A DNA stretch of 64,000 bases from positions 280,501-344,500 of the forward strand of contig BPKO01000002.1 of NCBI GenBank assembly GCA_026005175.1, written 5' to 3'. This document shows positions 1 to 64,000 of the stretch, piece after piece. The notes below the pieces were generated by a model, which saw nothing but the letters and a program-made list of their open reading frames with translations, was not told where the DNA came from and ran no database searches. Positions within the stretch are counted from its first letter, which is position 1, and each line of letters opens with the position of its first letter. A program made the translations under genes and the position numbers. The DNA comes from Candidatus Tectimicrobiota bacterium. Lineage in GTDB: Bacteria > Tectomicrobia > Entotheonellia > Entotheonellales > Entotheonellaceae.

Positions 1-174
1 TACTCGCCTTCGGACGCCGACGCCTACCTGCGCCCGCGGGCGCACTATGCCCTTAACGACCACTGGTCGGTCGAGCTGGGGGCCAATCTCTTCGTGGGGG
101 CCAAGGCGCACACTTTCTTTGGGCAGCTCAGCGACAACAGCAACCTCTACGCCGGCGTGCGCTACAGCTTCTGA
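1..174 (+). CDS. C-terminal end of an outer-membrane porin-like protein (partial)
   Basis: The frame is open from base 1 to a TGA at 172-174 and gives 57 residues that end ...GVRYSF. Alternating polar and hydrophobic residues and a terminal phenylalanine are typical of the last strands of an outer-membrane beta-barrel, where the final aromatic residue is the BAM recognition signal. The pattern ELGAN-x-F followed by TFFGQ and then NxYxGxRYSF resembles large porin-like proteins of the DUF1302/alginate-export kind, but with only the tail visible the substrate cannot be stated. The start lies outside the window. Confidence 0.6.
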   Translation, partial: YSPSDADAYLRPRAHYALNDHWSVELGANLFVGAKAHTFFGQLSDNSNLYAGVRYSF

Positions 175-203
175 CTTTTCGGACCAGGGCCCCGGGGGCA
201 ACG

Positions 204-232
204 GCGGCCTTAAGTGGCGGTTAAAAGGCCGC
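204..232 (+). terminator. Hairpin after the porin gene
   Basis: GCGGCCTT (204-211) is the exact reverse complement of AAGGCCGC (225-232), with a 13-base loop. It starts 30 bases after the porin stop codon and precedes the next promoter, so a transcription terminator is likely. There is no clear T-tract. Confidence 0.45.
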
Positions 233-239
233 GGCAACC

Positions 240-268
240 CTGACAGTTCCGAAAATCCCTGATACAAT
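240..268 (+). promoter_or_regulatory. Sigma-70-like promoter for the antiporter gene
   Basis: CTGACA at 240-245 and TACAAT at 263-268 are separated by 17 bases, a good match to -35 and -10 hexamers. It sits 54 bases ahead of the preferred antiporter start. Confidence 0.5.
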
Positions 269-322
269 CCGCCCAGCACATGCCACGCGAGCCCCTCGAT
301 GCATACAAGGACCATTGCCCCT

Positions 323-2116
323 ATGGCCCATCTCGAACTGCCCGTCGTTGCCGGCATCCTGACCCTGGGCATCCTCTGCCAGTGGCTGGCCTGGCGCCTG
401 CGCATCCCGGCCATCATTCCCCTTCTGACGGCAGGCTTTGCGGTCGGCCCTGGCCTGGGCTGGCTTTATCCCAAAGAACTCCTTGGCCCCTTGTTCTTCC
501 CGGTGATTTCTCTCTCCGTAGGCGTGATCCTCTTTGAAGGCGCCCTCACTCTGGAGTTCCGGGAGATCCGCCAAGTGCGTCAGGCCGTGCGCAGCCTCAT
601 CACCGTAGGCGCTGGCGTGACCCTGGTGGCTGGCGCCTTGGCGTCTTACTGGACGGTGGGCCTGAGCTGGCCTTTGGCGGTGCTCTTTGGAGCGCTCATC
701 GTGGTCACCGGCCCCACGGTCATCGGTCCCCTGCTGCGCAACATCCGCCCCAGTGCCCAGGTGGCTTCTATTCTCAAGTGGGAAGGGATCCTCATCGACC
801 CCATTGGCGCGCTGCTGGCCGTGGTCATCTTCGATGTGATCGTGGCCGAAGGTCCGGCCGGCAGCCTCAGCCTCCACGCCCTGGTGACCGTCTTGCGCAT
901 CCTGGCCGCCGGCCTGGCGGTGGGCGCAGGCGCCGGGGCCTTCACCGCGGCTGCCCTCAAGCGCTACTGGGTGCCCGACTACCTGCGGGAAGCCTTTGTC
1001 TTGGTGGTGGTGCTGGCCTCCTTTGCGGTGGCCGACGTGCTGCAAAGCGAGTCCGGCTTGCTGGCCGTGACGATCATGGGCATCTGGCTGGCCAACGTGG
1101 GACTCCATCAGCTCCACGAGGTGTGGCACTTCAAGGAACGCCTTACCGTGCTCCTCATTTCCGGGCTTTTCATCCTTCTGGCGGCCAATATCTCTCGAGA
1201 GGAACTGGCCCTGTTGGACCTGCGCAGCTTGCTCCTGCTGGGGATGGTGCTCTTTGTCATCCGTCCGCTCAGCGTGTTTGTCAGCACGGTGGGCGCGGGG
1301 CTCTCCCGCAACGAACGGCTTTTCCTGGCCTGGGTGGCGCCCCGGGGCATCGTGGCCGCCTCGGTCTCCTCGCTTTTCGCCTTTCGCCTGCAAGAAATAG
1401 GGTACACCGAAGCCCGCCTGCTCGCCCCCCTCACATTTCTCGTCATCGTGGGGACGGTGCTGATCCACGGTATGACGGCCAAGGGGTGGGCTCAGCGACT
1501 GGGGGTGGCGGAAGTAGAGCCTCAGGGCTTTCTTTTTCTGGGTGCCATGCCCTTTGCTCGGATGCTGGCGGCGGTCCTGGACCGGGAGGGCTTCGCCACC
1601 CTGCTGGTGGACACCAACCGCCACCATGTCCATCTGGCCCGGCTTGAGGGATTGCAGGCCGTCCACGGCAACCTGCTTTCCTCCGTCGTCCAGGATGAAT
1701 TAGACCTGGCCGGCATTGGCCGCCTGCTGGCCCTGACCAGCAACGACGAGGCCAACGCCCTGGCCTGCATCCAGTTCCGGCAGCTCTTCGGATCGAACGA
1801 AGTCTACCAGCTGCCCCCAGACCCCAGCGAACACGAAGAGACCGCGCCACTCTACGCCGGGGGGGCCATGGGGCGGCTGCTCTTCGCTCCCCATGCTACC
1901 TACGACCAAATAGAAGCATGGGTTCAGAAAGGGGCAAAGATTGCCGTAACCCAGCTCACCGAGAAATTTACCTACGCCGACTACCAGGCTTACTGGGGGG
2001 AGCGGGCACTGCCCCTGATCGCCATCCAAGACAGCAAGGTGATGGTCGCCACGGTGGAGGCACCGCTGCAACCCCGCGCAGGGTGGAAAGTGGTGGCCTT
2101 AATCCAGGAGGGATGA
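323..2116 (+). CDS. CPA1 (NhaP-type) cation:proton antiporter with TrkA-N domain
   Basis: The protein is about 597 residues. The first two-thirds consist of a dozen or so hydrophobic helices with the motifs TGPTVIGPLL and GILIDPIGA, typical of monovalent cation/proton antiporters of the CPA1 family. The last third starts at GFLFLGAMPFA and follows a Rossmann-like TrkA-N pattern (a nucleotide-sensing regulatory domain), including the acidic residue in LLVDTNR. It probably exchanges Na+ or K+ for protons at the inner membrane. I chose ATG 323 because AAGGA precedes it; an in-frame ATG at 299 would add eight residues. The stop codon TGA abuts the left end of a decayed mobile element. No partner gene is adjacent. 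Confidence 0.85.
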   Translation: MAHLELPVVAGILTLGILCQWLAWRLRIPAIIPLLTAGFAVGPGLGWLYPKELLGPLFFPVISLSVGVILFEGALTLEFREIRQVRQAVRSLITVGAGVTLVAGALASYWTVGLSWPLAVLFGALIVVTGPTVIGPLLRNIRPSAQVASILKWEGILIDPIGALLAVVIFDVIVAEGPAGSLSLHALVTVLRILAAGLAVGAGAGAFTAAALKRYWVPDYLREAFVLVVVLASFAVADVLQSESGLLAVTIMGIWLANVGLHQLHEVWHFKERLTVLLISGLFILLAANISREELALLDLRSLLLLGMVLFVIRPLSVFVSTVGAGLSRNERLFLAWVAPRGIVAASVSSLFAFRLQEIGYTEARLLAPLTFLVIVGTVLIHGMTAKGWAQRLGVAEVEPQGFLFLGAMPFARMLAAVLDREGFATLLVDTNRHHVHLARLEGLQAVHGNLLSSVVQDELDLAGIGRLLALTSNDEANALACIQFRQLFGSNEVYQLPPDPSEHEETAPLYAGGAMGRLLFAPHATYDQIEAWVQKGAKIAVTQLTEKFTYADYQAYWGERALPLIAIQDSKVMVATVEAPLQPRAGWKVVALIQEG

Positions 2117-2595
2117 AAATGGGGTCAGAGAACAATTTTTGCTGACGCCTCTGTCCCTCTAGACCGCCTCCCGGCTGGTCCCGCGGTAAAAGCGGTCTCC
2201 TTGCGCCACCAGGGCTTGCCACTCCGCTTGCATGCAGACCCCCTACGTCGGCTGCACGGGCAGCGCGGTGATGTTCCAAGCCGCAGCGCGCTCAGCAAAA
2301 GGTCACTCGCTGCCTTCCACGCAGCCGAGCCACCACCCGCTCTCACGCCGCCTGTTCCCGTTCAAGTGCAGTGCCTTGACCGCGTTTCGGCCGCTTGCTG
2401 GGCGACAAAACGGGCCCACGCGTGACGGCCAGCCCGGTGAGCATCCTCGGCTTGCGTCAAGTCGCGTATCGCCTGCCGGAACCAGTTTCAAGCACAACTG
2501 AGCCCAGGCCTCACCCCACAGGGAAGTGGGACCCGGCCGCCTCCGTAAGGCCATGCCGGCGCGCTGCCTCGCAAAAAGTAGCCTGTCCCCATTTT
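2116..2595. mobile_element. Decayed insertion element with inverted ends (RAYT/REP-like termini)
   Basis: The left end (2116-2142) begins AAAATGGGGTCAGAG and closes with ATTTTTGC. Read on the opposite strand, the right end (2595-2571) begins AAAATGGGGACAGG and closes with ACTTTTTGC. The two termini match over most of 25-27 bases as an imperfect inverted repeat. Such ends are, to my knowledge, typical of sequences flanking REP-associated tyrosine (IS200-like) transposase genes in proteobacteria. None of the six frames inside shows a transposase motif, so this is either a transposase-free derivative or a fully decayed copy. Its insertion point coincides with the antiporter stop codon. Apart from the gltA promoter and leader, the 2117-2803 gap holds nothing else I can support. 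Confidence 0.45.
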
Positions 2596-2602
2596 CCGTG
2601 GC

Positions 2603-2630
2603 TTGCCTGGTGCACCGGCTCTCGTATAAT
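2603..2630 (+). promoter_or_regulatory. Sigma-70-like promoter for citrate synthase
   Basis: TTGCCT (2603-2608) and a perfect TATAAT (2625-2630) are separated by 16 bases. Transcription would start near 2637 and produce a leader of about 165 bases before the citrate synthase ATG. The promoter lies just outside the right end of the decayed element. Confidence 0.6.
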
Positions 2631-2713
2631 CTGCCAGACGGAAAGCCGTATCTGCTTCGTTACGACGTCGCTTCAGGGCGTATCACACACGAGCGAGGGC
2701 CATCGGCCCGCAG

Positions 2714-2738
2714 GGGAGCAGGGAGGCTTCCTGCTCCC
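2714..2738 (+). promoter_or_regulatory. Hairpin in the gltA leader
   Basis: GGGAGCAGG (2714-2722) pairs perfectly with CCTGCTCCC (2730-2738) around a 7-base loop, inside the untranslated leader of citrate synthase. It could be an attenuator or an RNA-stability element. No known riboswitch class is recognisable. Confidence 0.35.
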
Positions 2739-2803
2739 AAGGAGAGCGCGCCTCAGGCCGGGGAGCCGCGCGGGCCGCTCTGCCGGCACAAAGGAGAGCT
2801 ACC

Positions 2804-4114
2804 ATGGGCAACGACACCCTGACCATCATTGACAACCGCACCGGCAAGCGCTACGAGATCCCCATTTTCTACGGCACCTATCCCCGCTACGGCGCCGCCA
2901 TTCGTGCCGCCGACTTGCGCCAGATCCGGGTGGCCGAAGACGATTTTGGGCTGCTCAGCTACGATCCGGGCTTTCTCAACACCGCCTCGTGCAAGAGCGC
3001 CATCACCTTTATCGACGGCGAGCGCGGCATCCTGCGCTACCGGGGCTACCCCATCGAGGAGCTGGCCGAGCAGAGCACTTACCTTGAGACCGCGTACCTC
3101 ATCTTGCACGGCGAGCTGCCCACCCGCGCACAGCTCGACAGCTGGGTCCAGAACATCCTGGCTCACACCCTGGTGCACGAAAACCTCAAGCGGCTCATGG
3201 AGGGTTTCCACTACGATGCCCACCCCATGGGGGTGCTCATTGGCGCCGTGGGCGCCCTCTCGACGCTTTACCCCGACGCCAAAGAGATCTTCGATCCCGA
3301 GGTGCGGCAGCGCCACATCTGGCGCCTCATTGCCCAGATGCCCACCCTGGCGGCGCTGGCCTACCGCCACAGCCGCGGCTTGCCCTACGTCCTTCCCGAT
3401 CGCGAGCTCTCTTACACCGGCAACTTCCTGGCCATGCTCTTTAAAACCACGGAGCGCCACTACACCCCCCATCCCGTGCTCGAGCGTGCCCTCGACGTGC
3501 TCTTTATTCTGCACGCCGACCACGAGCAAAACTGCAGCGCCAACGCCGTGCGCAGCATCGGCAGCTCGCACCCCGATCCTTACTCGGCCATTGCCGGCGG
3601 CATCGCGGCGCTCTACGGCCCCTTGCACGGGGGGGCCAACGAGGCGGTGCTGCGCATGCTTACCCGCATCGGCTCTAAGGACAAGGTGCCGGCCTTCATC
3701 GCCGATGTCAAAGCCGGCAAGACGCGGCTGATGGGCTTTGGCCACCGCGTCTACAAGCACTACGACCCGCGGGCGCGCATCATCAAGCGCCTCGCTTATG
3801 AGGTCTTTGGCGTAACTGGCACCAACCCCCTGCTCGACGTGGCCTTGGAGCTCGAGCGTATTGCTCTCGAGGACGACTACTTCCTGTCGCGCCAGCTCTT
3901 CCCCAACGTCGACTTTTACTCCGGCATCATCTACCAGGCCATGGGCTTCCCGGTAGACATGTTCCCGGTGCTCTTTGCCGTGGCCCGCACTGCCGGCTGG
4001 CTGGCGCAGTGGGAGGAGATGCTCCTCGACGGCGAGCAGCGCATCGCGCGGCCACGCCAGGTCTATACAGGTGCCGACCTGCGCCCCTACGTGCCACTGG
4101 CGCAGCGCGGTTAA
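2804..4114 (+). CDS. gltA: Citrate synthase
   Basis: Type II-like citrate synthase of 436 residues that condenses oxaloacetate and acetyl-CoA at the entry of the TCA cycle, in the cytosol. The active-site histidines are visible in HADHEQN (about residue 237) and GPLHGGAN (about 272). The motif FGHRVYKHYDPRA and the catalytic aspartate in NVDFYSG (about 368) are also intact, and the length matches bacterial GltA. The start ATG follows AAAGGAGAG. The gene has its own TATAAT promoter and a long structured leader, and hairpins follow its stop codon, so it appears monocistronic. Confidence 0.97.
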   Translation: MGNDTLTIIDNRTGKRYEIPIFYGTYPRYGAAIRAADLRQIRVAEDDFGLLSYDPGFLNTASCKSAITFIDGERGILRYRGYPIEELAEQSTYLETAYLILHGELPTRAQLDSWVQNILAHTLVHENLKRLMEGFHYDAHPMGVLIGAVGALSTLYPDAKEIFDPEVRQRHIWRLIAQMPTLAALAYRHSRGLPYVLPDRELSYTGNFLAMLFKTTERHYTPHPVLERALDVLFILHADHEQNCSANAVRSIGSSHPDPYSAIAGGIAALYGPLHGGANEAVLRMLTRIGSKDKVPAFIADVKAGKTRLMGFGHRVYKHYDPRARIIKRLAYEVFGVTGTNPLLDVALELERIALEDDYFLSRQLFPNVDFYSGIIYQAMGFPVDMFPVLFAVARTAGWLAQWEEMLLDGEQRIARPRQVYTGADLRPYVPLAQRG

Positions 4115-4140
4115 GCCCCGCGGTGGGACGGAATAGAGCG

Positions 4141-4197
4141 CTGCTTTCCCGCTGTTCTTTCGACGAAAGCAGTGGGGCACGCCGTGGGGGCGTGCCC
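4141..4197 (+). terminator. Two consecutive hairpins after gltA
   Basis: CTGCTTTC (4141-4148) pairs with GAAAGCAG (4165-4172), followed at once by GGGCACGCC (4175-4183) pairing with GGCGTGCCC (4189-4197). Both are perfect stems between the gltA stop and the next gene. They probably terminate gltA transcription, although no strong T-tract follows. Confidence 0.5.
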
Positions 4198-4233
4198 GGC
4201 ATCTCGACTGGTCGTTAGGAGGAACCTTACCTC

Positions 4234-4785
4234 ATGAACCGACGTCGCTTGGCAGGGCTTGTGGTGGCCCTGCTGCTCTGGCTGGGTGGCGGGCTGGGAG
4301 CCGCGACGGCCCTCGAGGATGCCCTCTTTGAGGCCCTCCACCTGGTGCGCTTTGCCGAAACGCCCGCGCTGCCCGAGCTCAGCCTGCCCGACCTCGAGGG
4401 ACAGCCCGTGGCGCTGCAGCGCTTCCACGGCAAGGTGGTGCTGCTGAACTTCTGGACCACCTGGTGACCCTACTGTGCACGAGAGCGGAGCGCTCTCGAG
4501 GCGCTATACCAGCAGTATAAAGACCGCGGCCTGGTGGTGCTGGCCGTCAACCTGGGCGAGCCAGCGGCCACGGTGAAAGCGTACGTGGCCAAGCATCGCC
4601 TCAGCTTTCCCCACCTGCTCGACCCTGACTTTACCCTCGCCTCGCTGCTGGCGGTGCGCGCCACCCCCACCAACTTCTTCGTCGATCGCCAGGGGCGTCT
4701 CCTAGGGGGTGGTGCCGGCTACCGCGACTGGACTACCCCCGAAGCCCACCGCCTTGTCGAGGCCCTGCTTACCGCCGAGCCCTAA
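4234..4785 (+). CDS. TlpA-like thioredoxin with in-frame TGA at the first redox cysteine (selenoprotein candidate)
   Basis: The reading frame runs from ATG 4234 (after TTAGGAGGAACC) to TAA 4785 and gives 183 residues if the single TGA at 4465-4467 is read through. It has an N-terminal signal or anchor helix (residues about 5-28). A thioredoxin fold follows, with NFWTTW then TGA then PYC, and RATPTNFFVDRQG further on containing the cis-proline. The TGA falls exactly where the family has the first Cys of WCxxC, giving W-U-P-Y-C. There is no frame change across it. An 8-bp hairpin begins 12 bases after the TGA. TlpA proteins are periplasmic thiol reductants that help mature the CuA centre, and the next gene encodes a CuA subunit. 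Alternatives are a nonsense mutation or a sequencing substitution. Confidence 0.75.
4480..4498 (+). promoter_or_regulatory. SECIS-like hairpin downstream of the TGA
   Basis: CGAGAGCG (4480-4487) pairs perfectly with CGCTCTCG (4491-4498), leaving a GAG loop. The loop begins 20 bases after the TGA and starts with G. Known bacterial selenocysteine insertion elements have a stem-loop just 3' of the UGA, with a G in the first two loop positions and about 16-37 bases between UGA and loop. The hairpin meets those criteria. It also lies in coding sequence, so chance cannot be excluded. Confidence 0.55.
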
Positions 4786-4811
4786 GTGCCGGCCACCGCG
4801 GCGAAGCGGCA

Positions 4812-4835
4812 ACCCGGGGCGCGAAGTCCCCGGGT
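4812..4835 (+). terminator. Strong GC hairpin between the thioredoxin gene and coxB
   Basis: ACCCGGGG (4812-4819) pairs with CCCCGGGT (4828-4835) around an 8-base loop, with further partly paired GC flanks. It lies just after the thioredoxin-like gene and before the coxB promoter, consistent with a terminator or a leader structure. Confidence 0.45.
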
Positions 4836-4880
4836 CGCCGCCGTACAGAAGCATCTCCTCAAAATAGTGCACCTGCATCA

Positions 4881-4910
4881 TTGATCCCGCCGCCACTTTG
4901 ATCCCATACT
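4881..4910 (+). promoter_or_regulatory. Sigma-70-like promoter for the cytochrome oxidase operon
   Basis: TTGATC (4881-4886) and CATACT (4905-4910) with an 18-base spacer, 44 bases ahead of the coxB ATG. Moderate match only. Confidence 0.35.
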
Positions 4911-4953
4911 TGCCGCAAAGCTTGCCGCGTGCCGAAAGCGGAGGACAGAAGCG

Positions 4954-5625
4954 ATGCTGCGCTGGTTGCCGGAGAGTGTCTCGACGTTTAGCGGCGACAT
5001 CGACGCCCTCATTCGCTTGATTTACTACACGGTGGGCGCCTGGTTCGTGCTCACCTTTGCCGTTATCCTCATTTTTCTCGTCCGCTACCGCTACCGGCCT
5101 GGCCGGCGCGCTGTCTACCTCCCGGGCAATACCCTGGCGCAAAGCGCCTGGGTGCTGGTGCCCGGCCTCGTCGTTCTCCTCCTGGACATTGGCATCGACA
5201 TCTACGGCGAGCGGGTGTGGGAGGCTGTCAAGCTGCACCAGCCCCCGGCAGCGGTGCAGGTGCGGGTTACCGGCAAGCAGTTTGCCTGGGAAGTGCTTTA
5301 CCCCGGCCCTGACGGCCGCTTCGGCACCGCCGATGACCGCCAGCTTAATGGCGAGTTGCACGTGCCCGTCCATCAGGTGGTGCACGTCACCCTCGGCGCC
5401 GAGGACGTGATTCACAGCTTTTTCTTGCCGCACCTGCGCCTCAAGCAGGACGCCCTGCCCGGCCGCCAGCTCACCGTCTGGTTCGAAGCCACCGTGCCTG
5501 GTACCTACCCCCTGGTCTGTGCCGAGCTGTGCGGCACCGGCCACACGGGCATGTTCGGCCGCCTCATCGTACACACCCCCGAGGACTACCAGGCCTGGGT
5601 GAAGGCGCAGTGGCCGAGTTCCTGA
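4954..5625 (+). CDS. coxB: Cytochrome c oxidase subunit II (CuA subunit)
   Basis: The protein has 223 residues. Two N-terminal membrane helices (about 22-45 and 65-85) anchor a periplasmic cupredoxin domain. The CuA ligands are present: a histidine in DVIHSFFLPHL and the cluster CAELCGTGHTGM, giving Cys, Glu, Cys, His and Met. The subunit accepts electrons from cytochrome c and passes them to haem a in subunit I. There is no C-terminal cytochrome c domain. GGAGGA precedes the ATG. It is the first gene of a four-gene oxidase operon (II, I, III, IV). Confidence 0.95.
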   Translation: MLRWLPESVSTFSGDIDALIRLIYYTVGAWFVLTFAVILIFLVRYRYRPGRRAVYLPGNTLAQSAWVLVPGLVVLLLDIGIDIYGERVWEAVKLHQPPAAVQVRVTGKQFAWEVLYPGPDGRFGTADDRQLNGELHVPVHQVVHVTLGAEDVIHSFFLPHLRLKQDALPGRQLTVWFEATVPGTYPLVCAELCGTGHTGMFGRLIVHTPEDYQAWVKAQWPSS

Positions 5626-5667
5626 GTGCCAGCAGCCCCAACGATCCTCACAAGGAGCGAGACGAGC

Positions 5668-7446
5668 ATGAGCGAGACCTCTGGGCCCCAGGCGGCACAC
5701 GCCGTGCATCCCGCACCGCAAGGCTTTGTACGCCGCTATCTGTTCTCGACCGATCACAAGGTGATTGCCAAGCAGTATTTGGCCATTGCCCTCTTTTGGG
5801 CCGTGGTGGGGGGACTCTCCGCGTTTCTCATCCGCTGGCAGCTTGCCTGGCCGGGCGAGCCGGTCATCGGCAGCGGCCTGCTGCCAGAGGCGTTCTGGGA
5901 TGGGGACTCCTGGCTGGCGCAGAGCCTGCAGTACGGTAGCATTCCCGCCGAGTTCTACAACAAGCTCTTTACCATGCACGGTACCATCATGGTCTTTTTC
6001 GTGGCCATGCCCCTGCTGCTAGGGGCCTTGGGCAACTTCCTTATTCCCCTGATGGTCGGGGCTCGCGACATGGCCTTTCCCCGGCTCAACATGCTCTCGG
6101 TGTGGACGCTGGCGGTGGCCTCGGTGATTTTGCTCATCTCGTTCTTTGTCCCGGGAGGCGCTGCCGCTTCGGGCTGGACTGCCTATCCGCCGCTGTCGGC
6201 GGTGCCGGAGCTGAGCGAAGTCAACTGGGGACAAAACCTGTGGCTCATCGCCGTGGCCCTGGAGTTTGCTTCGTTTCTCATGGGCGGCATTAATTTCCTG
6301 ACCACCACCGTCAACTTGCGGGCTCCCGGGCTTTCCCTGTTCCGCTTGCCCATTATGGTTTGGTTTCAGTGTATCGCCGCCGTGCTCTTCATGCTCTCGG
6401 TCGGGCCGCTCATCGCCGGTGCCGTCATGCTGCTGCTCGACCGCCTGGCCGGTACCAGCTTTTTCATCCCCAGCGGCGGCGGGGAGCCGCTGCTGTGGCA
6501 ACACCTCTTCTGGTTCTTTGGCCATCCTGAAGTTTACGTCATCATGATTCCAGGCATGGCGGCCGCCCTGGAAATCCTGCCGGTCTTTAGCCGCAAGCCG
6601 CTCTTTGGCTACCGTCTTATCGTGTACGCCACGTTTGCCGCCGGCTTTCTCAGCTTCATCGTCTGGGCGCACCACATGTTCCAAAGCGGCATGGATCCCC
6701 GCCTGGCCATGCCTTTTAGCATTACCACCATCCTCATCTCGGTGCCCTTTGCCCTGATGGTCTTTGCCATGATCGCCACCCTGTGGGGAGGCGTCATCCG
6801 CTTCCCCACCCCCATGCTCTTCGCCTTGGGTGTCCTGGGGGTGTTTATCATGGGGGGATTGAGTGGCATCTTTAACGGTTCGGCGCCAGCGGATATTTAC
6901 ATCCACGATACGTACTTCGTCGTGGCGCACTTCCACTACACGCTGTTTGCCGCTACCTTCTTTGGAGGCTTTGCTGCCATCTATTACTGGTTCCCCAAGA
7001 TGTTTGGTCGGATGCTCAATGACACCCTGGGAAAGATTCACTTCTGGTGGACATTCATTGCTTTCAATGCCACTTTCTTGCCCATGCACTTGGTGGGCTT
7101 GGGTGGGATGATGCGCCGCATTGCCAATCCCTTGAACTACGACTTTTTGCAGCCGTTACAGCCGCTCAACGTGTGGATCAGCATTAGCGCATTTGTCCTG
7201 ATGCTGGGCCAGCTGGTCTTTGTCGTTAACTTCTTCTGGAGCCTGGTTGCCGGCCGCCGGGCCGAGGCCAACCCCTGGCAGGCCAACACCCTGGAGTGGA
7301 GCACTGCCTCGCCGCCGCCGCACCACAACTTCGATACCATCCCCACCGTGTACCGCGGGCCCTACGAGTACAGCCCACCCGGGGTGGCCGAGGACTGGTT
7401 GCCGCAGCATCGTCCCTTGGTGGGTGGCCCGGCCGCCACGGCGTAA
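5668..7446 (+). CDS. ctaD: Cytochrome c oxidase subunit I (A-type)
   Basis: This is the 592-residue catalytic subunit with about 12-14 membrane helices, carrying haem a and the haem a3-CuB centre that reduces O2 and pumps protons. The motif FFGHPEVY (D-channel Glu and the CuB His-Tyr pair), WAHHMFQSG (CuB histidines) and VAHFHY (axial haem ligands) are all intact, and GHPEVY marks an A-type enzyme. I chose ATG 5668 (MSETSG) because AAGGAG lies ten bases upstream. A GTG at 5626 would extend it by 14 unlikely residues. Confidence 0.95.
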   Translation: MSETSGPQAAHAVHPAPQGFVRRYLFSTDHKVIAKQYLAIALFWAVVGGLSAFLIRWQLAWPGEPVIGSGLLPEAFWDGDSWLAQSLQYGSIPAEFYNKLFTMHGTIMVFFVAMPLLLGALGNFLIPLMVGARDMAFPRLNMLSVWTLAVASVILLISFFVPGGAAASGWTAYPPLSAVPELSEVNWGQNLWLIAVALEFASFLMGGINFLTTTVNLRAPGLSLFRLPIMVWFQCIAAVLFMLSVGPLIAGAVMLLLDRLAGTSFFIPSGGGEPLLWQHLFWFFGHPEVYVIMIPGMAAALEILPVFSRKPLFGYRLIVYATFAAGFLSFIVWAHHMFQSGMDPRLAMPFSITTILISVPFALMVFAMIATLWGGVIRFPTPMLFALGVLGVFIMGGLSGIFNGSAPADIYIHDTYFVVAHFHYTLFAATFFGGFAAIYYWFPKMFGRMLNDTLGKIHFWWTFIAFNATFLPMHLVGLGGMMRRIANPLNYDFLQPLQPLNVWISISAFVLMLGQLVFVVNFFWSLVAGRRAEANPWQANTLEWSTASPPPHHNFDTIPTVYRGPYEYSPPGVAEDWLPQHRPLVGGPAATA

Positions 7447-7463
7447 GGAGAGGAGGCACTTGC

Positions 7464-8051
7464 ATGCAGCGCGAAGCGACGCACGCCGTGGCGCCGGCAG
7501 TGCCGGTGCCTGCCGCCAAGCTCGGCATGTGGTGGTTTCTTGCCTCTGAGATCGTAACCTTTGGCGGGATCATCGTCGCCTACTTGGTCTTCCGCCTGGC
7601 CCACCCACAGTGGCTGGAGGAGGCAGCGCACCTGAGCGTGCCCATCGCCACCTTCAACACCCTGGTGCTGCTGACCAGCAGCCTGACCATGGTGCTGGCG
7701 TTTGCCGCGGTGGACCGCGGGGACGAGCGCCGGGTGGCTACCTGGCTGGCGCTCACCGTGGCCCTGGGGCTGGTCTTTGTGCTGGTTAAGGCCTATGAGT
7801 GGCGCCACGAAATCGCCGCTGGCAGGGTGCCCGGCGAAAGCGGCTTCTGGGGCTTTTATTACGGCATGACCGGCCTACACGCCCTGCACGTGCTGGGTGG
7901 GGTGGTGGTCAACGCCTGCTTGCTCATTGCGGCCTTGCGCCGCCGCCTCGAGCCCATTGCCCACCGGGTGGAGATGGCCGGGCTGTACTGGCACTTTGTA
8001 GACATCGTGTGGATTTTTCTCTTCCCACTGCTGTACTTGTCGACGCACTGA
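7464..8051 (+). CDS. ctaE: Cytochrome c oxidase subunit III
   Basis: The protein has 195 residues and five hydrophobic helices. The pattern includes KLGMWWFLASE near the start, FWGFYYGMTGLHALHV in the middle and WHFVDIVWIFLFP at the end, which are hallmarks of haem-copper oxidase subunit III. This subunit stabilises subunit I during proton pumping. It is short, as in the five-helix forms. The ATG at 7464 follows AAGGAGAGGAGG. It lies 17 bases after subunit I and 12 bases before subunit IV. Confidence 0.93.
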   Translation: MQREATHAVAPAVPVPAAKLGMWWFLASEIVTFGGIIVAYLVFRLAHPQWLEEAAHLSVPIATFNTLVLLTSSLTMVLAFAAVDRGDERRVATWLALTVALGLVFVLVKAYEWRHEIAAGRVPGESGFWGFYYGMTGLHALHVLGGVVVNACLLIAALRRRLEPIAHRVEMAGLYWHFVDIVWIFLFPLLYLSTH

Positions 8052-8063
8052 AAGGGACTCGCG

Positions 8064-8339
8064 ATGGAAGCGCATGCGCATCCTAACTACGTGGCCATAT
8101 GGGTTTGGCTCCTGATCCTGGCTCTCTTCTCAGTGATGATCACTGCCGTCCCGATGCCCCACCCCCTTATGGTCACGGTGGTGTTTGTGGTGGCCGCGGT
8201 GAAGGCCATCCTGGTGGCCCTGTACTACATGCACCTGCGCTTTGAGCAGCTGCTCATTTACTCTTTGGCTCTCGCCCCTCTGATTTGCCTCGCCGTGCTG
8301 CTGTTGGTGCTCCTACCCGATATCGTGTACCATCCCTAA
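8064..8339 (+). CDS. Cytochrome c oxidase subunit IV family protein
   Basis: Small 91-residue membrane protein with three predicted helices, including VVAAVKAILVALYYMHLRFE, the signature of the prokaryotic subunit IV (CyoD/CtaF-like) family. It is the last gene of the oxidase operon and is followed by a terminator-like hairpin. Subunit IV is a small accessory subunit that helps assemble the complex. Confidence 0.88.
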   Translation: MEAHAHPNYVAIWVWLLILALFSVMITAVPMPHPLMVTVVFVVAAVKAILVALYYMHLRFEQLLIYSLALAPLICLAVLLLVLLPDIVYHP

Positions 8340-8344
8340 AGGCA

Positions 8345-8367
8345 GCGGCGGCTGGCGCCACCGCCGC
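8345..8367 (+). terminator. Hairpin ending the A-type oxidase operon
   Basis: GCGGCGG (8345-8351) pairs with CCGCCGC (8361-8367), and the enclosed TGGCGCCA is itself self-complementary. A pyrimidine-rich stretch follows. It starts six bases after the subunit IV stop. Confidence 0.55.
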
Positions 8368-8404
8368 GCCTTTCCCTCTCGCCGCTTCCTTGCTATCTTC
8401 TTCC

Positions 8405-8437
8405 TGACAAAGTGTCGGCCCGCTGGACGAACTGTCG
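8405..8437 (+). promoter_or_regulatory. Tandem GACA-N3-TGTC dyads, activator sites for the USP sigma-54 promoter
   Basis: Two 13-base dyads lie here: TGACA-AAG-TGTCG (8405-8417) and GGACG-AAC-TGTCG (8425-8437). Their centres are 20 bp apart, two helical turns. A half-site GGACA is at 8454. They end 65 bases upstream of a sigma-54 promoter, the usual placement for NtrC-family enhancer sites. The same motif recurs at 11563-11596 and 23056-23088. Confidence 0.65.
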
Positions 8438-8502
8438 GGGGAGCCAGGAAAGGGGACAAAGGCCACGCCTGGGTTTGCAAGAGACCTGCCCGTGAGGAGG
8501 GC

Positions 8503-8518
8503 TGGCACGACTCTTGCG
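8503..8518 (+). promoter_or_regulatory. Sigma-54 promoter of the universal stress gene
   Basis: TGGCACGACTCTTGCG matches the consensus TGGCAC-R-N4-TTGC-W at every conserved position except the last. Transcription would start near 8529, 31 bases before the ATG at 8560. Confidence 0.8.
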
Positions 8519-8559
8519 AGAAGCAAGGGTACGTCGGCTCGCACGAGAAGGAGACCCCC

Positions 8560-8985
8560 ATGCCGCACTACTTGGTTGCCACCGACTTCAGTTCCCACGC
8601 CGATGAGGCCCTCACCACCGCGCTGGCGCTGGCGCAGCGGCTCGGTGCCCGCCTTACCCTGCTACACGTGATTGCCCGGCCGCCCCTGGGCGAAGCCAGC
8701 TGGCTGTCGTACCTGGCAGAAGTCGAAGCCGAGGCCAGAGAGGCGCTGGAACGCCGCCTGGCGCGGGTACGCGAAGCCGGGCTAGAGGGCGAGGCGGTGG
8801 TGGTGCACGGCATTCCCTGGCAAGAAATCGTGGCACAAGCACAAGCCCGCAAAGCCGACCTCGTCGTCGTGGGCACCCACGGCCGCAGCGGGTTGCTGCA
8901 CGCACTGCTGGGCAGCGTGGCGGAAAAAGTGGTGCGCCACGCCCCCTGTCCGGTCTTGGTGGTGCGCACCGCCGCGGCGGCGTAG
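8560..8985 (+). CDS. Universal stress protein (UspA family)
   Basis: 141-residue cytosolic UspA-domain protein. The start LVATDFSSHADEALTTAL and the nucleotide-binding segment GTHGRSGLLHALLGS (G-2x-G-9x-G-S) show an ATP-binding type USP. The ATG follows GAGAAGGAGA. It is the first gene behind a sigma-54 promoter with tandem activator sites, followed by a second USP, a kinase-like gene and a third USP on the same strand. USPs bind ATP and help cells survive starvation or low oxygen. Confidence 0.92.
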   Translation: MPHYLVATDFSSHADEALTTALALAQRLGARLTLLHVIARPPLGEASWLSYLAEVEAEAREALERRLARVREAGLEGEAVVVHGIPWQEIVAQAQARKADLVVVGTHGRSGLLHALLGSVAEKVVRHAPCPVLVVRTAAAA

Positions 8986-9030
8986 TGGCGGGATTTCCCC
9001 TGCAGCGACAGGGGCAGGCGGGAGGAAAGG

Positions 9031-9513
9031 ATGTACCGGCGGATCCTCGTGCCCCTGGACGGCTCGGCGCTGGCCGCCGGGGTGCTCGAGCATCTCCTCG
9101 CCTTGGCCCGGCGCTACCGGGCACAGCTCATTTTGCTTACGGTAGGCCCCCCGGCGGCGGGCGAAAGCCGCGCCGCGCGCGGCACGCACTGGCCGTCGAC
9201 GTTTGAGGCGGAAGCCTACCTGCTGCGCCTGCGCGACTGGGTGCGGGCGCAGGGCTTGGAAGCACGCGTGGTGGTACGCATTGGCGACCCGGCGGCCGAG
9301 ATCCTGGCCTGCGCCGAGCGCGAGGGGGCCGATCTTATCGTGATGGCTTCGCGCGGCGGTGGTGGCACCCCGTCTCCCTTTCTGGGCAGCGTGGCGGCAC
9401 GCGTGCTGCGCGCTGCCACCGTCCCTGTGCTGGTGCTCCGCGTGGCCGCCGCGCCGCCCCCTTCCCGCGGAGAAGGGCCTGCGGTGACTTTTCCTGCGCT
9501 GGCGCCGTCGTAA
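9031..9513 (+). CDS. Universal stress protein (UspA family), second copy
   Basis: 160 residues, starting YRRILVPLDGSALAAGVLEHLL. The C-terminal segment SRGGGGTPSPFLGS is a variant of the ATP-binding loop, and VPVLVLRV ends the fold. A 20-residue alanine/proline tail follows. GGAGGAAAGG precedes the ATG. It lies 45 bases after the first USP and 11 bases before the kinase-like gene, so the set is probably cotranscribed from the sigma-54 promoter at 8503. Confidence 0.9.
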   Translation: MYRRILVPLDGSALAAGVLEHLLALARRYRAQLILLTVGPPAAGESRAARGTHWPSTFEAEAYLLRLRDWVRAQGLEARVVVRIGDPAAEILACAEREGADLIVMASRGGGGTPSPFLGSVAARVLRAATVPVLVLRVAAAPPPSRGEGPAVTFPALAPS

Positions 9514-9524
9514 AGGAGACGCCG

Positions 9525-11090
9525 ATGCTTGACCCAGCCCTGCGCGCCGCCCTGGCCGATCCGGCCTTCTATCCCGAGCCCACGACGCGCGTGGAGGTGC
9601 GCGAGACGCACATCTCGCTGGTCTTTCTCACCGACCGCTATGCCTACAAGCTGAAAAAGCCCGTAGACCTCGGCTTCCTCGACTACTCGACTCTGGCCCG
9701 CCGGCGCTTTTACTGCCTGCAAGAGCTGCTGCTCAACCGGCGCTTGAGTCCTGACGTCTACCTGGCCGTGCTGCCCATTCGCCGCGGCCCGCAGGGCTAC
9801 GTCCTGGACGGCGAGGGGGCGCTGGTGGACTACGTCCTCAAAATGCGCCGCCTGCCCGACGAGCGCACGTTGCAGTCCCTACTACAGCGTGGGGAAGTGC
9901 CCCTGCCGGTGCTGGAGCGGCTGGCCCAGCAGCTGGCGGCGTTCCACCAAGCGCATCCGCTGCCCACCCCGGTGACGGGTTACGGCTCGCTGGCGCAGGT
10001 GCGCCACGACTGGGAGGAAAACTTTGCTCAGGCACAAACGGCCTGCCCGGCAGCGGTGCTCCCGCCGGCACAGGCACAGCAGATCCGCGAAGCGGTGCAG
10101 GACTTCCTGGCGCGGCGCGCCGGCTGGTTTGCGCAGCGCTGCGACGCCGGACGCATCCGCGACTGCCACGGCGACTTGCGGGCCGAGCACATTTACCTGC
10201 TTCCCGACGGGGAACTGCGCATTCTCGACTGCATCGAGTTCAACAAGCGCTTTCGCTACATCGATGTGGCCTCGGAAGTGGCTTTCTTGGCCATGGACCT
10301 CGAGCGCCTGGGCTTTGCCTCCCTGGCCCATGGCTTCGTGGCCGCCTACGCCCGCACTGCCCACGACGCTTCCCTCTACCGCCTGCTGGATTTCTACGTG
10401 TGCTATCGCGCTTACGTGCGCGGCAAAGTGGCCTGCCTGCGGCTGCGCGAGGCGCCGGGACAGGAAGAGGTGGCGCGCGACGCCGCGCGCTGCTTTGCCC
10501 TGGCCGCCCGCTACGCGGCGCGCTGCCGGCGGCCGCTGCTTCTCCTGACCAGCGGGCTGATCGGCAGCGGCAAGAGCACCCTGGCGGCAGGGCTGGCAGC
10601 CGCTCTTGACTTGCGGCGCTTTAGCTCTGACTGCCTGCGCAAGCAGCTGGCCGGACTGGCCCCCGAGACGCCGCAGCGCGTGGCGTACGGCACCGGCATT
10701 TACAGCGCCGAAGCCACGCGGCGCACCTACGAGCGCCTGGCCGAGCTGGCCGAGGCCGCCCTGCACCAGGGCGAGTCGGTGATCCTCGATGCCTCGTTTG
10801 CCAAGCGGGCCGAGCGCCAGCGCTGCCAGGCGCTGGCTGCCCGCCTGGGGGCAGAGTGCTTCGTGCTCGAGTGTCTGGCACCGCCAGAGGTGATCCGCCA
10901 GCGCCTGGCCGCGCGCCAGCACCAGCCCTCGGTGTCCGATGGCCGCTGGGAGCTCTTTGCCGCTTTCCAGCGCGACTACGAACCGGTCACCGAGTTCGAC
11001 CCCGCCCACCACCTGCGCATCGCCACCACCGGGGATGCCGAGCGCAGCCTTTACGAAGCCTTGGCCGCTATCCACGCAGGGAGGAGCTGA
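9525..11090 (+). CDS. Fused aminoglycoside-phosphotransferase-like and P-loop kinase-like protein
   Basis: 521 residues with two domains. Residues about 1-320 resemble the APH-like family (COG2187), with CHGDLRAEHIYL (catalytic loop) and ILDCIEFNKRFRYID (metal-binding DxD-like part). Residues about 335-521 form a small P-loop kinase (COG0645-like), with Walker A LIGSGKST and VILDASFAKRAER. The substrate is unknown. The fusion is common near universal stress genes in proteobacteria, and here it sits between USPs in one transcription unit. Confidence 0.85.
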   Translation: MLDPALRAALADPAFYPEPTTRVEVRETHISLVFLTDRYAYKLKKPVDLGFLDYSTLARRRFYCLQELLLNRRLSPDVYLAVLPIRRGPQGYVLDGEGALVDYVLKMRRLPDERTLQSLLQRGEVPLPVLERLAQQLAAFHQAHPLPTPVTGYGSLAQVRHDWEENFAQAQTACPAAVLPPAQAQQIREAVQDFLARRAGWFAQRCDAGRIRDCHGDLRAEHIYLLPDGELRILDCIEFNKRFRYIDVASEVAFLAMDLERLGFASLAHGFVAAYARTAHDASLYRLLDFYVCYRAYVRGKVACLRLREAPGQEEVARDAARCFALAARYAARCRRPLLLLTSGLIGSGKSTLAAGLAAALDLRRFSSDCLRKQLAGLAPETPQRVAYGTGIYSAEATRRTYERLAELAEAALHQGESVILDASFAKRAERQRCQALAARLGAECFVLECLAPPEVIRQRLAARQHQPSVSDGRWELFAAFQRDYEPVTEFDPAHHLRIATTGDAERSLYEALAAIHAGRS

Positions 11091-11091
11091 C

Positions 11092-11562
11092 GTGGCCACG
11101 ATTCGCCGCATCCTGGTTGCCATCGACTTTTCTGACCTCTCACCGGTGGTCATGGACTACGCCCGCACCCTGGCCACCGCTCTGCAGGCCCGCCTGCTGG
11201 TGGTGCACATCGTCTATGACTTGTCTTACTTTACGCCAACTTACGTGACCGATGCCCCGCTGCCCGAGCTGCAGCGCCGCCTGGAAGCCGAGGCCCACGA
11301 GCACCTCGAAGAACTCTGCCAGAGCGAACTCGGCGACGCCGTGCCCTACGAAGCCCTGGTGGTCACCGGACGCCCGGTGGCAGAAATCAACCGCCTGGTG
11401 CGCGAGCACGCCATCGACTGCCTGGTCATCGGCGCCCACAGCGCCGACAAGCCCGAGCACCAGCTCTTTGGCTGCACTGCCGAGCGCCTCTTCCACCAAA
11501 CCTACTGCCCTGTCTTCATGGTGCCCCCGCCGCGCGCCTCGGAAATCGTCACCCAGGGCTAA
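11092..11562 (+). CDS. Universal stress protein (UspA family), third copy
   Basis: 156 residues from a GTG start at 11092, two bases after the kinase stop, preceded by GGGAGGAG. RRILVAIDFSDLSPVV begins the fold. The nucleotide loop is GAHSADKPEHQLFG followed by CTAERLF, with the usual final Ser/Thr replaced by Cys, so ATP binding may be altered. It closes the stress-gene operon; the sites regulating gapdh follow directly. Confidence 0.9.
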   Translation: MATIRRILVAIDFSDLSPVVMDYARTLATALQARLLVVHIVYDLSYFTPTYVTDAPLPELQRRLEAEAHEHLEELCQSELGDAVPYEALVVTGRPVAEINRLVREHAIDCLVIGAHSADKPEHQLFGCTAERLFHQTYCPVFMVPPPRASEIVTQG

Positions 11563-11596
11563 GGACAAAATGCATCCTCCAGGTGACAAAATGTCA
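11563..11596 (+). promoter_or_regulatory. Tandem GACA-N3-TGTC dyads upstream of gapdh
   Basis: GGACA-AAA-TGCAT (11563-11575) and a perfect TGACA-AAA-TGTCA (11584-11596, flanked to GTGACA/TGTCAC) have centres 21 bp apart. They end 54 bases before a sigma-54 promoter, so they look like enhancer sites for an NtrC-family activator. Confidence 0.65.
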
Positions 11597-11649
11597 CTTT
11601 TGTGCGGCACCTGCGGCCGTTTGGTGCTATGTTCTTGGGAGGGGAAAGG

Positions 11650-11665
11650 CGGCACGCGCTTTGCT
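11650..11665 (+). promoter_or_regulatory. Sigma-54 promoter of gapdh
   Basis: CGGCACGCGCTTTGCT carries GGCACG and TTGCT with exact -24/-12 spacing. Transcription would start near 11676, 34 bases before the gapdh ATG. Confidence 0.75.
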
Positions 11666-11709
11666 CAGCAAAGGGGGAGGCAGTTCCGTTTCGCGAGAAG
11701 GAGAATCCC

Positions 11710-12712
<1,003 letters not shown>

Positions 12713-12735
12713 GCTGCCCTTGCTGAGGAGCGGGC

Positions 12736-14144
12736 ATGACGGAAGCCAAAGTCCTGGTGGTCGACGACGAAGTGGAGATGCTGACGCTGCTGCGCAGCTA
12801 CCTGAGCCGCGAGGGCTACGCGGTCAAAACCGCACCCAGCGCCGAAACGGCGCTGCAGCTTCTCGAAGAGCACGACTTCGACGTGGTGCTCACCGACTTG
12901 CGCATGCGCGGCATGAGCGGCCTGGAGCTGCTGCAGGAGATCCGGGCGGCGCGGCCCGAGACGCAGATCATCTTGATGACCGCCTTTGGCAGCATCGAGA
13001 CGGCCATCGAGGCGATCAAAGCCGGTGCCTACCACTTCGTCACCAAGCCGGTGAAGCTGCCCGAACTCGGGGTGCTGGTGCGCAAGGCGCTGAGCGACCG
13101 CGACTTGCACCGCGAGAACCGGCAGCTGCGGCAGGCGGTGGCCGAGCGCTACGCCTTTGGCCAGCTGCTGGGCAAAAGCGCCGTCATGCAGCGCCTTTTT
13201 GCCCAGCTCGAGCGCCTAGCGGCAACCAGCAGCACCGTCCTCATCCAGGGCGAAAGCGGGCACCGGCAAGGAGCTGGTAGCGCGGGCTTTGCACTACAAC
13301 GGCCCGCGCCAGCGCTACCCCCTTTGTCCCCGTCAACTGCGCTGCGCTGCCCGAGGGGTTGCTGGAAAGCGAGCTCTTTGGCCACACCAAGGGGGCTTTC
13401 ACCGGGGCACAGGTAGCGCGGCGGGGGCTGTTCCTGGAGGCTTCTAAGGGAACGCTGTTTCTCGACGAGATCGGCGAGATGCCTCTGGGCATGCAGGCCA
13501 AGCTGCTGCGCGCCCTGGAGCAAGGGCGCATCCGGCCGGTGGGCAGCGACCGCGAAGTGGAAATCGACGTGCGCGTCATTGCCGCCACCAACCAGGACCT
13601 GGAGGCGGCGGTGCGCCGCGGCACGTTTCGCGAGGACCTCTACTACCGCCTCAAGGTGCTGGTGGTGCGGGTGCCGCCGCTGCGCGAGCACCGCGAAGAC
13701 ATCGCCTTTTTGGCTGAGACCTTTCTGCAGCGCTACGTGGCGGCCAACCAGCTGCCGCCGCGGCGCTTCACGCACGCCGCCTTGCGCCGCCTGGAGCAGT
13801 ACGACTGGCCGGGCAACGTGCGGGAGCTGGCGCACGTCATCGAGCGCGCCGTGACCCTGAGCAATGGCGAGTGGATCGACGTGGCCGACCTGGGCCTGGA
13901 AGAAAGCCTCCCTGCCACGGCACCGGCCGCGGGGGGAGGGGAGGTCCCCTGGCCCGATCCCCGGCAGCTGCCTGCCGAGGCCTTTAACCTCGACAAGGTC
14001 ACGCAGCGCCTGGTCGTGGCCGCCCTGGAGCGCACCCGCGGCCACAAGGCCCGCGCCGCGGCGCTGCTGGGCGTTCACCCCCGCACCCTCACGCGCATGC
14101 TGCGGCGCTACGGGCTCTGCGCTCAAGAGGCAGCGGGCAGCTGA
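12736..14144 (+). CDS. NtrC-family sigma-54 activator, orphan response regulator (two one-base breaks)
   Basis: Residues 1-120 are a receiver domain with phospho-acceptor aspartate in [13 protein letters not shown] and the lysine in FVTKPVK. A sigma-54 AAA+ domain follows, with Walker A region GESGTGKE, the GAFTGA loop in [10 protein letters not shown] and a Walker B FLDEIGEM. The end is a Fis-type helix-turn-helix ([20 protein letters not shown]). An extra G near 13255-13259 and an extra C at 13318-13322 split the frame; corrected, it is 468 residues. It lies 23 bases after gapdh with no histidine kinase nearby. It is the best local candidate to bind the GACA-N3-TGTC sites. Confidence 0.92.
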
Positions 14145-14170
14145 GCCTGCCGCGAGCAAAGGAGAAAGCC

Positions 14171-14287
14171 ATGGCCAACGACCCCTCGTTTCGTCCCAAA
14201 GGGGCTTTGACGTTCATTCTCATCTACCTGGTGTTAATCACCCTTATCTGGATCAACGCCTACTTGCGCCTCTGGTTCAAGGGCTAA
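14171..14287 (+). CDS. Cytochrome c oxidase subunit IIa (ba3-type small subunit)
   Basis: 38-residue single-helix protein, MANDPSFRPKGALTF followed by ILIYLVLITLIWINAYLRLW. This matches subunit IIa of ba3-type oxidases, a lone membrane helix that substitutes for the missing first helix of subunit [15 protein letters not shown] precedes the ATG. It lies 26 bases after the regulator and directly before subunit II. Confidence 0.8.
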   Translation: MANDPSFRPKGALTFILIYLVLITLIWINAYLRLWFKG

Positions 14288-14290
14288 GCC

Positions 14291-14780
14291 ATGCGACGCG
14301 ATACCGTCCTATACCTTTACGAGCTGGCCTGGATCCTGCCCAGCTGTGGCCATCCCCGTGGGCATGCTGGCGGCGCTGCTGGTGACAGCCTTTGGGGCCC
14401 ACCTGGGCTTGCCCGGCGATGCCGGCCGCATTGACCCTACGCAGGTGGCCCAGACGCCGCCCTTCGACCGCCCCGGCGTGTTCGAAGTCGCCCCCGGGCG
14501 CTACGAGGTGGTGATGGTGGCCGGCATCTGGGTTTTTACGCCCAATGTCATTACTGTTCCCGAGGGATCCGAAGTGACCTTTATTGCCACCAGTCGCGAC
14601 GTGATTCACGGCTTCTTTTTGCCCCACGCCGACGTCAACGTTATGCTCTTGCCCGGCCGCGTTGCACGGGTTACGGCGCGCTTTCCTAAAGCCGGAGAAT
14701 ACCCCTTTGTCTGTCACGAGTACTGCGGCATTGCCCACCACACCATGGCGGGCAAAGTGATCGTCGTGCCACGGTCGTAA
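14291..14780 (+). CDS. cbaB: ba3-type cytochrome c oxidase subunit II (broken by one base)
   Basis: One membrane helix (about residues 14-37) anchors a periplasmic CuA domain. The ligand cluster CHEYCGIAHHTM and the histidine in DVIHGFFLPHADVN are intact. An extra C in the run at 14339-14341 shifts the frame after LAWILP; corrected, the protein is 162 residues, the expected short form for ba3 enzymes. It delivers electrons from cytochrome c to subunit I. Confidence 0.92.
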
Positions 14781-14801
14781 CCTGGCAAGGAGACACCGCC
14801 T

Positions 14802-16451
14802 ATGGCCCAGGCTGCTTTGCCTTCCCTGCGCTCCGAGCGCCGCCTGGGCGGCGCTTACCTGCTGGTGGCCCTGCTGGCCCTCTTTGTCGGCGTGGCCACC
14901 GGCCTTTTGCAGGCCCTCGACCATGCCGGCCTCAACCTCTACCCCCAGGTGCTGCCGCTGCTCAAGTCTTACTACCACGGGCTCAGCCTGCACGGGGTGA
15001 TGAACATCCTGGTGTGGACGACTTTTTTCATCTGTGGCTTTCTGCAGTATCTGGCGGCGCGCGCCTTTGCCCGTCCCTTAGTCTCCCCGGCCCTGGCGTG
15101 GTTCACGTTCTGGCTGATGACCGCCGGCCTGGTGCTGGCTGCTATTCCCTTGTTGGGCAACCACGCCACCGTGCTCTTTACGTTCTATCCCCCCATGCGC
15201 GCCCACTGGGCATTCTACGTGGGCCTGACCCTGGTGGTGGTCGGCACCTGGCTGGTCACTTGGCGGCTGGTGCTCACCTACCGCGCCTGGCGCCGCGAGC
15301 ACCCACAGACGCGCACGCCGCTGGCCGCTTTTATGGCCTTGGTGACATTTGTCATGTGGACGCTGGCCTCGCTGGGCCTGGCGGTCGAGATGCTGGTGCT
15401 GCTCATCCCCTGGTCTCTGGGGTGGCGCCAGGGCACTGACCCGCTGCTGGCGCGTACCCTCTTCTGGTTTACCGGCCACCCCATCGTCTACTTTTGGCTG
15501 CTGCCGACGTATATCTCCTGGTACACCCTGGTGCCGCGCCAAGCCGGCGGACAGCTCTTCAGCGACCCCATGGCCCGAGCTTCGTTCTTGCTCTTTTTGC
15601 TGCTTTCGACGCCGGTAGGCTTCCACCACCAGTATACCGACCCTGGCATCGAGCAGGGCTGGAAGCTGGTGCACGCCTTTTTTACCTTTGCCGTTTTCTT
15701 CCCCAGCCTGCTCACCTTCTTCAACGTCGTGGCCTCACTCGAAATCGGCGCCCGGCGCCGTGGCGGTCAGGGACTCTTTGCCTGGTTTCTCAAACTGCCC
15801 TGGGGTGATCCCTCGCTGGCCGCACAAGTGCTAGCTATGATCCTCTTCGCGTTTGGCGGCATCGGTGGCCTGGTGAATGCCTCGTACAGCCTGAACCTGG
15901 TGGTGCACAACACCACCTACGTGGTTGGCCACTTCCACCTCACGGTGGGCACGGCCGTCACCCTATCGTTTATGGGCATCACTTACTGGCTGGTGCCGGT
16001 GCTGCGCGGCCGTGACTTGTGGAGCCGGCGCCTGGCCCTGGTGCAGGTGTGGCTGTGGTTCGCGGGCATGACGGTGTTTTCCTTTGCCTTGCACGACCTG
16101 GGCTTGCAGGGCATGCCGCGACGCACCATGATCAGCCTGGCCACCTATGTGCAGGCGGCGTGGCGTCCCATGATGCTACTGGTGGGTATTGGCGGCACGG
16201 TGCTGTTTCTCAGTGCCCTCCTCTACTTTCTCAACCTGGTGCTGACCTGCCTGGCCTCGCCACGGCCGGCTCCCGAAGAGCCGGCGTTTGCCGAGGCGCT
16301 TTCGGGGCCAGAGGAGGCGCCGGCCATTCTCGACCGCTGGCGTCCCTGGCTGCTTGCCGCGGTGGTGTTCATTCTTATTGCCTACGGCCCCACCCTGGTG
16401 CACCTTTTCCGCACCACGCCGCTTACCGTGCCCGGCTGGCGCGTCTGGTAG
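14802..16451 (+). CDS. cbaA: ba3-type cytochrome c oxidase subunit I (B-type)
   Basis: 549 residues and about 13 membrane helices. FWFTGHPIVYFWLLP contains the CuB His and Tyr but lacks the D-channel Glu of A-type enzymes, and GFHHQYTDPG and VGHFHLTVG carry the CuB and haem ligands. These features mark a B-type (ba3) oxidase, a family with high oxygen affinity. It lies in a unit with gapdh and an NtrC-type regulator behind the sigma-54 promoter at 11650, so it may be used under stress or low oxygen. It ends six bases from the convergent riboflavin synthase gene. Confidence 0.95.
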   Translation: MAQAALPSLRSERRLGGAYLLVALLALFVGVATGLLQALDHAGLNLYPQVLPLLKSYYHGLSLHGVMNILVWTTFFICGFLQYLAARAFARPLVSPALAWFTFWLMTAGLVLAAIPLLGNHATVLFTFYPPMRAHWAFYVGLTLVVVGTWLVTWRLVLTYRAWRREHPQTRTPLAAFMALVTFVMWTLASLGLAVEMLVLLIPWSLGWRQGTDPLLARTLFWFTGHPIVYFWLLPTYISWYTLVPRQAGGQLFSDPMARASFLLFLLLSTPVGFHHQYTDPGIEQGWKLVHAFFTFAVFFPSLLTFFNVVASLEIGARRRGGQGLFAWFLKLPWGDPSLAAQVLAMILFAFGGIGGLVNASYSLNLVVHNTTYVVGHFHLTVGTAVTLSFMGITYWLVPVLRGRDLWSRRLALVQVWLWFAGMTVFSFALHDLGLQGMPRRTMISLATYVQAAWRPMMLLVGIGGTVLFLSALLYFLNLVLTCLASPRPAPEEPAFAEALSGPEEAPAILDRWRPWLLAAVVFILIAYGPTLVHLFRTTPLTVPGWRVW

Positions 16452-16457
16452 GCGGGG

Positions 16458-17066
16458 TTAGGCCTGGGGCGCGCCACTGCGGCTGGCGAGGAGCTTTTCG
16501 ACGTACTTGCCCAGGATGTCCACTTCCAGGTTCACCTGCCGGCCCGGGGTGTAGTGGCGCGCCACCGTCACGGCGCGGGTGTGGGGAATCAGCGACACGC
16601 GGAACCAGTCGGGGCCGGTGTCGACCACGGTGAGGCTCATGCCGTCGACGGCAATATAGCCCTTGGGCACAACGTACTTCATCAGCGCCGGCGGGACGCG
16701 GAAGGTCACCAGCACCCCGTCGCCGTCGGGCTGCGTGGCAACGATGTCGCCGGTGGCATCGACGTGCCCCTGCACGAAGTGGCCGCCCAGGCGGCCGGTG
16801 GCGGCCAGGGCGCGCTCGAGATTGACGGCATCGCCGACGCGCAGCTGCCCCAGAGTGGTCTTGCGCAAGGTCTCGGGGGCCAGCTCCACGGTAAAGCGCT
16901 GGGCATCGGCGCGCACCACGGTGAGGCAGACGCCGTTGACGGCAATGGAGTCGCCCACGCGCACGTCTTCCAGGACGCGCCGGGCGCCCAGGGTGAGCAC
17001 CACGCCGCCGGGGCGCTGCACCACCTCGAGGACGGTGCCCGTTTCTTCCACGATGCCGGTGAACAT
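16458..17066 (-). CDS. ribE: Riboflavin synthase, alpha chain
   Basis: 202 residues starting MFTGIVEETG, with the two repeated lumazine-binding barrels (first copy GDSIAVNGVCLTVV, second YIAVDGMSLTVV). It converts two 6,7-dimethyl-8-ribityllumazine molecules into riboflavin. GRLGGHFVQGHVD is the conserved central motif. The start after GAGGAGAAAAGGCC is preferred over an upstream in-frame codon. It is the last gene of a seven-gene minus-strand run starting with pncB; no other riboflavin gene is present. Confidence 0.95.
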   Translation of the reverse strand: MFTGIVEETGTVLEVVQRPGGVVLTLGARRVLEDVRVGDSIAVNGVCLTVVRADAQRFTVELAPETLRKTTLGQLRVGDAVNLERALAATGRLGGHFVQGHVDATGDIVATQPDGDGVLVTFRVPPALMKYVVPKGYIAVDGMSLTVVDTGPDWFRVSLIPHTRAVTVARHYTPGRQVNLEVDILGKYVEKLLASRSGAPQA

Positions 17067-17108
17067 GGCCTTTTCTCCTCTGCAGCGGATCGACCGCAAG
17101 TCCGCCCT

Positions 17109-18254
17109 TTACCAGGACACCCCAGGCAGCAAGGGGAGGAGGATCGAGACGGCGATGAGCACGATGATGATCCACTCGAGGATTTCCATGCGCCGGTTGG
17201 CGGCGCGGTCGGCCAGCTTCTGGTAAATGCTTTCTAAGGTTTGTAGCTTGCGCAGGATACTGGCGTCCCACTCCTCGAGGTGAAAGCGCTGCGAGGCCAG
17301 GCGGTAGACGCGCGCCAGGTACTGGTCGCCCAGCAGCTTGAGGGCGTTGTTGACGCCTTCGAAGAGCATGGCGCTGTCGACTTGCAGCTGGCCGATGCGC
17401 CGCAAGTCGGCGCCCGAAGCGCCCGGCAGCCACAGGCGGTGCCAGGAGCGGCGTGACAGCGTTTCGTAGGCCTGGTCGAGGGCCTCGTCGAGCTGGTCGT
17501 CGAGAAAGCGCAGCTCGAGCAGCTCGACGTTGGCAAACTCCAGCACGGCGCGCACGTCGTCCATGTCGCGGCCAATGAGCAGCGCGGCGTTCCAGTCGAT
17601 AACGGTGAGGTCGTCGAGGCCAAAGGAAAGGCGGCACGCCAGGGCGTCACGCACTTCCTGTGCCGACAGCTGCCGGTGCTCAAAGCGCAGCAGCTGGGCC
17701 AGGGCCTGGGCATGCGTGGTGTACAGCGCCGGGATGGGGCACGGCGTGCGAAAGGCCTCGATGTGGAAAACGGTGTAGTCCTCAACCATCTCGGCAATGG
17801 CAGGGCGGACCACGGCCGGGGCGATAAGGGCCAGGAGCTGCTCGACGCGCCGGCGCGCGTCCTCGAGCAGCTGCGGGTTGTCGTACAGCGCGTCGCTTAA
17901 GGCCAGCAGGCGTGCCAGCGGCCCCTCAAGGGGGAAAGTGTAGGTGAGTGACACGGCGCCAAAGTCGTAGAGCACCGCCTCCACCGTGGAGTTGCTGCGG
18001 TACTCCCCGAGGCAGAGTGGCTCGGTCTCCTGAACGATGCGCAGCGGTGCCGGATGGTAGGCAAAGTACTGCGGTGCGCGCCGCTTGTGGGCCAGCGTCG
18101 CCCGCTCGGTGGCCAGGGTGAGGTGCTGCTCGCAGGCCGCCAAATCGATGGCCAGGCCGATGTCATAAGCCAAGAAGACGTAACATGTCCCCTGCGCCAC
18201 GGCGAGGGACGTGGCCAACACCTCGAGGTGTGGGTGTGAGGCAGGCAGGTTCAT
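17109..18254 (-). CDS. RMD1/DUF155 family protein
   Basis: 381 residues. The centre has LYDFGAVSLTYTFPLEGP and the C-terminus has a coiled region (ILRKLQTLESIYQKLADRA) before one terminal membrane helix (ILEWIIIVLIAVSILLPLL), the layout of the RMD1/DUF155 family. The molecular role in bacteria is unknown; the fungal relatives are mitochondrial or sporulation-related. It lies between methionine adenosyltransferase and riboflavin synthase. CGGAG precedes the ATG. Confidence 0.8.
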   Translation of the reverse strand: MNLPASHPHLEVLATSLAVAQGTCYVFLAYDIGLAIDLAACEQHLTLATERATLAHKRRAPQYFAYHPAPLRIVQETEPLCLGEYRSNSTVEAVLYDFGAVSLTYTFPLEGPLARLLALSDALYDNPQLLEDARRRVEQLLALIAPAVVRPAIAEMVEDYTVFHIEAFRTPCPIPALYTTHAQALAQLLRFEHRQLSAQEVRDALACRLSFGLDDLTVIDWNAALLIGRDMDDVRAVLEFANVELLELRFLDDQLDEALDQAYETLSRRSWHRLWLPGASGADLRRIGQLQVDSAMLFEGVNNALKLLGDQYLARVYRLASQRFHLEEWDASILRKLQTLESIYQKLADRAANRRMEILEWIIIVLIAVSILLPLLPGVSW

Positions 18255-18286
18255 CGGACTCCGTTTGCTGCGCTAAGGACCGGTGG

Positions 18287-19492
18287 TCACCACACGGGGA
18301 TGGCGCCGTGCACCAAGCGCTCGATAAACGCCGGCATGTTGGCAAGCTCGGCCTCTACGAGGTCGGTGATGGGGCGTTCGACCTCGTAGAGGCCGGTGCC
18401 GGGGGCAAGCCGCACCTGCACCGAGGTGACCCACGGCCTGTCAATGGGGGCGCCGATCTGGCTGCACAGCCAGACGTAGACTTCTTCTACCGGCTCGAGG
18501 GCCTCGTAAAGGCGCTCGGCCAGGTGGTGGGCGAGCAGCGAGTAGATCTTGCCCACGTGGCTCACGGGATTTTTGCCCGCTGCCGATTCGCTCCCAGCAG
18601 GGCGGTTGAGGCTGATGACTCCGTTGACGCGGTTGCCGCGCCCCACCTGGCCGCCGTCGCCGCTTTCGGCCGAAGTGCCCAGCACGGTGAGGTACATGCC
18701 GCCTAGGCCGCGGCCGGGGGCGTCCAGGGTGTTGAGGTGCACCGACACGCTCTCGAGCTGGCGCAGCTCGCCTTCCAGGTAGCGCTGCAGCGCCTCGGCC
18801 ACCGCCGCCTTGCGCTCAAAGTACGTCCGTTCGTCGGGGATGAAGCGGTCCACGAAAGCCAGCGCCACGGTGAGGGAGAGGTGGCGCTCCTGGCGGCAGC
18901 CCATGATTTTCACGTCTTCCCCTGTTTCGGGAAAGCGTGCTTTGAAAGCCGGTGAGTTGAGGTAACGTTCTGCCGCCAGCACGCAGCGCTCGGTCTCCGT
19001 CAGCGGCGCATAGCCCACCGCCGCCGAGGTGTCGTTGGCCCCCAGCGGCTGGCGGGCAAAGAGGTCGACGAGCTCCGGCGAGCCGGGGCGCAGCTCGTTT
19101 TGCAGCACCAGGTGGTGCTGCGGGTCAACAAAGCGCAGGTGCTCGCCAATCCAGCGCCGCACCGTTTCCGCAACGAGCTCGGCCACCGGCAGGGGCTCGC
19201 CTTGCCACGCCAGGGTGGCCCGATCCCCCACGATGAGGCGCATGGGCACCTCGACGCGGCCACCCCCCAGGGCCGGTGTGGTCTGTCCGGCCACCAGCAG
19301 CCCCTTGTCGAGGTTGTAGTGCAGCACGCGGCCAGCGGCGGCGAGGTAGGCCTGGCAGAGGGCCACGGAGACGGCCTCCATGAGGGCGTCGCACAGGGTG
19401 TCGGGGTGACCGAGGCCCTTGCGCTCCACCAGCTCCAGGCGCTGCTGGCTCACCGGAACCCCGGGCAAGTGCTCGAGGATGAGGCGCGACAC
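18287..19492 (-). CDS. mat: Archaeal-type methionine adenosyltransferase
   Basis: 401 residues from a GTG start. ERKGLGHPDTLCDALMEAV, LHYNLDKGLLVAG and VNGVISLNRPAGSESAAGKNP are characteristic of the archaeal S-adenosylmethionine synthetase family (PF01941), not the usual bacterial MetK. It makes S-adenosylmethionine from methionine and ATP. Some bacteria carry this form as a second enzyme. It lies 12 bases after the HPF-cold-shock gene in the same run, which suggests a condition-specific isozyme. Whether a standard metK exists elsewhere is unknown. Confidence 0.93.
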   Translation of the reverse strand: MSRLILEHLPGVPVSQQRLELVERKGLGHPDTLCDALMEAVSVALCQAYLAAAGRVLHYNLDKGLLVAGQTTPALGGGRVEVPMRLIVGDRATLAWQGEPLPVAELVAETVRRWIGEHLRFVDPQHHLVLQNELRPGSPELVDLFARQPLGANDTSAAVGYAPLTETERCVLAAERYLNSPAFKARFPETGEDVKIMGCRQERHLSLTVALAFVDRFIPDERTYFERKAAVAEALQRYLEGELRQLESVSVHLNTLDAPGRGLGGMYLTVLGTSAESGDGGQVGRGNRVNGVISLNRPAGSESAAGKNPVSHVGKIYSLLAHHLAERLYEALEPVEEVYVWLCSQIGAPIDRPWVTSVQVRLAPGTGLYEVERPITDLVEAELANMPAFIERLVHGAIPVW

Positions 19493-19504
19493 GGCCAGGG
19501 TTTC

Positions 19505-20032
19505 CTAGCGGGGCAGGCGCAGCGGCAGGACGCGCGAAGCCTGGGGACCGGCATGGCCCTGCTCGATGTCGAGCTCCACAGGCATGCCCACTTCGAGCGC
19601 CTCAAAGGGGATCTCGTGCACGGAATTGGCGTGGAAGTAGACCTCACGGTGCGACTCGGTCTCGATAAACCCGTAGCCGCGATCGCGAAACAGGCGCACG
19701 ATGCGGCCGCGCGGCCGCGGGCCAGGCTCCTTGAGGACTTGCCGCCGCTTGTCGCGAAACGCCTGAAGCTCGCGCCAGATGACATCGAAGACGCCATAGA
19801 CGGCGTCCTCGATGGTATCGCCTTGACACGAAGCGCTCAGGGTCTTGCCGGGCAGGGTGAGCACCACACGTGCCTCGTCGCTGCCTTTGAGGTGATGGCC
19901 GCTCTTGACCACCGTCACCCGGGCGTGCAGGATGTCGTGGTGCGAGTCGTTGAGCTCTTCCAGGCGCTCGGCAATCCAGCCCCGTAAACCCGGTTCGAGT
20001 TCCGTGTGCTGCGCTTCGATGCGGATCTGCAT
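19505..20032 (-). CDS. Ribosome hibernation factor (HPF/RaiA) fused to a cold-shock domain
   Basis: 175 residues. Residues 1-95 follow the HPF/RaiA/YfiA fold (MQIRIEAQHTELEP and VVLTLPGKTLSASCQGDTIEDAV). Residues about 108-172 are a cold-shock RNA-binding domain (GRIVRLFRDRGYGFIET with VYFHANSV). HPF proteins bind in the 30S decoding groove and hold idle ribosomes; the attached CSD would add RNA binding. GGAGGGAGG precedes the ATG. It is nine bases after the eRF1-like gene. Confidence 0.9.
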   Translation of the reverse strand: MQIRIEAQHTELEPGLRGWIAERLEELNDSHHDILHARVTVVKSGHHLKGSDEARVVLTLPGKTLSASCQGDTIEDAVYGVFDVIWRELQAFRDKRRQVLKEPGPRPRGRIVRLFRDRGYGFIETESHREVYFHANSVHEIPFEALEVGMPVELDIEQGHAGPQASRVLPLRLPR

Positions 20033-20041
20033 ACCTCCCTC

Positions 20042-21175
20042 CTACTTGTAGCGCAGTAAGGCACCCACCCCTTCGTACGCTGCCAGCCGCGGATCGGGCG
20101 CGATGAGCTCCACCTCGCCGTCAAGCGCCAGCACCCTGGCCACCAGCGCTTCTCCGAGGTCAACGGCAGCGGGCGTCCCACCGCAGGCCGGACACGCCGC
20201 CGGCGGTGCCTCTTCTCCCAACCAGCCGCAGGCGGTGCAGCGCCAGCCGGGATGGCGCAGGTCGCGGTGCATGACCAGCTTGTGCACGCGCCCGGTGTTG
20301 GCAGCGGCCAGCGTCTCCTGGCGGCCCACCACTGCCAGGCCGCCGCGCGCAGCACGCGACAGCAAGAGCTCCACCGTGGCCTGTTCTTCCTCGCGCTCGT
20401 GGCGTTCCAGAACTTGGCGGGCCACTTCTACGATGCGTGTTTCTGGCGCATGGAGGTCGAGCGACGCCGCTTCGAGCACCTGTGGCTGCACGGCAGGCGG
20501 CAAGAAACGCCGGAAGTTGGCCCGCACCTCCTCGGGGCCAGCCAGGATAAGGCGGGCGTGGGGTTGCCGCTGCAGGCAAGCGATCAGGTAGTCCGCCACT
20601 TCCTTGTGGTGGCGGTCGATATGGTCCTTGACGTGGCGCTGGTAGCGCATCTGCGCCCAGCCACCTTGCTTGTGGCGCCCGGGCACTTCGGCGTTGAAGG
20701 CGGTTTCGGAAAGCAGGCCGCCTAAGACCACCTCGCAGACGCGGGCGGCGCGCGAGTCCACCAGCACCACCAGGGCATTGGTGTAGTCCTCGTCCAGGCG
20801 GGCCAGCTGCCGCAGCGCCGGGCGCTCGGCAATCGTGAACTCGTTTTCGAAGGGCACGGGCGCCGGTAGCTCCACCCACAGCCCGGCACCGTTGCAAGCA
20901 AAAAGGGCATAGCCGGGGGCCGTCACCTCCAGGGTGCGATGCCGCAGCTTTTCTTGCCACGCCTCGAGGCGGGCGAGATCGGCGTCCAGGCTGGCTTGCG
21001 CTTCGGCCTGCTCAAGCGTGAGCAGGCGAGCCTGGCGCAGGTGGCGGGTGAGAAACGTGAGGACCTGCTCGCGCTGGTGCTGGTCGCGCCACTGGGTGTC
21101 GAGGTAGACGCTCACCACCGGCAGCGTGCCGCCGGAGAACTTGGCCAGCTCGCGTAGTTCTTTGGTAATTTCCAT
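20042..21175 (-). CDS. Bacterial eRF1-family (baeRF) protein, candidate ribosome rescue factor
   Basis: 377 residues. The N-terminal domain contains GGWAQMRYQRHVKDH, the position of the catalytic Gln loop (GGQ-like) in eRF1/Vms1-type peptidyl-tRNA hydrolases. The central segment ARLILAGPEEVRANF resembles eRF1 domain 3. A C-terminal zinc ribbon has CTACGW and CPACGG. Such proteins are predicted to act on stalled or idle ribosomes. ATG 21175 is seven bases after GGAGG; a GTG at 21181 would overlap the DksA-like stop. Neighbours are an HPF fusion and a DksA-like gene, supporting a ribosome-linked role. Confidence 0.8.
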   Translation of the reverse strand: MEITKELRELAKFSGGTLPVVSVYLDTQWRDQHQREQVLTFLTRHLRQARLLTLEQAEAQASLDADLARLEAWQEKLRHRTLEVTAPGYALFACNGAGLWVELPAPVPFENEFTIAERPALRQLARLDEDYTNALVVLVDSRAARVCEVVLGGLLSETAFNAEVPGRHKQGGWAQMRYQRHVKDHIDRHHKEVADYLIACLQRQPHARLILAGPEEVRANFRRFLPPAVQPQVLEAASLDLHAPETRIVEVARQVLERHEREEEQATVELLLSRAARGGLAVVGRQETLAAANTGRVHKLVMHRDLRHPGWRCTACGWLGEEAPPAACPACGGTPAAVDLGEALVARVLALDGEVELIAPDPRLAAYEGVGALLRYK

Positions 21176-21177
21176 CC

Positions 21178-21531
21178 TCACGCCTCCGCCGAGACTTCTT
21201 GCGTTTCCTGGCAGCGCACACAGCGGCGCGCCGTAGGCAGCACTTCCAGGCGCGCCCGCGGAATTTCCTTACCGCAGGCCTCGCAGCGGCCGTACGTGCC
21301 CGCCTCGAGGCGTGCCAACGCCGCCTGGATCTCTTCCCACTCGCGCCGGCTCTGCTCGTCGAGCAGCTCGAGGTCGAGTTCCGTGTCTTCAGCCTGAGCG
21401 CGGTCGCCGTATTCGATTTCGCGCTCGCTGGCAGCGGCCAGCTCGGCCTCCAGGTCGTAAATGCGGCGCACGAGAGCGCGTTGCTGTTCCAGGAGGCGCT
21501 GGCGGAAGGCTTCCCGCGTGGCGGCGTCCAT
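21178..21531 (-). CDS. DksA/TraR-type zinc-finger protein
   Basis: 117 residues: a long charged coiled coil (about 1-80) and a C4 zinc finger (CEACGKEIPRARLEVLP followed by CVRCQ) close to the C-terminus. DksA proteins insert the coiled-coil tip into the RNA polymerase secondary channel and modulate the stringent response with ppGpp. AAGGAG precedes the ATG. It lies 12 bases after pncB and two bases before the eRF1-like start. Confidence 0.92.
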   Translation of the reverse strand: MDAATREAFRQRLLEQQRALVRRIYDLEAELAAASEREIEYGDRAQAEDTELDLELLDEQSRREWEEIQAALARLEAGTYGRCEACGKEIPRARLEVLPTARRCVRCQETQEVSAEA

Positions 21532-21543
21532 GCTCTGTGCTCC

Positions 21544-22920
21544 TTAACCGGTGTAATGCTGGAGCAGCTCGCTCTCCACCTCTTGCTGCACGGCGCGCAG
21601 TTCGGCGCTGAGCCGCACCGGGTAGGTGGCGCCACCGCTGAGACGGCGGTATGGCTCGGGCAGCCGGCGCATGGCTTCCAGGTGTCGATCGCGAGCCTCG
21701 TGCAGGCTGGGCAGTGTTCCCAGGCGCCGGCCGTCGCGCATCACCTCCTGCAAGAGCGGCTCCGCCGCGGGCGCTGGCGGCGCTTCGTCGCGCAAGGTTA
21801 AAATGTCCTCTACATAATGACCGTCTCTGGTGCAGCGCCACACCTGCTTGTCTTCAGGGAGGGTGGCCTTGTCGGCACTCAGCTTGGCCACCGGGCGGCC
21901 GTCGTACTTGACCAGCTTGTAAGCGATGTCGTAGTACGGCGCGCCCGCTGACACCCCCATGCGTGTTCCCACACCAAAGACGTCAACGCAGCCCCCGGCG
22001 CGCAGGATGGCGTCGATGGCGTATTCGTCGAGGCCGCCGCTGGCGACGATACGCACCTCGTTGAGCCCGGCGGCATCGAGCATGGCCCGCACCTGCTTGC
22101 TCAGCGCCGCGATGTCGCCGCTGTCAAGGCGCACTCCGCGCAGCTTGTGGCCAGCCCGCGCCAGCTCCTGGCCCACCTGGACGGCGTGGCGGGCGCCCAC
22201 TAGGGTGTCGTAGGTGTCGATGAGCAGCACCGTCTGGTCGGGATAGGTAGCGGCAAAGGCCCGAAAGGCCTCCAGCTCGTCGGCAAAGCTCATGATGTAC
22301 GAGTGGGCCATGGTGCCCGAGATGGGAATGCCGTAATAGCGACCGGCCAGGACGTTGCTGGTGCCCTCAAACCCGGCCAGGTAGCTGGCCCGCGCCACTT
22401 TCATCGCCGCGTCGGTGCCGTGCGTGCGCCGCAGGGCAAAGTCGATGAGGGCCCGCCCCCGCGCCGCCTGCACGCAGCGCGCCGCCTTGGTGGCCACTAG
22501 CGTTTGCAGGTGAACGGCATTGATGACAAAGCTCTCGACCAACTGGGCGTCGATGATCGGCGCCGTCACTTCCAGGATCGGCTCGTTGACAAAGAACACC
22601 GTGCCTTCGGGCATGGCCACCACGTCGCCACGGAAGCGCCAGTTGGCCAGGTAAGCAAGGAAGTCCTCGGTAAAGCGCCCCGTCTGGCGCAAGTAGGCCA
22701 GCGCCGAGGGTGGAAAGTGGACCGCTTCCAGGTACTCCAGCACGGTGGCCAGCCCCGCGGCCACAAAATACGTGAAGTCTGGCGGATAGCTGCGAATGAA
22801 GAGGCTAAACGTCGCCGTACCGTTGTGGCGGTGATGAAAGTAGCTCTGGGCCATGGTGAGCTGGTAGAGATCCGTCAGCAGCCCCAACTCGTCTACCCCG
22901 ATGCCCGTTGCCTCGGCCAT
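21544..22920 (-). CDS. pncB: Nicotinate phosphoribosyltransferase
   Basis: 458 residues. LLTDLYQLTMAQSYF starts the enzyme; FALRRTHGTDAAMKVARA and RLDSGDIAALSKQVR are the phosphoribosyl and nicotinate-binding motifs, and FGVGTRMG follows. It salvages nicotinate into the NAD pathway in the cytosol. The start follows AAGGAGT. It is the first gene of the seven-gene minus-strand run, 53 bases from a perfect sigma-54 promoter. Confidence 0.95.
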   Translation of the reverse strand: MAEATGIGVDELGLLTDLYQLTMAQSYFHHRHNGTATFSLFIRSYPPDFTYFVAAGLATVLEYLEAVHFPPSALAYLRQTGRFTEDFLAYLANWRFRGDVVAMPEGTVFFVNEPILEVTAPIIDAQLVESFVINAVHLQTLVATKAARCVQAARGRALIDFALRRTHGTDAAMKVARASYLAGFEGTSNVLAGRYYGIPISGTMAHSYIMSFADELEAFRAFAATYPDQTVLLIDTYDTLVGARHAVQVGQELARAGHKLRGVRLDSGDIAALSKQVRAMLDAAGLNEVRIVASGGLDEYAIDAILRAGGCVDVFGVGTRMGVSAGAPYYDIAYKLVKYDGRPVAKLSADKATLPEDKQVWRCTRDGHYVEDILTLRDEAPPAPAAEPLLQEVMRDGRRLGTLPSLHEARDRHLEAMRRLPEPYRRLSGGATYPVRLSAELRAVQQEVESELLQHYTG

Positions 22921-22972
22921 GCCCACACTCCTTGCAAATGCCCATGCCTGGCACGCCGTGCTTCGGTAAGGA

Positions 22973-22988
22973 AGCAACGCCTGTGCCA
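22973..22988 (-). promoter_or_regulatory. Sigma-54 promoter of the pncB operon (minus strand)
   Basis: Read on the minus strand from 22988, TGGCACAGGCGTTGCT matches the consensus at every conserved position. Transcription would start near 22962, about 42 bases before the pncB ATG. It is divergent from the sigma-54 promoter at 23142 and shares the tandem dyads at 23056-23088. Confidence 0.8.
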
Positions 22989-23055
22989 TCCCGGTGTCGC
23001 CCTAATTATGGCCACAAAGGCCCTTCTGGACAACCCTGCCTGGCCAGGCGAGCAC

Positions 23056-23088
23056 CGACAGGTTGTCCGCTCTGGGGACAAGTTGTCC
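23056..23088. promoter_or_regulatory. Tandem GACA-N3-TGTC dyads between two divergent sigma-54 promoters
   Basis: CGACA-GGT-TGTCC (23056-23068) and the perfect GGACA-AGT-TGTCC (23076-23088) have centres 20 bp apart. They lie 67 bp from the minus-strand promoter and 53 bp from the plus-strand promoter, so one activator could serve both. A further half-site GGACA is at 23028. Together with the two promoters this accounts for the gene-free interval 22921-23289. Confidence 0.7.
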
Positions 23089-23141
23089 GAGGTGGTGGAG
23101 ACGACGGCAGCGGGGTGCGCAGCGTGCGGGAGCAGTCCCTC

Positions 23142-23157
23142 TGGCACGCTTTTTGCC
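23142..23157 (+). promoter_or_regulatory. Sigma-54 promoter of the glycosyltransferase gene
   Basis: TGGCACGCTTTTTGCC matches TGGCAC-R-N4-TTGC with exact spacing. Transcription would start near 23168 and leave a 120-base leader. Confidence 0.75.
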
Positions 23158-23289
23158 ATGGCGGGAGGCGGCACACCATGGCTCTCGATCCGGTTTCCGG
23201 TTCAGCTGGCATAGAGGGGTAGGGCGCCAAGACGTGGCGCGGCGGCGTTCTGGCGCCTGGCCTCGGGTGTAGAGGAGGTGTGAGAGACG

Positions 23290-24393
23290 ATGCGGATCGC
23301 GCAAGTGGCACCTTTGTACGAGAGCGTGCCGCCTAAGCTCTACGGCGGCACGGAGCGCGTGGTCTCGTATCTCACCGAAGAACTCGTGCGTCAAGGGCAC
23401 GAGGTGACGCTTTTTGCCAGTGGCGACTCGCAGACGCGAGCCCGGCTGGTGTCGCCGTGCGCGCGGGCTTTGCGGCTCGACGCGCGCTGCCGCGACCCGC
23501 TCGTGTACCACATCCTCATGCTCGAGCAGGTCTTTCGCGAGGCGGCCGATTTTGACCTCATCCACTTCCACATCGACTACCTCCACTTCCCGCTGGTGCG
23601 GCGGCAGCTGACCCCGGCCCTCACCACCCTGCACGGGCGGCTGGACCTTCCCGACCTGGTGCCGCTGTACCGCGAGTTTGGCGACCTGCCGGTGGTGTCG
23701 ATCTCCAATGCCCAGCGGCAGCCGCTGCCTTGGCTCAACTGGCAGGGGACGGTGTACCACGGCCTGCCGCCCGACCTCTACACGTTCCAGCCGCAGCCGG
23801 GTTCGTATCTGGCCTTTTTAGGCCGCATTTCGCCGGAGAAGCGGCCCGACCGGGCCATCGACATCGCCCTGCGCACCGGCATGCCCCTTAAAATCGCCGC
23901 CAAAGTGGACCGCGTTGACCGCGCCTACTTTGAAGAGGTCATTCGGCCGCGGCTGCGCCATCCCCTGGTGGAGTACCTGGGCGAAATCGGCGAAGCCGAA
24001 AAGAATGCCTTCTTGGGCAACGCCTACGCGTTGCTCTTTCCCGTGGACTGGCCCGAGCCCTTCGGCTTGGTGATGATCGAGGCCCTGGCCTGCGGCACGC
24101 CGGTGATTGCCTACCGCTGCGGCTCGGTGCCAGAAGTGCTCGAACACGGGGTCACCGGCTACATCGTCGACGGCCTGGAAGAAGCGGTGCGGGCCGTGGA
24201 ACGCATCCCCTTGCTGAGCCGCCAGCAGTGCCGGCAGGTGTTCGAGGCGCGGTTTTCGGTTGCCCGCATGGCCCGCGACTACCTGGCCATTTACGAGCGG
24301 CTGCGGCACACCCGCCCGCCGGCCGTGTCCGTAGGCTTGCCGGCAGACGGCAGGCCGGTAGCGACTGCCGATTCCGTGGTCACCGCCGCCTAG
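23290..24393 (+). CDS. Family 4 glycosyltransferase
   Basis: 367 residues with the GT-B fold. KLYGGTERVVSYLTEEL is the glycine-rich acceptor-side loop, YLAFLGRISPEKRPD starts the donor-binding half, and EPFGLVMIEALACGTPVIA is the EX7E nucleotide-sugar motif. Substrates are unknown; proteins of this kind make glycans, trehalose-like sugars or envelope polysaccharide. GAGGAGGTG precedes the ATG. Its sigma-54 promoter and shared enhancers tie it to the divergent dormancy-type operon. Confidence 0.88.
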   Translation: MRIAQVAPLYESVPPKLYGGTERVVSYLTEELVRQGHEVTLFASGDSQTRARLVSPCARALRLDARCRDPLVYHILMLEQVFREAADFDLIHFHIDYLHFPLVRRQLTPALTTLHGRLDLPDLVPLYREFGDLPVVSISNAQRQPLPWLNWQGTVYHGLPPDLYTFQPQPGSYLAFLGRISPEKRPDRAIDIALRTGMPLKIAAKVDRVDRAYFEEVIRPRLRHPLVEYLGEIGEAEKNAFLGNAYALLFPVDWPEPFGLVMIEALACGTPVIAYRCGSVPEVLEHGVTGYIVDGLEEAVRAVERIPLLSRQQCRQVFEARFSVARMARDYLAIYERLRHTRPPAVSVGLPADGRPVATADSVVTAA

Positions 24394-24421
24394 GCGCCCG
24401 GCAGGCCGGCACGCTTCGCCT

Positions 24422-24450
24422 TTGGCTTTCCAGCGCCGGTGGTGTACACT
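24422..24450 (+). promoter_or_regulatory. Sigma-70-like promoter for ftsH
   Basis: TTGGCT (24422-24427) and TACACT (24445-24450) with a 17-base spacer, about 180 bases ahead of the ftsH start. Moderate match. Confidence 0.35.
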
Positions 24451-24629
24451 GAAGCAGGAACGCCGGCCTCTGCGGCCTGCAGGGGTGGTGTGTGTCACCC
24501 CAGGGGCGTACTACCCGCAGGTGCGGCGCTCCCTGTTCCTGCGTTGGCCTGTCGTAGGGCGGCCGCGGGGCGGTCCCAGGGAGCCCCGCCAGAGGCTCTA
24601 TTGCGGCGGTGTTGCACGGAGAGAACCGC

Positions 24630-26504
24630 ATGAGTCAGCAGCCCAACAATCGCGGTCGCAACAGCTTCAGGCCAGGCGGCGGCCCCTTTCCCCTGTGGTA
24701 TCTCCTGGTGGCCATTGGCCTGATGCTGGTCATCCAGAACCTGCTGTTTACCCAGCCCTTTGAGCAGCTGCCTTACAGCGAGTTCAAGGCCTACTTGCGG
24801 CAGGGGAAAGTGGCGGAGGTGCAAATCGGCGAGCAGACCATCCGCGGCAAGCTGCGCCAGCCACCGGGAAGCCCCCAGGATCCGCCGCGGCGCTTTACCA
24901 CCGTGCGGGTCGAAGATCCCGACCTCATTCGCGAGCTGGAAGCCCAGGGTGTGGCCTACCGCGGGCAGTACGAGAACGAGTTCGTCAAGACCCTGCTTTC
25001 CTGGCTGGTGCCCCTGGGCTTGCTTTTTCTCTTTTGGATGCTGATGGCGCGGCGCTTTGGTCCCGGGCAGGGGGTGATGAACTTCGGCAAAAGCCGTGCC
25101 CGTATCTACGCCGAGCGCGCCACCGGGGTGACGTTTGCCGATGTGGCAGGAGCCGACGAGGCCAAAGAAGAGCTGCAAGAAATCATCGACTTCTTGCGCC
25201 AGCCGCAGAAGTACGCTGCCCTTGGTGGCCGCATTCCCAAAGGCGTCCTCCTGGTCGGCCCCCCGGGCACGGGCAAGACCCTGCTGGCGCGCGCCGTGGC
25301 CGGGGAGGCCTCAGTGCCCTTTTTTAGCCTGAGCGGCTCGGACTTTGTAGAGATGTTTGTGGGCGTGGGGGCGGCTCGCGTGCGCGACCTCTTCAAGCAG
25401 GCACAGGAAAAAGCCCCTTGCATTGTCTTTATCGACGAGCTCGACGCGGTGGGCAAAGCGCGCGGCATCAATCCCATCCAGCAAAACGACGAGCGCGAGC
25501 AGACCCTCAACCAGCTGCTGGCCGAAATGGACGGCTTTGATCCCCGCAAAGGGGTGATCATTCTGGCGGCCACCAACCGGCCGGAGATCCTCGATCCCGC
25601 CTTGCTGCGCGCCGGCCGCTTCGACCGCCAGGTGGTGGTGGATCGTCCTGACCTGCAGGGGCGCCTGCAGATCCTGCAGATCCACGCCCGCAAGGTGCGC
25701 CTCGCCCCCGACGTCGACTTGCAGGTGATTGCCGCCCGCACCCCGGGCATGGTGGGCTCCGACTTGGCCAACGTCATCAACGAGGCGGCCCTGCTGGCGG
25801 CCCGCCACGGCAAGAGCGCCGTCACCATGGAAGAGCTCGACAAAGCCATCGACCGCATCATGGCCGGGCCGGAGAAGAAAAGCCGCGTGCTGGCCCCGGA
25901 GGAAAAGCGGCGCGTGGCTTACCACGAGTCGGGCCACGCCCTGGTGGCCGAGGCGGTGCCCACCGCCGATCCGGTGCGCAAGGTGACCATCATCCCCCAT
26001 GGGGTGGCCGCCCTGGGCTACACGCAGCAGCTGCCTACCCAGGACCGTTACCTCTACACCAAAGAGGAGCTGCTTGACCGCATCACCGTGCTGCTGGGCG
26101 GCCGCGCCGCCGAAGAGGTCGTTTTTGGGAGTGTCTCCACCGGCGCCCAAGACGACTTGCAGCGGGCCAGCGAGCTGGCACGTCGCATGGTGACCGAGCT
26201 GGGCATGAGCGAGCTGCTCGGCCCCTACGCCGTAGAGCAGGGACGCCAGCCCCTCTTCTTGCCCAACGGCTACCAGCCGGTGAAGACATACAGCGAGGCC
26301 ACGGCGCAGCGCGTGGACCGCGAGGCGCAGACCATCGTGGAGCGCATGTACCAGCGGGCACGGCGCATCCTGGAGGCACACCGCGACAAGCTGGAAACCC
26401 TGGCGCAGTACCTGCTCGCCCACGAGGCGATCGACCAGCCCACTTTGGCTACCCTGCTGGGCAACGTGCGCACGGAAGCCGAGCCGCAGCTCGTCGATTG
26501 GTAA
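24630..26504 (+). CDS. ftsH: ATP-dependent zinc metalloprotease FtsH
   Basis: 624 residues. Two membrane helices (about 17-37 and 113-133) flank a periplasmic loop. The AAA+ domain has Walker A GPPGTGKT (about 210), Walker [13 protein letters not shown] and the second region of homology with [18 protein letters not shown]. The zinc protease motif HESGH lies near residue 432. FtsH degrades membrane and short-lived regulatory proteins. ATG 24630 is preferred; an ATG seven codons upstream lacks a ribosome site. Confidence 0.97.
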
Positions 26505-26607
26505 CCCGGGCCCGCCTGCCGGCAAGTTGCCTCTTGACTTCTGCCGCAAGATCGGCACACTGCAGGGAAACCCTCTGGCGCTTTCACGTGTCACGGGAGA
26601 ACCGACG

Positions 26608-28194
26608 ATGAAACGAGATCGCCTTGTTCGCGCGGCCGGCCTTGTCGCCCTGCTCGTGCTGGGGATGGCCGTGGCCCCGGTCTGGGCGGCTGGCGGCACC
26701 CTGCGCTTTGTGCCCCATGCCGACCTCAAAAACATCGACCCCATCTGGACCACGGCGTATATTACCCGCAACCACGGCTACATGATTTACGACACCCTCT
26801 TTGCCCTGGATGCCGACTTGCAGCCGCGGCCGCAGATGGTGGAAAGCTGGAGCGTCAGCCCCGACGGGCTGACTTATACGTTTACCTTGCGCCCCGGGCT
26901 CAAGTGGCACGACGGCACCCCGGTGCGCGCTGCCGACTGTGTGGCCTCCATCCAGCGCTGGGGCAAGCGCGACGGCATGGGCCAGAAGCTCATGGACGCC
27001 ACCAAGGAGCTCAAGGTGGTTGACGAGCGCACCTTCACCTTGACCCTCAAGGCCCCTTACGGGCTGGTGCTGCACTCCCTGGCCAAAATCAGCAGCAACG
27101 TGCCGTTCATGATGCCCGAGCGCATCGCCAAGACCGACCCCTTCACCCAGATCAGCGAGCCCATCGGCTCGGGACCGTTTATTTTCAAGAAAGACGAGTG
27201 GGTCCCGGGCCACAAGGTGGTCTACGTGCGCAACCCCGACTACCTCCCGCGGCCTGAGCCGCCTAGCCTGGCCGCCGGCGGGAAGGTGGTCAAAGTAGAC
27301 CGGGTGGAGTGGATCTACATTCCCGACCAGACCACCGCCCTCAACGCCCTGATGGCCGGGGAAGTCGACTACTTCGAGGCGCCGTCGCTCGACCTTTATC
27401 CCTTGCTGACCAAGAACCCCGACATCACGGTGATCATCGCCGACCCCCTGGGCAGCCAGGGGTGGCTGCGGCCCAACCACCTGCACCCGCCGTTTAACAA
27501 CAAGAAAGCCCGCCATGCCTTGCTGTGGATGGTGAAGCAAGAAGACTACATGCGTGCCGTGGCCGGTGATCCCAAGTTTTGGCGCACTTGTGGGGCTTAC
27601 TTCGTGTGCGGCACGCCGCTCGAGAGCGACGTGGGCTCCGATCCCCTCATGACCCAGGACTTGGAAAAGGCCAAGCAGCTGCTCAAAGAGGCGGGCTACG
27701 ACGGGCGGCCCATCGTGCTCATGGACCCCACCGACATCCCCACCTTGCACAACGCTACCCTGGTGACGGCGCAGCTGCTACGCAAGATCGGGGTCAACGT
27801 CGACTTGCAGGCGATGGACTGGAGCACCCTCACCTCGCGGCGGGCGGAGAAAAAGCCCCCCGAGCAAGGCGGCTGGCATCTCTTCCACACTTCTTGGATC
27901 GCTCCTGACGTCTTTAACCCCGTAGCCAACATCGGCGTCTCTGGGGGGTGTGAGGAGCGCGCCTGGTTTGGCTGGCCGTGCGACGAGCGCTTGGAGAAGC
28001 TGCGCGACGCCTGGGCGCGCACCAGCGATCCAGCGGAGCAAAAGCGCCTGGCCGAGGAAATCCAGCGCGTGGCCTACGACGTGGTGCCTTACATCATTAC
28101 CGGCCAGTACTTTGGCATCCGCGCTTACCGCAAGAACGTCAAAGGGGTGCTTCAGGCCCCGGTCCCCTTCTTGTGGAACGTCTCCAAAGAGTAA
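26608..28194 (+). CDS. ABC transporter substrate-binding protein, peptide/nickel (SBP_bac_5) family
   Basis: 528 residues with a signal peptide (KRDRLVRAAGLVALLVLG, cleavage near VWAAGG). PQMVESWSVSPDGLTYTFTL and LKWHDGTPVRAADCVASI are signature segments of family 5 periplasmic binding proteins for oligopeptides, dipeptides or nickel. No permease or ATPase gene is adjacent, so it is an orphan receptor here. The start is the ATG after GGGAGAACC. Confidence 0.92.
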   Translation: MKRDRLVRAAGLVALLVLGMAVAPVWAAGGTLRFVPHADLKNIDPIWTTAYITRNHGYMIYDTLFALDADLQPRPQMVESWSVSPDGLTYTFTLRPGLKWHDGTPVRAADCVASIQRWGKRDGMGQKLMDATKELKVVDERTFTLTLKAPYGLVLHSLAKISSNVPFMMPERIAKTDPFTQISEPIGSGPFIFKKDEWVPGHKVVYVRNPDYLPRPEPPSLAAGGKVVKVDRVEWIYIPDQTTALNALMAGEVDYFEAPSLDLYPLLTKNPDITVIIADPLGSQGWLRPNHLHPPFNNKKARHALLWMVKQEDYMRAVAGDPKFWRTCGAYFVCGTPLESDVGSDPLMTQDLEKAKQLLKEAGYDGRPIVLMDPTDIPTLHNATLVTAQLLRKIGVNVDLQAMDWSTLTSRRAEKKPPEQGGWHLFHTSWIAPDVFNPVANIGVSGGCEERAWFGWPCDERLEKLRDAWARTSDPAEQKRLAEEIQRVAYDVVPYIITGQYFGIRAYRKNVKGVLQAPVPFLWNVSKE

Positions 28195-28226
28195 AGCGAG
28201 GCGCCAACCCTTCGCGGGGAGCTGCC

Positions 28227-28255
28227 GGGAGCGCGGGCCAGAGCCCCGCGCTCCC
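28227..28255. terminator. Bidirectional terminator between convergent genes
   Basis: GGGAGCGCGGG (28227-28237) pairs perfectly with CCCGCGCTCCC (28245-28255) around a 7-base loop, between the binding-protein stop and the VIT-type gene on the other strand. Confidence 0.6.
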
Positions 28256-28259
28256 CGGG

Positions 28260-28793
28260 CTAGGAAAGCGGCACCTCGGGAGCCACCAGGCGGGGGATGG
28301 CCAAGGAGGTCAGCACCGTCAGCAGGCTCCAGGCGGCCAGCTTGAGGGCCGAGCGCAGCATCCCTTGATGGGACAGGCGCCCGGCCCAGGCGCCCAGCCC
28401 CAGCATCACCAGCAGCGACATGCCAATGGCCAGCCCCATGGCCGGCAGCCCGCTGAAGAAGAAAAAAGGCAGCACCGGCACCAGGCCGCCGAGGACGGTG
28501 GCCAGCCCGTCGCTTATGGCAGCACGCAGGGTGGCGGTGCGCGTGACCTGTTCGGCTTCCGTGCCGTGCAGCTCCGTGAGCATGGCCCGCTCCAGGATGC
28601 GCAGCCGCAGGGCGGCGTGGGCCGACTCGGCGGAAAACGCGGCCAGCACGTTCGATAGGCCATTGGCCATATTGCCGGCCAGGGCCGCCGAGAGCAGCAG
28701 CGCCGGCTCCATGCCGTAGGCGCCGATCACCACGCCCAGCACCGAGAGGCAGCCGTCCACCGTCCCCCGTACCAGTGCCCGTTCTCCCTTCAC
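28260..28793 (-). CDS. VIT1/CCC1-type metal transporter
   Basis: 177 residues starting at GTG, with about five hydrophobic segments. VRGTVDGCLSVLGVVIGAYG and AALAGNMANGLSNVLAAFSAE match the VIT1/CCC1 (DUF125) family of Fe2+/Mn2+ transporters. Its start overlaps the stop of the DUF211 gene by four bases (GTGA), so translation is coupled. It is the last gene of the minus-strand run that begins with the Liv-type binding protein. Confidence 0.8.
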   Translation of the reverse strand: MKGERALVRGTVDGCLSVLGVVIGAYGMEPALLLSAALAGNMANGLSNVLAAFSAESAHAALRLRILERAMLTELHGTEAEQVTRTATLRAAISDGLATVLGGLVPVLPFFFFSGLPAMGLAIGMSLLVMLGLGAWAGRLSHQGMLRSALKLAAWSLLTVLTSLAIPRLVAPEVPLS

Positions 28794-29080
28794 GTCTCGC
28801 TCCTTTGTCGCGGCAGCCAGGGGTGCTCACCGGCCGACACCTGGTCGATCGAGTGAATTGTCGCGCCGAACGTCTCAATCGTGTGCCGCACGCTGGCAAA
28901 GTCAACGGCCGGCCCCACGATCGACACCTTGACGGTCTCGGTATGGGCGTCGACTTCGAGGACAGCGATGTTGACGGCACTGATGCCCTCAAGACTTGCC
29001 AGGCGCTTGGCAAGCTCGATAATCGTCGGCTCATGTGGCTTGAGGACGTCAAGCGTCAAGCTGCGAATGTCACCCGCCAT
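28790..29080 (-). CDS. DUF211 family protein
   Basis: 96 residues: AGDIRSLTLDVLKPHEPTII at the start, then NIAVLEVDAHTETVKVSIVG and HTIETFGATIHSIDQV. This matches the DUF211 family, first known from archaea, a small ferredoxin-like alpha/beta fold of unknown function. It lies between a K+/H+ antiporter and a VIT-type transporter, overlapping the latter by four bases; a regulatory role for metal or ion transport is a guess. Confidence 0.82.
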   Translation of the reverse strand: MAGDIRSLTLDVLKPHEPTIIELAKRLASLEGISAVNIAVLEVDAHTETVKVSIVGPAVDFASVRHTIETFGATIHSIDQVSAGEHPWLPRQRSET

Positions 29081-29094
29081 GAGAAAAGGCTCCC

Positions 29095-31020
29095 TCAGGA
29101 ATACGGATACGCCTCCAGCAGCCACTGGACCTCCGCCAGGGCTTGTGGAGTACCCATCACCGTTACCTCGTCTCCCACTTCCAGGCGCGTGTAGCCGTGC
29201 GAGACGAGCAGCTGGCCGCGCCGGCGCACCGATAGGATCAGGGCGTCGGCCGGCAGGCGCAGGTCGCGCAGCGCCAAGCCGTGCAGGGCGCGGTTGCTCA
29301 CCACGAGGTCGATGACGTCTTGGTCGCCTTCGAGCTCCAGGAAGAGTGAGCCGGCCGTTGGCGAGCGCACCACGTGGTAGAGCAAGTTGACCAGAGCGGT
29401 GCTCGGTTCGACGATGAGCACCCCAAGCTCGCGAAAGCGTTCGCGCCAGGGGCGCTCGTGGACATAGGCGATGAGGTGGGCGGTGGCAAAGTGCTCGTAG
29501 GCCGCCTCGCAAATGGCGTAGTTGCTTTCGTCGTCAAGCAGGCAGAGAATGACCTCGGCGCGCTCGGCTCCTGCGGCCCGCAAGGCTTCGGGGGTCAGGG
29601 TGGCCAGGGGCTTCGCATGCAGCTCGCTCGCCACCGCCCGCTCCAGGCGCTTGGCGTCGGTATCGGCCAGGGTTACCGGCCAGCCGTGCTCTTGGAGCTG
29701 TCGTGCCAAGGCCAGGGACTGGTCGTCGATGCCGACGATGAGCACCCGGTGCCCCCCCTCCAGGCCCGTCGTGGTGCCGCGGGGATGCGCTTCGCCGGCC
29801 AGAAAAAAAGCCCACTTGAAAAGCGGCGGGCCGATGAGCTGGTTGATGACGACCACGGCGATCATCAAGGTGGCAAAGTCCTCGCCCCAGGCAGGGAACT
29901 CTACCGCCGCTTCCTTGGCCAACCCCACGCTCACCCCCGCCTGGGTAAGAAACGTGAAGCCAAGCAACAGGCTGGGCTTGCCCTGCCAGCCGCTGGCCAG
30001 CCCACCAGCCAGGCTGCCCAGCACCAACCCCAGCGCGCGGGTGCCGAGCAGGGCAAGTGCCACCGGCCAGGTGCGGGCCAGAAAGTCGAGCTCGAGGGAG
30101 ATCCCGACCAGGGTAAAGAAGAAAACGAACACCGTCAGGGAGGCGTCTTCGACCAGCTTGCGAAACTCCGCCTTATAGGGGGAGGCATTGGTCACCACGC
30201 AGCCAGCCGTCATCCCAACGAGCAAGGGCTCGGAAAAGAGCCGCAGCGAGCCCAGGGGAACGGCGTGCAGGAGGCGCGAGCAAAGAAAGACCCCGTAGCC
30301 GAGGAGCAACATCAGGGCACTTTTAGCCGCGGCCGGTAGGCGGCGGGCCAGAATGAGGCATAACCCTTGGCCAATCAGGACGCCTAGAGCGATATCCAGC
30401 GCGATTTCAAACCCTACCAGAAGAAGGAGGCCGCCTTGGAAGCGGGCACCTTCGAGCACTACTGCCACGGTCGAAACGGCGGCGGCAAACAGCAAAATGA
30501 CCACCGCGTCCATGAGCACGGTGACGCTGAGCACCGTCTGCGTGAAAGGGCCGCGGGCGCGCAGCTCCTTGATGAGGGCATAAGCGGAAGAGGGCGAGCG
30601 GGCCAGCAGGATCACCGCTCCCAGAACCGACACTGTCAGTACCGCCGGCGTCGGCCAGCCTTGAAGAAAGGGAAGAAAGCCTGCCAGCAGCAGCAAGGCT
30701 GCCGTGCCCAGGACCAATACGGCCACGATCTGTCCGGCAATGAGGGTCGCAATGCGGCGCAGAAAGCGCCGCACCTCCGCCAGTTCGAGCTCGCCGCCGG
30801 CAGCAAAAGCGATAAAGGCCAGCGCCCCTTCGTCGACAAAGCGCAGCCGCGCCACCGCCTCGCGCTCCACCAGCCCCAGCGCGTAGGGCCCGACGAGCAC
30901 GCCGGTGAGCAGAAAGCCGCTGATCAGCGGCAGCCCCAGGCGCTGGCCATGCTGGCCGAGGTCCTTGGCCGCCAGGGCTAGCACGCCAAACGTGGTGAGC
31001 ACAAGCACCGTGTCGAGGAT
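29095..31020 (-). CDS. CPA2 (KefB-type) potassium/proton antiporter with TrkA domains
   Basis: About 641 residues: a dozen membrane helices, then a TrkA-N Rossmann domain (HRVLIVGIDDQSLALARQL) and a TrkA-C domain (LRLPADALILSVRRRG). This is the Kef-type layout, likely K+/H+ exchange gated by nucleotide. The start is odd: AAAGGAGG lies five bases before ATC (31020-31018), with no ATG, GTG or TTG at the expected distance. Either AUC is used or a base is wrong; a GTG four codons in is too far from the ribosome site. It follows livF by 22 bases. Confidence 0.85.
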   Translation of the reverse strand: MLDTVLVLTTFGVLALAAKDLGQHGQRLGLPLISGFLLTGVLVGPYALGLVEREAVARLRFVDEGALAFIAFAAGGELELAEVRRFLRRIATLIAGQIVAVLVLGTAALLLLAGFLPFLQGWPTPAVLTVSVLGAVILLARSPSSAYALIKELRARGPFTQTVLSVTVLMDAVVILLFAAAVSTVAVVLEGARFQGGLLLLVGFEIALDIALGVLIGQGLCLILARRLPAAAKSALMLLLGYGVFLCSRLLHAVPLGSLRLFSEPLLVGMTAGCVVTNASPYKAEFRKLVEDASLTVFVFFFTLVGISLELDFLARTWPVALALLGTRALGLVLGSLAGGLASGWQGKPSLLLGFTFLTQAGVSVGLAKEAAVEFPAWGEDFATLMIAVVVINQLIGPPLFKWAFFLAGEAHPRGTTTGLEGGHRVLIVGIDDQSLALARQLQEHGWPVTLADTDAKRLERAVASELHAKPLATLTPEALRAAGAERAEVILCLLDDESNYAICEAAYEHFATAHLIAYVHERPWRERFRELGVLIVEPSTALVNLLYHVVRSPTAGSLFLELEGDQDVIDLVVSNRALHGLALRDLRLPADALILSVRRRGQLLVSHGYTRLEVGDEVTVMGTPQALAEVQWLLEAYPYS

Positions 31021-31042
31021 GGTTGCCTCCTTTGCCTCCAGG

Positions 31043-31743
31043 CTAGACGCTGAGATAGGACTGGACCACGGCGTCATCGGCCAAGAGAGAGGCCAGAGAC
31101 CCTTCGTAGCGGATCTGCCCACTGACCAGGATGTAGGCGCGATCGGCCAGCGCCGTGATGAACGGCAGCTGCTGTGCGGCAATAAGGATCGTATAGCCAG
31201 CCCGCTTGAGCGCGGCGATACGTGCTTGTAGGGCCGCCACCACTTGCGGCGCCAGGCCTTCTGCCGGCTCGTCAAGCAGCAGGCAGCTCGGGTTGCCCAT
31301 GAGGGTGCGGGCGATAGCCAGCATCTGTTGTTCGCCGCCCGAGAGGGTACCGGCTTTGCGTGAGGCCAGGGCACGCAGGGCCGGAAAGAGAGCAAAGACG
31401 CGGGCGTAGGCCGCCGCACGCGGCTCATCCCCGTCGGGGCGCCAGCCCACTTCGAGGTTCTCACGCACCGTTAGGCCGCTAAACAGCCGCCTTTCCTCAG
31501 GGACGTAGCCAATGCCGCGACGGCAGACGGCATGCGGCGGCAGGCCAGTGATCGCTTGGCCACGAAAGCGAATCGTACCCTGCTGAGGCGGCACTAGGCC
31601 CATGATGCTCTTGAGCAGGGTACTCTGCCGGCGCCGTTGCGCCCCAGCAAGCAGACCACTTCCCCTTTGGCCACGGCAAGCGACACGCCGTGCAGCACGC
31701 GGCTGGCGCCGTAGGCGACGTGCAGGTCCATCACCTCCAGCAT
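31043..31743 (-). CDS. livF: Branched-chain amino acid-type ABC transporter ATP-binding protein LivF (broken by one base)
   Basis: Starts [20 protein letters not shown], has Walker A GRNGAGKST (a missing A near 31626 breaks the frame inside it), the ABC signature [12 protein letters not shown] and Walker [12 protein letters not shown]. Corrected length is about 233 residues, the usual LivF size. It pairs with LivG on the LivHM permease. The ATG directly abuts the livG stop. Confidence 0.9.
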
Positions 31744-32494
31744 CTATTGCCCCTTGCCCAAGTAGACCCGCTGCACTTCCGCATGGCCTCGCACGGCAGC
31801 CGGCGGCCCCTCGGCCAGCACGCGCCCCTGGTGCAGCACCGTGATCCGCTGCGCCACCGCAAACACCACGTCCATGTCGTGCTCGGTAAACAGCACCGCC
31901 ACGCCGCGCCGGCTGACGATGCGCTGCACCAGCGCCATCAGATCGCGGCGCTCCTGAGGCGCCAGGCCCGCCGTGGGCTCGTCAAGCAGCAACACCACCG
32001 GGTCATTGGCCAGCGCAATGGCCAACTCCAGGCGTTTTTGATCGCCGTAAGGCAAGGTGACCGCTAGGTCGTGCACACGCTCTCCAAGGGCCCACCTCGG
32101 CCAGCAGCGCCGAGGCTTGCTTGTGCCACAGCAGCGCCGCGTCGCGCAACAAAACGAAGGTCTGGCGCGCCGCCGACAGCAAGGCCACCTGCACGTTTTC
32201 AAGCACGCTCAGGTAAGGAAACACCTCGGGCAGCTGGAAAGTGCGGCTCAGGCCTCGGCGCCAGATGCGGGGCGGCGACCAGGCGGTGATATTTTTGCCG
32301 CGCAGGTGCACGGTGCCGGCATCGGGCCGCAGCAAGCCGGTAAGCAAATGAAACAGCGTCGTCTTGCCCGCTCCGTTGGGGCCAATGAGCGCACAGAGCT
32401 CGCCCGGCGCCAGACTCAGGCTGACATGATCGACGGCGCGAATGCCGCCAAAAGCCTTACACAGACCGCGGGCCTCGAGCAACTTAGTGCCCAC
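31744..32494 (-). CDS. livG: Branched-chain amino acid-type ABC transporter ATP-binding protein LivG (broken by one base)
   Basis: GTG start, then LLEARGLCKAFGGIRAVDHV, Walker A GPNGAGKTT and the LivG-type segment SRTFQLPEVFPYLSVLENV. After the break at about 32088-32093 (an extra base in the GGGCCC run) come the signature region LPYGDQKRLELAIAL and LLLDEPTAGLAPQE. Corrected length is 249 residues. Its start overlaps the end of the permease gene. Confidence 0.9.
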
Positions 32495-34340
32495 GGGACA
32501 CCCTCCACGGCTGCCAGCCCGACGGTACGGCACCGGTAAGACCCTGTGGGCACAGCAGTACCAGAGCGATGAGGATAAGGCCAAGCAGCGCCGACCAGTA
32601 CTCGACATAAGCGGTCACTACGGTATCAAGGAGCTTGTAAAGACCGGCACCCAGCAGCGGGCCGGCAAACGACTGCATGCCACCCAAGAGGATCATCACC
32701 AGCGGCTCGAGCGACTTGAGCACAAAGAGGTAGTCGGGAAAGACGCTGCCTTTCTGGAAGGCAAAGAGCACGCCGGCCACGCCGGCAAAAAAGCCGGCAA
32801 TGACGAAGGCGGCGTACTGGTGGCTTGCGACCCCGAGGCCCACGGTGAGGGCCCGGCGCGGATTGTCACGGATGGCCCGCAGCGTCAGGCCAAAGGGCGA
32901 CCGCAGCAAGGCGTGCAGCAGCCACACTGCCCCGCCCACCACCGCCAAAGTAAAGAAGTAATAGGCCTGCGGCGAAGCCAGCCACAGCGGCGGCCACACC
33001 CCGAGAAGGCCGTTGTCGCCGCCGGTAAAGTCATACCACTGGAAGACGACCGTGTAAGCCACTTGGGCAAAGGCCAAGGTGAGCATGGAAAAGTAAATAC
33101 CGCGCAGCCGCACACAGAAAAGGCCAAAAAGCGCTGCTGCCAACGCTGCCGTCACCGTTCCTAGCGCCGCCGCTGCCGGCATGGGCAGACCACCCCGGGT
33201 GAGCCACAGGGCGGCGCCGTAAGCACCCAACCCGAAGTAGGCGGCGTGGCCAAAGGAGAGCATTCCCCCGTAGCCCATGAGTACGTGCAGGCTACAGGCA
33301 AACAGGGCGAACGTCAGGGCCTCCACTGCCACCAGCAGGGTAAACGGGCCGGCTCCGGCCGGCAGCAAGACCAGCCCCAGCCCCACCGCCAGCCAGCCCA
33401 AGCGCCCTGCCAGGGAACGCCCCGGAGGGCGGGCGGCGGCGCCTGACTCTCCCCGCAGCACCGGCGGCGGCGTGCCCAGCAGTCCCCAGGGGCGCACGAT
33501 GAGTACCACCGCCATGAGGGCGAAAACGAGAATCATCGGCAGGCGGGGAAAGACCAGCAAGCCGAACGACTGCAACTCGCCGATGAGCAGCGCTGCCAGC
33601 AAGCTGCCGCTGAAGCTGCCCATGCCTCCCACCACCACCACCACGAAGGCCTCCACGATCACCGTGGCGTCCATGCCCGGAGTGAGGGCCACCATGGGTG
33701 CCGCCAGGGTCCCGCCCAGGCCAGCCAGCCAGGAGCCAAAGACAAAGACGCGGGTAAATAGACGTGCCTGGTCCTCACCCAGGGCAGCCACCATCTCCCG
33801 GTCTTCGGTGGCGGCACGCACCAAGATCCCAAAACGGGTGCGGTAAAACAGGAGCCAGAGGCCGGCCATGAGCAGCGGCCCCAGCGCAATAACCAGCAAG
33901 TAGTAGACAGGAAAAGGCTGGCCCCAAAGAGGCACCGAGCCGGCCAGCAGGGCAGGCATCGGCACGCTTTTGTTCGACACCCCCCAGAGGTACTTCACCG
34001 CGTCGCCGAAAAAGAGGACCAAGGCAAAGGTGAGCAGCAGCTGTGAGATCTCCGGTGCCCGGTAGACGCGCCGCAGCAGCGCCACCTCGATAAAGCCGCC
34101 AAGGGCAGCAATGGCCAGCGGGGCAACCAGCAGCGCCAGCCAGAATGACCACGGCGAGGAAGGCAGGCTTTGGGTGAGGCTGTAAGTGACGTACGCCGCC
34201 AGCATGTAAAACGAGCCGTGGGCGAAGTTGACGATGCGTGACACGCCAAAAATCAGCGACAGCCCGGCCGCTACCAGGAAGAGGAACATGGCGCTGGCCA
34301 GTCCCGCCAGCGCCTGGATGACCACCAGCTGCAGGCCCAC
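32484..34340 (-). CDS. livHM: Fused LivH-LivM permease of the Liv-type ABC transporter
   Basis: 618 residues. Residues 1-290 match LivH (SLIFGVSRIVNFAHGSFYML and GGMGSFSGSLLAALLIGE) and residues about 315-618 match LivM (SFGHAAYFGLGAYGAAL and VIAGFFAGVAGVLFAF). Usually these are two proteins; here they form one chain with about 16-18 helices. GGAGGG precedes a GTG start. Substrates of this family are branched-chain amino acids, urea or other amides. Confidence 0.9.
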   Translation of the reverse strand: MGLQLVVIQALAGLASAMFLFLVAAGLSLIFGVSRIVNFAHGSFYMLAAYVTYSLTQSLPSSPWSFWLALLVAPLAIAALGGFIEVALLRRVYRAPEISQLLLTFALVLFFGDAVKYLWGVSNKSVPMPALLAGSVPLWGQPFPVYYLLVIALGPLLMAGLWLLFYRTRFGILVRAATEDREMVAALGEDQARLFTRVFVFGSWLAGLGGTLAAPMVALTPGMDATVIVEAFVVVVVGGMGSFSGSLLAALLIGELQSFGLLVFPRLPMILVFALMAVVLIVRPWGLLGTPPPVLRGESGAAARPPGRSLAGRLGWLAVGLGLVLLPAGAGPFTLLVAVEALTFALFACSLHVLMGYGGMLSFGHAAYFGLGAYGAALWLTRGGLPMPAAAALGTVTAALAAALFGLFCVRLRGIYFSMLTLAFAQVAYTVVFQWYDFTGGDNGLLGVWPPLWLASPQAYYFFTLAVVGGAVWLLHALLRSPFGLTLRAIRDNPRRALTVGLGVASHQYAAFVIAGFFAGVAGVLFAFQKGSVFPDYLFVLKSLEPLVMILLGGMQSFAGPLLGAGLYKLLDTVVTAYVEYWSALLGLILIALVLLCPQGLTGAVPSGWQPWRVSRGH

Positions 34341-34378
34341 CCTGTCCCTCCGCGTCCGGCAAAAGACACAAACACCCT

Positions 34379-35584
34379 TTACTGCCCGCGCAGGCGGGCC
34401 ACTTCTTCGCGCGATGGCAAAACCTGCTCGCCCGGCACGTAGGTCCAGTCCACCATGATCGCCACGCCCCGCGTCGGATCATACCGGCTGGTGCCTACCC
34501 AGGCCCCCATGGTCGACTGGTGGTCGAAGTCGCGGTACGTGACAGGTCCGATGGGCGTCGGCACCGTCAGGCCTTCAAATGCATCGATGACCCGCTCCGT
34601 GTCCAAGGTGCCGGCAGCGGCAATGGCCCGTGCCAACGAGTGCAGGGTGATGTAGCCCACCAGCGAGCCAAGGAAAGGATGGGTGCCGGTCTTGCGCTGG
34701 TAAGCCTCGACAAAGGCGCGATGCGCCGGGGTGTCGATGGCATACCAGGGGTAGCCGGTGACCAGCATGCCCTCCGGGGCATCTGGTCCCAAAGGGTCGA
34801 TGTATTCCGGTTCGCCCAGCAGGATCCCAATGAAAAAGTGCTTGGCAAAAAGGCCAAAGGGGGTAGCCTGCTTGACAAAGGCAATCCAATCGGAACCAAA
34901 CAGCGAGGTGTAGACGGCCTCGGGCTGGGCCTGGACGATCTTGGTGATGTGGGCGCTAAACTCCCCGGCCCCCAGCTTGGGCCAGGAGGCCGACACCAGC
35001 CGCACCCCGGGCTTGAGCGCCTGCAGGCGCTGCCAGAACCCCTCCCAGGCCTTATGGCCGTATTCGTAGTCGGGGCCGATCACCGCGTACGTGGTGTAGG
35101 GGAGACGGGCTGCCCGCTCGGCAAGGATGCGTCCTTGCACCCAGGTGTTGGGCCGCACGCGGAAGACATAGCGGTGCCCCTTCTGCCAGGTCAACGCCTC
35201 GGTAAGCGGCTCGGCGGCCAAAAACAAGACCCGGTGGCGGCGGGCAAACTCCGACACCGCCAGTCCCACAGCGGAAGAAAAGGTGCCCATGAGGAAATGC
35301 ACCCGCTGCTGGAAGACCAACTCTTGGGCGTGTTTGACGGCCTCGTCAGGCCGCAGCTTGTCGTCACGAAAGAGAATCTCCAAAGGCCGCCCCAGGACGC
35401 CGCCAGCGGCATTGATTTCTTCTTGGGCCAGTTCCACGGCATCGCGGTAGGGCTTGGTAAACGCCGCCCCGACACCGCTGTAAGAATTAATCTCGCCAAT
35501 GCGGATCGGCTGCGCCAGCACCGCACTGCTCAGCAGGACGAGGCACAGCCCCCACATCCCCCTCACACGTCGGTATGTACGCAT
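34379..35584 (-). CDS. Liv-type ABC transporter substrate-binding protein
   Basis: 401 residues with a signal peptide (MRTYRRVRGMWGLCLV then SSAVLAQP). PIRIGEINSYSG and KPYRDAVELAQEEINAAGGVLG are typical of type I periplasmic binding proteins of the Leu/Ile/Val and amide/urea group; the ligand is unknown. It is the promoter-proximal gene of a seven-gene minus-strand run. A region with a GACA-N3-TGTC-like dyad separates it from the divergent glutamate dehydrogenase gene. Confidence 0.92.
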   Translation of the reverse strand: MRTYRRVRGMWGLCLVLLSSAVLAQPIRIGEINSYSGVGAAFTKPYRDAVELAQEEINAAGGVLGRPLEILFRDDKLRPDEAVKHAQELVFQQRVHFLMGTFSSAVGLAVSEFARRHRVLFLAAEPLTEALTWQKGHRYVFRVRPNTWVQGRILAERAARLPYTTYAVIGPDYEYGHKAWEGFWQRLQALKPGVRLVSASWPKLGAGEFSAHITKIVQAQPEAVYTSLFGSDWIAFVKQATPFGLFAKHFFIGILLGEPEYIDPLGPDAPEGMLVTGYPWYAIDTPAHRAFVEAYQRKTGTHPFLGSLVGYITLHSLARAIAAAGTLDTERVIDAFEGLTVPTPIGPVTYRDFDHQSTMGAWVGTSRYDPTRGVAIMVDWTYVPGEQVLPSREEVARLRGQ

Positions 35585-35700
35585 GGGTTCTCTCCTTGCG
35601 CTGGGGCTCTGCGCTTTGGCGGCGCCGCGGGTTGCCGGCGCCGCCCGCTGCAGCTTAGGCCACCCGGGACGCCAGCGCAAGCCTCCTTGCCCAGGAAAAC

Positions 35701-35716
35701 TGGCACCGATTTTGTA
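35701..35716 (+). promoter_or_regulatory. Possible sigma-54 promoter of glutamate dehydrogenase
   Basis: TGGCACCGATTTTGTA has a perfect -24 half and correct spacing, but the -12 element is TTGT instead of TTGC. Also overlapping is TATTAT (35715-35720), a possible -10 hexamer without a good -35. Uncertain. Confidence 0.35.
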
Positions 35717-35733
35717 TTATCTGAGAAGGGACA

Positions 35734-35746
35734 TGACATGTTGTCA
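35734..35746. promoter_or_regulatory. Single GACA-N3-TGTC-type dyad between gdhA and the Liv operon
   Basis: TGACA-TGT-TGTCA is a perfect 13-base dyad with the same half-sites as the tandem sites at 8405, 11563 and 23056. Here it is single and lies downstream of the gdhA promoter candidate, so it could be an operator or serve the minus-strand operon. Confidence 0.45.
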
Positions 35747-35768
35747 CTATGTAGGGAGGAGCGGGGCC

Positions 35769-37028
35769 ATGTCTGAGACGCCACGCCATGACGATCCCTT
35801 TGCCGTGGCGCAGCAGCAGTTTGATATGGTAGCCGAGCGGCTGCACCTCGACGACGGCATGCGCCAGATCCTGCGCTGGCCCTGCCGGGAGCTGACCACC
35901 ACCTTCCCGGTGATCATGGACGACGGCAGCACGCGGGTCTTTACCGGCTACCGGGTGCAGCACAACCTGGCGCGCGGGCCCGCCAAGGGGGGAATTCGCT
36001 ATTCGCCGCAGGTGACGCTCAACGAGGTGCGCGCCCTGGCCATGTGGATGACTTGGAAGTGCGCGGTGGTCAACATTCCCTTTGGCGGCGCCAAAGGTGG
36101 CGTCTGCTGCGATCCCAAGGCGCTGTCACGCAAGGAGCTCGAGCGCCTGACGCGGCGCTTTACTACCGAAATCTCCATTCTGATCGGGCCGACCAGCGAC
36201 ATCCCGGCGCCCGACATGTACACGGACGCCCAGGTGATGGCCTGGATCATGGATACTTACAGCATGCACAAAGGCTACTCCGTGCCGGGAGTGGTGACCG
36301 GCAAGCCCCTGAGCGTGGGCGGCTCCCACGGGCGGCGCGAGGCCACCGGCCGGGGTTGCTTCTTTACGATTGCCAACGCCATGCGCCACCTCGGCCTTGA
36401 CCTAACCCAGGCCACCGCGGTAGTGCAGGGCTTTGGCAACGCCGGCTCGGTGGTGGCCCGCCTGCTGGCCGAAGCGGGCTGCAAAGTCGTGGCCGTCAGC
36501 GATTCGCAGGGGGGCATTTACAACCCGCGCGGCTTGCCCGTTGCCGAAGTGCTCGCGTGCAAGCAAGACAAGGGCTCGGTGGTCGACTTCCCGGAAGGGG
36601 AGCGCCTCAGCAACGCGGAGCTCCTTGAGCTGCCCTGCACCATCTTGGTGCCGGCGGCGCTGGAGAACCAGCTCACCGCGGCCAACGCGCCGCGGGTGCG
36701 CGCCCGCCTCGTCGTCGAAGCGGCCAACGGTCCTACCACCCCCGAAGCCGATGCCATCTTCGAAGAGCGCGGCATTTTGGTGGTGCCCGACATCCTGGCC
36801 AATGCCGGTGGGGTGACGGTGTCCTACTTTGAGTGGGTGCAGAACCTGCAGGAGTTCCGCTGGAAAGAAGAGCAAGTCAACCGGCAGCTCAAGGAAATCA
36901 TGGACGAGAGCTTTGCCCATGTGCTGGCCATCGCCACCCGCGAAAAAGTCAGCCTACGCCTGGCGGCCTACATGCTGGGGGTGGGCCGCGTGGTGCAGGC
37001 CACCAACGATCGCGGCATCTACCCCTGA
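35769..37028 (+). CDS. gdhA: Glutamate dehydrogenase (Glu/Leu/Phe/Val family)
   Basis: 419 residues. RGPAKGGIRYSP contains the substrate-binding and catalytic lysines, NIPFGGAKGGV the second lysine motif, and VQGFGNAGSVVARLL the dinucleotide-binding loop. It interconverts 2-oxoglutarate plus ammonium and glutamate in the cytosol. The ATG at 35769 follows AGGGAGGAGCGGGGCC. It faces the Liv-type transporter operon and converges with a receiver-domain gene three bases away. Confidence 0.95.
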   Translation: MSETPRHDDPFAVAQQQFDMVAERLHLDDGMRQILRWPCRELTTTFPVIMDDGSTRVFTGYRVQHNLARGPAKGGIRYSPQVTLNEVRALAMWMTWKCAVVNIPFGGAKGGVCCDPKALSRKELERLTRRFTTEISILIGPTSDIPAPDMYTDAQVMAWIMDTYSMHKGYSVPGVVTGKPLSVGGSHGRREATGRGCFFTIANAMRHLGLDLTQATAVVQGFGNAGSVVARLLAEAGCKVVAVSDSQGGIYNPRGLPVAEVLACKQDKGSVVDFPEGERLSNAELLELPCTILVPAALENQLTAANAPRVRARLVVEAANGPTTPEADAIFEERGILVVPDILANAGGVTVSYFEWVQNLQEFRWKEEQVNRQLKEIMDESFAHVLAIATREKVSLRLAAYMLGVGRVVQATNDRGIYP

Positions 37029-37031
37029 GGT

Positions 37032-37475
37032 TTAGCGGGTGGCGGTACAGATGGCGCTCAGCAGCTCGCTCAGGGTAAAAGGCTTGGCCAGAAACGGCAC
37101 CTGGCCGCGGCGCACCGCGGGCAGCGCCTGGCTCTCCGGGTTGCCGCTGACCAGGAGGAAGGAAAGGGCAGGGTGCCGCGCCGCCCAGCGCCGGTAAAGG
37201 GCGTAGCCGGCCAGCGCTTCGGGGTCAGGGGAGAGATCGAGGTCGAGGATGACCAAGCGGAGACCGGCCGGCCCAAGGTGGCGCCGGATCGCCTCGGCCT
37301 CGAAGGCGGTGGCTGCCGTGACCACACGATACCCGTAGAGGCACAGCGCTTCCTGGAGCAGAGCACGCACCGCAGCGTCGTCGTCGACAACCAGCACGAC
37401 GGCGTCCGACGGCGGGGTGGCTCCGGCCTGTCCATGGCCGGACGTCGAGACCGCTTCCCTGGTCTCCTCCCGCAT
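37032..37475 (-). CDS. Single-domain response regulator (receiver only)
   Basis: 147 residues. After a 25-residue leader comes VVLVVDDDAAVRALLQEAL, the phospho-acceptor aspartate in LVILDLDLSPDPE and the conserved lysine in PFLAKPFTLSELL. No output domain is present, so it may act through protein contacts. I chose ATG 37475 because GGGAGGAGGGGAA lies just ahead of it. No kinase is nearby. Confidence 0.8.
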   Translation of the reverse strand: MREETREAVSTSGHGQAGATPPSDAVVLVVDDDAAVRALLQEALCLYGYRVVTAATAFEAEAIRRHLGPAGLRLVILDLDLSPDPEALAGYALYRRWAARHPALSFLLVSGNPESQALPAVRRGQVPFLAKPFTLSELLSAICTATR

Positions 37476-37644
37476 TTCCCCTCCTCCCAGACGACACCCT
37501 TCTCCCCGCACCGCGCCGGCAGTCGGGAGGCGTGAAGCCGCAATCGCCTGCGGATGGCAAGTAAGGCGGTGGCGCTACTGTGCGCCAGGCAGTGGTGTTT
37601 GTCAAGCGAAATTTTTCGCTCCTCGCAGCGGCAAGCAGGCGGGC

Positions 37645-37674
37645 TTGCTGGGCGGTGGCAGCAGGCGGTATGCT
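37645..37674 (+). promoter_or_regulatory. Sigma-70-like promoter for the glycine-zipper lipoprotein
   Basis: TTGCTG (37645-37650) and TATGCT (37669-37674), spacer 18 bases, 53 bases before the ATG. Moderate match. Confidence 0.35.
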
Positions 37675-37726
37675 TGTGGCGAGAAGGCCGCAGGAGGCGA
37701 GTTGGCTATAGAGAAGGGGAAGCGCG

Positions 37727-38149
37727 ATGCACAAGGGTCTTGTTTGGTTGGTGATCCTTAGCTTCAGCGCCACGCTGCTGGCAGGGTGTACCACGACCCA
37801 GACCTACCAGGGGGCGGCGGCAGGCGGTGCCTTGGGAGCGGCGGCGGGCGCCCTCATCGACAAGCACAACCGCTGGCGCGGAGCGGTGATCGGTGGGCTG
37901 CTGGGGGCGGCGCTAGGCGGCACGGTGACGGAAATTTCGGCGCGAGCGGCGCGTGAGGCGGCGCAGACCGGCAAGCCGGTGGCCTACGAGAGCACCGACG
38001 GCTGGCAGCGCGTGGAGGCCACGCCGGTGGCCTACAACGCCCAGACCAAATGCCACAAGGTGCGCGAGCGCGTTTGGCAAGACGGCAAGCTGGTCAAGGA
38101 CGAGGTGCGCGAGGTCTGCGAAGGCGAAAAGACCGAGCGCAGCTATTGA
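37727..38149 (+). CDS. Glycine-zipper 2TM-type lipoprotein
   Basis: 140 residues. A lipoprotein signal peptide ends in the lipobox LLAGC (about residues 17-21). Two glycine-zipper hairpins follow (GAAAGGALGAAAGALID and GAVIGGLLGAALGGTV), as in SlyB/YMGG-type outer-membrane lipoproteins. The C-terminal 60 residues are soluble with two cysteines (KCHKV and EVCEG). Role is unknown, probably envelope integrity. Its 3' end overlaps the convergent marC gene by seven bases. Confidence 0.82.
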   Translation: MHKGLVWLVILSFSATLLAGCTTTQTYQGAAAGGALGAAAGALIDKHNRWRGAVIGGLLGAALGGTVTEISARAAREAAQTGKPVAYESTDGWQRVEATPVAYNAQTKCHKVRERVWQDGKLVKDEVREVCEGEKTERSY

Positions 38150-38826
38150 GGCTGCGGCGGACAGCGCAGCGAGGCCCAGGCGCGCAGCAAGTTGAGGAGC
38201 GTCTCTTCCATGCCGGTAAGCACAAACTGGGCGGCGATGGCGGCCAGCAGCAAGCCCATAAGGCGAGACAGTACGCGCAGGCCGGTCTGGCCCAAAAAGC
38301 GGGTGACCCGCACGGCGCTGGCCAAGATGACGTAAGTCAAGGCACACGTGAGGCCAATGGCCCCCAGAAGCACCCCGGTATGGGCCAGGGAAGGGCTCTG
38401 CTGCGCCAAGACAATCACGGTGGTGATGGCCCCCGGGCCGCTAAGCATGGGAATGGCAAGGGGAATGAGGGCGATGTCTTCCTTGGCGGCGCCTTCTTGG
38501 ACTTCTTCCGGGGTTTGGACTTCGCGTAACTCGCGCACGCGCAGCATATTAAGGGCGATGCCAAAGAGCAACACGCCGCCGGCAATACGAAAGGCACTCA
38601 GGGTCAAGGCAAAGAGGCGGAGCAGGGCATTGCCCAGGAGGGCAAAAGCAGTTAAAGTCAGGAAAGCGGCCAGGGCGGCGCGCCAGGCCAGAAGACGGCG
38701 CCTGGCGGGCGGGTCGCCAGCCGTCATAGCGAGAAAAAGCGGAGCGGTGGTAAAGGGGTCGACAAGAATGAACACCGAGGAAAACGCCATGAGGGCAAAC
38801 TGGGAGAGGGTGGCGGTGTCGGGCAT
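38143..38826 (-). CDS. MarC family membrane protein
   Basis: 227 residues, six hydrophobic helices. FALMAFSSVFILVDPFTTAPLFL and PLAIPMLSGPGAITTVIVL are the MarC/UPF0056 signatures. The function is unknown; the early link to multiple antibiotic resistance was not upheld. ATG 38826 follows GGGAGGGTC and is preferred over an upstream in-frame start that adds 66 unlike residues. Confidence 0.9.
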   Translation of the reverse strand: MPDTATLSQFALMAFSSVFILVDPFTTAPLFLAMTAGDPPARRRLLAWRAALAAFLTLTAFALLGNALLRLFALTLSAFRIAGGVLLFGIALNMLRVRELREVQTPEEVQEGAAKEDIALIPLAIPMLSGPGAITTVIVLAQQSPSLAHTGVLLGAIGLTCALTYVILASAVRVTRFLGQTGLRVLSRLMGLLLAAIAAQFVLTGMEETLLNLLRAWASLRCPPQPQ

Positions 38827-38899
38827 CGGCTGACCCTCCCTGGGGGTCACCACGCACAGGAGTTTCTTGCCCAGCTGCCATGAAGGCGACGGCCACCGA

Positions 38900-38928
38900 T
38901 TCCACCGGCGTGCAATTTCGGCTATAAT
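38900..38928 (+). promoter_or_regulatory. Promoter with perfect TATAAT ahead of korA
   Basis: TATAAT at 38923-38928 with a poor -35 (TTCCAC, 38900-38905) 17 bases upstream. It would give an approximately 80-base leader for the 2-oxoacid oxidoreductase genes. Confidence 0.4.
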
Positions 38929-39012
38929 AGGATGCCTTTTTATGCCCTGCAAGGGCAGGGTCACAGTGGAGAGGGGCACGGGACGAGGGGTTAACGCGTA
39001 GAGGAGGCACCT

Positions 39013-40959
39013 ATGGCCAGGCAATATGACGATCTTGCTTGGCGTGTGGGCGGGCCCCGCAGGGAAGTGGCGTGGACACCGCGGCGGTGATGTTCGCGCG
39101 TGCCTGTGCCATGGGCGGACTGCACCTGTTTGGTCGGCGGGAATACTACTCCAACATCATGGGACGGCATAGCTACTACGACGTGCGTGTGGCCCGGCAT
39201 GAGCTCACCTGTCATCGCGACCAGGTGGATCTGCTCACCACGTTTGAACCCGAGTCGCTGGCCCGGCATGCCCTGGCCGTGATGCCAGGGGGTGGCTTGA
39301 TTTATGATGTAGATGATGCCGATGTGCCCTTAGAGCGGATTACGTTTCTCGACGAGCGGGTGCAGGAGGACTTGCGGGCGTACTTGTCCGAGCGGGGACT
39401 GCCGGCGAGCACCGCGGGGTTGCTGGCCGACGCGCAGCAGCGCGGCGTACACACGTTTGCCGTTTCTTACGACGAGATCACCCATGCCCTGGCCGAGGCG
39501 CTACAGGTTCCGCAGGCGGCGGCCGACCGCACGCTGAACACCATTGCCGTGGCACTCTCCTGCGCCTTGCTGGGCTACGACCCTCTTTATCTTGTCAAGG
39601 CCCTGGAGAAAACCTTCCGGGGGCGGCAGCGCATCATCGACATGAACCGCCGCGCCGTCGAGCTCTCTTATGCCTTTGTGCGCGACACCTTTGGCGGTCA
39701 CGGTTTTGAGCGGCGGCTGGTGCCGCAGGAGACGCGCGAGCGGCGCCTCTTCCTCAACGGCAATCAGGCCGTGGCCTTGGGCAAGCTGGCCGGTGGCCTG
39801 GCTTTCCAGACTTACTACCCCATCAGCCCGGCGACCGACGAAAGCGTTTACCTGGAAGCGCACGAGTCGTTCCTTCACCCGCGACGGCGAGGAAACCGGC
39901 GTGGTGGTGGTGCAGACCGAAGACGAGCTGGCGGCGGTGAACATGGCCGCCGGGGCGGCCCTTACCGGAGCACGCAGTGCCACCGCCACCTCGGGTCCGG
40001 GCTTTTCGCTCATGGCGGAGGGTCTTGGTTGGGCGGGGATCAATGAGGTGCCCCTGGTGGTTACCCTCTATCAGCGCGGTGGCCCTGCCACCGGCATGCC
40101 CACACGCACCGAACAGGGCGACCTGCTGTTTGCCATCCGCGCCGGCCACAGCGAGACGCCGCGCTTGGTGCTCGCCTCGGGCGACCTCGTCGAGGCGTTT
40201 TACGATGCCGTCCAGGCCTTCAACTACGCCGAGCGTTACCAGACGGTGGTGGTCCACCTGGTGGACAAGGCCCTGGCCAGCACCACCTGCACCGTACCTC
40301 CCTTTGACCTCGAGGCCATCCGCATCGAGCGCGGCGAGCTGTTTGTGCCGCCGGCCGACACCGACGGCCGCAACGGCTATAAGCGCTTTGCCCTCACCGC
40401 CAGCGGCATCTCGCCGCGGGCGCTGCTGGGGCAGCCGGGCGGCACGCACTGGCTCACCGGCGGCGAGCACACCGAACTGGGCCGCGTCACCGAAGACCCT
40501 GGGGTGCGCGAACAGATGATGGAAAAGCGCGCGCGCAAGATGGAGCTGGCCCTGCGCGAGATCCCGCGCGAAGAGAAGTTCAAGGTCTACGGCGACGCAG
40601 AGGCGCCATTTACCGTCATGAGCTGGGGGTCAAACAAGGGGGCCATTTTGGAAGCCTTGCAGCGGCTGGCCGACGACGGCCTCGCCGCCCGCCTGGTGCA
40701 GGTGCGGCTGCTGTGGCCGTTTCCGGCCGACGACCTGCAGCCCTTCCTCGACAGCGCCGACCCCCTGGTGGTGGTGGAAACCAACTACTCCGGGCAGTTC
40801 GCGCAGCTGCTGCGTGCCCAGACCGGACGCGCCAGCGACTACCTGGTGGTCAAGTACAACGGCCGGCCCATCTCCGGCGAGGAGCTCTACCGCGCCCTGT
40901 GCGCCATTGCCCGCGGCTGCGACGAACGCCGCCTGGTCTTGCGCAACCCCTGGGAATAG
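39013..40959 (+). CDS. korA: 2-oxoacid:ferredoxin oxidoreductase, fused gamma-alpha subunit (two frame breaks)
   Basis: Starts MARQYDDLAWRVGGP after GAGGAGG. The gamma domain (QGSGVDTAAVMFARA and GRREYYSNIMGRHSYYDV) is followed by the pyrimidine-binding alpha domain (YYPISPATDESV, GARSATATSGPGFSLM) and a C-terminal transketolase-like domain. Extra bases in the C run at 39055-39058 (two) and at about 39870 (one T) break the frame; corrected it is about 648 residues. With KorB it oxidises 2-oxoglutarate or a related 2-oxoacid to the acyl-CoA, reducing ferredoxin. Confidence 0.88.
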
Positions 40960-40992
40960 GGGGCGCTTTTCCCCAATGGAGGAAGCCTGCTC

Positions 40993-41844
40993 ATGGTGAC
41001 GGCAACCACCCCAAAAATCACGGCAAAAGACTACCGCGTGGAGCACGCCAACGATTGGTGTCCAGGCTGCGGGGACTTTGGCATCCTCAATGCCCTGCAA
41101 CAAGCGGTGGCCGGCCTTGGCCTGCGGCCGCACCAGGTGGCGGTGTTTGGTGGCATCGGTTGTTCGGGCAAGGCCATGTACTACCTGCCCGTCTACGGCG
41201 TGCACACCCTGCACGGCCGCGTCCTTTCTTTTGCCACCGGTGCCAAGCTTGCCAACCCGGAGCTGACGGTGATCGCCGTGGGCGGTGACGGGGATGGCCT
41301 GGGGATCGGCGCTGGCCACTTCGTCAACACCGGGCGGCGCAATGTCGACCTCACCTACATCCTCTTCAATAACGAGGTCTACGGCCTCACCAAAGGCCAG
41401 GCCGCGCCCACCCTGGCCATGGGCCTGCAGCCCAAGAGCCTCCCTGAGCCCAACATCCAGGGCCAGATTAATCCCCTGCTGCTGGCCATGGCCGTGGGCT
41501 TTACCTGGATCGGCCGCGGCTACGCCTACAACGTCAAGCACCTTGTCGAGCTCATCCAGAAAGCCATTCGCCACCCCGGTCTGGCCTATCTTGACGTGCT
41601 GCAGCCTTGCCCGACCTACAACGACCTCCATACCCGCGACTGGTACGCGGGCAAGGACCGAGGCGACGGCCGTCCGCGTCTCTACTTGCTGGAGAAAGAG
41701 GGCTATGACCCGGTGATTCCTGCCGACGCCGACGCTGCCACCATCGCCGCCAAAACCCAGCAGTTCATCGCCAAAGCCCAGGAGTGGGACGACCGCATTC
41801 CGCTGGGGGTCTTCCTGGAAAACCGTGCCGTGCCCCACTTTTGA
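40993..41844 (+). CDS. korB: 2-oxoacid:ferredoxin oxidoreductase, beta subunit
   Basis: 283 residues, TPP-binding subunit. WCPGCGDFGILNAL and the TPP/Mg motif GGDGDGLGIGAGHF followed by NNEVYGLTKGQ are intact. It lies 33 bases after korA. Together with citrate synthase it suggests a ferredoxin-linked (possibly reversible) TCA segment; the exact 2-oxoacid is not proven by sequence alone. Confidence 0.93.
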   Translation: MVTATTPKITAKDYRVEHANDWCPGCGDFGILNALQQAVAGLGLRPHQVAVFGGIGCSGKAMYYLPVYGVHTLHGRVLSFATGAKLANPELTVIAVGGDGDGLGIGAGHFVNTGRRNVDLTYILFNNEVYGLTKGQAAPTLAMGLQPKSLPEPNIQGQINPLLLAMAVGFTWIGRGYAYNVKHLVELIQKAIRHPGLAYLDVLQPCPTYNDLHTRDWYAGKDRGDGRPRLYLLEKEGYDPVIPADADAATIAAKTQQFIAKAQEWDDRIPLGVFLENRAVPHF

Positions 41845-41871
41845 GGCGCGCATCGCTTCACGCTTGCCCAG

Positions 41872-43347
41872 CTACCGCACTGCCCCCGCCGGCCAAAACG
41901 GGTGATCGCTGACGCCCAGGGGCGCCCCACCGCAGATCTCAGTGCGATTTTCGCCGAGCTGGCTGTCTTCGAAGACGCCTAAGCCGTGTGGCCGGCGGCC
42001 TTGGCCGCTGGCCGCGGTCTCGTCTGCCGCAGGGGCTGGCACGGGCAGGCGGGCCAGCAAGACCATGGCCGGCAGCAGGAGAAGGGCGGTGAGCACAAAG
42101 GACGCTGCCGTAGCCAACGTGCTGGGCGAGGTAGCCGCTTGAGCACGGCCCCTACGATGCGGGCTGCCCCCTGCACGGCGTTGTAGAGTCCCATGGTCTC
42201 GCCGTGGTGGCCGGGGCCGGCCCAGCTGCCCGGCCACCACCGGCCCGGCCACGGCAATGACGCACCAGGAAAGGCCGGCCAGTACGTTGAGGACGCCCAA
42301 CCCCACCCAGGCGGCGGCCGTTGGCGGCAGCCAGGCGAGCGCCGCGAAGCCGACAAAGACCCCGCTGCGCATCCCGAGCGCCCAAAGCTGCACGCGCCGC
42401 GCTTCCCACCGCTGCGTCCAGCGCCCGGCCCACGTGTATCCCGGCGCCGACACCAGAGAACGAAGCAGGGGGCCCCAGGAGAAAGATCCCCGCGGTAGGC
42501 AGGTGCAGCTGCTGCTGGGCAAAGACCGGCAGCAAGGTAAAGGCGGCGGTAAAGCTGATGAAAATGGCCACTGTGGCCAGACTGTAGATCCCCAGCGGCG
42601 TGCGCCAGGGTGGGGTCACCTGCCACTGCCGCTGGCACACCGCCCAGTGCCACACGTAGCGGGGAATGTAGAGCACCCGCTCCACCACGGTGAGGGCCAA
42701 AAGCCGCTGGGCGCTGGCTGGCACGTGGCGCGGCGACAGCCGGCGCCGCGGCTCGGGCAGCGTCCGCCACACCCCCCAGGCAGAGACCAGGGTGGCCGCC
42801 GCCACCAGTCCGAAGGTGGCTCGCATGGCCGCCACCGGTGACAGTCCCCGCTCCAGCAGCGGCAAGATCACCGCGCCCAGAGCCAACCCAGCCCACCCAG
42901 CCCCAGCCTCCCAGTGCATTGTACGCCCCGAAGGTGGCCTCCCAGTGCCGCCGGGGCGTGGTTTCGGTAATCAGGACGGCAGCCAGCGCCGCCGGCGAGG
43001 GGGGGGCCCGCCATGGCACCGTAAAGCAAGCACAAGAAGGCCATCTGCCAGGCGGTGTGCGCCAGTCCCATCCCTAGCAGGCACAGGCCACTCCCCAGGC
43101 AACCCAGGACCAGCAAAGGGCGGCGCCGATGCCAGCGGTCGCTCAGTGCGCCCCACAGCATGGCCCCGGGGACGGCACTGAACGAGATGAGCCCGGTGAG
43201 CAAGCCCACCATCCCCACGGGCAGCCGCAGGCCGTTGAGTACAAAGAGGGGGAAGAGCAAGGAAAAGACCGCTTCGGCCCCCTTGTAAAGGGCCAGCGCG
43301 GCAAACCAGCGCGTCTTGACGCGCTTTAGGGAGCAAGGGCGCAGCAT
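41872..43347 (-). pseudogene. MFS transporter, broken by at least five frame shifts
   Basis: From ATG 43347 (after GAAAGGAGG) the frame encodes LALYKGAEAVFSLLFPLFVLN and GAMLWGALSDRWHRRRPLL, the MFS motif A region. Further MFS segments (VLITETTPRRHWEATFGAYN, LATVAIFISFTAAFTLLPVF, NVLAGLSWCVIAVAG, ETMGLYNAVQGAARI) appear in other frames down to 41872. Switches fall near 43000 (a run of eight G), 42900, 42480, 42230 and 42135, mostly in G or C runs. Whether this is assembly error or genuine decay cannot be told, but five breaks in 1.4 kb exceeds the local rate. Substrate unknown. Confidence 0.7.
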
Positions 43348-43389
43348 GGGCCTCCTTTCACGCGTGAGCCGGTGCCTCCTCTGCCTACC

Positions 43390-43405
43390 AACAAGAACCG
43401 TGCCA
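43390..43405 (-). promoter_or_regulatory. Possible sigma-54 promoter of the MFS gene (minus strand)
   Basis: Read from 43405 on the minus strand, TGGCACGGTTCTTGTT has a perfect -24 half and correct spacing, with TTGT for TTGC at -12. It lies 54 bases from the TCTCA-N3-TGAGA dyads, which are shared with a sigma-54 promoter on the other strand. Confidence 0.5.
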
Positions 43406-43459
43406 CGGCCGCCGGTGCCGCTAGCGCGCCCGCTCATCAGGAGATAGACGCCCGATGCC

Positions 43460-43544
43460 TCTCAGAATGAGAAAGCCGGCCGCGATTGCCCTCTCATTGT
43501 GAGAAGGGAGGCTGCTGTATTGCGCTCGCCGTTGCATTTTGAGA
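43460..43544. promoter_or_regulatory. TCTCA-N3-TGAGA dyads, activator sites of a second kind
   Basis: Two perfect dyads, TCTCA-GAA-TGAGA (43460-43472) and TCTCA-TTG-TGAGA (43492-43504), and a degenerate one, TTGCA-TTT-TGAGA (43532-43544). Centres are 32 and 40 bp apart, near three and four helical turns. They lie between divergent sigma-54 promoter candidates and account, with them, for the gene-free interval 43348-43694. The half-sites differ from the GACA/TGTC set. Confidence 0.7.
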
Positions 43545-43610
43545 AAGGCCGCCAAAGACGCCGGCCGTGCCATACTGCGACCCTGCGGGCAGCGCCTTTT
43601 TCTGCACAGG

Positions 43611-43626
43611 CGGCACGAAACTTGCA
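43611..43626 (+). promoter_or_regulatory. Sigma-54 promoter of the small secreted protein gene
   Basis: CGGCACGAAACTTGCA carries GGCACG and TTGCA with exact spacing. Transcription would start near 43637. The last dyad ends 66 bases upstream. Confidence 0.75.
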
Positions 43627-43694
43627 CATCTGTGGCGATATGGAAGTATCCAAAGTGGATGCGGGTCAAGGATCAGGTTAAGGAGGGCGACAAC

Positions 43695-43997
43695 ATGCGG
43701 TCCGCAGGGGTAAAGGGGGCTATCCTGGCGCTGGCGGTGCTCTGCGTCTGCGTCTTGGCAGCGGTGGCCGTGGCGCAGCAAAAGCCGGCGAAAAAGGCGC
43801 CTGCCAGCACGAAAATTACGGGGACGGTGGTGGCGGTCGATGCGGAGAAAGCTTTGCTGACGCTGCAGACCAAGGGCGGCAAGCAGCGGACGTTGAAAGT
43901 AGACGCCAAGCTCCTGGAAGGCCTCCAGAAAGGCGACAAAGTCGAAGTCGAGTTTGCGGGCAAAAAAGTCAAAGCCATCCACAAGCAAGAGGGCTAA
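43695..43997 (+). CDS. Small secreted or periplasmic protein with an OB/DUF5666-like domain
   Basis: 100 residues. A signal peptide (GVKGAILALAVLCVCVLAA, cleavage near VAVAQQ) is followed by a lysine-rich linker and a compact beta domain, ITGTVVAVDAEKALLTLQT then VDAKLLEGLQKGDKVEVEF. That rhythm resembles DUF5666/OB-like domains that bind small ligands or metal, but I cannot assign a function. AAGGAGG precedes the ATG. It is driven by a sigma-54 promoter with its own class of dyads and is followed by a terminator and a convergent NtrC-type regulator. Confidence 0.8.
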   Translation: MRSAGVKGAILALAVLCVCVLAAVAVAQQKPAKKAPASTKITGTVVAVDAEKALLTLQTKGGKQRTLKVDAKLLEGLQKGDKVEVEFAGKKVKAIHKQEG

Positions 43998-44060
43998 GGT
44001 AAGAGGGCGTGCTGCCCGGAGGTGGCCCCTGCCTCCTGCTACCGGTGGGCAGCACCACGG

Positions 44061-44104
44061 GGGCCGGCGCCGCTGCCCCGCCTCCCTGCAGCGGGCGCCG
44101 GCCC
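44061..44104. terminator. Large GC hairpin between convergent genes
   Basis: GGGCCGGCGCC (44061-44071) plus GCTG (44072-44075) pairs with CAGC (44089-44092) plus GGCGCCGGCCC (44094-44104). It separates the secreted-protein gene from the convergent NtrC-type regulator and probably ends both transcripts. Confidence 0.6.
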
Positions 44105-44108
44105 TACC

Positions 44109-45470
44109 TCAGATGTCGGGGGCGGAGAGGTGGTACTCTTTGAGCTTGCGGTAGAGGGTGGCGACGCCGATGCCAAGCTGCTGCGCCGCGGCCTGGCGGT
44201 TGCCGCCACAGCGCTGCAAGGCCTGCAAAATCGCCGCGCGTTCAATGTCGGCCAGGGTGGCGGTGGCCGGCAGGACGAAGTGGTCGGGGGGCGCAGGCGG
44301 GACGCCTTGCAGGTGGGGCGGCAAGTCGGCAAGATCGAGCGTTGGCCCCTGTGCCAGGACCACGGCGCGCTCGATGACGTGCTCGAGCTCGCGCACGTTG
44401 CCGGGCCAGTGGTAGTCCTGCAAGCGCTGCAGGGCCCGCTGCTGGATGGCGGTGATGTCTTTGTGGTTCTGCTGGGCATACTTGCGGATGAAGTGGGCCA
44501 CCAGCAATGGGATGTCCTCGCGCCGCTCGCGCAGGGGTGGCAGGCGGATGGCGATGACGTTGAGGCGGTAAAAGAGGTCCTCGCGAAAGCGATGCGCCGC
44601 CACTTCCTGCTGCAGGTCCTTGTTGGTGGCGGCAATGATGCGCACGTCCACGTGCAGCGTCTGGGTGCCGCCGAGGCGCTCGAAGGTGCCTTCCTGCAAA
44701 ACGCGCAGCAGCTTGGTCTGCACTTCCAGGGGCATGTCGCCGATCTCGTCGAGAAAAAGCGTGCCGCCGTGGGCCAGCTCGAAGCGCCCCGCTTTGCGCT
44801 GTGCGGCACCGGTAAAGGCCCCCTTTTCGTAGCCAAAGAGCTCGGCTTCGATGAGCGTGAGGGGGAAGGCGGCGGCGTTGAGGGTGATAAAGGGCCGCGC
44901 GGCGCGGGGACTGAGCCGGTGCAGCAGGCGAGCAATCAGCTCCTTGCCGGTGCCGCTTTCGCCGGTAAGCAGCACCGTGGCCCGCGTGGGTGCCACTTGC
45001 TCCACCAGGGCACAGATGCGGCGCCACGCCGGGCTCGAGCCGATCACCTCGGCGCGGGCAAACTGGTCCTGCACCTGCTGCTTGAGGAGCAGGTTTTCTA
45101 CCAACACGCGGCGCAGCGTCAGGGCCTTCTGTACCGTGCGCAACAGCTCAGCCTTGCCAAAGGGCTTGACCAGGTAGTCAAAGGCACCGGCTTTCATCGC
45201 CTCCACCGCGGCGCTGACGTCGCTGTGGCCGGACATCATCACCACCACCAGATCAGGGTAGGCGGCTTTGACATGACGCAGCAAGGCCAGCCCGTCGGTG
45301 CCCGGCATCTTCACGTCGCTGATCATCACGTCGACGGCCGCCGCCTGCAGGTGTGCCAGCGCTTCGGCCGCCGAGGCGGCCGTCAGCACCTCGTGCCCCT
45401 CGCGTTGCAGGGCCGCCTGCAACGCGTCGCGGGCGCTGCGCTCGTCGTCGATAACCAAAATGCGGGCCAT
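44109..45470 (-). CDS. NtrC-family sigma-54 response regulator
   Basis: 453 intact residues. Receiver domain with aspartate in [14 protein letters not shown] and lysine in [10 protein letters not shown]+ domain with Walker A GESGTGKE, the GAFTGA loop in [11 protein letters not shown] and FLDEIGDM; Fis-type helix-turn-helix [20 protein letters not shown] at the end. It lies 15 bases downstream of its cognate kinase. It activates sigma-54 promoters; the nearest ones are at 43390, 43611 and 46741, and the TCTCA-N3-TGAGA dyads are its most likely target. Confidence 0.95.
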
Positions 45471-45485
45471 CGCTGTGAGGGTCGG

Positions 45486-46610
45486 CTAGCCGCCGGCGCC
45501 GTGGCGGGGCAGGCGCAGAGTGAAGGTGGTGCCTACGCCGAGGGTGCTGGCCACCTCGATCTCCCCGCCGTGGGCGCGAATGATCTCGCGCACCAAGTAG
45601 AGGCCCAGGCCGGTGCCTTCAGGCTTGGTGCTGTGGAAGGGGCTAAACAGCAAAGGCAGGTGCTCAGGGGGAATGCCACAGCCACTGTCGCTGATCGCCA
45701 GGAAGACGTGAGTGGCGGTGGCCCAGGCGCGCAGGCTGAGGGTGCCTCCTTGGGGCATGGCCTCAAGGGCGTTGTGGCTCAGGTTGAGGAGCAGGCGGCG
45801 AAAGCTGCTGCCGTGCAAGGCCACCGTACCCAGGGGAGCGTCGCTTTCGAGGCGCAAGACCACGCCGCGCTCCGCCAGCCGCGGCTGCAGTTCTCGACAG
45901 AAGGCCTGCAAGTAAGCGGCAAAATCAACCGGCTCGCGCGGCAGCTCCGGCAAGCGGGCCAGCGACAGGTACTGCTGGGCCAGGTCGTACAGGCGCGTCA
46001 CTTCTTCTTTGATAGCCGCCAGGGAGTCGAGGATGCGCTGGCGATCACCTCCATCAGGGCGGCGCACTTCGTCTTCAAGCAAGTCGGCGTGCAGGAAAAT
46101 GGCGGTCAGCGGCGTGCGGATCTCGTGGGTCACCGCACCGGCCAGCCGCCCGAGGAGGCTGAGGCGCTCGCTTTGCACCATGCGGCGGTGCAGGGCTTCG
46201 AGCTCCGAGAGATCACGCAGCACCACCACGGCCTGCCGCTGGCTGCTGCCCAGTTGGCGCAGCGGCGAGCAGCGAATGCTGACCGGCAGGCGGCGGCCGT
46301 CGGCTCGCACCAGCAGCAGCCGCTCACCCACTGTGGGGGTCCCCGCCAGCGCTTCCTGGACCAGCCGTGTCGCCACCTGCGGCTGGTCGAAGAGCCGCGC
46401 CAGGCCCACCGCGTTCACTTCCGCCAGGGTATAGCCGGTGAGCTGGGCGGCCCGCGGGTTCCAGGAAACGATGCTGCCCTCGGCGGTGAGGATGGCTACC
46501 CCTTCGGTGAGTTGGGCCAGAACCTCTGCCAGCAGCGCCTCTGCTTCCTGGGACGGAACGGCACTGCTGGCAGGCAGCGGCGGGGTCTCAAGCTCGGCGT
46601 GGTGGGACAT
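45486..46610 (-). CDS. PAS-domain sensor histidine kinase
   Basis: 374 residues, no membrane helix, so cytosolic. A PAS domain (about 25-135; GVAILTAEGSIVSWNPRAAQL) is followed by the H-box GAVTHEIRTPLTAIF and the ATPase boxes NLSHNALEAMP, DSGCGIPPEHL and GTGLGLYLV. It would phosphorylate the adjacent NtrC-type regulator. ATG 46610 after AAAGGAACGTTCC is preferred over an upstream TTG. Its 5' end faces the sigma-54 promoter of the aminomutase cluster. Confidence 0.93.
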   Translation of the reverse strand: MSHHAELETPPLPASSAVPSQEAEALLAEVLAQLTEGVAILTAEGSIVSWNPRAAQLTGYTLAEVNAVGLARLFDQPQVATRLVQEALAGTPTVGERLLLVRADGRRLPVSIRCSPLRQLGSSQRQAVVVLRDLSELEALHRRMVQSERLSLLGRLAGAVTHEIRTPLTAIFLHADLLEDEVRRPDGGDRQRILDSLAAIKEEVTRLYDLAQQYLSLARLPELPREPVDFAAYLQAFCRELQPRLAERGVVLRLESDAPLGTVALHGSSFRRLLLNLSHNALEAMPQGGTLSLRAWATATHVFLAISDSGCGIPPEHLPLLFSPFHSTKPEGTGLGLYLVREIIRAHGGEIEVASTLGVGTTFTLRLPRHGAGG

Positions 46611-46740
46611 GGAACGTTCCTTTCGCAAGCGGTGCCGGGGTGGTGTGCGCCTCGCGTACTAACAAAAAGCTAGCACGCCGCGGCAAGGCACACAAGGCCA
46701 TTGCCGCCTGCCCGCACCGCTTCCTGCGACTGCCGGGCAG

Positions 46741-46756
46741 TGGCACGATTTGTGCA
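46741..46756 (+). promoter_or_regulatory. Sigma-54 promoter of the aminomutase/amidoligase cluster
   Basis: TGGCACGATTTGTGCA has a perfect -24 half, correct spacing and TGC at -12 (one T to G change). Transcription would start near 46767. I found no convincing tandem dyad in the interval 46611-46740; half-sites TCTCA and GGACA occur just inside the divergent kinase gene. Otherwise the gap 46611-46924 holds only the leader. Confidence 0.6.
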
Positions 46757-46924
46757 ATGGTTGAGTCGCGGAAAATGCCCTGGACAGGGCAGAATCCCCT
46801 TGCAGCGGCGTCGGGGAGGAGTACGATACATAGGCGCGCCGATCGAAGAACGCCCGCTGTCCCCGCCGCTGCCCGGGAGTCGCACCGGAGTGAGCGGATA
46901 TTTCTGGCGAGAAGGAGAACCGCC

Positions 46925-48200
46925 ATGCTCCAGAGTCTCGACCCCGAAAGTCTCGAGCCGCCGGGTAACGGGGGTGGCGGCGACGGCAACGCCACCGGCT
47001 TCGTTCCCGGCTTCTTCCCCACCGCGACAGAAGCCCCGCCCGCTGCCTCGCTTTGTCATCAGCCCCCACAGCCGTGCCTTCCGGCGGCGCTTTTTCCCCG
47101 AGGCCAGCGACGCCGAGTGGAACGACTGGCGCTGGCAGCTGCGCCAGCGCATCCGCGACCTGGCCGGGCTGGAGCGCCTATTGCGCCTCTCAGAGGACGA
47201 GCGCCAAGCCATCCTGCGCCACCGAGGCACGCTGCCCCTGGGCATTACCCCTTACTACGCCAGCCTGCTCGACGCCGAGGACCCGCAGCAGCCGCTGCGC
47301 CGCACCGTGGTGCCGGTGAGCGCCGAGTACCTGCGCTTGCCTGGGGAAGCCGATGACCCGCTGGCCGAAGACGCCCACAGCCCAGTGCCCGGCATCGTGC
47401 ACCGCTACCCCGACCGCGTGCTGTTTCTGGTCACTGGCTTTTGTCCTGTCTACTGCCGCTACTGCACCCGCTCGCGGCTGGTGGGTGACCCTGGCGGCGC
47501 CTACCGCTTCAGCGTCTCGCAGTGGGAGCAGGCCCTGGCCTATATCGAGGCCACGCCGGCGGTGCGCGACGTGCTGCTTTCGGGCGGCGACCCCCTGACG
47601 TTGAGCGATGAGCGCCTTGCCTGGCTGCTGGCGCGCCTGCGCCGCATTCGCCACGTGGAACTGGTGCGCCTGGGCACCAAGGTGCCGGCGGTGCTGCCGC
47701 AGCGCATCACGCCTGCCCTGACGCGCCTGCTCAGGCGCTTTCACCCGCTGTGGCTGAGCCTGCACTTTACCCATCCCGACGAGCTGACCCCCGAAGTGCG
47801 CCAGGCCTGCGCGCGTCTTGCCGACGCCGGTATCCCCCTGGGCAGCCAGACGGTGCTGCTGGCCGGCATCAACGACGACGTCGCGACCCTGCGGCGCCTC
47901 TTCCAGGGGCTGCTCACCTTTCGCGTCCGCCCTTACTACCTCTACCAGTGCGACCCGATCTCCGGCTCGGGCCACTTCCGCACTCCGGTGGCCAGAGGGC
48001 TCGAGCTCATTCGCGGGCTGCGCGGCCATACCACCGGCTACGCCGTGCCCACCTTCGTCATCGACGCCCCAGGCGGCGGCGGCAAGGTGCCCTTGCAGCC
48101 CGAAGCCATCGTTGGGCGCGACGGCAACGACTTGCTGCTGCGCAACTACGAGGGACGCCTCTACCGCTACCCCGACCCCCTAGGCGGGCCGGGGGCGTGA
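46925..48200 (+). CDS. kamA: KamA-family lysine 2,3-aminomutase (radical SAM; one probable frame break)
   Basis: The main frame carries RRRFFPEASDAEWNDWRWQL and the radical-SAM cluster motif CPVYCRYC (about 174-181). It also has DVLLSGGDPLTLSD and the PLP lysine in FVIDAPGGGGKVP (about 386). The acids in QCDPISGSG and VIDAPG correspond to the pair that holds the lysine side chain in characterised lysine aminomutase, so L-beta-lysine is the expected product. The start ATG 46925 follows GCGAGAAGGAGAA, the same leader as the USP and gapdh genes; an extra G in 46970-46974 would explain the shift. Corrected, it has 424 residues. Confidence 0.85.
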
Positions 48201-48217
48201 AGCGAGGAGGAAGTGCG

Positions 48218-48829
48218 ATGCGGCTTTGCGTCCGGTGTGCACAACACGAACGCACCTGCTGCCAGGGCACCGAGGTGCTGGTCACCGACGGCGACATTGC
48301 ACGCATCGCCGCCTACACCGGCCGGCACGATTTCTGGGAGTTTCGGCGGCCTGCCGACCCGTGGTACCTCACGCCGCAGCCCGCCGACCCCAACTGGCTT
48401 CTCTACACGGCGCGGGCCGACGGCACCCGTCCGGTGCTCAAGCACCAGGCCTCGGGGGACTGCGTCTTCCTTACCGCCCAGGGCTGCAGTTTGCCCCTGA
48501 CGGTGCGCCCCCTGGTGTGCCGCCTCTACCCCTACGACTACACCGAGCGGGGCATCACCGGCACCGTTCCCGGCTGCCCCCTCTACTTGCTCGAAGAGGG
48601 CGAGGACTTGTTCACGGCGCTGGGCATGCGGCTGGAGGAGGCCCAGCAGTGGCGACGACAGCTCTACCAGGAACTGCGCCGCGGGAGGGTGTGGCGTGAG
48701 AATCGGCATCACCTACGATCTGCGGCAGGAGTACCTCGCCGCCGGCTACAGCGAAGAAGAAACGGCGGAGTTCGACCTGCTCGAGACCATCGAAGCCCTG
48801 GAAGCGACGCTGCAGCAGCTGGGATGTGA
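48218..48829 (+). CDS. YkgJ-family cysteine-cluster protein
   Basis: 203 residues as read. Cysteine clusters CVRCAQHERTCCQGTE near the start and CVFLTAQGC plus PLVCRLYPYDY later match the YkgJ (PF03692) zinc- or iron-binding family, whose function is unclear. GAGGAGG precedes the ATG. The frame overlaps the next gene by 134 bases, while an alternative frame would stop at 48699 and give a GTGA overlap with its start. A late frame error is therefore likely, and the last 40 residues are doubtful. It is the second gene of the cluster. Confidence 0.75.
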   Translation: MRLCVRCAQHERTCCQGTEVLVTDGDIARIAAYTGRHDFWEFRRPADPWYLTPQPADPNWLLYTARADGTRPVLKHQASGDCVFLTAQGCSLPLTVRPLVCRLYPYDYTERGITGTVPGCPLYLLEEGEDLFTALGMRLEEAQQWRRQLYQELRRGRVWRENRHHLRSAAGVPRRRLQRRRNGGVRPARDHRSPGSDAAAAGM

Positions 48830-49704
48830 GGTGGAGCGCATCGGCCACGTGCGGCAGCTGGCGGCGCGCCTGGTGGCGGGGGGCGCGCTGGGACCTGGTG
48901 TTCAACATCGCCGAAGGCCTGCACGGCTTTGCCCGCGAAGCGCAGGTGCCGGCGCTGCTGGAAGCCTACGGCGTGCCCTACACCTTCTCCGATCCCCTGG
49001 TGCTTGCTTTGGCGCTGCACAAGGCGCTTACCAAGGCGGTGCTGCGCGCCCACGGGGTGCCCACCCCCGACTTTGCCGTGGTGCACACGCCGGCCGAGGT
49101 CGACGAGCTCGCCTTGCCGTATCCGCTCTTTGCCAAGCCGGTGGCCGAAGGCACCAGCAAAGGCATCAGCGCCGCCAACACCGTTTACACCCCGGCCGAG
49201 CTGCGCCGCCTCTGCACCACCCTGCTGGCCACCTACCGCCAGCCGGTGCTGGTGGAGACGTTTCTGCCCGGCCGCGAGTTTACCGTCGGCTTGCTGGGTA
49301 CCGGGGCGCAAGCGCGCGTGCTGGGGGTGATGGAGGTGACGCTCTTGCCCCAAGCCGAGCCCGGCGCCTACTCGTACGCCAACAAGGCCGATTACCTTGA
49401 CCGCGTGGCTTACCGCCTGGCCGATGACGCCGTGGCGCAGCGCGCCGCCGCCGTGGCCCTGCAGGCCTGGCGCCTTTTGGGCTGCCGCGACGCCGGCCGC
49501 GTCGACTTGCGCTGCACCGCCGCCGGCGAGCCGCAGTTCCTGGAAGTCAATCCCCTGGCCGGGCTGCACCCGCAGCACTCGGACCTGCCCATCCTCTGTC
49601 GCCTGCGCGGCATCGACTACGGCCAGCTCATCGCCATGATCCTGGCCGCCGCCTGCCAGCGCCTGGCCCTGCCGTGGCCGCTGGCCACCGTGGAGGCACG
49701 ATGA
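48696..49704 (+). CDS. D-Ala-D-Ala ligase-like ATP-grasp enzyme (broken by one base)
   Basis: Starts at GTG with RIGITYDLRQEYLAAGYSEEE. After the break (an extra G in 48878-48883) it continues WDLVFNIAEGLHGFAREAQ, PLFAKPVAEGTSKGI, LVETFLPGREFTVGLLG and FLEVNPLAGLHP. These are the Ddl-type ATP-grasp hallmarks including the Mg-binding Glu-x-Asn. Corrected length is about 335 residues. It should join a carboxylate to an amine using ATP; context argues against cell-wall D-Ala-D-Ala as substrate. Confidence 0.88.
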
Positions 49705-50693
49705 GGGTCGCTCTTCTTTACGGCGCCGTAGCCGCCGACGCCGGCCCCGACGAGCAGGACACCCTGGTGCAGGTGGCAGCGCTGGCGCAGGCCTTGCAGG
49801 CGCTGGGGCACGAGGCGGTGGCGGTGCCGCTGACGTCCTGCCTGGCGCCGGCAGCCGCCCGCCTGCGGGCGCTGCGGCCGGCCTGCGTGGTCAATCTGGT
49901 GGAGACCGTAGCCGGCAGCAGCCGCGCCATCCACCTCGGACCGCAGCTGCTGGAGCGCCTGGGGCTGCCCTATACCGGCGCGGCGGGGGCAGTGCTGGTA
50001 GCTACCACCAACAAGCTGCGCACCAAAGCGCTGCTGGCCGCTGCCGGCATTGCCACGCCGCCCTGGTGTACGGAGGCCTTTCTGCACCGCCACGGCGTGC
50101 CCTTCCCCGGCCCGTACATCGTCAAGTCGGTGTGGGAGCACGGCTCGCTTGGCCTCGACGATGCAGCGGTGGTGGCCACCGCATCGCAGCTGCGGGCGCT
50201 GCTGGCGCAGCGCCGCCACCAGGCCGCTGCTCCCTGGTTCGTGGAGCGCTACATCGCCGGCCGCGAGTTCAACCTGGCCCTGCTCGCCGGCCGCCACGGC
50301 CCCGAGCTCCTGCCGCCGGCAGAGATGCTCTTTGTCGACTACCCCGCGGACAAGCCCCGCATCGTCGACTACCGGGCCAAGTGGGAGCCCGCTTCCTTTG
50401 AGTACCGGCACACGCAGCGGTGCTTCACCTTTTCCCGCCACGAGGCGCCGCTGCTAGAGCGCCTGGCGGCCCTCGCCCACGCCTGCTGGCAACGGCTGGG
50501 GCTTGCGGGCTACGCCCGCATCGACGTGCGGGTCGATGCCGCCGGCAGGCCATGGGTGCTGGAAGTCAACGCCAACCCGTGCCTGGCCCCCGACAGCGGC
50601 TTTGTGGCAGCGGCCGCCCGTGCCGGCTGGGCTCTGGAAGACGTGGTGCAGCGGCTGCTGGCCGCTGCCCAGCCGCGTGCCGGAGGAAAGTGA
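49701..50693 (+). CDS. ATP-grasp ligase, second copy
   Basis: 330 residues, Ddl-like fold. MRVALLYGAVAADAGPDEQD, VVNLVETVAGSSRAIH, YIVKSVWEHGSLGLDDAAV and WVLEVNANPCLAPDSGF show the ATP- and Mg-binding sites. It is related to, but clearly different from, the gene before it, whose stop it overlaps by four bases (ATGA). Two ligases in tandem suggest two successive peptide-like bonds. Confidence 0.88.
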   Translation: MRVALLYGAVAADAGPDEQDTLVQVAALAQALQALGHEAVAVPLTSCLAPAAARLRALRPACVVNLVETVAGSSRAIHLGPQLLERLGLPYTGAAGAVLVATTNKLRTKALLAAAGIATPPWCTEAFLHRHGVPFPGPYIVKSVWEHGSLGLDDAAVVATASQLRALLAQRRHQAAAPWFVERYIAGREFNLALLAGRHGPELLPPAEMLFVDYPADKPRIVDYRAKWEPASFEYRHTQRCFTFSRHEAPLLERLAALAHACWQRLGLAGYARIDVRVDAAGRPWVLEVNANPCLAPDSGFVAAAARAGWALEDVVQRLLAAAQPRAGGK

Positions 50694-50694
50694 C

Positions 50695-51228
50695 ATGGCA
50701 GGGCAGGGCGAGCGGCTCAAAGGGCTGCGCTACCGCACCCGGGTGCGCCCCGCCGACCGCGAGGCGGTGCGGGAGCTGGTGGCCACCGCCGGCGTCTTTT
50801 CGGACGCCGAAGTGGCCATTGCCCTGGAGCTGGTCGAGGCGCGCCTTGCCCAGGGGGCGCGCAGCGGCTATGCGTTTCTCTTTGCCGAGCTGCCCGGCGC
50901 TGCAGCAGACCTGGTGGTGGGCTATGCCTGCTTTGGCCCCATTCCGGCCACCGTGGCCAGCTACGACCTCTACTGGCTGGTGGTGCGGCCGGCCTACCGC
51001 GGCCTGGGCCTGGGCACGGCGCTGCTCGCCCGCAGCGAGGCATGGGTGCGCCGCCGGGGAGGAAAGCGCCTCTACGTGGAGACATCTTCGCGGCCGGCTT
51101 ACGCCCCGACGCGGGCCTTTTACTGCGCTCGTGGCTACCGCGAGGTGGCAGTGCTGCCCGACTACTACGCGCCAGGTGACGCCAAGGTGATTTACGTAAA
51201 GCTCCTGTCGTCCCAAGCCGCATGCTGA
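50695..51228 (+). CDS. GNAT-family N-acetyltransferase
   Basis: 177 residues. YWLVVRPAYRGLGLGTALLARSE is the acetyl-CoA pyrophosphate-binding motif A, and FYCARGYREVAVLPDYY motif B. In known pathways an aminomutase is paired with a GNAT (AblA/AblB) to make N-acetyl-beta-lysine. This protein could acylate the cluster product or an intermediate. It starts one base after the preceding stop with GGAGGAAAG upstream. Confidence 0.9.
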   Translation: MAGQGERLKGLRYRTRVRPADREAVRELVATAGVFSDAEVAIALELVEARLAQGARSGYAFLFAELPGAAADLVVGYACFGPIPATVASYDLYWLVVRPAYRGLGLGTALLARSEAWVRRRGGKRLYVETSSRPAYAPTRAFYCARGYREVAVLPDYYAPGDAKVIYVKLLSSQAAC

Positions 51229-52469
51229 CGCTCTCCCTTGACCACCTCACCGGACTCCTTTTCGTGGCCACTTACGTGGGCATCGCCCTGGGGCGCATCC
51301 CTGGCCTGCGTCTTGACCGCACCGGCATCGCCCTAGTGGGGGCGATTGCTCTCGTGGCGGTGGGGGCGATTTCTCTCCCGCATGCCACCGCTGCGGTGGA
51401 CTTTTCCACCCTCTTTTTGCTCTTTGGCCTCATGATCCTCTCGGCGCAGCTGCGCCTGGCCGGCTTCTACCGCCTGGTGGCGGGCGCCGTGCTGCGCCAG
51501 GCGCGCCGCCCGCTGCGGCTGCTCAGCGGCGTGGTGGTGGCCAGTGCCGCGCTCTCCAGCCTATTTGCCAACGACATCGTCTGCCTGGCCTTCACGCCGG
51601 TGCTGTGCGAGGCGGTGCGCGCCGCCGGGCGCAATCCCGTGCCGTACCTCATCGCTCTTGCTACGGCGAGCAACATCGGCAGCGTGGCCACCCTGATTGG
51701 CAACCCGCAAAACATGTTCATCGGCCAGGTGGCGCAGCTCGACTTTGCCCACTACACCCTGGCGATGCTGCCGGTAGCCGCCCTGGGGGTGGTGGCCAAC
51801 GTGGCCGTGGTGGCCCTCGTCTGGCGCCGCGAGCTGCTGGCGCCCAAGGCCGAGGTGCTCGACCTGCCGGTGCCGGTGGAAGTGGCCACCTTGACCCCGG
51901 ACCGCTACCTCATTGCCAAGACCCTGGGGGTGACGGCCCTGCTGCTGGCAGCCTTCTTGCTGGGCCTGCCGCGCGACGTCAGCGCCCTGACCGCAGCGGC
52001 TTTCATGCTCTGTTCGCGGCGCACGCCGTCGCGGCAGCTCTACGCCCTGGTCGACTGGAACCTGATTCTTCTCTTCATGGGCCTCTTCGTGGTGATCGGC
52101 GCCTTGCAAGAGCGCAGCCTCATGCGCCAGGCCCTCGCCGCCCTGGCAGCCCACGGGGTGGTGCTGACCGCCCCCGGGGTGTTCGTGGCCGTGTGTACGA
52201 TTCTGGCCAACCTGGTGAGCAACGTGCCGGCGGTGCTGCTGCTGCGCGACGTCCCCGGTACCTCGCTACAGCTGTGGTATTTGCTGGCCATGGCCAGCAC
52301 CCTGGCCGGCAACTTGACCCTGGTGGGCAGCATCGCCAACCTCATCGTGGTGGAAAAAGCCGCCGACAGCGGCGTCACCGTCAGCTTTGCCGCCTACGCC
52401 CGAGTGGGGGTTCCCCTCACCGCGGTGACGCTTCTCTTGGGGACCCTGTGGCTGGTGGCCGTCACTTGA
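51222..52469 (+). CDS. SLC13/ArsB-type membrane transporter
   Basis: 415 residues with about 11 helices. SSLFANDIVCLAFTPVLCEAV and LATASNIGSVATLIGNPQNM match the first conserved hairpin of the ArsB/NhaD/DASS ion-transporter superfamily, and LVSNVPAVLLLR with GNLTLVGSIANLIVVEKA matches the second. It overlaps the GNAT gene by seven bases. It may move the cluster product or a precursor, but family members also transport arsenite, Na+ or dicarboxylates. Confidence 0.85.
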   Translation: MLTLSLDHLTGLLFVATYVGIALGRIPGLRLDRTGIALVGAIALVAVGAISLPHATAAVDFSTLFLLFGLMILSAQLRLAGFYRLVAGAVLRQARRPLRLLSGVVVASAALSSLFANDIVCLAFTPVLCEAVRAAGRNPVPYLIALATASNIGSVATLIGNPQNMFIGQVAQLDFAHYTLAMLPVAALGVVANVAVVALVWRRELLAPKAEVLDLPVPVEVATLTPDRYLIAKTLGVTALLLAAFLLGLPRDVSALTAAAFMLCSRRTPSRQLYALVDWNLILLFMGLFVVIGALQERSLMRQALAALAAHGVVLTAPGVFVAVCTILANLVSNVPAVLLLRDVPGTSLQLWYLLAMASTLAGNLTLVGSIANLIVVEKAADSGVTVSFAAYARVGVPLTAVTLLLGTLWLVAVT

Positions 52470-52490
52470 GGATATACTTGGGCCGTGACG

Positions 52491-53189
52491 ATGACCCCGC
52501 TGGCTCTCGACATCTTGCCGCAGCCCGACGACACCACCTGTGGCCCCACTTGCCTGCACGCCGTCTACCGTTACTACGGGGACGAGGTGCCGCTGGCGCA
52601 GCTCATTGCCGAAACGCCGCGCTTGCCCAACGGCGGCACGCTGGCGGTGTTCCTGGCCCTGCACGCCTTGCGCCGCGGCTACCGCGCCACCATCTACACC
52701 TACAACGTGCAGCTTTTTGATCCCACCTGGTTTCGTCCTGGTGGCCCCGACTTGCGGCAGCGCCTGCGGGCGCAGCTGGCCCACAAGCGCGGGCACACGC
52801 TGCGCGTGGCCACCCGCGCTTACCTCGAGTTCCTCGACCGCGGCGGCAAGGTGCGCCTGGTCGACCTTTCTCCGGCGCTGCTCAGCCGTTACTTGCACCG
52901 CGGCATCCCTATCCTCACCGGCCTCAGTGCCACCTACCTTTACCGCTGCGCGCGCGAGTACGGGCCGCAGGGCGAGCCCGACGACGTGCGCGGCACCCCA
53001 GTGGGCCACTTCGTGGTGCTGTGCGGCTACGACCGCCGCCGCCGCCAGGTGGTGGTGGCCGACCCCCTATACCCCAATCCGCTAGCCGCTTCGCGCCAGT
53101 ACGCCCTGCGCGTGGAGCGGGTCATGGGCGCCATTTTGCTCGGCATTGTCACGTACGACGCCAACTTGCTCGTGCTTCGCCCGCCGTAA
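52491..53189 (+). CDS. C39-like cysteine peptidase-fold protein
   Basis: 232 residues. PQPDDTTCGPTCLHAVYRYYGD carries the Gln/Cys region, GHFVVLCGYDRR the catalytic histidine and VVADPLYPNP the aspartate, so all catalytic residues of a papain-like (C39) enzyme are present. No ABC or membrane domain is attached. It could cleave or transfer a peptide-like product. ATG 52491 is preferred over GTG 52485. It lies 12 bases before the RimK-like gene. Confidence 0.82.
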   Translation: MTPLALDILPQPDDTTCGPTCLHAVYRYYGDEVPLAQLIAETPRLPNGGTLAVFLALHALRRGYRATIYTYNVQLFDPTWFRPGGPDLRQRLRAQLAHKRGHTLRVATRAYLEFLDRGGKVRLVDLSPALLSRYLHRGIPILTGLSATYLYRCAREYGPQGEPDDVRGTPVGHFVVLCGYDRRRRQVVVADPLYPNPLAASRQYALRVERVMGAILLGIVTYDANLLVLRPP

Positions 53190-53201
53190 GGAGCCCGACG
53201 T

Positions 53202-54671
53202 ATGGCCGTGCTTATCGTGGTCAACAACCCCAAAGACTGGCCCTTGGCCGTCCCTGGCGTGGAAGTGGTGGCGGCGCGGGCCTACCTCACCGAGCCGCGC
53301 TACAGCGCCCTCAAAGGGGGCAAAGTGTTCAACCTGTGTCGCTCTTACCGCTACCAGAGCCTGGGCTATTACGTGTCGCTGCTAGCCGAAGCGCGCGGCC
53401 ACAAGCCCCTGCCCAGCGTGACCACCCTGCAGGACTTCGCTTCCCAAGCCCTGGTGCGCCTGCTCAGCGACGACCTCGACGCCCTGGTGCAGCGCAGCCT
53501 GGCGCCCCTGCGCTCCGAGGAGTTCGTGCTCAGCATTTACTTCGGGCGCAACCTCGCCCGGCGCTACGACCGCCTGAGCCGGCAGCTCTACGGCCTGTTT
53601 CAGGCTCCCCTCCTGCGCGCCCACTTCGTGCGCCGCGAGCGCTGGCAGCTACGCCAGATGGTGCCCATTCCCGCCAGCGACATTCCCGCCGAGCACCGCG
53701 ACTTTGTGGTGCAGGTGGCCACCGAGTATTTTGCCGGCCGGCGCACGGCCCTGCCGCGGCGCGCCGTGCCGCGCTACGACCTGGCCATTCTTTACGACCC
53801 GAGCGAGGCGCTGGCGCCTTCGGACGAGGCGGCATTGCAGCGCTTTGTGCGCGCTGCCACCGCCTTGGGCCTGCGTGTGGAGGTAATTGGCCGCGACGAC
53901 TACGGCCGCCTGGCCGAGTTCGACGCCCTCTTTCTGCGCCAGACGACGCACGTCAACCACTACACCTACCGCTTTGCCCGCCGCGCTGCCGGCGAAGGCC
54001 TGGTGGTGATCGACGATCCCGTCTCCATCCTCAAGTGCACCAACAAGGTCTACCTTGCCGAGCTGCTGCACCGCCACCGCATTCCTACCCCCCGCACGCT
54101 GGTGGTTCACCGCGACAACCTCGCTACCGTGCCGCAGGAGCTCGGCTTTCCTTGCGTGCTGAAGACCCCCGACGGCGCTTTCTCGCAAGGGGTGATCAAG
54201 GTGGACAGCGCCGCAGCGTTCTTTGCCCAGGCTGAGCGCCTCCTGGAGCGCTCCGACTTGATCATCGCCCAGGAATTCGTCCCTACCCCTTTTGACTGGC
54301 GCGTGGGCATCCTCGACCACCAGCCACTTTATGTGTGCAAGTACCACATGGCCGCGCACCACTGGCAGATTCTGCGCCGCGATCGCGCCGGCCGCAACCG
54401 CTACGGCAAAGTCGAGACCCTGCCCGTGTCCCAGGCGCCGCGGCAAGTGGTGCGCACCGCCTTGCGCGCGGCGGCGCTTATCGGCGACGGCCTCTACGGC
54501 GTCGACCTCAAACAAGTGGGGCGCCGCTGCTACGTCATCGAAGTCAACGACAACCCCAACATCGACGCTGGCGTCGAGGACGCCGTGCTGGGCGAAGCGC
54601 TGTACCGGCGCATCATGCAGGTCTTCCTCGACCGCCTGGAGCGGCGCAGCGCCGGAATCCTGCGGCCATGA
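53202..54671 (+). CDS. RimK-like ATP-grasp ligase with RLAN-type N-terminal domain
   Basis: 489 residues. The N-terminal 190 (MAVLIVVNNPKDWPLAVPGV, GKVFNLCRSYRYQSLGYYVS) match the domain found before RimK-like ligases. The ATP-grasp part has VIDDPVSILKCTNKVYLAELL, GFPCVLKTPDGAFSQGV, LIIAQEFVPTPFDWRVGIL and YVIEVNDNPNID with the Mg ligands. RimK-type enzymes add glutamate or similar amino acids to carboxyl ends. It is next to a C39-like and a GCS2-like gene, an arrangement I recognise from other proteobacteria. Confidence 0.88.
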   Translation: MAVLIVVNNPKDWPLAVPGVEVVAARAYLTEPRYSALKGGKVFNLCRSYRYQSLGYYVSLLAEARGHKPLPSVTTLQDFASQALVRLLSDDLDALVQRSLAPLRSEEFVLSIYFGRNLARRYDRLSRQLYGLFQAPLLRAHFVRRERWQLRQMVPIPASDIPAEHRDFVVQVATEYFAGRRTALPRRAVPRYDLAILYDPSEALAPSDEAALQRFVRAATALGLRVEVIGRDDYGRLAEFDALFLRQTTHVNHYTYRFARRAAGEGLVVIDDPVSILKCTNKVYLAELLHRHRIPTPRTLVVHRDNLATVPQELGFPCVLKTPDGAFSQGVIKVDSAAAFFAQAERLLERSDLIIAQEFVPTPFDWRVGILDHQPLYVCKYHMAAHHWQILRRDRAGRNRYGKVETLPVSQAPRQVVRTALRAAALIGDGLYGVDLKQVGRRCYVIEVNDNPNIDAGVEDAVLGEALYRRIMQVFLDRLERRSAGILRP

Positions 54672-55903
54672 CCGCCCCGCTTTCTTTGTTTGCCGGCTTT
54701 GGCCTCGAACTCGAGTACATGGTGGTGGACGCCACCACCCTCGAGGTGTTGCCGGTGGTCGACGACCTCCTGCGCGCCGTGGCCGGAACGTATACCAACG
54801 AGGTGGCGCTGGACGACATTGGCTGGTCCAACGAGCTGGTGTTACACGTCATTGAGCTCAAAACCAACGATCCGGTGCCGGCGCTGGAAGGCTTGCCCGA
54901 GCGCTTCCAGGCGCACGTGCGGCGCCTCAACGCCCTGCTGGCACCGCGGGGCGGCTGCCTGCTGCCCACGGGCATGCACCCGTGGATGGACCCGCGTCGC
55001 CAGACGCGCCTGTGGCCGCACGACGGCCGCGAGATCTACGCCGCTTTCCACCGGCTCTTTGACTGCCGCCGCCACGGCTGGGCCAACTTGCAAAGCGTGC
55101 AGCTCAACCTGCCCTTTGCCGACGATGCCGAGTTTGCCCGCCTGCATGCCGCTGTGCGCTTGCTGCTCCCGCTGCTGCCGGCGCTGGCCGCCAGCTCGCC
55201 GCTGGTGCGCGGGCGCCTGCGCGGCTGGCTCGATATGCGGCTCTACTTTTACAGCCGCAATGCCGCCCGCTTGCCGCTCGTCACCGGGCAGGTGATTCCT
55301 GAACCCGTCTACAGCCGGCAGGCCTACGAGCAGGAGATCCTGCAACCCCTATACCGCGCCGTTGCTCCGTACGACCCAGCGGGCTTGCTGCAGCACGAGT
55401 GGCTCAACGCCCGCGGCGCCATTGCCCGTTTTGACCGCTCCGCCATCGAGATCCGCGTCCTCGACGCCCAGGAGTGCCCCCTGGCCGATTTGACCCTCTG
55501 CCACGCGGCGGTGGCGGTGCTGCGCGCTCTGGTGGCCGAACGCTGGCTACCCCTGGCCGCCCAGCAGGCCTGGCCCACGGCTCCCCTGCACGCCTTGCTG
55601 CAGGCCACCATGCGCCACGGCGAGCAGGCCCGCATCTGCGACCTTGAGTACCTGCGTGCCTTTGGCTTGCCGCATCCCTGTACGGCCGGCCAGCTGTGGC
55701 AGCACCTGTGCACCACCCTCGGGCTGCTGGCCGAGGACAGCCCCTGGGCGCCGCCGCTGCGCACCCTGCTGGCCCACGGTCCCCTGGCCCGTCGCTTACG
55801 CCGTGCTTTGGGTGCCGCCCCCTCGCGCGAGCGCATCCGCGCCGTCTACCGGCAGCTGGCCGCATGCTTGCACGAAGGCAGGCTCTTCATCCCTCCAGCC
55901 TAG
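54668..55903 (+). CDS. GCS2-type carboxylate-amine ligase (glutamate-cysteine ligase family 2)
   Basis: 411 residues. FAGFGLELEYMVVDATTLEVLP is the Mg/ATP-binding start of the GCS2 family, HVIELKTNDPVPALEG gives the second metal site, and RFDRSAIEIRVLDAQECP matches the substrate end. It should form a gamma-glutamyl or similar amide with ATP. Its start overlaps the RimK-like stop by four bases (ATGA). It is the last gene of the cluster. Confidence 0.88.
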   Translation: MTAPLSLFAGFGLELEYMVVDATTLEVLPVVDDLLRAVAGTYTNEVALDDIGWSNELVLHVIELKTNDPVPALEGLPERFQAHVRRLNALLAPRGGCLLPTGMHPWMDPRRQTRLWPHDGREIYAAFHRLFDCRRHGWANLQSVQLNLPFADDAEFARLHAAVRLLLPLLPALAASSPLVRGRLRGWLDMRLYFYSRNAARLPLVTGQVIPEPVYSRQAYEQEILQPLYRAVAPYDPAGLLQHEWLNARGAIARFDRSAIEIRVLDAQECPLADLTLCHAAVAVLRALVAERWLPLAAQQAWPTAPLHALLQATMRHGEQARICDLEYLRAFGLPHPCTAGQLWQHLCTTLGLLAEDSPWAPPLRTLLAHGPLARRLRRALGAAPSRERIRAVYRQLAACLHEGRLFIPPA

Positions 55904-55969
55904 CCATGCCTGGACTTGCGGCGGCGCCTGCGCTACCATTTGAGGAAACTTGCGCGTGAGGAAAGCCGT

Positions 55970-58900
55970 TTGACGTCCTCTTGCCGTTTTGCCTGGTTGC
56001 TCCTCGTCGCTTCCCTGCTATGGGCGCTGGCGGTGGGCGCCCAGGCCCCCCCGCCTGCTCAGGAGGCTGCCCCTGCGGGGCCGGTGCTAGAAGGCCCGCT
56101 GCGGCCCGAAACGCTGGCGGCGCGCCGCACGGCGCTTCAGGCCCGCCTTGCCGCCCTGGCCCAGGCCACCCTGCCCAAGGAGGAGCTCGACGCCACCCGT
56201 GCCGCCTTGGAGCAGCAGCTCAAAGTCCTGGCCGCTCTGGAGGAGGCCTTTGCCCGGCGGGCCACCTACGAGGCGCAGCTCAAGCAGCTGCCGCAGCGCC
56301 TGGCCGAGCTGCAGGCGCAGCGCCAGGCCCTCGAGGCGCAGCCCCCGCCGCGCTTTACCGCCGTCACCGAGGCCCTGCGCGAACAGTACGAGGCGCAGCT
56401 GCAAGCGGTGCGTGCCGAGCTGGAGCAGCTAAGTAAGCAAAACGCTGCCGGCGAGCTGCGCCTGGCCGGCATCGCCAAAGAGCTCGAGCAGCTTGCCCAG
56501 GAGCGGGCACAGCTGGAAAAAGACCTCCTGGCCGCCCGCGCCGACTTGGCCAAAGCCGGCGAGCAGCGAGCATCGCTGCTGGCGCGCGTTGAGCTTCTCG
56601 ACCTGCAGGTACAGCTGCGGCGGGCCCAGGCCGCGGCACTGGAAGCAGAGCGCGAGTGGCTGACCAAACGCGGGCCCTTGCAGGACGCCCTGCTGGCCGT
56701 GGCGCAGGTGCGCCTGCAGGCCTTGCAGCGGGACCTCGACACCATCAAGCAGGCCCTGGGACAGGCGTTGCGCCGGGAGCAGGCACAGCTGAGCACCGCC
56801 GCCCAGGGCATCGAGCGCCAGCTGGAGCAGGCTGCCGACCCTGCGGAGGCCCTGGCCCTGGCGGTGCAGCTCGAAACCGTGGAGATCCGCAAGGCCACGG
56901 CTGCCTACCGCCAGCAGCTCAACCGCGTTGGCGACCAGGTGCTGGCCCAGGAAAAGCTCAACTTGCAAGAAAAGCAAGACGTGGAGCGCCTCACCTCGCT
57001 GGTGGAGAAGTACGCCAGCGGCGAGCGCGTCGCCCAACGGCTGCACCTGGCCTTTACCCGCCTGCGGCGCGAGCGCGAGCGCTTCCGCGACGACCTGGTC
57101 AAAAGCCTGGAAGCCGAGCTGCAAGCGCTGACGGAAAAAGCCCTTGAACTGGACGACCGCCTCTACGAGTTTGACCGCCAGGTGGAGGTCCGACTGCAAG
57201 AGCTGCTGTCGCAGCTGGGCGCCATGGCGCCAGAGAAACGCGAGGCCAGGCTGGCCAGGGTGCGCGAGGCGTTTGCGGCACAGAAAGCGGCCCTGCGCGA
57301 GCAGCAGCAGGTGCTGGCCACCCTGACCCAGGACCTCACCAAGCTCATTACCTTGCACCGCGAGCGCAAGCGCCTGCTCGACGACAGCTACCGCTTTATT
57401 CTCACCAAGCTCTTCTGGCTGCGCGACGGCCAGCCGCTGCGCAGCGCGGTGGTGGAAGCGGCGCTGCGCGGCGCGCTGAGCACCGCCGCGCGGCTGCGGG
57501 CGTTTGTGCACGCCGAGCTTACCACCCTTCTGGCGAGCCTGCTGCGCTCACTGCGCTTTTGGCTCTTGCTGCCTACCGTCTTCGTGCTCTTGCCGTGGCT
57601 GGCGCTGCGGCTGCGGCGCTGGCTGCGCGCCCGCGTGCGCGCTTACATCGACCGCGACATGCGCCAGCAGGCGGTGGGCTACCGGGTGGTGAGCGCGCTG
57701 CTCATGCTGCTGCAGACGACGGTGTGGCCGACGTACATCGCCGTGGTGGTGTGGATCTGGCCGCAGGTGCTGCCGGCCAGCAGCGCCCAGCCCGAACTGG
57801 AAAGCGCGCTCATTGCCGGACTGCAGCTGGGGGCGCTGCTGCTGTGGTTTGGCCTCCTGGGCCACGCCCTCTTCCGCCGCGAGGGCTGGGGGCAGCAGTA
57901 CTTGGGGCTTGGCCCGGAGCTGTGCCGCTTCTTGCAGCGGCTGGTACGGCTGGTGACGCTGGCGGCGCTGCTGTTTTTGGTGCCGCGGCAGGTCTTGCTG
58001 GCGGCGCCGGGGGAAGGGGAGCTGGCGGTCGCCAGCCTGGCCCTGGCCCGCTGCTTCTTCCTGGCCTTCCAGCTGGTGCTGCTGGCCGTGGCCATCCGGG
58101 CCGGCCGTCGCCGCAGCCCGCTGCTGCAGGCCATGCTGGCCCGCAGCCAGGCCCAAAACGGGCTGCTGTGGCGCAACTGGCCGCTGCTGCACGTCTTGCT
58201 GGTGCTGGGCATCGTTGCCATCATTGCCCTTGACGTGCAGGGTTATCGCTATGCCGCCCGCTCGCTGTGGCTGCGCTCCGCCGAGGCGCTGGGGGTGGTC
58301 TTCCTGCTTATGGCGGTATACAGCGCCCTGGGGGCGCTCATCGACCGCCTGGCGCGGCAGCGGCGCCGCCTGGGCGAGCGGCCCCTGGATCCCACCCAGC
58401 CCAGCCGCTGGTCGCTGCTGCAGCAGGGACGCCAGTTCCTGCGCTTCGTGCTGGTGCTGCTGGGGCTGGTGATCGTGCAGCACCTCTACGGCCTCGATCA
58501 AGACCTCTTTGCTGCCCTCGACGCCGTGACGCTCTTTGCCATTGGGACGGGAGACGCTGGCCAGCCGCTGTGGCTCACCCTGGGGGACGTGCTCAAAGTG
58601 GCGGCGATCCTCGGCGGTGCCACTTTGCTGGTGCGCAACTTGCCCGGCCTCTGCGAGGTGCTGCTGTTTCCGCGCCTGCAGTGGGATGCCGGCCTACGCT
58701 ACGCCTTCCTCACCCTGAGCCGCTACGCCGTGGTGCTGGCGGCGCTGTGGTGGAGCCTGGCCGAGCTGCACCTGCGCTGGTCGAGCATCCAGTGGATCAT
58801 CGCCGCGGCTTCCGTGGGCCTGGGCTTTGGCCTGCAAGAGATCGTCAGCAACTTCGTCAGCGGCCTCATTTTGCTCATCGAGCGCCCCATCAGCGTGGGC

Positions 58901-59437
58901 GACTTCGTCGCCGTGGGCGGCCAGGAAGGCACGGTGACGCGCATCACCATCCGCGCCACCACCATCCAGAACCTCGACAACCAGACGGTGATCATTCCCA
59001 ACAAGGAGTTCATCGCCGGCCAGGTGATCAATTGGACCCTGGGCGATACCTACGTGCGCGTCACGCTCAAGGTGGGGGTGGCTTACGGCAGCGACATGGA
59101 GCTGGTGCGGCGCCTGCTCACCGACGCAGTGAGTACGCACCCCAAGGTGCTGCGCTACCCGCCGCCGCAGGTGCTCTTCCGGGGCTTTGGCGACAGCTCG
59201 CTGGACTGGCAGGTGTGGTTCTTCGTGCCCACGCCGCGCGAGCGCTTCAGCGTCGCCCACGACGTGCTGCTGGCCATCGACCGCGCCTTCCGCCAGCACG
59301 GCGTGCAGATTCCCTTCCCGCAGCGCGATCTGCACCTGCGCTCGGCCGACGTTGCCCTTGCCGTGCGCCCCCTCGGCAACGCCCACGAGGTGTCGCCAGT
59401 GGTCCAGACCCCTGCCCAGCAGCCGCCCACGCCGTAA
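55970..59437 (+). CDS. Large MscS-family mechanosensitive channel (MscK/KefA-like)
   Basis: About 1155 residues. A signal peptide (TSSCRFAWLLLVASLLWAL) precedes a long periplasmic coiled coil (about 35-480, rich in Glu, Gln, Leu and Ala). Several membrane helices follow (about 530-960), then an MscS pore and beta domain (ASVGLGFGLQEIVSNFVSGLILL, SVGDFVAVGGQEGTVTRI, TVIIPNKEFI). It opens under membrane tension during osmotic downshift. I chose TTG 55970 since GAGGAAA precedes it and the signal peptide fits; a TTG at 55916 would add 18 residues. Confidence 0.9.
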   Translation: MTSSCRFAWLLLVASLLWALAVGAQAPPPAQEAAPAGPVLEGPLRPETLAARRTALQARLAALAQATLPKEELDATRAALEQQLKVLAALEEAFARRATYEAQLKQLPQRLAELQAQRQALEAQPPPRFTAVTEALREQYEAQLQAVRAELEQLSKQNAAGELRLAGIAKELEQLAQERAQLEKDLLAARADLAKAGEQRASLLARVELLDLQVQLRRAQAAALEAEREWLTKRGPLQDALLAVAQVRLQALQRDLDTIKQALGQALRREQAQLSTAAQGIERQLEQAADPAEALALAVQLETVEIRKATAAYRQQLNRVGDQVLAQEKLNLQEKQDVERLTSLVEKYASGERVAQRLHLAFTRLRRERERFRDDLVKSLEAELQALTEKALELDDRLYEFDRQVEVRLQELLSQLGAMAPEKREARLARVREAFAAQKAALREQQQVLATLTQDLTKLITLHRERKRLLDDSYRFILTKLFWLRDGQPLRSAVVEAALRGALSTAARLRAFVHAELTTLLASLLRSLRFWLLLPTVFVLLPWLALRLRRWLRARVRAYIDRDMRQQAVGYRVVSALLMLLQTTVWPTYIAVVVWIWPQVLPASSAQPELESALIAGLQLGALLLWFGLLGHALFRREGWGQQYLGLGPELCRFLQRLVRLVTLAALLFLVPRQVLLAAPGEGELAVASLALARCFFLAFQLVLLAVAIRAGRRRSPLLQAMLARSQAQNGLLWRNWPLLHVLLVLGIVAIIALDVQGYRYAARSLWLRSAEALGVVFLLMAVYSALGALIDRLARQRRRLGERPLDPTQPSRWSLLQQGRQFLRFVLVLLGLVIVQHLYGLDQDLFAALDAVTLFAIGTGDAGQPLWLTLGDVLKVAAILGGATLLVRNLPGLCEVLLFPRLQWDAGLRYAFLTLSRYAVVLAALWWSLAELHLRWSSIQWIIAAASVGLGFGLQEIVSNFVSGLILLIERPISVGDFVAVGGQEGTVTRITIRATTIQNLDNQTVIIPNKEFIAGQVINWTLGDTYVRVTLKVGVAYGSDMELVRRLLTDAVSTHPKVLRYPPPQVLFRGFGDSSLDWQVWFFVPTPRERFSVAHDVLLAIDRAFRQHGVQIPFPQRDLHLRSADVALAVRPLGNAHEVSPVVQTPAQQPPTP

Positions 59438-59454
59438 GCGCACGGAGAACACGC

Positions 59455-60871
59455 ATGCGCCGCACCAAAATCGTCTGCACCGTAGGGCCGGCAACGGCTT
59501 CCGCGCCGCTGCTGCGCGAACTGATCGCCGCGGGCGCCGATGTGCTGCGCCTCAACTTTGCCCACGGCACGCCCGTGCTGCACCGTGAGCTGGCGCAGCA
59601 CATCCGCGCCGTGGCCGCTGAGTTGGGCAAGCCGGTGGCCATCTTGCAAGATCTGCCCGGTCCCAAGATCCGCCTGGGCACGTTCCAGACGGGCAGCGTC
59701 GAGCTGCGCACCGGCGAGCCTTTTACCCTCACCACCCTGGAGGTGCCTGGCGACGCGCACCGCGCTTCGGTGAGCTATCCCCGCCTGGCCGAGGAAGTGG
59801 CGCCGGGGCCAGAGCCTGCTGCTGGCCGACGGCGCCGTGGAACTACGCATCGAAGCCGTCAGCCCACCGGAGATCCACTGCCGGGTGGTGGTGGGCGGCG
59901 TGCTCTCCAGCCACAAAGGGGTCACGGTGCCCCGCGGTGCCCTGAGCCTGGCCGCCTTCACCCCGCAGGACCAGGAGCACCTGCGGGTCGGCCTGGCGCT
60001 GGGCGCCGATATCGTGGCCCTCTCTTTCGTGCGCTCGCCGGCCGATATCGCCGCCTTGCGCGCTTTTCTGGCCGAGCACCAAGCCGAAGTGCCGGTGATG
60101 GCCAAAATCGAAAAGCCCGAAGCCCTCGACGTCTTCGACGCCCTGCTGGCCAGCGTGGACGCCGTGATGGTGGCCCGCGGCGACTTGGGGGTAGAAGTGC
60201 CGCTGGCAGAAGTGCCGCTTATCCAGAAGCGGCTGGTGCATCAGGCGGTGCAGGCCGCCAAGCCGGTGGTGGTGGCCACGCAGATGCTGCGCTCTATGGT
60301 CGACAACCCGCGCCCCACGCGCGCCGAAGCGGCAGACGTGGCCAACGCCGTCTTTGACGGTGCCGATGCCCTCATGCTTTCGGAAGAAACCGCGGTGGGG
60401 GCTTACCCGGTGGCGGCGGTGCGTGTGATGGCCGACATCGTGGCGGCAGCCGAGCGCCACTGGCTGGCGCAGCGCGGCACAACGTTTTTTGCCACCCCTG
60501 AGACGTGCAGCCCCTCGGCTGCCCTGGCCCACGCCGCCTGCTTGCTGGCCCTAGAGGCACGCGCGGCGGCCATCGTCTGCTGCACGCGCACCGGCCGCAC
60601 GGCGCAGCTGGTGGCCCGGCACCGACCGCGCACCCCCATCGTGGCCGTCAGTCCCGCGGCGAGCACCGTGCGCCGGCTCATGCTCACCTGGGGGGTGGTG
60701 CCGGTGCAGGCCGAGGGGTTTACGTCTACCGATGCCATGCTGCAAGCGGCGCTGGCGGCAGCGCGCCAAAGCGGGGTGGTGCAGCCAGGCGAGCGGGTGG
60801 TGGTGGTGGGCGGCGCCCCCACGGCACCCCCAGGACACACCGACTTCCTGCGCCTGGCAGTGGTGAGATGA
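59455..60871 (+). CDS. pyk: Pyruvate kinase (broken by one base)
   Basis: Starts RRTKIVCTVGPATAS. GPKIRLGTF, VMAKIEKPEALDVFD (catalytic lysine), VMVARGDLGVEVPL (metal binding) and VATQMLRSMVDNPRPTRAE are intact. An extra C at 59809-59810 shifts the frame after LAEEVAPG. Corrected length is 471 residues, normal for the enzyme. It transfers phosphate from phosphoenolpyruvate to ADP. It lies 17 bases after the channel gene. Confidence 0.95.
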
Positions 60872-60896
60872 CCTGGCAAGGAGACCGATGTGACAG

Positions 60897-62229
60897 ATGA
60901 TGCCTATTCCTGGCATCCATATCCGGGGTGGTCTGGGCTGCTGGCTACTGCTCGCCCTGCTTCTGAGCGGCGGTGAAGGCTTGGAGGCGACGGCGGCTTC
61001 GCCGCTGGGGGAGCAGGTGGCCGCGCTCGCTGCCCGGGCGCTGGCCGGAACGTGGGTGGCGCCGGTACCGGGTGGGCGGCTGACCTTGCAGCTGCACGAG
61101 GATGGCCGCTTTTCCCTCGACGGCCGCCAGGGGACCTATACGCTGCACGAGGGAAATCTGCAGCTGCGCTTTGCCACTGCCGAAGTCACCTACCGCTTCG
61201 AGCTCAGCGGCCAAGTGCTCAAGCTCACGGGCGGCGATTTGCCCCAGCCCGTGAGCTTTGTCCGGCAGCCACGCCTGGCGACTTACTGGAAGGGCCTGTC
61301 GGCTCGCTCTGTGGTGGCCTTGGGTACCAAGCTCTACCGCCTGCTCACTCTGGCCGCCATCGTCCTGCTCAGCGTCTGGGTCCTGCGCGGGCTGCGCGCC
61401 TTGAGCCGCTGGCTGATCTTTTCGGACTGGGGGGCCACTGCGCTACTTCTATCGCCAGCACAAGCAGCGCGCCATGACCCTTCACGCCATCGTCCTGAAT
61501 CTGTGCAAGTATTTCGTCTACTTCGTGGCTATCGGCTTTGCCCTCAGCGAGCTGGGGGTCAACTACACGACGTACCTCGCCTCTCTCTCGGTGCTGGGGC
61601 TGGCCATTGGCTTTGGCTCCCAGGGGCTGGTGCAGGACATGGTGACCGGCTTTTTCATTCTCTTTGAAGGGCAGTTTGCGGTGGGGGACTTGGTGGAGAT
61701 CGCCGGCCAGACGGGCATCGTCGAAGACCTGGGGCTGCGGATGACTCGGCTGCGCAACTACTTGGGGCAGACGGTGGTGATTCCCAACCGCAGTATTGCC
61801 GTCGTGGGCACTTACACGCTGGGCGCGCAGCAGGCTTACGTGGACGTGGCCATGCGCAGTGCGGAAGCCGCGGCCCAAGCGGCGCCGCTGCTCCAGCAGG
61901 TGGCGACCGAGGTTGCCCGCCAGTTTGCGGGCGTGGTGCTGCAGCCGCCGCGCGTTCTGGAACCTCTAGTGCTAGAGACGGGAGAGCGCTTCCTCCGCCT
62001 GCACCTGGGTATCTGGCCGCAGCAGCCCTGGGTCGTCGAACAGCAGCTGGTGCCACGCCTGCGTGAGGCCTGCCAGCGGGCCGGGATCGAGATTCCGGGT
62101 GATCGGGTGGTGGTGTTTTACCGGCCGCGCGAGGCCCGCCCGGTGCTGCCGTGGTCGCGTAGCCCGCGGGCGGCCGGGGCGACAGAACGCGCGTCGCCCC
62201 GGCCCGCGCCTGAGACGCCCCAGGCTTAG
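60897..62229 (+). CDS. MscS-family small mechanosensitive channel (broken by one base)
   Basis: A signal-like start (GGLGCWLLLALLLSGGEGL) and a periplasmic beta domain of about 100 residues (LAGTWVAPVPGGRLTLQL) precede membrane helices and the MscS domain. The MscS part is VLGLAIGFGSQGLVQDMVTGF, FAVGDLVEIAGQTGIVEDL and QTVVIPNRSI. An extra G in 61429-61434 breaks the frame at FSDWG. Corrected length is about 443 residues. It follows pyk by 25 bases. Confidence 0.85.
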
Positions 62230-63216
62230 CCGCTAGGGGCTCCGGAGGTAATAGGCCGCACCAGGATTTCCGTGCGCCGGTTGCGGGCCCGCCCCTCGCG
62301 GGTGGTGTTGGGCGCGACGGGTTCGGCCTTCCCCTTCCACTCCAGGGTGATGCGGTTGGGCGAGATGCCCTGCGAGGTCAGGTAGTCGCGCACCGCCTCG
62401 GCCCGCCGCTGCGACAGCCGCAGGTTGTAGGCGTCAGAGCCCGTGGCGTCGGTGTGGGCCACAATATGGGCACGCAGCGAGAGGTCGTAGCGCATCTCGC
62501 GCACCACGGCGTCGAGATCGCGAAACGCTTCGGGATTGACCAGCCCTTCCTGAATCCGGTAGCGGTCGACCCGATGATACACCACCGCGCGGCGCTGGAC
62601 GGCCACCGTGGCCGTCGTGGTATCCGAGCCCCCACGCCCGTCTTCCACGGTGAGGCGCACCGTGTAGAGGCCGGCCTGGGCGTAGCGGTGGGTGGCCATG
62701 GGGAAAGAAAAGCGCGCTTGCGCCCCATCGCCAAAGTCCCAGATATACGTGAGCTTGTCGCCATCGGGATCCGCCGACGCGGTGGCGTTGAAGGTAAGCA
62801 GGGCATTCACCTCTCCCTGTGCCGGCGCCTTCAACGCTGCCCGTGGCGGCTGGTTGGCCGGCGGCGGTGGGGGGGGTGGTGGCGGCGGGGGGGGGTGGCG
62901 GCGGGGCTGCCTGCCGCTCGGCCATCAGCGCACCAAGGTCGGCGATGATGGCGCGCGCCATCTCCGAAGCCCGGACATCCTGGCAGGAATAGAAAACCCC
63001 ACGGGCTTCTCGGTAGCGCTTTTCCAGCGCCGCCAAGTCCTTGGGAAAGCGCTCGGCGGCGCCGGCCTGCTTGGCCTGATCCAGCGCTTGCCGTGCCTGA
63101 CGCAGGTCCTGTATCGCCTGCAGCGTCTGTGGCTCGCGGATGGCACAGCCGGCCGCCAGGAGCAGCAAGCAGCCCACCGCGCCCAGAAAGCAACTGCGCA
63201 GCGTTGGTCGTTTCAC
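62226..63216 (-). CDS. OmpA-family lipoprotein with PKD domain (broken in a proline linker)
   Basis: GTG 63216 follows GGAGGACGAT. A lipoprotein signal peptide (FLGAVGCLLLLAAGCA) leads into a helical repeat region (QTLQAIQDLRQARQALDQA) and a proline-rich linker. A PKD domain (FNATASADPDGDKLTYIWDFG) and an OmpA peptidoglycan-binding domain (NLRLSQRRAEAVRDYL, GRARNRRTEILV) follow. The frame shifts within long G/C runs at about 62866-62899 that encode the proline linker. It probably ties the outer membrane to peptidoglycan. Its 3' end overlaps the MscS gene by four bases on the opposite strand. Confidence 0.85.
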
Positions 63217-63415
63217 ATCGTCCTCCTTCCCGCGATACCGTGGCCTCTGTCCCTGAACCGCCTGCCGGCTTCTCTCGCACGAAGCGGCCCGTAGCACACT
63301 GTCCCAGAAAGCCATATGGAAACCCAGTGGGGCTTGACGGCGGCACTGTCCTGCTTTGCAGATAAGGACAGCCCCTCCACAGGGGGTACAGAGAGGCGAC
63401 GGCAAATTTTTTACT

Positions 63416-63443
63416 ATCTTAGCACGCCCATGCTGCGTGTCAA
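63416..63443 (-). promoter_or_regulatory. Sigma-70 promoter of the OmpA-family lipoprotein gene (minus strand)
   Basis: On the minus strand, TTGACA (63443-63438) and TAAGAT (63421-63416) have a 16-base spacer, a strong match. The leader to the GTG at 63216 is about 190 bases. This promoter and the hairpin at 63450 account for most of the gap 63217-63523. Confidence 0.6.
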
Positions 63444-63449
63444 GCAAAA

Positions 63450-63468
63450 CCGCCACCGCCGGTGGCGG
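63450..63468 (+). promoter_or_regulatory. Palindrome next to a TATACT box ahead of the CorA gene
   Basis: CCGCCACC (63450-63457) pairs with GGTGGCGG (63461-63468). A -10-like TATACT follows at 63481-63486, and the ATG is at 63524. The palindrome occupies the -35 area, which suggests an operator or an activator-dependent promoter. Confidence 0.4.
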
Positions 63469-63523
63469 TGCGAAATGGTGTATACTCTGCTCGCGGCAAG
63501 TACCGTGCGGAGGAGGAGCGAGC

Positions 63524-64000
63524 ATGGTCTGGCGCAAGCGCTACAGTCCCCCGGGCACCCCGCCCGGCACGCTGCGGCCCCCGGAAGTGCCGCAGCCGGT
63601 GCGGGTGACGGCCATCCACTACACGGCCGAGACGTACACCGAGCAAGAAGTGGCCGACGTCGACGCCTTTCTCAAAGACGTGCCGCGCCAGGGCGTCTTG
63701 TGGCTCAACGTTGACGGCCTGGGAGACGTGGCGCTGCTGGAAAAACTCGGGCAGCACTTTGGCCTTCACCCCTTGAGCCTGGAAGACGTGCTCAACGTGC
63801 CGCAGCGCCCCAAGCTCGAAGACTACGAAGCTTACCAGTTCCTCGTCATCCGCATGGCCATGGTACAGGACATGGCCGATTTGTCGGGGCGCACCGAGCA
63901 GGTGAGCCTGTTTCTGGGTCCCACATACGTGCTCACCATCCAGGAACACTATGGCGACGTCTTTGAGCCGGTGCGGCAGCGGCTGCGTCAGGCGCGGGGC
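63524..64000 (+). CDS. corA: CorA-family Mg2+/Co2+ transporter (partial, 5' part)
   Basis: The first 159 residues, up to the window edge, match the cytosolic N-terminal domain of CorA. The segments are VRVTAIHYTAETYTEQEV, VLWLNVDGLGDVALLEKLG, HPLSLEDVLNVPQRPKLED, FLVIRMAMV and TEQVSLFLGPTYVLTIQE. The membrane helices and GMN motif lie beyond the window. AGGAGGAGCG precedes the ATG. Confidence 0.88.
   Translation, partial: MVWRKRYSPPGTPPGTLRPPEVPQPVRVTAIHYTAETYTEQEVADVDAFLKDVPRQGVLWLNVDGLGDVALLEKLGQHFGLHPLSLEDVLNVPQRPKLEDYEAYQFLVIRMAMVQDMADLSGRTEQVSLFLGPTYVLTIQEHYGDVFEPVRQRLRQARG

Follow-up and report, generated by a model that had tools for sequence, protein, structure and literature searches.

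Paired GACA-N3-TGTC dyads at sigma-54 promoters point to a dispersed regulon of an NtrC-type activator in an Entotheonellaceae bacterium

Dyads, promoters and genes in the window

The window, that is, the whole stretch of 64,000 nt that was analysed, carries genes for universal stress proteins (Usp), glyceraldehyde-3-phosphate dehydrogenase, a ba3-type oxidase, a glycosyltransferase and an NtrC-type activator, as well as an NAPRTase operon (Table 1). In the 'APH-AAA'-type protein encoded among the Usp genes, Pfam matched the AAA part only, and the APH part is presumed from general knowledge. Near-consensus sigma-54 promoters were expected from the preliminary description at 8503, 11650, 22988 (minus) and 23142, and all four are present. 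Their -24/-12 elements fit the consensus TGGCACG-N4-TTGCW and lie in intergenic regions ahead of genes. The three intergenic regions said to hold two dyads each were likewise found in place, with start-to-start spacings of 20, 21 and 20 bp. By contrast, the proposed dyad unit of 13 bp is hardly supported, the conserved core being 11 bp and the flanking base carrying 0.26 bit.

Table 1. Features of the window (positions within the 64,000 nt) and putative targets outside it (given by contig)
Feature	Position	Strand	Remarks
Dyad pair GACAAAGTGTC-N9-GACGAACTGTC	8406-8436 (8406-8416 + 8426-8436)	+	8/8 and 7/8 matches to GACA-N3-TGTC
Sigma-54 -24/-12 element TGGCACGACTCTTGCG	8503-8518	+	66 bp from nearer dyad; 57 bp before usp gene 8560
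Universal stress protein 1	8560-8985	+	Pfam Usp 3.6e-40
Universal stress protein 2	9031-9513	+	Pfam Usp 2.5e-31
'APH-AAA'-type protein, 521 aa, C-terminal AAA_33 kinase domain	9525-11090	+	Pfam AAA_33 3.6e-30
Universal stress protein 3	11092-11562	+	Pfam Usp 3e-24 on ORF 10939-11562
Dyad pair GACAAAATGCA-N10-GACAAAATGTC	11564-11595 (11564-11574 + 11585-11595)	+	6/8 (upstream copy, degenerate) and 8/8 matches to GACA-N3-TGTC
Sigma-54 -24/-12 element CGGCACGCGCTTTGCT	11650-11665	+	54 bp from nearer dyad
Glyceraldehyde-3-phosphate dehydrogenase	11711-12712	+	Pfam Gp_dh_N; frameshifted in assembly near 12110
NtrC-type response-regulator activator, proposed activator	12736-14144	+	Pfam Response_reg, Sigma54_activat, HTH_8; receiver, AAA+ with GAFTGA, Fis-type HTH with 15-residue recognition helix
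ba3-type oxidase subunits II and I	14346-16451	+	Pfam COX2, COX1; downstream of activator gene, operon membership putative
NAPRTase operon	16458-22920	-	NAPRTase, DksA/TraR-type zinc finger, baeRF release-factor family, S30AE/HPF-CSD hibernation factor, SAM synthetase, unknown, riboflavin-synthase-like
Sigma-54 -24/-12 element TGGCACAGGCGTTGCT	22973-22988	-	68 bp from nearer dyad
Dyad pair GACAGGTTGTC-N9-GACAAGTTGTC	23057-23087 (23057-23067 + 23077-23087)	.	8/8 and 8/8; common to two divergent promoters
Sigma-54 -24/-12 element TGGCACGCTTTTTGCC	23142-23157	+	54 bp from nearer dyad
Group 1 glycosyltransferase, then ftsH (24609-26504)	23290-24393	+	
nosZ (Sec-dependent type), then nosD	C6		nosZ broken in assembly
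CBS protein after molybdoenzyme operon; Usp; receiver + CBS	C6		
LTXXQ/metal-resistance, DUF302 and Rieske genes	C2		
Molybdopterin oxidoreductase with ArrB/DsrO-like subunit	C2		
DUF5335 and Usp	C11		
PAS-LuxR protein	C11		
DeoC/LacD-type aldolase + ATP-phosphofructokinase + PEP synthase	C11		
Short membrane protein + Hsp20 + LonB-like protease	C11		
RpoS/RpoD-like sigma factor, then Hsp20-like gene	C11		Hsp20-like gene by eye

Single dyads with at most one mismatch number 21 in the window, against 16 ± 3.6 expected; alone they give no significant signal, which resides in the pairs. A lone exact dyad at 35735-35745 stands 24 bp before the ORF at 35769, without a sigma-54 promoter. Near-consensus sigma-54 elements at 43611 and 46741 flank a second activator/kinase pair (44109-46610) and are without dyads.

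The dyad-promoter pattern across the genome

Whole-genome pattern searches, of the kind that the preliminary description had proposed, bear out the association. The pair pattern, fixed before promoters outside the window were looked at, was matched 11 times in the 3.99-Mb genome (G000), and the reversed control pattern not once. At 25-100 bp from the pair, a -24/-12 element scoring at least 15 is found for nine of them, versus 0.6% of random positions and 2.9% of random intergenic positions; with a score of at least 14, the figures are 10/11 versus 1.4% and 3.8%, respectively. One dyad with a -24/-12 promoter at 42-72 bp gives 14 matches, and none for the control. This pattern adds the sites C2:264817, C11:118864 and C11:147192; another of its matches, C2:3630, has just a 7/8 single dyad and may be due to chance. 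With looser matching, about 15 sites are reached. The firm sites are confined to contigs C2, C6 and C11 (about 0.83 of the 3.99 Mb), and one doubtful pair on C5 (L063) has a weak promoter only and no gene behind it.

The dyad itself is rigid. Forty intergenic sigma-54-like promoters (score at least 14.5) were picked without regard to dyads; upstream of them, GACA-Nk-TGTC was counted 26 times with k=3 and at most once with each other k from 0 to 22. The converse arrangement, TGTC-Nk-GACA, is spread over N8-11, which corresponds to the variable gap between dyads. Since the samples for promoter enrichment and N3 spacing were partly picked around matches, it is the whole-genome counts of the patterns that are free of bias. 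Arbitrary contig ends totalling 500 kb held five exact single dyads, a background frequency, with no promoter nearby; permuted control dyads were likewise at background. The idea that dyads might be equally frequent away from sigma-54 promoters thus fails for paired dyads (11 versus 0; 14 versus 0; 9/11 versus 0.6-3%). The dyad-promoter observation is confirmed and extends well beyond the window.

Within pairs, the dyads lie 20-22 bp apart, about two helical turns, on one face of the helix, as in NtrC-type enhancers. Their distances to the promoter are quantised: 12 of the 16 fall at 54-55 or 66-68 bp, none of 20000 jittered sets was equally tight, and the two clusters differ by about one helical turn, as enhancer geometry predicts. 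Short palindromes are typical of many regulators, so an unrelated repressor or nucleoid protein could be imagined to bind dyads that happen to precede sigma-54 promoters. This explanation is very improbable, given that the pair-form dyads are found at sigma-54 promoters and have the geometry of an enhancer and not of an operator, with some two helical turns between the two dyads and quantised positions that lie mostly 54-75 bp upstream.

Among 80 distant activator loci from many phyla (1.79 Mb including relatives' loci), no pairs were found beyond those of relatives already detected by the pattern, and the site is therefore not common to this activator family at large. A search of the published literature for the GACA-N3-TGTC motif gave no match. 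In Desulfovibrio vulgaris, the sites of NtrC-family response regulators are typically 4-6-bp inverted repeats 3-8 bp apart (PMC3333781). These systems (e.g. DVU1063/FlbD-like, GGCAxxxxTGCC) also combine sigma-54-dependent response regulators with palindromic sites, but the half-site sequence is another one, the targets are pili, flagella and others, and such GACA or TGTC sites are absent from the main text of that paper (PMC3333781). The enterobacterial QseF/GlrR (TGTC-N10-GACA, glmY) is likewise a sigma-54 response regulator and shares the TGTC/GACA half-sites, which there stand in reverse order and 10 bp apart (PMC8745638). A binding unit of the QseF/GlrR type was rejected here, given the recurrence of GACA-N3-TGTC and the scatter of the converse arrangement. 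In an unrelated genome (G026), three GACA-N3-TGTC dyads at 22-bp spacing occur at L087:9936-9990 and, near-identical, at L088:10219-10273; having no sigma-54 promoter, they were set aside.

The 12736-14144 activator and sigma-54

The predicted product of the gene at 12736-14144 is the best candidate regulator of the dyads. Its receiver, GAFTGA-containing sigma-54 AAA domain and Fis-type HTH are all present and make it NtrC-type (RR-AAA-HTH). In the assembly, its Pfam domains are spread over two frames on the plus strand, with breaks in and just after the Walker A region. These breaks are probably sequencing errors, since a PNP gene elsewhere in the genome is also split over several frames. The assembly is 77% complete and indel-rich, which may also depress the completeness estimate. 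Frameshifted genes are many, mostly at short homopolymers (window 12110 and 13250; L065:7129-7965, nosZ; L259:5156-7269).

That this regulator is the activator had been a guess, and it gains independent support from two further genomes, where dyads front the corresponding activator. In a second genus (G001), the 69% ortholog (on G001:C248) is intact (463 aa; 73% and 70% identity over the two halves) and its recognition helix is identical. Its gene closes an operon encoding a 122-aa protein, DnaJ, a CbpM-like protein, APH-AAA and the activator; the operon opens with the dyads GACATAATGTC/GACAACCTGGC and the -24/-12 element TGGCATAGCCTTTGCA. In a third genus, from another family of the same class (G004), APH-AAA, Usp, paired dyads, a -24/-12 element and the activator N-terminus follow in succession to a contig end; through a 98.6% overlap, the activator gene runs on into contig C545, the top match of that genome to the 12736 regulator. 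APH-AAA relatives thus adjoin the dyad-linked activator in both. In a tree, the G000 and G001 activators group with full support, the placement of the G004 protein is not settled, and its HTH is just 37% identical to that of the 12736 activator. Neither dyad pairs nor a close ortholog were found in G002 and G003, of the same family. A short ORF in G001:C40 (L209:10092-10220, minus) encodes a stand-alone HTH that shares 74% identity and the recognition-helix core with the HTH of the activator and is possibly a remnant paralog or a dyad competitor.

The genome encodes ten GAFTGA-type activators (an eleventh match is ClpC-like), and a real regulon could have its dyads read by another of them, the 12736 gene being a mere target or a pseudogene. 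Indeed, the gene is broken in the assembly, and its membership of the regulon does not prove a regulator role. Two other activators are also common to G000 and G001 only, among the family genomes compared (not seen in G002 or G003), so the phyletic pattern alone does not single out the 12736 activator. Yet of all activator neighbourhoods that were read, that of 12736 alone combines paired dyads with a promoter, and the strong sigma-54 sites near other activators are without dyads. The alternative is unlikely: dyads precede this activator or its counterpart in three genera, the two close genera have the same recognition helix, and the 12736 frameshifts lie at short homopolymers in an assembly that also splits PNP.

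The weakest point of the case is rpoN itself. The preliminary description took a genome lacking rpoN as evidence against the regulon, and formally this applies to the present assembly, in which neither Pfam sigma-54 domain was matched and control domains were matched where expected; nor was rpoN found in G001 (89% complete). The absence is judged to be a gap, because relatives (the same-family G002 and G003 and the same-class G004) carry rpoN beside lptB and lptB is missing too: among the matches listed for G000 or G001, there is no lptB-like one above 40% identity. The whole rpoN-lptB segment therefore seems to be missing. Both genes are absent from two separate sister-genus assemblies, although they are adjacent in another, third genus of this family. 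Searches for rpoN, lptC and lptA at contig ends found none and did not locate the gap; RapZ as a marker had no match in any family member and is thus uninformative. If the lineage had lost rpoN, the promoters and dyads would be relics. The shared absence of rpoN and lptB from G000 and G001 would fit such a loss, but near-perfect -24/-12 elements and ten sigma-54-type activators would decay without sigma-54, and, with so many intact promoters, the relic scenario appears improbable.

Putative targets and likeness to known survival programmes

The putative target genes outside the window were identified with Pfam and NCBIfam. Three Usp operons stand among the putative targets. Several targets recur. 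HPF-CSD and baeRF belong to the NAPRTase operon in G000, and in G001 (62.9% and 56.1% identity) a separate pair and promoter precede them; DUF5335 has pairs upstream in both genomes, the one in G001 about 300 bp from the nearest promoter-like site. HPF-CSD with baeRF, DUF5335, Usp and APH-AAA are thus dyad-driven or dyad-linked in more than one genus.

The regulon interpretation of the preliminary description is supported, and the dyads probably mark a dispersed sigma-54 regulon under one NtrC-family response regulator, the 12736-14144 product. This regulator would bind as dimers to two dyads two helical turns apart and, once bound, would assemble into a ring whose GAFTGA loop is predicted to contact the sigma-54 holoenzyme at a -24/-12 promoter that in most cases lies 54-75 bp downstream. 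Judging from the promoters found, it would activate its own operon, the Usp operons, APH-AAA and the ribosome-hibernation/NAPRTase operon, and also gluconeogenic/glycolytic genes, nitrous-oxide reductase, other respiratory enzymes, Hsp20 and a second sigma factor. Genes for stress protection, ribosome resting and low-oxygen respiration thus appear to be switched on together by one dyad-binding activator, and a low-oxygen or dormancy reading would fit the wider target list. Since sigma-54 promoters are silent without their activator, the programme would be a tightly gated dormancy switch.

Two known systems invite comparison. DosR is a LuxR-type regulator with a different binding site and without a sigma-54 promoter, and its regulon also includes NAPRTase, a phosphoribosyltransferase and an Rv2004c-like APH-AAA protein. 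As here, the DosR regulon of Mycobacterium tuberculosis holds many Usp proteins, alpha-crystallin/Hsp20 and phosphofructokinase (PMC6127331). The low-oxygen-activated (lxa) locus of Burkholderia cenocepacia likewise has Usp, alpha-crystallin and phosphofructokinase, there co-regulated by low oxygen, but FixLJ/FixK-type control is discussed for it and sigma-54 does not figure in that paper (PMC6127331). Membership of the DosR regulon was rejected, the linked regulator being RR-AAA-HTH_8 and the site GACA-N3-TGTC. The present regulon is read as a DosR/lxa-like programme under sigma-54/NtrC-type control, belonging to neither system, which suggests that a survival programme of this type was assembled independently under sigma-54. 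What the sequence alone yields is a prediction of a particular activator, an exact DNA site and about 15 target promoters.

The likely signal would be low oxygen, NO or a change of respiratory state, and an unlinked histidine kinase would relay it. More speculatively, and on balance doubtfully, a whole dormancy/low-oxygen programme that is elsewhere run by DosR or FNR/FixK-type regulators (Usp, ribosome hibernation, NAD salvage, Hsp20, a glycolysis switch and N2O reduction) may have come under sigma-54 control as an all-or-none switch. Oxygen or NO would then be sensed by a globin-coupled histidine kinase, and the outputs would comprise an activator that amplifies itself and a second sigma factor. 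A plausible partner of the orphan 12736 activator might be the protoglobin histidine kinase (Pfam 2.5e-40) at L068:11544-12977 (G000:C11:81544-82977). Co-occurrence lends this pairing no support, as G002 and G003 have protoglobins too. The kinase gene starts 75 bp from the pair at C11:81439, is divergent from DUF5335-Usp, and is followed by a gene for a receiver-PAS-kinase protein.

Follow-up and report, generated by a model that had tools for sequence, protein, structure and literature searches.

A predicted sigma-54-dependent gene array with two putative ribosome hibernation factors in a Candidatus Tectimicrobiota bacterium

Gene content of the array

Why genes for ribosome-associated proteins should stand among genes for cofactor metabolism, and what might switch them on together, is the question raised by seven minus-strand ORFs at positions 22920-16458 of the window (the whole 64,000-nucleotide stretch of DNA that was analysed). 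Read 5' to 3', the gaps between the ORFs are 12, 2, 9, 12, 32 and 42 bases, in agreement with the same-strand array with gaps of 2-42 bases described in an earlier note on this DNA. The Balon-like ORF lies 2 bases from the DksA-like ORF if it starts at 21175, or overlaps it by 4 bases if it starts at the GTG at 21181. No sigma-70-like site was found inside the array, and the seven genes are presumably co-transcribed. The array and its neighbours are:

21544..22920, minus strand: pncB, nicotinate phosphoribosyltransferase (NAPRTase; 614.6 bits, above the NCBIfam cut-off)
21178..21531, minus strand: DksA/TraR-type C4 zinc-finger protein, 117 aa (Pfam/NCBIfam domain match)
20042..21181 (or start 21175), minus strand: putative Balon-family ribosome hibernation factor, baeRF family 10, with GGW for GGQ (profile and structure)
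19505..20032, minus strand: HPFcold, S30AE/HPF domain plus cold-shock domain (CSD) (Pfam domains, PMC13392368)
18287..19492, minus strand: archaeal-type methionine adenosyltransferase (MAT) (Pfam and NCBIfam)
17109..18254, minus strand: 381-aa protein with a hydrophobic C-terminal helix, no family assigned (Pfam/NCBIfam searches)
16458..17066, minus strand: ribE, riboflavin synthase (Lum_binding; Pfam and NCBIfam)
14346..16451, plus strand: heme-copper oxidase subunits II and I, convergent with the array (family matches)
23290..26504, plus strand: glycosyltransferase and FtsH, downstream of a divergent sigma-54 promoter (family matches)

The names pncB, HPF-cold-shock fusion, archaeal-type MAT and riboflavin synthase, given earlier from the letters and translations, agree with the NAPRTase, S30AE plus CSD, MAT and Lum_binding matches. 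HPFcold (175 aa) has PF02482 followed by PF00313 in one protein and matches PDB 9t0z across both domains; it shares this fusion with the recently described HPFcold type (PMC13392368), but belongs to another lineage and is encoded in the same array as a Balon gene, behind a sigma-54 promoter. In the DksA-like protein the DksA/TraR zinc finger is present, but the DksA_like model scores 71 bits, below its cut-off of 105, and the assignment is tentative. The MAT matches PF01941 over its full length (497 bits in Pfam; 599 bits against a cut-off of 557 in NCBIfam) and is the second of the genome, the canonical metK being elsewhere, whereas the ribE gene of the array is the only copy found in the genome, and riboflavin synthase is therefore probably not stress-specific. 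The proposed theme of cofactor supply is thus plausible for the MAT and weak for riboflavin synthase. An RMD1-like identity for the 381-aa protein was rejected, as neither Pfam, searched for RMD1/DUF155 to E 10, nor NCBIfam returned a hit; a single-sequence AF2 model (pLDDT 37) was unusable.

The Balon-like protein

The product of the third gene had been called eRF1-like and assigned to ribosome rescue. Its nearest relatives by both profile (best match MSMEG_1130, E 3.4e-28) and structure are Balon hibernation factors: the predicted fold (pLDDT 83) is a three-domain aeRF1-like one, nearest to solved Balon structures, with MSMEG_1130 (8v9l) as the best structural match (VIA Z 31.3, rmsd 3.4, 366 residues), Balon in all of the top six structural rows, and aRF1 as the best non-Balon match (VIA Z 18.4). 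The catalytic GGQ of release factors is absent, its position being occupied by GGW, with tryptophan replacing the catalytic glutamine. The Balon match and the GGW therefore point to hibernation rather than rescue. A peptidyl-tRNA hydrolase or rescue factor of the Vms1/VLRF1-like kind would fit the Pfam acVLRF1 and eRF1_2 similarity and the invariant PGRHKQGxW(A/S)Q, in which a glutamine is retained two positions after the GGQ site; but with the catalytic glutamine replaced, Balon ranked first by profile and fold, and the HPFcold gene adjoining, such a function is quite unlikely.

Scores of 68.3, 58.8 and 30.1 bits against the NCBIfam RHF subfamilies fall far short of the cut-offs (480, 320 and 330), and the protein is a divergent relative outside the named subfamilies. 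The protein resembles Balon (PMC10901736) in its full-length fold, its lack of GGQ and the HPF/RaiA gene adjoining in a stress operon, but differs in a C-terminal zinc-finger-like CxxC...CPxC and in having approximately 20% identity to MSMEG_1130.

Promoters and the genome-wide regulon

The earlier note placed the array behind one sigma-54 promoter. A perfect match to TGGCAY-N5-TTGCW is indeed present in the non-coding upstream region, but a second, divergent sigma-54 promoter and two enhancer dyads common to both promoters had been left out:

22973..22988, minus strand: perfect sigma-54 promoter (-24/-12), TGGCACAGGCGTTGCT, ahead of the seven-gene array
23077..23087: enhancer dyad GACA-N3-TGTC, GACAAGTTGTC, upstream activating site common to both divergent promoters
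23057..23067: enhancer dyad GACA-N3-TGTC, GACAGGTTGTC, 20 bp from the GACAAGTTGTC dyad, common to both promoters
23142..23157, plus strand: divergent sigma-54 promoter, TGGCACGCTTTTTGCC, before glycosyltransferase-FtsH
8503..8518, plus strand: sigma-54 promoter of a USP-USP-APH/AAA_33 kinase-USP operon, dyads at 8406 and 8426
11650..11665, plus strand: sigma-54 promoter, CGGCACGCGCTTTGCT, of a GAPDH-NtrC regulator-heme-copper oxidase operon, dyad at 11585
12736..14144, plus strand: NtrC-type response regulator with receiver, sigma-54 AAA+ domain with GAFTGA, and Fis HTH (domain matches)

The two dyads lie 79 and 99 bp upstream of the array promoter, which is judged to be more than a chance match; genome-wide, TGGCAYN5TTGCW occurs at 37 sites and the reversed pattern at 1. 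An exact dyad is found within 170 bp upstream of 5 of these 37 sites, compared with a mean of 0.04 and a maximum of 2 in 2000 shuffled sets. A sigma-70-like site upstream of the array (23033-23005, minus strand) may add basal transcription.

Approximately 16 candidate promoters in the genome are preceded by dyads at a distance of about 40-110 bp, in most cases with a spacing of 20 bp, and the array promoter is predicted to belong to a stress regulon comprising a dozen or more sigma-54 promoters, the list of which is incomplete because it derives from pattern searches and about 0.3 Mb of genome stretches. Some candidates, G000:C11:119033 and C6:111115 among them, have weak -12 elements and may lie beside an enhancer shared with another promoter by chance alone. 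Behind this dyad-promoter module are genes for USPs, CBS proteins, Hsp20, Lon, FtsH, glycolysis (including a PF00365-type phosphofructokinase), NrdJ/Z, a P-type ATPase, a heme-copper oxidase, a Mo-oxidoreductase with an FeS protein, an RpoS/RpoD-type sigma factor and the NtrC-type regulator, which by predicted function are stress, low-oxygen and energy genes.

NtrC proteins with an AAA+ domain occur in the genome, and the likely activator of the regulon is the one encoded at 12736-14144, inside the regulon itself behind the module promoter at 11650..11665; in this assembly its gene is broken by two 1-base frameshifts at homopolymers, and the GAPDH gene is frameshifted too, possibly in both cases through assembly errors. 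A protoglobin histidine kinase is encoded divergently from a DUF5335-USP operon that bears enhancer dyads, which suggests oxygen as the signal. The kinase gene's own promoter looks sigma-70-like, with no clear sigma-54 site, and the kinase is presumed to pair with the regulator.

Conservation in relatives

The earlier note had named a lack of conservation of the neighbourhood in related genomes as evidence against its reading, and this evidence was found in part: the seven-gene order occurs in no other genome examined (genomes of the same family and class, 386 sampled genomes in the case of the MAT and 145 in that of the Balon-like gene, together with plasmid records). These searches returned fragments, and the order was rejected as a conserved cluster; the combinations met repeatedly paired Balon with nearby USPs or DksA, the MAT with an APH/AAA_33 kinase, and Balon with GAPDH. 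Plasmid contexts of the MAT (Phenylobacterium, Methylocystis, Burkholderia and Bosea) contain stress or energy genes and no HPF, Balon or pncB.

A genome of the same family and a related genus (G001) retains the module, one copy of which precedes HPFcold and Balon genes in reverse order; it has no MAT of the array type, no 381-aa gene and no close pncB. G001 is also the one genome with a close ortholog of the regulator (68% over AAA+HTH and 61% over the receiver, other full-domain matches being at most 55%), encoded in an operon behind the module and adjoining the same APH/AAA_33 kinase. The ortholog is absent from G002-G004. G002 and G003 have no tandem dyad site with fewer than two mismatches, the tandem-site count of G004 equals its reversed-pattern control, and relatives lacking the ortholog appear to have no clear module. 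None was found before the MAT, pncB or Balon-like gene of G004, or before the HPF-CSD genes of G002, G003 and G001:C72.

Interpretation

The suggestion that the array serves dormancy gains from these results, with two predicted hibernation factors in one array behind a sigma-54 stress-regulon promoter and a relative that keeps HPFcold-Balon under the same module. The best explanation, which we consider probable, is that the array is one operon in a survival regulon dependent on sigma-54 and enhancers, probably triggered by a fall in oxygen or respiratory energy. Gene order, families, promoter, enhancers, regulon and its partial conservation are read from the sequence; co-transcription, the activator's identity, oxygen as the signal, the binding of ribosomes and the part played by NAD and SAM supply are inferred. 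Points against this explanation are the seven-gene order, which is not conserved, the frameshifted regulator gene, the low RHF subfamily scores of the Balon-like protein, the presumed pairing of kinase and regulator, and the sigma-70-like sites upstream of the array and before the kinase gene. Falling oxygen or respiratory energy would probably switch on the regulon through a phosphorylated NtrC-type regulator, most likely that of 12736-14144, which would bind the tandem GACA-N3-TGTC at 23057-23087 and open sigma-54 polymerase at both flanking promoters. The leftward transcript would yield HPFcold, filling the decoding site and mRNA channel and covering the anti-Shine-Dalgarno, and the Balon-type factor, filling the A site and outer peptidyl-transferase centre, so that ribosomes would be parked and protected; the same transcript would supply the DksA-like protein, the NAD-salvage enzyme and the second SAM synthetase.

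The array could instead be a chance accumulation behind a stress promoter, in which HPFcold and Balon alone matter for hibernation and the other five genes are passengers or have promoters of their own. The seven-gene order kept in no genome examined, the reversed HPFcold-Balon pair of G001 and the single-copy ribE, which probably needs constitutive expression, would all be expected on this account; the short gaps with no internal sigma-70-like site found, the enhancer module borne by the first gene, pncB, and the MAT being an extra isozyme argue against it and leave it somewhat unlikely. It is unlikely, to a slightly greater degree, that the same sigma-54 regulon answers not to oxygen but to starvation in general, for energy or nutrients, and that the protoglobin kinase is an unrelated neighbour: Hsp20, Lon, FtsH, USP and the RpoS/RpoD-type sigma factor are general stress genes, and the kinase lacks a clear sigma-54 site of its own, but low oxygen would suit the heme-copper oxidase, the Mo-oxidoreductase with its FeS protein, NrdJ/Z and the enzymes of glycolysis, and the kinase adjoins an enhancer-bearing regulon operon.

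Comparison with known systems

An oxygen-responsive survival regulon would invite comparison with the DosR regulon of Mycobacterium tuberculosis (PMC4090907, PMC3095998, PMC10799931), which likewise includes HPF (Rv0079/RafH) and Balon (Rv2629). Also shared are NrdZ, the CtpF cation ATPase, USPs, Hsp20, a CBS protein (hrp1), a phosphofructokinase and an autoregulated two-component regulator, the overlap being a descriptive likeness. Rv0573c and Rv2004c of the DosR regulon we take to be a NAPRTase and an APH-AAA_33 protein, respectively, both with counterparts here. DosR is a NarL-family regulator, in contrast to the NtrC/sigma-54 and GACA-N3-TGTC enhancers here; the sensors are DosS/DosT there and a candidate protoglobin kinase here; the phosphofructokinase is PfkB there and of PF00365 type here; and HPFcold takes the place of RafH, with MAT and the DksA-like protein extra.

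The oxygen-utilisation regulon NmpRSTU of Myxococcus xanthus (PMC11841059) has an NtrC-type regulator, tandem dyads before sigma-54 promoters and autoregulation, as well as a protoglobin kinase, USP, CBS protein, P-type ATPase and a high-affinity oxidase, but its enhancer is GCGCA-N5-TGCGC rather than GACA-N3-TGTC. No hibernation factor is reported for the Nmp regulon, and the words ribosome and hibernation are missing from the main text (PMC11841059). Of the elements of the NmpR circuit, a protoglobin kinase is present here, and so is an NtrC-type regulator encoded downstream of a promoter of the regulon itself, the pairing of the two being presumed. The content of the regulon parallels DosR and its circuitry resembles NmpRSTU. 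Sigma-54 control of hibernation factors was described in no title or abstract among the papers listed by literature searches. It is possible, and we propose it tentatively, that this is a sigma-54/NtrC oxygen-responsive equivalent of DosR in an unrelated, little-known lineage, with HPFcold, Balon, a DksA-like protein and enzymes of NAD and SAM metabolism governed by a single enhancer-dependent switch, and nearly the same gene set independently assembled under other circuitry.

Significance

Ribosome hibernation is usually studied factor by factor, and to our knowledge little is known of how Balon genes are controlled. Here HPFcold and Balon are predicted to share one promoter, with activator, enhancer and co-regulated genes readable from the sequence, which would permit a direct test of their joint action. 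If the proposed reading is true, a set close to that of DosR (HPF, Balon, NAPRTase, NrdZ-type RNR, cation ATPase, APH-AAA_33 kinase, USPs, Hsp20 and CBS) under unrelated circuitry would point to a functional module for surviving oxygen loss.

Hibernation factors of the array

The seven minus-strand ORFs that the earlier note united into a dormancy programme of hibernation, rescue, stringent control and cofactor supply are indeed adjacent, running from 22920 to 16458 with spacings of 12, 2, 9, 12, 32 and 42 bases; family matches name all except the sixth:

Gene 1 (-): nicotinate phosphoribosyltransferase (pncB)
Gene 2 (-): DksA/TraR zinc finger
Gene 3 (-): baeRF family 10 (eRF1-like)
Gene 4 (-): S30AE and cold-shock domain
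Gene 5 (-): archaeal-type methionine adenosyltransferase (MAT)
Gene 6 (-): 381 aa, no family matched
Gene 7 (-): riboflavin synthase (ribE)

The gene 4 product aligns with PDB 9t0z over both domains; this fusion of HPF is HPFcold, whose cold-shock domain covers the anti-Shine-Dalgarno (PMC13392368). For gene 3, labelled "eRF1-like", the closest proteins by profile and structure are Balon hibernation factors, and the release-factor GGQ is replaced by GGW. Among solved relatives, a six-sequence profile scores MSMEG_1130 Balon best (E 3.4e-28; aRF1, 3e-21), and solved Balon structures rank first against the AlphaFold2 model (pLDDT 83; Z 31.3 over 366 residues, rmsd 3.4; aRF1, Z 18.4). The MSMEG_1130-family hibernation factor also ranks first in NCBIfam, at a score well under its cut-off. 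Because GGW, profile and structure favour Balon and this score is below cut-off, the protein is, judged by sequence and model, a divergent Balon-family member; a conserved glutamine two residues past the GGQ position makes a hydrolase role possible. The source genome has a canonical metK besides the array MAT. Only one ribE, that of the array, was found, with the genome's completeness listed as 77%. The riboflavin part of the whole-operon cofactor reading is weak, and its NAD and SAM parts are hypothetical.

Promoters and enhancers

The array promoter is a sigma-54 site, TGGCACAGGCGTTGCT (22988-22973, minus strand), followed by a ribosome-binding site and an ATG. The motif occurs 37 times in this genome versus once for the reversed pattern, which marks sigma-54 promoters as a real class. 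The array was said to lie behind one such promoter; that one is its own, and a second, rightward site, TGGCACGCTTTTTGCC (23142), lies upstream of genes for a glycosyltransferase (GT) and FtsH. Between these divergent promoters are two GACA-N3-TGTC dyads, GACAGGTTGTC (23057) and GACAAGTTGTC (23077), spaced 20 bp apart. Exact dyads lie within 170 bp upstream of five of the 37 consensus sites (mean 0.04, maximum 2 in 2000 Markov shuffles), and tandem dyads with at most two mismatches at 3/37 versus 0.001 expected. Co-regulation of HPFcold and Balon by sigma-54 is predicted, with good support from sequence. The array region contains a single sigma-70-like site (23033-23005) and no excess of terminator-like signals over chance; a convergent heme-copper oxidase operon ends six bases from the array. 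A lone exact dyad, GACATGTTGTC (35735-35745), had no sigma-54 partner in the scan; it may mark a further promoter of the regulon or be a chance occurrence.

Regulon membership

With the sigma-54 pattern slightly relaxed, the module of promoter and enhancer dyads occurs at 16 candidate promoters in the source genome and about 8 in a same-family genome (G001); the list, which is incomplete, covers the stretches of genome that were read:

Window, promoter 8503: USP operon
Window, promoter 11650: GAPDH-regulator-oxidase operon
Window, promoter 23142 (+): GT-FtsH
Elsewhere in the source genome, operons behind the module:
CBS proteins
USPs
Hsp20 with Lon-type protease
RpoS/RpoD-type sigma factor, then Hsp20
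Class I aldolase and phosphofructokinase
Calcium-type P-type ATPase, then adenosylcobalamin-dependent NrdJ/Z
Molybdopterin oxidoreductase and its FeS protein
Short NAD-dependent DNA ligase

The short ligase gene follows one for a 266-aa protein without known family (stretch L098, 6130-6930), the first gene after a perfect enhancer pair. In G001 (contig C248; stretch L111, 3389-7641) an enhancer-bearing sigma-54 promoter precedes a PLP enzyme and a B12-dependent ornithine/lysine aminomutase, which suggests that amino acid fermentation is part of the regulon.

Candidate activator and signal

An NtrC-type regulator (12736-14144) encoded inside the regulon is its candidate activator, named mainly because ortholog and enhancer module go together when four relatives (G001-G004) are compared by sequence. 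The G001 ortholog is unbroken (463 aa; 61% identity in the receiver half, 68% in AAA+HTH), in a DnaJ-CbpM-APH/AAA_33 kinase-regulator operon with the module upstream. The closest matches in G002, G003 and G004 are in the paralog range (46-54% identity); a pattern search found no tandem enhancers with fewer than two mismatches in G002 or G003, and the G004 total equals that of its reversed-pattern control. The source regulator's frame is interrupted by two homopolymer runs close to Walker A (13262-13270, 13312-13320), and GAPDH in its operon has a single-base frameshift at a run of G (12100-12130). These are probably assembly errors rather than decay, since +1 errors recur at homopolymers, and such errors may also underlie the low completeness estimate. 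The regulator is followed, before oxidase subunit II, by a tiny ORF (14172-14288), whose product, with about 38 aa and a single transmembrane helix, is similar to the small subunit IIa found in ba3-type oxidases.

In the source genome, a DUF5335-USP operon and a protoglobin histidine kinase gene flank a further perfect tandem site, and oxygen is a plausible signal for the regulon, at roughly even chances. On contig C11 (stretch L099, 3545-6035) genes for a protoglobin-HisKA kinase and, after it, a receiver-PAS protein are divergent from the DUF5335-tandem USP operon carrying the enhancer pair.

Conservation and related regulons

The seven-gene order has no second occurrence in the genomes examined. 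G001 has HPFcold, then Balon, under an equivalent module, without the array-type MAT or the 381-aa gene; the end of its Balon gene is overlapped by a gene for a 180-aa protein without known family (stretch L024, 12076-12618), which may be a further hibernation-operon member. G002 and G003 have no Balon, and their HPF-cold-shock genes lack the module; G004 carries homologs of MAT and pncB, on other contigs and likewise without it. In distant genomes Balon relatives neighbour USPs, DksA or GAPDH, and MAT neighbours an APH/AAA_33 kinase or USPs. The selected unit appears to be the regulon with its HPFcold-Balon pair, not the array.

The gene set of the DosR regulon parallels that of the source genome, a regulator gene being included in each; of the DosR members, Rv0573c is a NAPRTase and Rv2004c an APH-AAA_33 protein. 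Tabulated members are Rv0079 (HPF), Rv2629 (Balon), nrdZ, ctpF, USPs, hspX, hrp1, phosphofructokinase and the regulator (PMC4090907, PMC3095998), and the HPF RafH is under DosR control in hypoxia (PMC10799931). NmpRSTU of M. xanthus, with a protoglobin kinase, NtrC regulator, tandem dyads and sigma-54, targets USP, CBS, P-type ATPase and high-affinity oxidase genes, and the main text of its description does not mention ribosomes or hibernation (PMC11841059); its circuitry is similar to that predicted here, but its enhancer sequence is different. By definition the regulon of the source genome is neither the DosR nor the NmpR regulon; it appears to function like both.

Follow-up and report, generated by a model that had tools for sequence, protein, structure and literature searches.

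In Escherichia coli, ZraSR-zraP places a kinase and an NtrC-type regulator beside the gene of a small periplasmic protein, which carries a sigma-54 enhancer. For SypG of Vibrio fischeri, the UAS motif reported is TTCTCANNNTGMDWN, direct DNA binding by SypG being without biochemical demonstration (PMC10162802). In C. difficile, cdsB requires SigL and CdsR, together with a region upstream of it that contains two inverted repeats (PMC5767170). LuxO has the UAS TTGCA-N3-TGCAA, and its variants S423A, I425A, Y426A, R427A, K428A and L429A lose binding (PMC11407668). A text search of the literature for the literal motif TCTCA-N3-TGAGA found nothing; Nie et al. give their UAS motifs in a figure.

The locus described here lies in a 64,000-nucleotide stretch of a Candidatus Tectimicrobiota genome, to which we refer as the window; its features are collected in Table 1. 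TCTCA-N3-TGAGA dyads are set between divergent sigma-54 promoter-like sequences, with the gene of an NtrC-type response regulator and enhancer-binding protein (EBP), called 44109 here, close by. We regard it as probable that the locus is a two-component, sigma-54-dependent enhancer that serves both divergent promoters and is read by 44109.

Table 1. Features of the window, with dyads found at other loci (L numbers) in the last two rows.
Feature	Position	Strand	Details
Candidate enhancer dyad 1	43460-43472		TCTCAGAATGAGA; perfect TCTCA-N3-TGAGA; centre 43466
Candidate enhancer dyad 2	43492-43504		TCTCATTGTGAGA; perfect TCTCA-N3-TGAGA; centre 43498, 32 bp from dyad 1
Dyad 3	43532-43544		TTGCATTTTGAGA; degenerate, two mismatches, T..CA-N3-TG..A kept; centre 43538
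Plus -24/-12 promoter-like sequence	43611-43627	+	CGGCACGAAACTTGCAC (CGGCAC-GAAAC-TTGCA); GG 43612, GC 43624
Minus -24/-12 promoter-like sequence, weaker	43390-43406	-	GTGGCACGGTTCTTGTT (TGGCAC-GGTTC-TTGT); GG 43404, GT 43392
Plus target, 100-aa protein	43695-43997	+	AAGGAGG before ATG 43695
Minus target, MFS transporter reading	41979-43347	-	Start ATG 43347 with AAAGGAGG
44109, NtrC-type response regulator/EBP	44109-45470	-	Receiver, AAA+ with GAFTGA, Fis HTH
PAS histidine kinase	45486-46628	-	Operon partner of 44109, 15 bp upstream
GACA-N3-TGTC dyads	8406-8436, 11585, 23057-23087, 35735		Two are pairs 20 bp apart
-24/-12 sites beside GACA-N3-TGTC dyads	8502, 11649, 22989/23141, 35700		22989 on -, 23141 on +
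Second NtrC-type regulator	12745-14126		Split by frameshift
TCGCA/TATCA dyads near [VI]ATLYRK EBPs	L381:1888-1941, L383:1888, L396:295-328, L410:1938, L412:1938, L437:2453		5-3-5, some tandem
TGACA-N3-TGTCA dyads	L003:2881-2926, L190:235, L199:2988, L207:249-294		[AT]RTIYRK EBPs; L207 has a perfect pair, the other loci show one mismatch

The dyad centres are spaced 32 bp (dyads 1 to 2) and 40 bp (2 to 3) apart within an intergenic region (43348-43694) whose G+C content is 61%, vs 67% for the window. The 3.99 Mb assembly holds two perfect TCTCA-N3-TGAGA dyads, both at this locus, and no copy of the reversed control pattern; the base composition of the window predicts 1.05 single perfect dyads and 1.1e-5 pairs per assembly. 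When the intergenic region was shuffled 20,000 times, no shuffle carried two TCTCA dyads, and seven carried two dyads of any 5-3-5 family. That TCTCA sites mark a large regulon here was rejected, as there are only the two perfect dyads and the assembly-wide count with two mismatches allowed (311 vs 269 for the control) is near background.

The plus promoter combines a consensus -12 with a -24 in which C stands for T, and the minus promoter a consensus -24 with a weak -12, where GT replaces GC. From the GG of the plus promoter, the centres of dyads 1, 2 and 3 lie 146, 114 and 74 bp upstream; from that of the minus promoter they lie at 62, 94 and 134 bp. Both promoters have multiple dyads at the distance of about 60-250 bp upstream of a -24/-12 element that characterizes a sigma-54 UAS or enhancer, and outward-facing sigma-54-like sites of equal score on both sides occur at 0.2% of window positions. 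The arrangement of dyads and promoters between divergent genes is real and beyond chance. The first-pass annotation had described two perfect dyads and a degenerate one with these spacings, flanked by a plus promoter with a consensus -12 and a minus one with TTGT at -12, and the sequence bears out all of these positions. The genome-wide scan that it proposed places both perfect copies of the assembly between these -24/-12 promoters, and its distance of 480 bases to an NtrC-type kinase/regulator pair is right when counted from 43626, the end of its interval, to the regulator stop at 44109.

The RpoN DNA-binding domain (PF04552) was not found in the assembly, which is 77% complete and consists of 14 contigs. 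This absence is weak evidence, because of that completeness and because at least two window genes look frameshifted; the genome nevertheless contains many -24/-12 sites as well as EBPs that carry GAFTGA.

The 44109 protein contains the domains Response_reg (4-113), Sigma54_activat (142-308) and HTH_8 (405-446), with GAFTGA in its translation, and its Fis recognition helix carries GVATLYRK. A search with the back-translated helix found ATLYRK encoded once in this genome, in 44109, and the other EBPs found here have helices unlike it. Assignment of 44109 to a named NCBIfam equivalog was rejected, as every match fell under its curated cut-off (bits/cut-off: NtrC 490/558, AtoC 477/714, ZraR 421/760, PrsR 420/502, LuxO 380/800). 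The gene lies 480-650 bp from the dyads. Its operon with the kinase, in which no TCTCA-N3-TGAGA dyad of its own was found, is located beyond the 100-aa gene and is convergent to this plus target, not divergent from it. By eye, no transmembrane stretch was seen in the kinase. Comparison across genomes gives good support to the view that the dyads serve a sigma-54 enhancer and are bound by an NtrC-type EBP; 44109 is the likely activator at the TCTCA dyads.

The plus promoter lies about 70 bp ahead of the 100-codon gene, which has a strong ribosome-binding site. By eye, the protein that it encodes has a signal peptide; its core is predicted to be OB-like, of beta-beta-beta-alpha-beta-beta order, with a block pLDDT of 81-90 over residues 41-100 in the predicted structure. 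Its matches in Pfam were all sub-threshold, including CusF (19.1 vs a cut-off of 27 bits) and DUF1344, and a search of four other genomes of its phylum returned neither a match to the protein nor an orthologous locus. On the other side, the MFS transporter reading is spread over several frames by several frameshifts, reflecting either a pseudogene or indel errors. It is a guess, made from this pair of genes, that the exported OB-like protein and the MFS transporter belong to an envelope or efflux response.

In the mechanism that we propose, the cytosolic PAS kinase would phosphorylate 44109, whose dimers would bind both perfect dyads cooperatively, about three helical turns apart, and also the weak third site. 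Bound 44109 would then assemble its AAA+ ring and, by looping, reach sigma-54 polymerase at the plus and perhaps also the weaker minus promoter to activate transcription. The output would be the small exported OB-like protein and, if its gene is intact, the MFS transporter. As far as we infer its signal and the function of its targets, this would be a small envelope or efflux response with a layout like that of zraP/zraSR.

The likeness to ZraSR-zraP lies in this layout and in ZraR being among the best NCBIfam matches of 44109; in contrast, 44109 falls far under the ZraR cut-off, the plus target is without ZraP homology, and target and regulator genes are not arranged divergently. SypG shares with 44109 the response-regulator EBP type and, on our reading of the locus, the use of sigma-54; the SypG sites of Vibrio are those at the syp locus and at qrr1. 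Set against TTCTCANNNTGMDWN, the right halves of the window dyads, TGAGA, match TGM (M = A), and the left halves, CTCTCA, miss the first T of TTCTCA in both perfect dyads. The Vibrio SypG differs in its helix, STVYRK vs ATLYRK in 44109, and in its target, a polysaccharide locus. The listed tandem TCTCA dyads of V. splendidus, V. crassostreae and V. neptunius sit ahead of syp-type genes; those that follow the dyads encode STAS, OmpA and polysaccharide-export proteins, with a SypG-type EBP about 7-9 kb further.

In Clostridia, an EBP with an AT.YRK helix is immediately followed by tandem TCTCA dyads at a spacing of 32-33 bp, then by a -24/-12 site and a gene of the serine-dehydratase-alpha family. 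Judged by the target family, these loci are probably cdsR-cdsB. The Clostridia EBP is a PAS one-component protein, whereas 44109 is a response regulator. LuxO shares with 44109 the 5-3-5 dyad with a CA-N3-TG core, and its helix, SPST[LI]YRK, aligns with ATLYRK; it differs in the outer bases of the half-site and has S423 where 44109 has A. The loss of binding in LuxO S423A would fit a correlation between helix and site, without being proof of it.

For tandem TCTCA-N3-TGAGA dyads, 386 whole genomes and the GTDB contig collection were scanned, and the matches listed were analyzed. A sigma-54-like site (score of at least 7.5) lies within 260 bp of 21% of the listed tandem dyads, vs 1.3% of positions drawn at random from that DNA. 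A spacing of 32-33 bp (the window has 32) was found, among the matches listed, for 11 of 31 promoter-linked pairs vs 7 of 122 other pairs (p = 5e-5). Many listed tandem pairs, in Actinobacteria and Oscillospiraceae, are without sigma-54 context, and therefore the dyad alone is no proof of an EBP site. At least 15 of the promoter-linked listed loci hold an EBP gene, which usually ends immediately ahead of the dyads; the AT.YRK helix is present in an EBP at 15/15 such loci, and in 4/135 EBPs that were not fetched via a dyad. The Clostridia loci were rejected as independent support, being mostly one clade in the AAA+ tree with one target family.

Tandem dyads occur in four genomes of the 386-genome scan (this genome, G000, and G234, G271 and G291), and all four encode a Fis-type ATLYRK helix: in 44109 in G000, in EBPs in G234 and G291, and in a small Fis-type protein without AAA+ in G271. 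The AT.YRK EBPs are scattered over the AAA+ domain tree, with 8 changes by parsimony, at least 2 of which are forced by well-supported branches; 44109 itself is closest to an EBP of its own genome with a different helix. This suggests that the helix tracks the site rather than the common descent of the activators, in a tree whose deep support is weak and whose Clostridia are mostly one clade.

The small G271 protein (L288:1450-1900) has a Fis HTH with the helix GRATLYRK, and its genome has 10 TCTCA dyads, vs 3 for the reversed control. G234 carries 18 perfect TCTCA-N3-TGAGA dyads, vs 0 for the reversed control (L355-L364, L368, L052 and L055; L052 and L071 are the same contig, from isolate Dive96_bin1.162). 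At about 10 of its 16 dyad groups a sigma-54-like promoter lies no more than 300 bp away, and some of the genes downstream of the dyads, several in number, encode exported proteins with PEP-CTERM-like tails. The G234 dyads thus resemble a PEP-CTERM regulon under sigma-54 whose site differs from the proteobacterial motif described in Haft 2006 (PMC1569441).

In the reverse direction, ATLYRK was back-translated and searched in 376 genomes, and most of the matching places were read. The helix was rejected as a sufficient predictor of TCTCA: a perfect TCTCA dyad lies within about 2 kb of 2 of the 41 ATLYRK EBPs found by helix alone, and others have TATCA or TCGCA. Perfect dyads with TCTCA, TATCA or TCGCA are located within about 2 kb at 10 of 45 ATLYRK loci (three of these 45 come from genomes picked for dyads) vs 0 of 76 with other helices (p = 2.5e-5, partly post hoc, as the TATCA and TCGCA half-sites were first spotted in the same data); control half-sites of the same composition were found at no locus of either group. 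For the wider class T..CA the counts are 11/45 vs 2/76 (p = 3e-4), with 1/45 vs 5/76 for the control AC..T. EBPs with [VI]ATLYRK have TCGCA or TATCA dyads nearby, and the helices nearest that of 44109 (L410, L412) are paired with TATCA-N3-TGATA. The helix thus supports the class T-N-N-CA only, not TCTCA exactly; the case for this precise half-site comes from proximity, from uniqueness within the genome and from the sequences of the sites.

EBPs with [AT]RTIYRK have TGACA-N3-TGTCA dyads in their loci, a possible second pairing of helix and site. A cross-phylum Fis-helix code, in which T.YRK would read CA-N3-TG and its neighbours would choose the outer bases (A giving T[CA][TG]CA; S giving TTGCA or TTCTCA; R with I giving TGACA), is a tentative proposal that we would sooner doubt than adopt.

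The GACA-N3-TGTC dyads of the window, with their own -24/-12 sites, are a separate enhancer type, and the difference in half-sites that the first-pass annotation pointed out is plain in the sequence. The second NtrC-type regulator of the window lies near GACA-N3-TGTC sites; a close relative in G001 (L183) has no such dyad within 1.5 kb. The earlier proposal that two paralogous activators with separate site codes coexist here is half demonstrated, on the side of 44109: its probable site differs and ATLYRK is in no other EBP found. As to the comparison of helices, the other EBPs found have unlike ones, and ATLYRK predicts the class T-N-N-CA, not TCTCA. The idea of a new code was not sustained, as the SypG motif (PMC10162802) and the EBP-adjacent Clostridia loci look alike; the TCTCA-type site is not a new principle, the same kind being used by unrelated bacteria. 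Nor is the coexistence of separate codes noteworthy in itself, being normal in genomes such as that of D. vulgaris, with 37 EBPs and 33 identified motifs (PMC4641369).

How firmly the dyads can be tied to sigma-54 and to 44109 depends on what else they could be. Chance palindromes would agree with the near-control count of two-mismatch dyads across the assembly, but the uniqueness of the perfect dyads, with about 1e-5 pairs expected, effectively refutes this reading, to which we give almost no weight. It is improbable, though less so, that an unrelated regulator, be it a repressor or a protein of Fis type that lacks AAA+, uses the dyads as its operators, beside coincidental -24/-12 matches. 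Pairs without sigma-54 promoters do exist in Actinobacteria and Oscillospiraceae, the ATLYRK protein of G271 has no AAA+ and the tandem pair of that genome no sigma-54-like site, and rpoN was not found in the present assembly. Such operators would, however, have high-scoring outward -24/-12 sites on both sides at only 0.2% of positions by chance, and both the 32-bp spacing, which is that of the sigma-54-linked pairs, and the presence of EBPs with GAFTGA argue against them.

A somewhat stronger rival, still an unlikely one, accepts the sigma-54 enhancer and assigns the dyads to another EBP, whose gene would lie at a different place or in sequence that the assembly lacks, with 44109 a mere neighbour. 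Action in trans is frequent among EBPs: in G234, G271 and G291 the tandem dyads do not adjoin the ATLYRK gene. The assembly is incomplete, and the genes of 44109 and of the plus target converge. Against this reading, 44109 holds the sole ATLYRK of the genome close to the dyads, and no similar helix was seen in the other EBPs found. An enhancer read by 44109 is the reading that we prefer.

If the helix code is true, the window would supply its case of TCTCA being read by GVATLYRK, and the PEP-CTERM regulon of G234, outside Proteobacteria, would fall under the same code. The locus provides a concrete pairing of site and regulator for a poorly sampled lineage, and the correlation between helix and site could allow the enhancer sites of uncharacterised sigma-54 activators to be predicted from sequence.

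Follow-up and report, generated by a model that had tools for sequence, protein, structure and literature searches.

Nine genes follow one another on one strand of the window, a stretch of 64,000 nucleotides of Candidatus Tectimicrobiota bacterium contig BPKO01000002.1, and were taken in a sequence-only reading for one amidoligase cluster that builds a small peptide-like metabolite from beta-lysine, which is known from a few osmolytes, EF-P modification and antibiotics. The question is whether these genes serve one pathway. The cluster is two independently inherited ligase operons placed end to end, here called module A (KamA, two Ddl-like ligases and GNAT) and module B (C39 peptidase, RLAN-RimK and GCS2). 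To the fuller reading, in which the two operons are independent and module A, switched on by NtrC, makes an acetylated beta-lysine peptide without NRPS, we give slightly better than even credence; the substrates, products and physiological roles of both modules are given below as we infer them.

Gene content of the locus

The nine families were confirmed in the order first proposed, on one strand, by Pfam and NCBIfam profile searches (LAM_C/Radical_SAM, CxxCxxCC (YkgJ), Dala_Dala_lig_C twice, Acetyltransf_1, CitMHS/ArsB, Peptidase_C39, RLAN with RimK, and GCS2), and their close spacing is borne out by the gap coordinates, neighbouring genes either overlapping or lying about 15 bases apart (Table 1). 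The divergent kinase/NtrC pair and the sigma-54 site ahead of the operon were also recovered, and the gene described simply as a membrane transporter is present and could be refined to the CitMHS/ArsB type. The frame of ligase 1 shifts by one base where six G stand in a row, and the end of YkgJ may be frame-shifted as well; these breaks look like assembly errors.

Table 1. Features of the locus, in window coordinates
Feature	Position	Strand	Evidence or remark
NtrC-type sigma-54 activator, divergent	44109..45470	-	Response_reg + Sigma54_activat + HTH_8
PAS histidine kinase, paired with NtrC	45486..46628	-	PAS, HisKA, HATPase_c
Sigma-54-like promoter site TGGCACGATTTGTGC	46741..46755	+	10/11 consensus positions
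KamA, lysine 2,3-aminomutase-like, module A	46974..48200 (exact start unsure)	+	TIGR03820 475 bits; PDB 2a5h 450 bits
YkgJ-like cysteine-cluster protein, local addition	48218..48829 (true end perhaps near 48699)	+	PF03692 above cut-off
Ligase 1, Ddl-like ATP-grasp, module A	48696..49704 (one-base frame break 48878-48883)	+	PF07478 95 bits
Ligase 2, Ddl-like ATP-grasp, module A	49701..50693	+	PF07478 66 bits; tree branch apart from ligase 1
GNAT N-acetyltransferase, RimI-like, module A	50695..51228	+	Profile searches; no AblB match
CitMHS/ArsB-type membrane transporter, local addition	51222..52469	+	PF03600 198 bits
C39-like cysteine peptidase, module B	52485..53189	+	Pfam; conserved residues
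RLAN + RimK-type ATP-grasp ligase, module B	53202..54671	+	Pfam; model matches
GCS2-type carboxylate-amine ligase, module B	54668..55903	+	Pfam; model matches
MscS-type mechanosensitive channel	55916..59437	+	12 bases 3' of GCS2, same strand

The aminomutase

The open frame of KamA extends from 46701 to 48200. The ATG at 46925, where the cluster was first taken to begin, is preceded by a good ribosome-binding site yet lies out of frame with the body of KamA; GTG at 46974 is a candidate start in frame, and homology to the solved lysine aminomutase (LAM; PDB 2a5h) begins near 47082. The CxxxCxxC cluster, the PLP lysine and two Asp all align to 2a5h, and each is retained in at least 90% of 24 KamA sequences, the equivalents of LAM Asp293, Asp330 and the PLP lysine among them; we take these to be the LAM functional residues, the two Asp binding the side amine of lysine. 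By these pocket residues KamA is a lysine-type aminomutase, as had been suggested, and would probably convert L-lysine to beta-lysine. By profile it belongs to TIGR00238 (above cut-off) and is not assigned to AblA: the AblA equivalog model TIGR03820 stays under its cut-off of 525.4 bits because the C-terminal tail is missing, the profile being matched only to position 361 of 417. The KamA proteins of five relatives also fall under this cut-off (459-512 bits).

Module A as a recurring operon

In 23 of the 40 ligase-2 neighbourhoods fetched, KamA lies in the same cluster, with both ligases in 22 and GNAT in 18 (GNAT is missing from five of the 23 KamA-bearing loci), and the resulting compact operon spans at least 16 family labels. 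The remaining 17 neighbourhoods gave no KamA match (L132, L134, L135, L139, L140, L142, L145, L170, L172, L176, L177, L180, L182, L183, L184, L185 and L188; L172 and L176 are among those ending at a contig edge). Pairwise distances are correlated among the four families (r 0.58-0.83, exceeding all 500 permutations), a congruence that could mirror shared host ancestry. The proposed tie between KamA, both Ddl-like ligases and GNAT holds across many unrelated genomes. A lone receiver protein is the first operon gene of module A in three family-level lineages.

Both ligases carry the Mg/ATP-binding E-x-N motif and lysines of ATP-grasp enzymes, the conserved columns being E240, N242, K66 and K104 in ligase 1 and N291, N293, K106 and K143 in ligase 2, and both fail the curated Ddl cut-offs (best 143 and 105 bits versus 243). 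Ligase 2 forms one side of a tree branch (97/95) on which the labels were assigned from gene order alone; since the two ligases occupy separate branches, two different ligation steps are conserved. The Ddl of the host genome itself is encoded elsewhere and is very distant in the tree. By alignment, ligase 2 has Trp at the position of the DdlB relay tyrosine. The two distinct ligases would probably act in succession, each forming an amide bond on or with beta-lysine, and GNAT would probably acetylate an amine; the outcome would be a small peptide-like metabolite made without NRPS.

Searched against NCBIfam, the window GNAT (E 0.01) and five relatives (E 0.001) gave no match to an AblB family. 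In the control KamA loci L227 and L232, a protein of 275-279 aa adjoins KamA and is taken for AblB by its size and the look of its sequence. In some genomes GNAT is fused to a deacetylase; no GNAT-HDAC protein occurs in the window, and two HDAC regions elsewhere in its genome gave weak matches to the deacetylase half only.

Association with NtrC and sigma-54

An NtrC gene adjoins the module A operon in six relative loci. Sigma-54 sites matching at least 9 of 11 positions were found in the gap of five of the six (the scan found none in L138) and in none of the 13 scanned upstream stretches without NtrC. The genome-wide best match of the window NtrC is the NtrC beside module A in three of five genomes tested (G289, G230 and G090, the last two being one genus and counted once); the adjacent NtrC is the second-best match in L138 and far down the list in G028. 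Matches to the histidine kinase, at 34-35% identity, adjoin module A in L179 and L233. NtrC and sigma-54 are associated with module A, and, judging from the site and the neighbourhoods, the divergent pair probably activates the operon through the site at 46741.

Module B and its join to module A

The triad of C39 peptidase, RLAN-RimK and GCS2 was present in 61 of 78 named loci, adjacent, on the same strand and in the order of the window. FGase neighbours were counted in 54 of the 61, seven Rufibacter loci being left out. In the peptidase, H175 is invariant and Q13, C19 and D193 nearly so (32 sequences). The RimK-type ligase model (residues 190-483) matches ArgX, LysX and RimK with Z 28.0 to 26.6, and for the GCS2 model (pLDDT 94.7) the matches were YbdK at Z 37 and the glutamate-cysteine ligase of plants at Z 34; fold searches with both returned the expected families only. 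The GCS2 alignment (A2) comprised 30 relatives, the shortened L038 being dropped. This widespread triad probably builds a short peptide or protein tail based on glutamate, and trims it.

None of the 78 module B loci holds a module A gene. In a sample of 386 genomes, module B was present in one of 19 module-A genomes versus about 1.3 expected, so that carrying module A does not predict carrying module B; ligase 2 was searched for in 50 of the 78 module B genomes, and where a genome has both modules they are located apart. The neighbourhood search that had been proposed supports co-occurrence for module A and not for all nine families: the genes are independent across the A-B join and linked within module A. 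On the neighbourhood split and the genome sample we reject a single nine-gene pathway as a conserved unit, and the idea of a small metabolite from beta-lysine survives for module A, not for the whole run. With joins of 12-15 bases, the two modules could now act jointly in this organism.

Neither module is accompanied elsewhere by YkgJ or the transporter, which are local additions. The YkgJ motif is missing from every other module A or B locus, and YkgJ was dismissed as a module part on that ground; among the 386 genomes only G374 and G280 match besides the genome itself, with no module A or B gene in the stretch fetched around either. The CitMHS/ArsB transporter was unmatched in module A and B loci. 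Module B, independent elsewhere, was probably added here along with these two genes.

Alternative explanations

That RimK and GCS2 add glutamate to the beta-lysine product and C39 matures it, all in one pathway, would suit nine genes on the same strand with overlaps or joins of about 15 bases behind a single upstream sigma-54 site; with no module A gene in the 78 B loci, module B in only one of the 19 sampled module-A genomes, and the modules apart where they share a genome, we consider it quite improbable. A chimeric join, with the frame breaks marking poor sequence, is hardly credible: the breaks do fall in G runs, but the join sits within a single 446 kb contig, G+C stays at 66-72% throughout 44-60 kb of the window, and the gaps between genes are operon-like.

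Two further explanations concern the product. The product of module A might be an N-acetylated beta-lysine amide that serves as a compatible solute, resembling N-epsilon-acetyl-beta-lysine or N-acetylglutaminylglutamine amide (NAGGN). KamA with an acetyltransferase repeats the logic of ablA/ablB, in which aminomutase and acetyltransferase give N-epsilon-acetyl-beta-lysine (PMC3543383), and the MscS gene downstream would suit an osmotic duty; however, GNAT is not AblB by NCBIfam, the other module A loci have no MscS gene nearby, and L227 and L232 contrast in having a putative AblB beside KamA, which leaves a solute role unlikely though worth keeping in view. Attachment of beta-lysine to a protein, as by EpmA/EpmB with EF-P, is very unlikely: EpmB is a relative of KamA (TIGR03821, 256 bits), but the AblA model scores far above it (475 bits), a Pfam search found no EpmA-type synthetase among the clustered genes, and to our knowledge the characterised Ddl-like ligases all act on free small substrates.

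For module A as an NRPS-free route to an acetylated beta-lysine peptide, we tentatively suggest, at rather less than even confidence, that the route is undescribed and widespread, with two ligases in fixed order forming two different amide bonds, a dedicated NtrC/sigma-54 switch, the lone receiver in three family-level lineages and, in some genomes, the GNAT-deacetylase fusion, which could put an acetyl protecting group on and take it off again.

Comparison with known systems

The open literature searched gave no account of KamA together with two Ddl-like ligases, the 2009 amidoligase survey of Iyer and colleagues, cited in PMC12239564, lying outside its scope. Conservation of KamA with two ATP-grasp ligases in a set order, over at least 16 family labels, would point to small molecules of a kind that is common yet so far unseen, and NtrC and sigma-54 would offer a ready genetic handle toward the product of module A.

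Module A shares with AblA/AblB a KamA-type lysine aminomutase and an acetyltransferase; it differs in its RimI-like GNAT, its two additional ATP-grasp ligases and a KamA without the C-terminal tail that the AblA model has. In NAGGN synthesis a GNAT and an ATP-grasp ligase give an acetylated dipeptide, a logic common to module A, which has an aminomutase and two ligases instead of an asparagine-synthetase-type amidotransferase. Ligases 1 and 2 belong by sequence to the fold family of Ddl/VanA and share its ATP/Mg-binding residues, but score far under the Ddl cut-offs, and ligase 2 has Trp at the relay tyrosine. The module B ligase resembles RimK, LysX and ArgX in its ATP-grasp domain and differs in its extra N-terminal RLAN domain and its fixed partners C39 and GCS2. 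The amidoligase survey of Iyer and colleagues reportedly describes the RLAN/GCS2/peptidase set, and its operons are said to resemble the present ones in combining ATP-grasp and GCS2 ligases, peptidases and GNAT in conserved neighbourhoods.

Composition of the window cluster

The sequence-only reading had proposed the nine genes as one possible beta-lysine amidoligase pathway and proposed a gene-neighbourhood search as a check. With Pfam and NCBIfam profiles and gene coordinates, all nine families were confirmed on one strand in the order claimed. The KamA-type aminomutase gave 450 bits to the solved lysine 2,3-aminomutase 2a5h over 368 residues, a sigma-54-like site, TGGCACGATTTGTGC, was located at 46741 (10 of 11 consensus positions matched), and the divergent genes encode a PAS kinase paired with an NtrC activator. 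The ATG at 46925, where the cluster was first said to begin, is out of frame with KamA. Three apparent frame breaks (Table) are probably assembly errors. An MscS/MscK-like channel gene lies on the same strand, 12 bases past GCS2.

Coordinates and loci of features (L numbers, fetched relative loci; coordinates without L number, window positions)
Feature	Position or locus	Remark
Apparent one-base frame break, KamA start	46925-47082	near G run
Apparent one-base frame break, YkgJ end	48640-48699	near G run
Apparent one-base frame break, ligase 1	48878-48883	six-G run
MscS/MscK-like channel gene	55916-59437	
KamA with single ligase 1	L224, L225, L229, L231	KamA search
Additional full module A cluster	L233	KamA search
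KamA adjoining 275-279 aa protein	L227, L232	KamA search
GNAT fused to histone-deacetylase-like amidohydrolase	L136:7249-8991	inside or beside module A
GNAT fused to histone-deacetylase-like amidohydrolase	L137:6081-7811	inside or beside module A
GNAT fused to histone-deacetylase-like amidohydrolase	L169:11091-12824	inside or beside module A
ATP-grasp end fused to peptidase family S58 domain	L134:6405-8495	divergent from ligase 1-ligase 2 pair
Lone CheY-like receiver gene	L179:6957-7394	
Triad-associated gene family, example	L069:12961-13884	

Modules A and B across genomes

A search for ligase 2 covered 386 genomes, 67 of which gave matches with E up to 1e-20, and a further one covered 50 of the genomes carrying module B (C39, RimK, GCS2). 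KamA was in the same cluster in 23 of 40 fetched neighbourhoods, with both ligases in 22 of these and GNAT in 18. Of the 23, the loci drawn from the 386-genome sample also numbered 18 and carried 16 family labels. Module A had two gene orders, KamA-ligase1-ligase2-GNAT and ligase1-ligase2-GNAT-KamA. A separate KamA search added further loci (Table), in two of which the neighbour of KamA was taken, by size and sequence look, for AblB. In genomes G136 and G174 the ligase pair was present and KamA unlinked. Four ligase loci (L138, L145, L148, L187) shared an additional ATP-grasp-like protein of about 300 aa.

Named genomes were scanned with the RimK-type protein, and of the 78 loci recovered 61 held C39, RimK and GCS2 together (median gaps between BLAST matches, 26 and 35 bases), in hosts recorded as Fibrobacteres, Gammaproteobacteria, Phycisphaerales, Nitrospirota, Sumerlaeota, Ignavibacteria, Bacteroidetes and others. 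The C39 catalytic residues were retained, the RimK protein was nearest in its ATP-grasp half to ArgX, LysX and RimK (Z 28.0 to 26.6), and GCS2 was nearest to YbdK (Z 37). Another common family occurred within 5 kb in 30 of 54 triad loci; the one member tested was N-formylglutamate amidohydrolase-like, and this companion was absent from the window cluster.

Of the single-pathway proposal, the linkage of KamA, the two ligases and GNAT was supported; the inclusion of all nine genes was not. None of the 78 module B loci matched KamA, YkgJ, either Ddl-like ligase, GNAT or the transporter within at most 10 kb a side, many contigs being shorter. In the 386-genome sample, 26 genomes besides the source genome encoded a RimK-type protein (E up to 1e-60), and module A was present in at least 19 (G092 with a single ligase matched), a lower bound because it was counted only at fetched neighbourhoods. 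One genome, G290, had both, about 1.3 being predicted under independence. Module A lay elsewhere in the genome for at least 5 of 50 module B genomes (L169, L171, L173, L174, L175). Own-family members G001-G003 gave no ligase 2, RimK-type protein or KamA at the thresholds used.

Two ligases and probable NtrC regulation

In the tree, where ligases were labelled by gene order only, all 23 ligase 2 proteins fell on one side of a branch (97/95, recovered in 98% of bootstrap trees). Ligase 1 lay opposite, together with the single ligases and, on a very long branch, the Ddl of the genome itself. Both the order and this separation are thus conserved, consistent with two different putative reactions; by sequence comparison, both ligases carry ATP-grasp catalytic residues without Ddl specificity. 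Pairwise distances of KamA, ligase 1, ligase 2 and GNAT correlated (r 0.58 to 0.83; maximum of 500 permutations, 0.34), a correlation that common host ancestry could also produce.

An NtrC gene adjoined module A in L137, L138, L178, L179, L181 and L233. Among five genomes ranked (G151 left out), this NtrC was the genome-wide best match to the window NtrC in G289, G230 and G090 (495, 475 and 478 bits; runners-up, 416, 404 and 408), second in G324 and far lower in G028. Sigma-54 sites matching at least 9 of 11 positions occurred in the gap of five of these six loci (all but L138) and in 0 of 13 upstream stretches, of differing length, without NtrC. The background was 45 sites per 761,508 strand-bases, a rate that predicts about 0.3 sites across the six gaps, which total 4,915 bases. 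A lone CheY-like receiver gene came first after the site in L178, L179, L181 and L233 (identified by Pfam for L179, by sequence look for the others).

Proposed function and comparison with known systems

Judged by its residues, KamA should form beta-lysine. GNAT would supply an acetyl cap or, alternatively, a removable protecting group, roles suggested by GNAT itself together with the three GNAT-deacetylase fusions, the L137 and L169 copies being 54-55% identical to that of L136. The product that module A would make, its size and its role are what we infer. As far as the open literature searched shows (the Iyer 2009 survey lay outside its scope), KamA has not been described in a fixed combination with two ordered Ddl-like ligases, GNAT and an NtrC switch; the components and their logic belong to known types.
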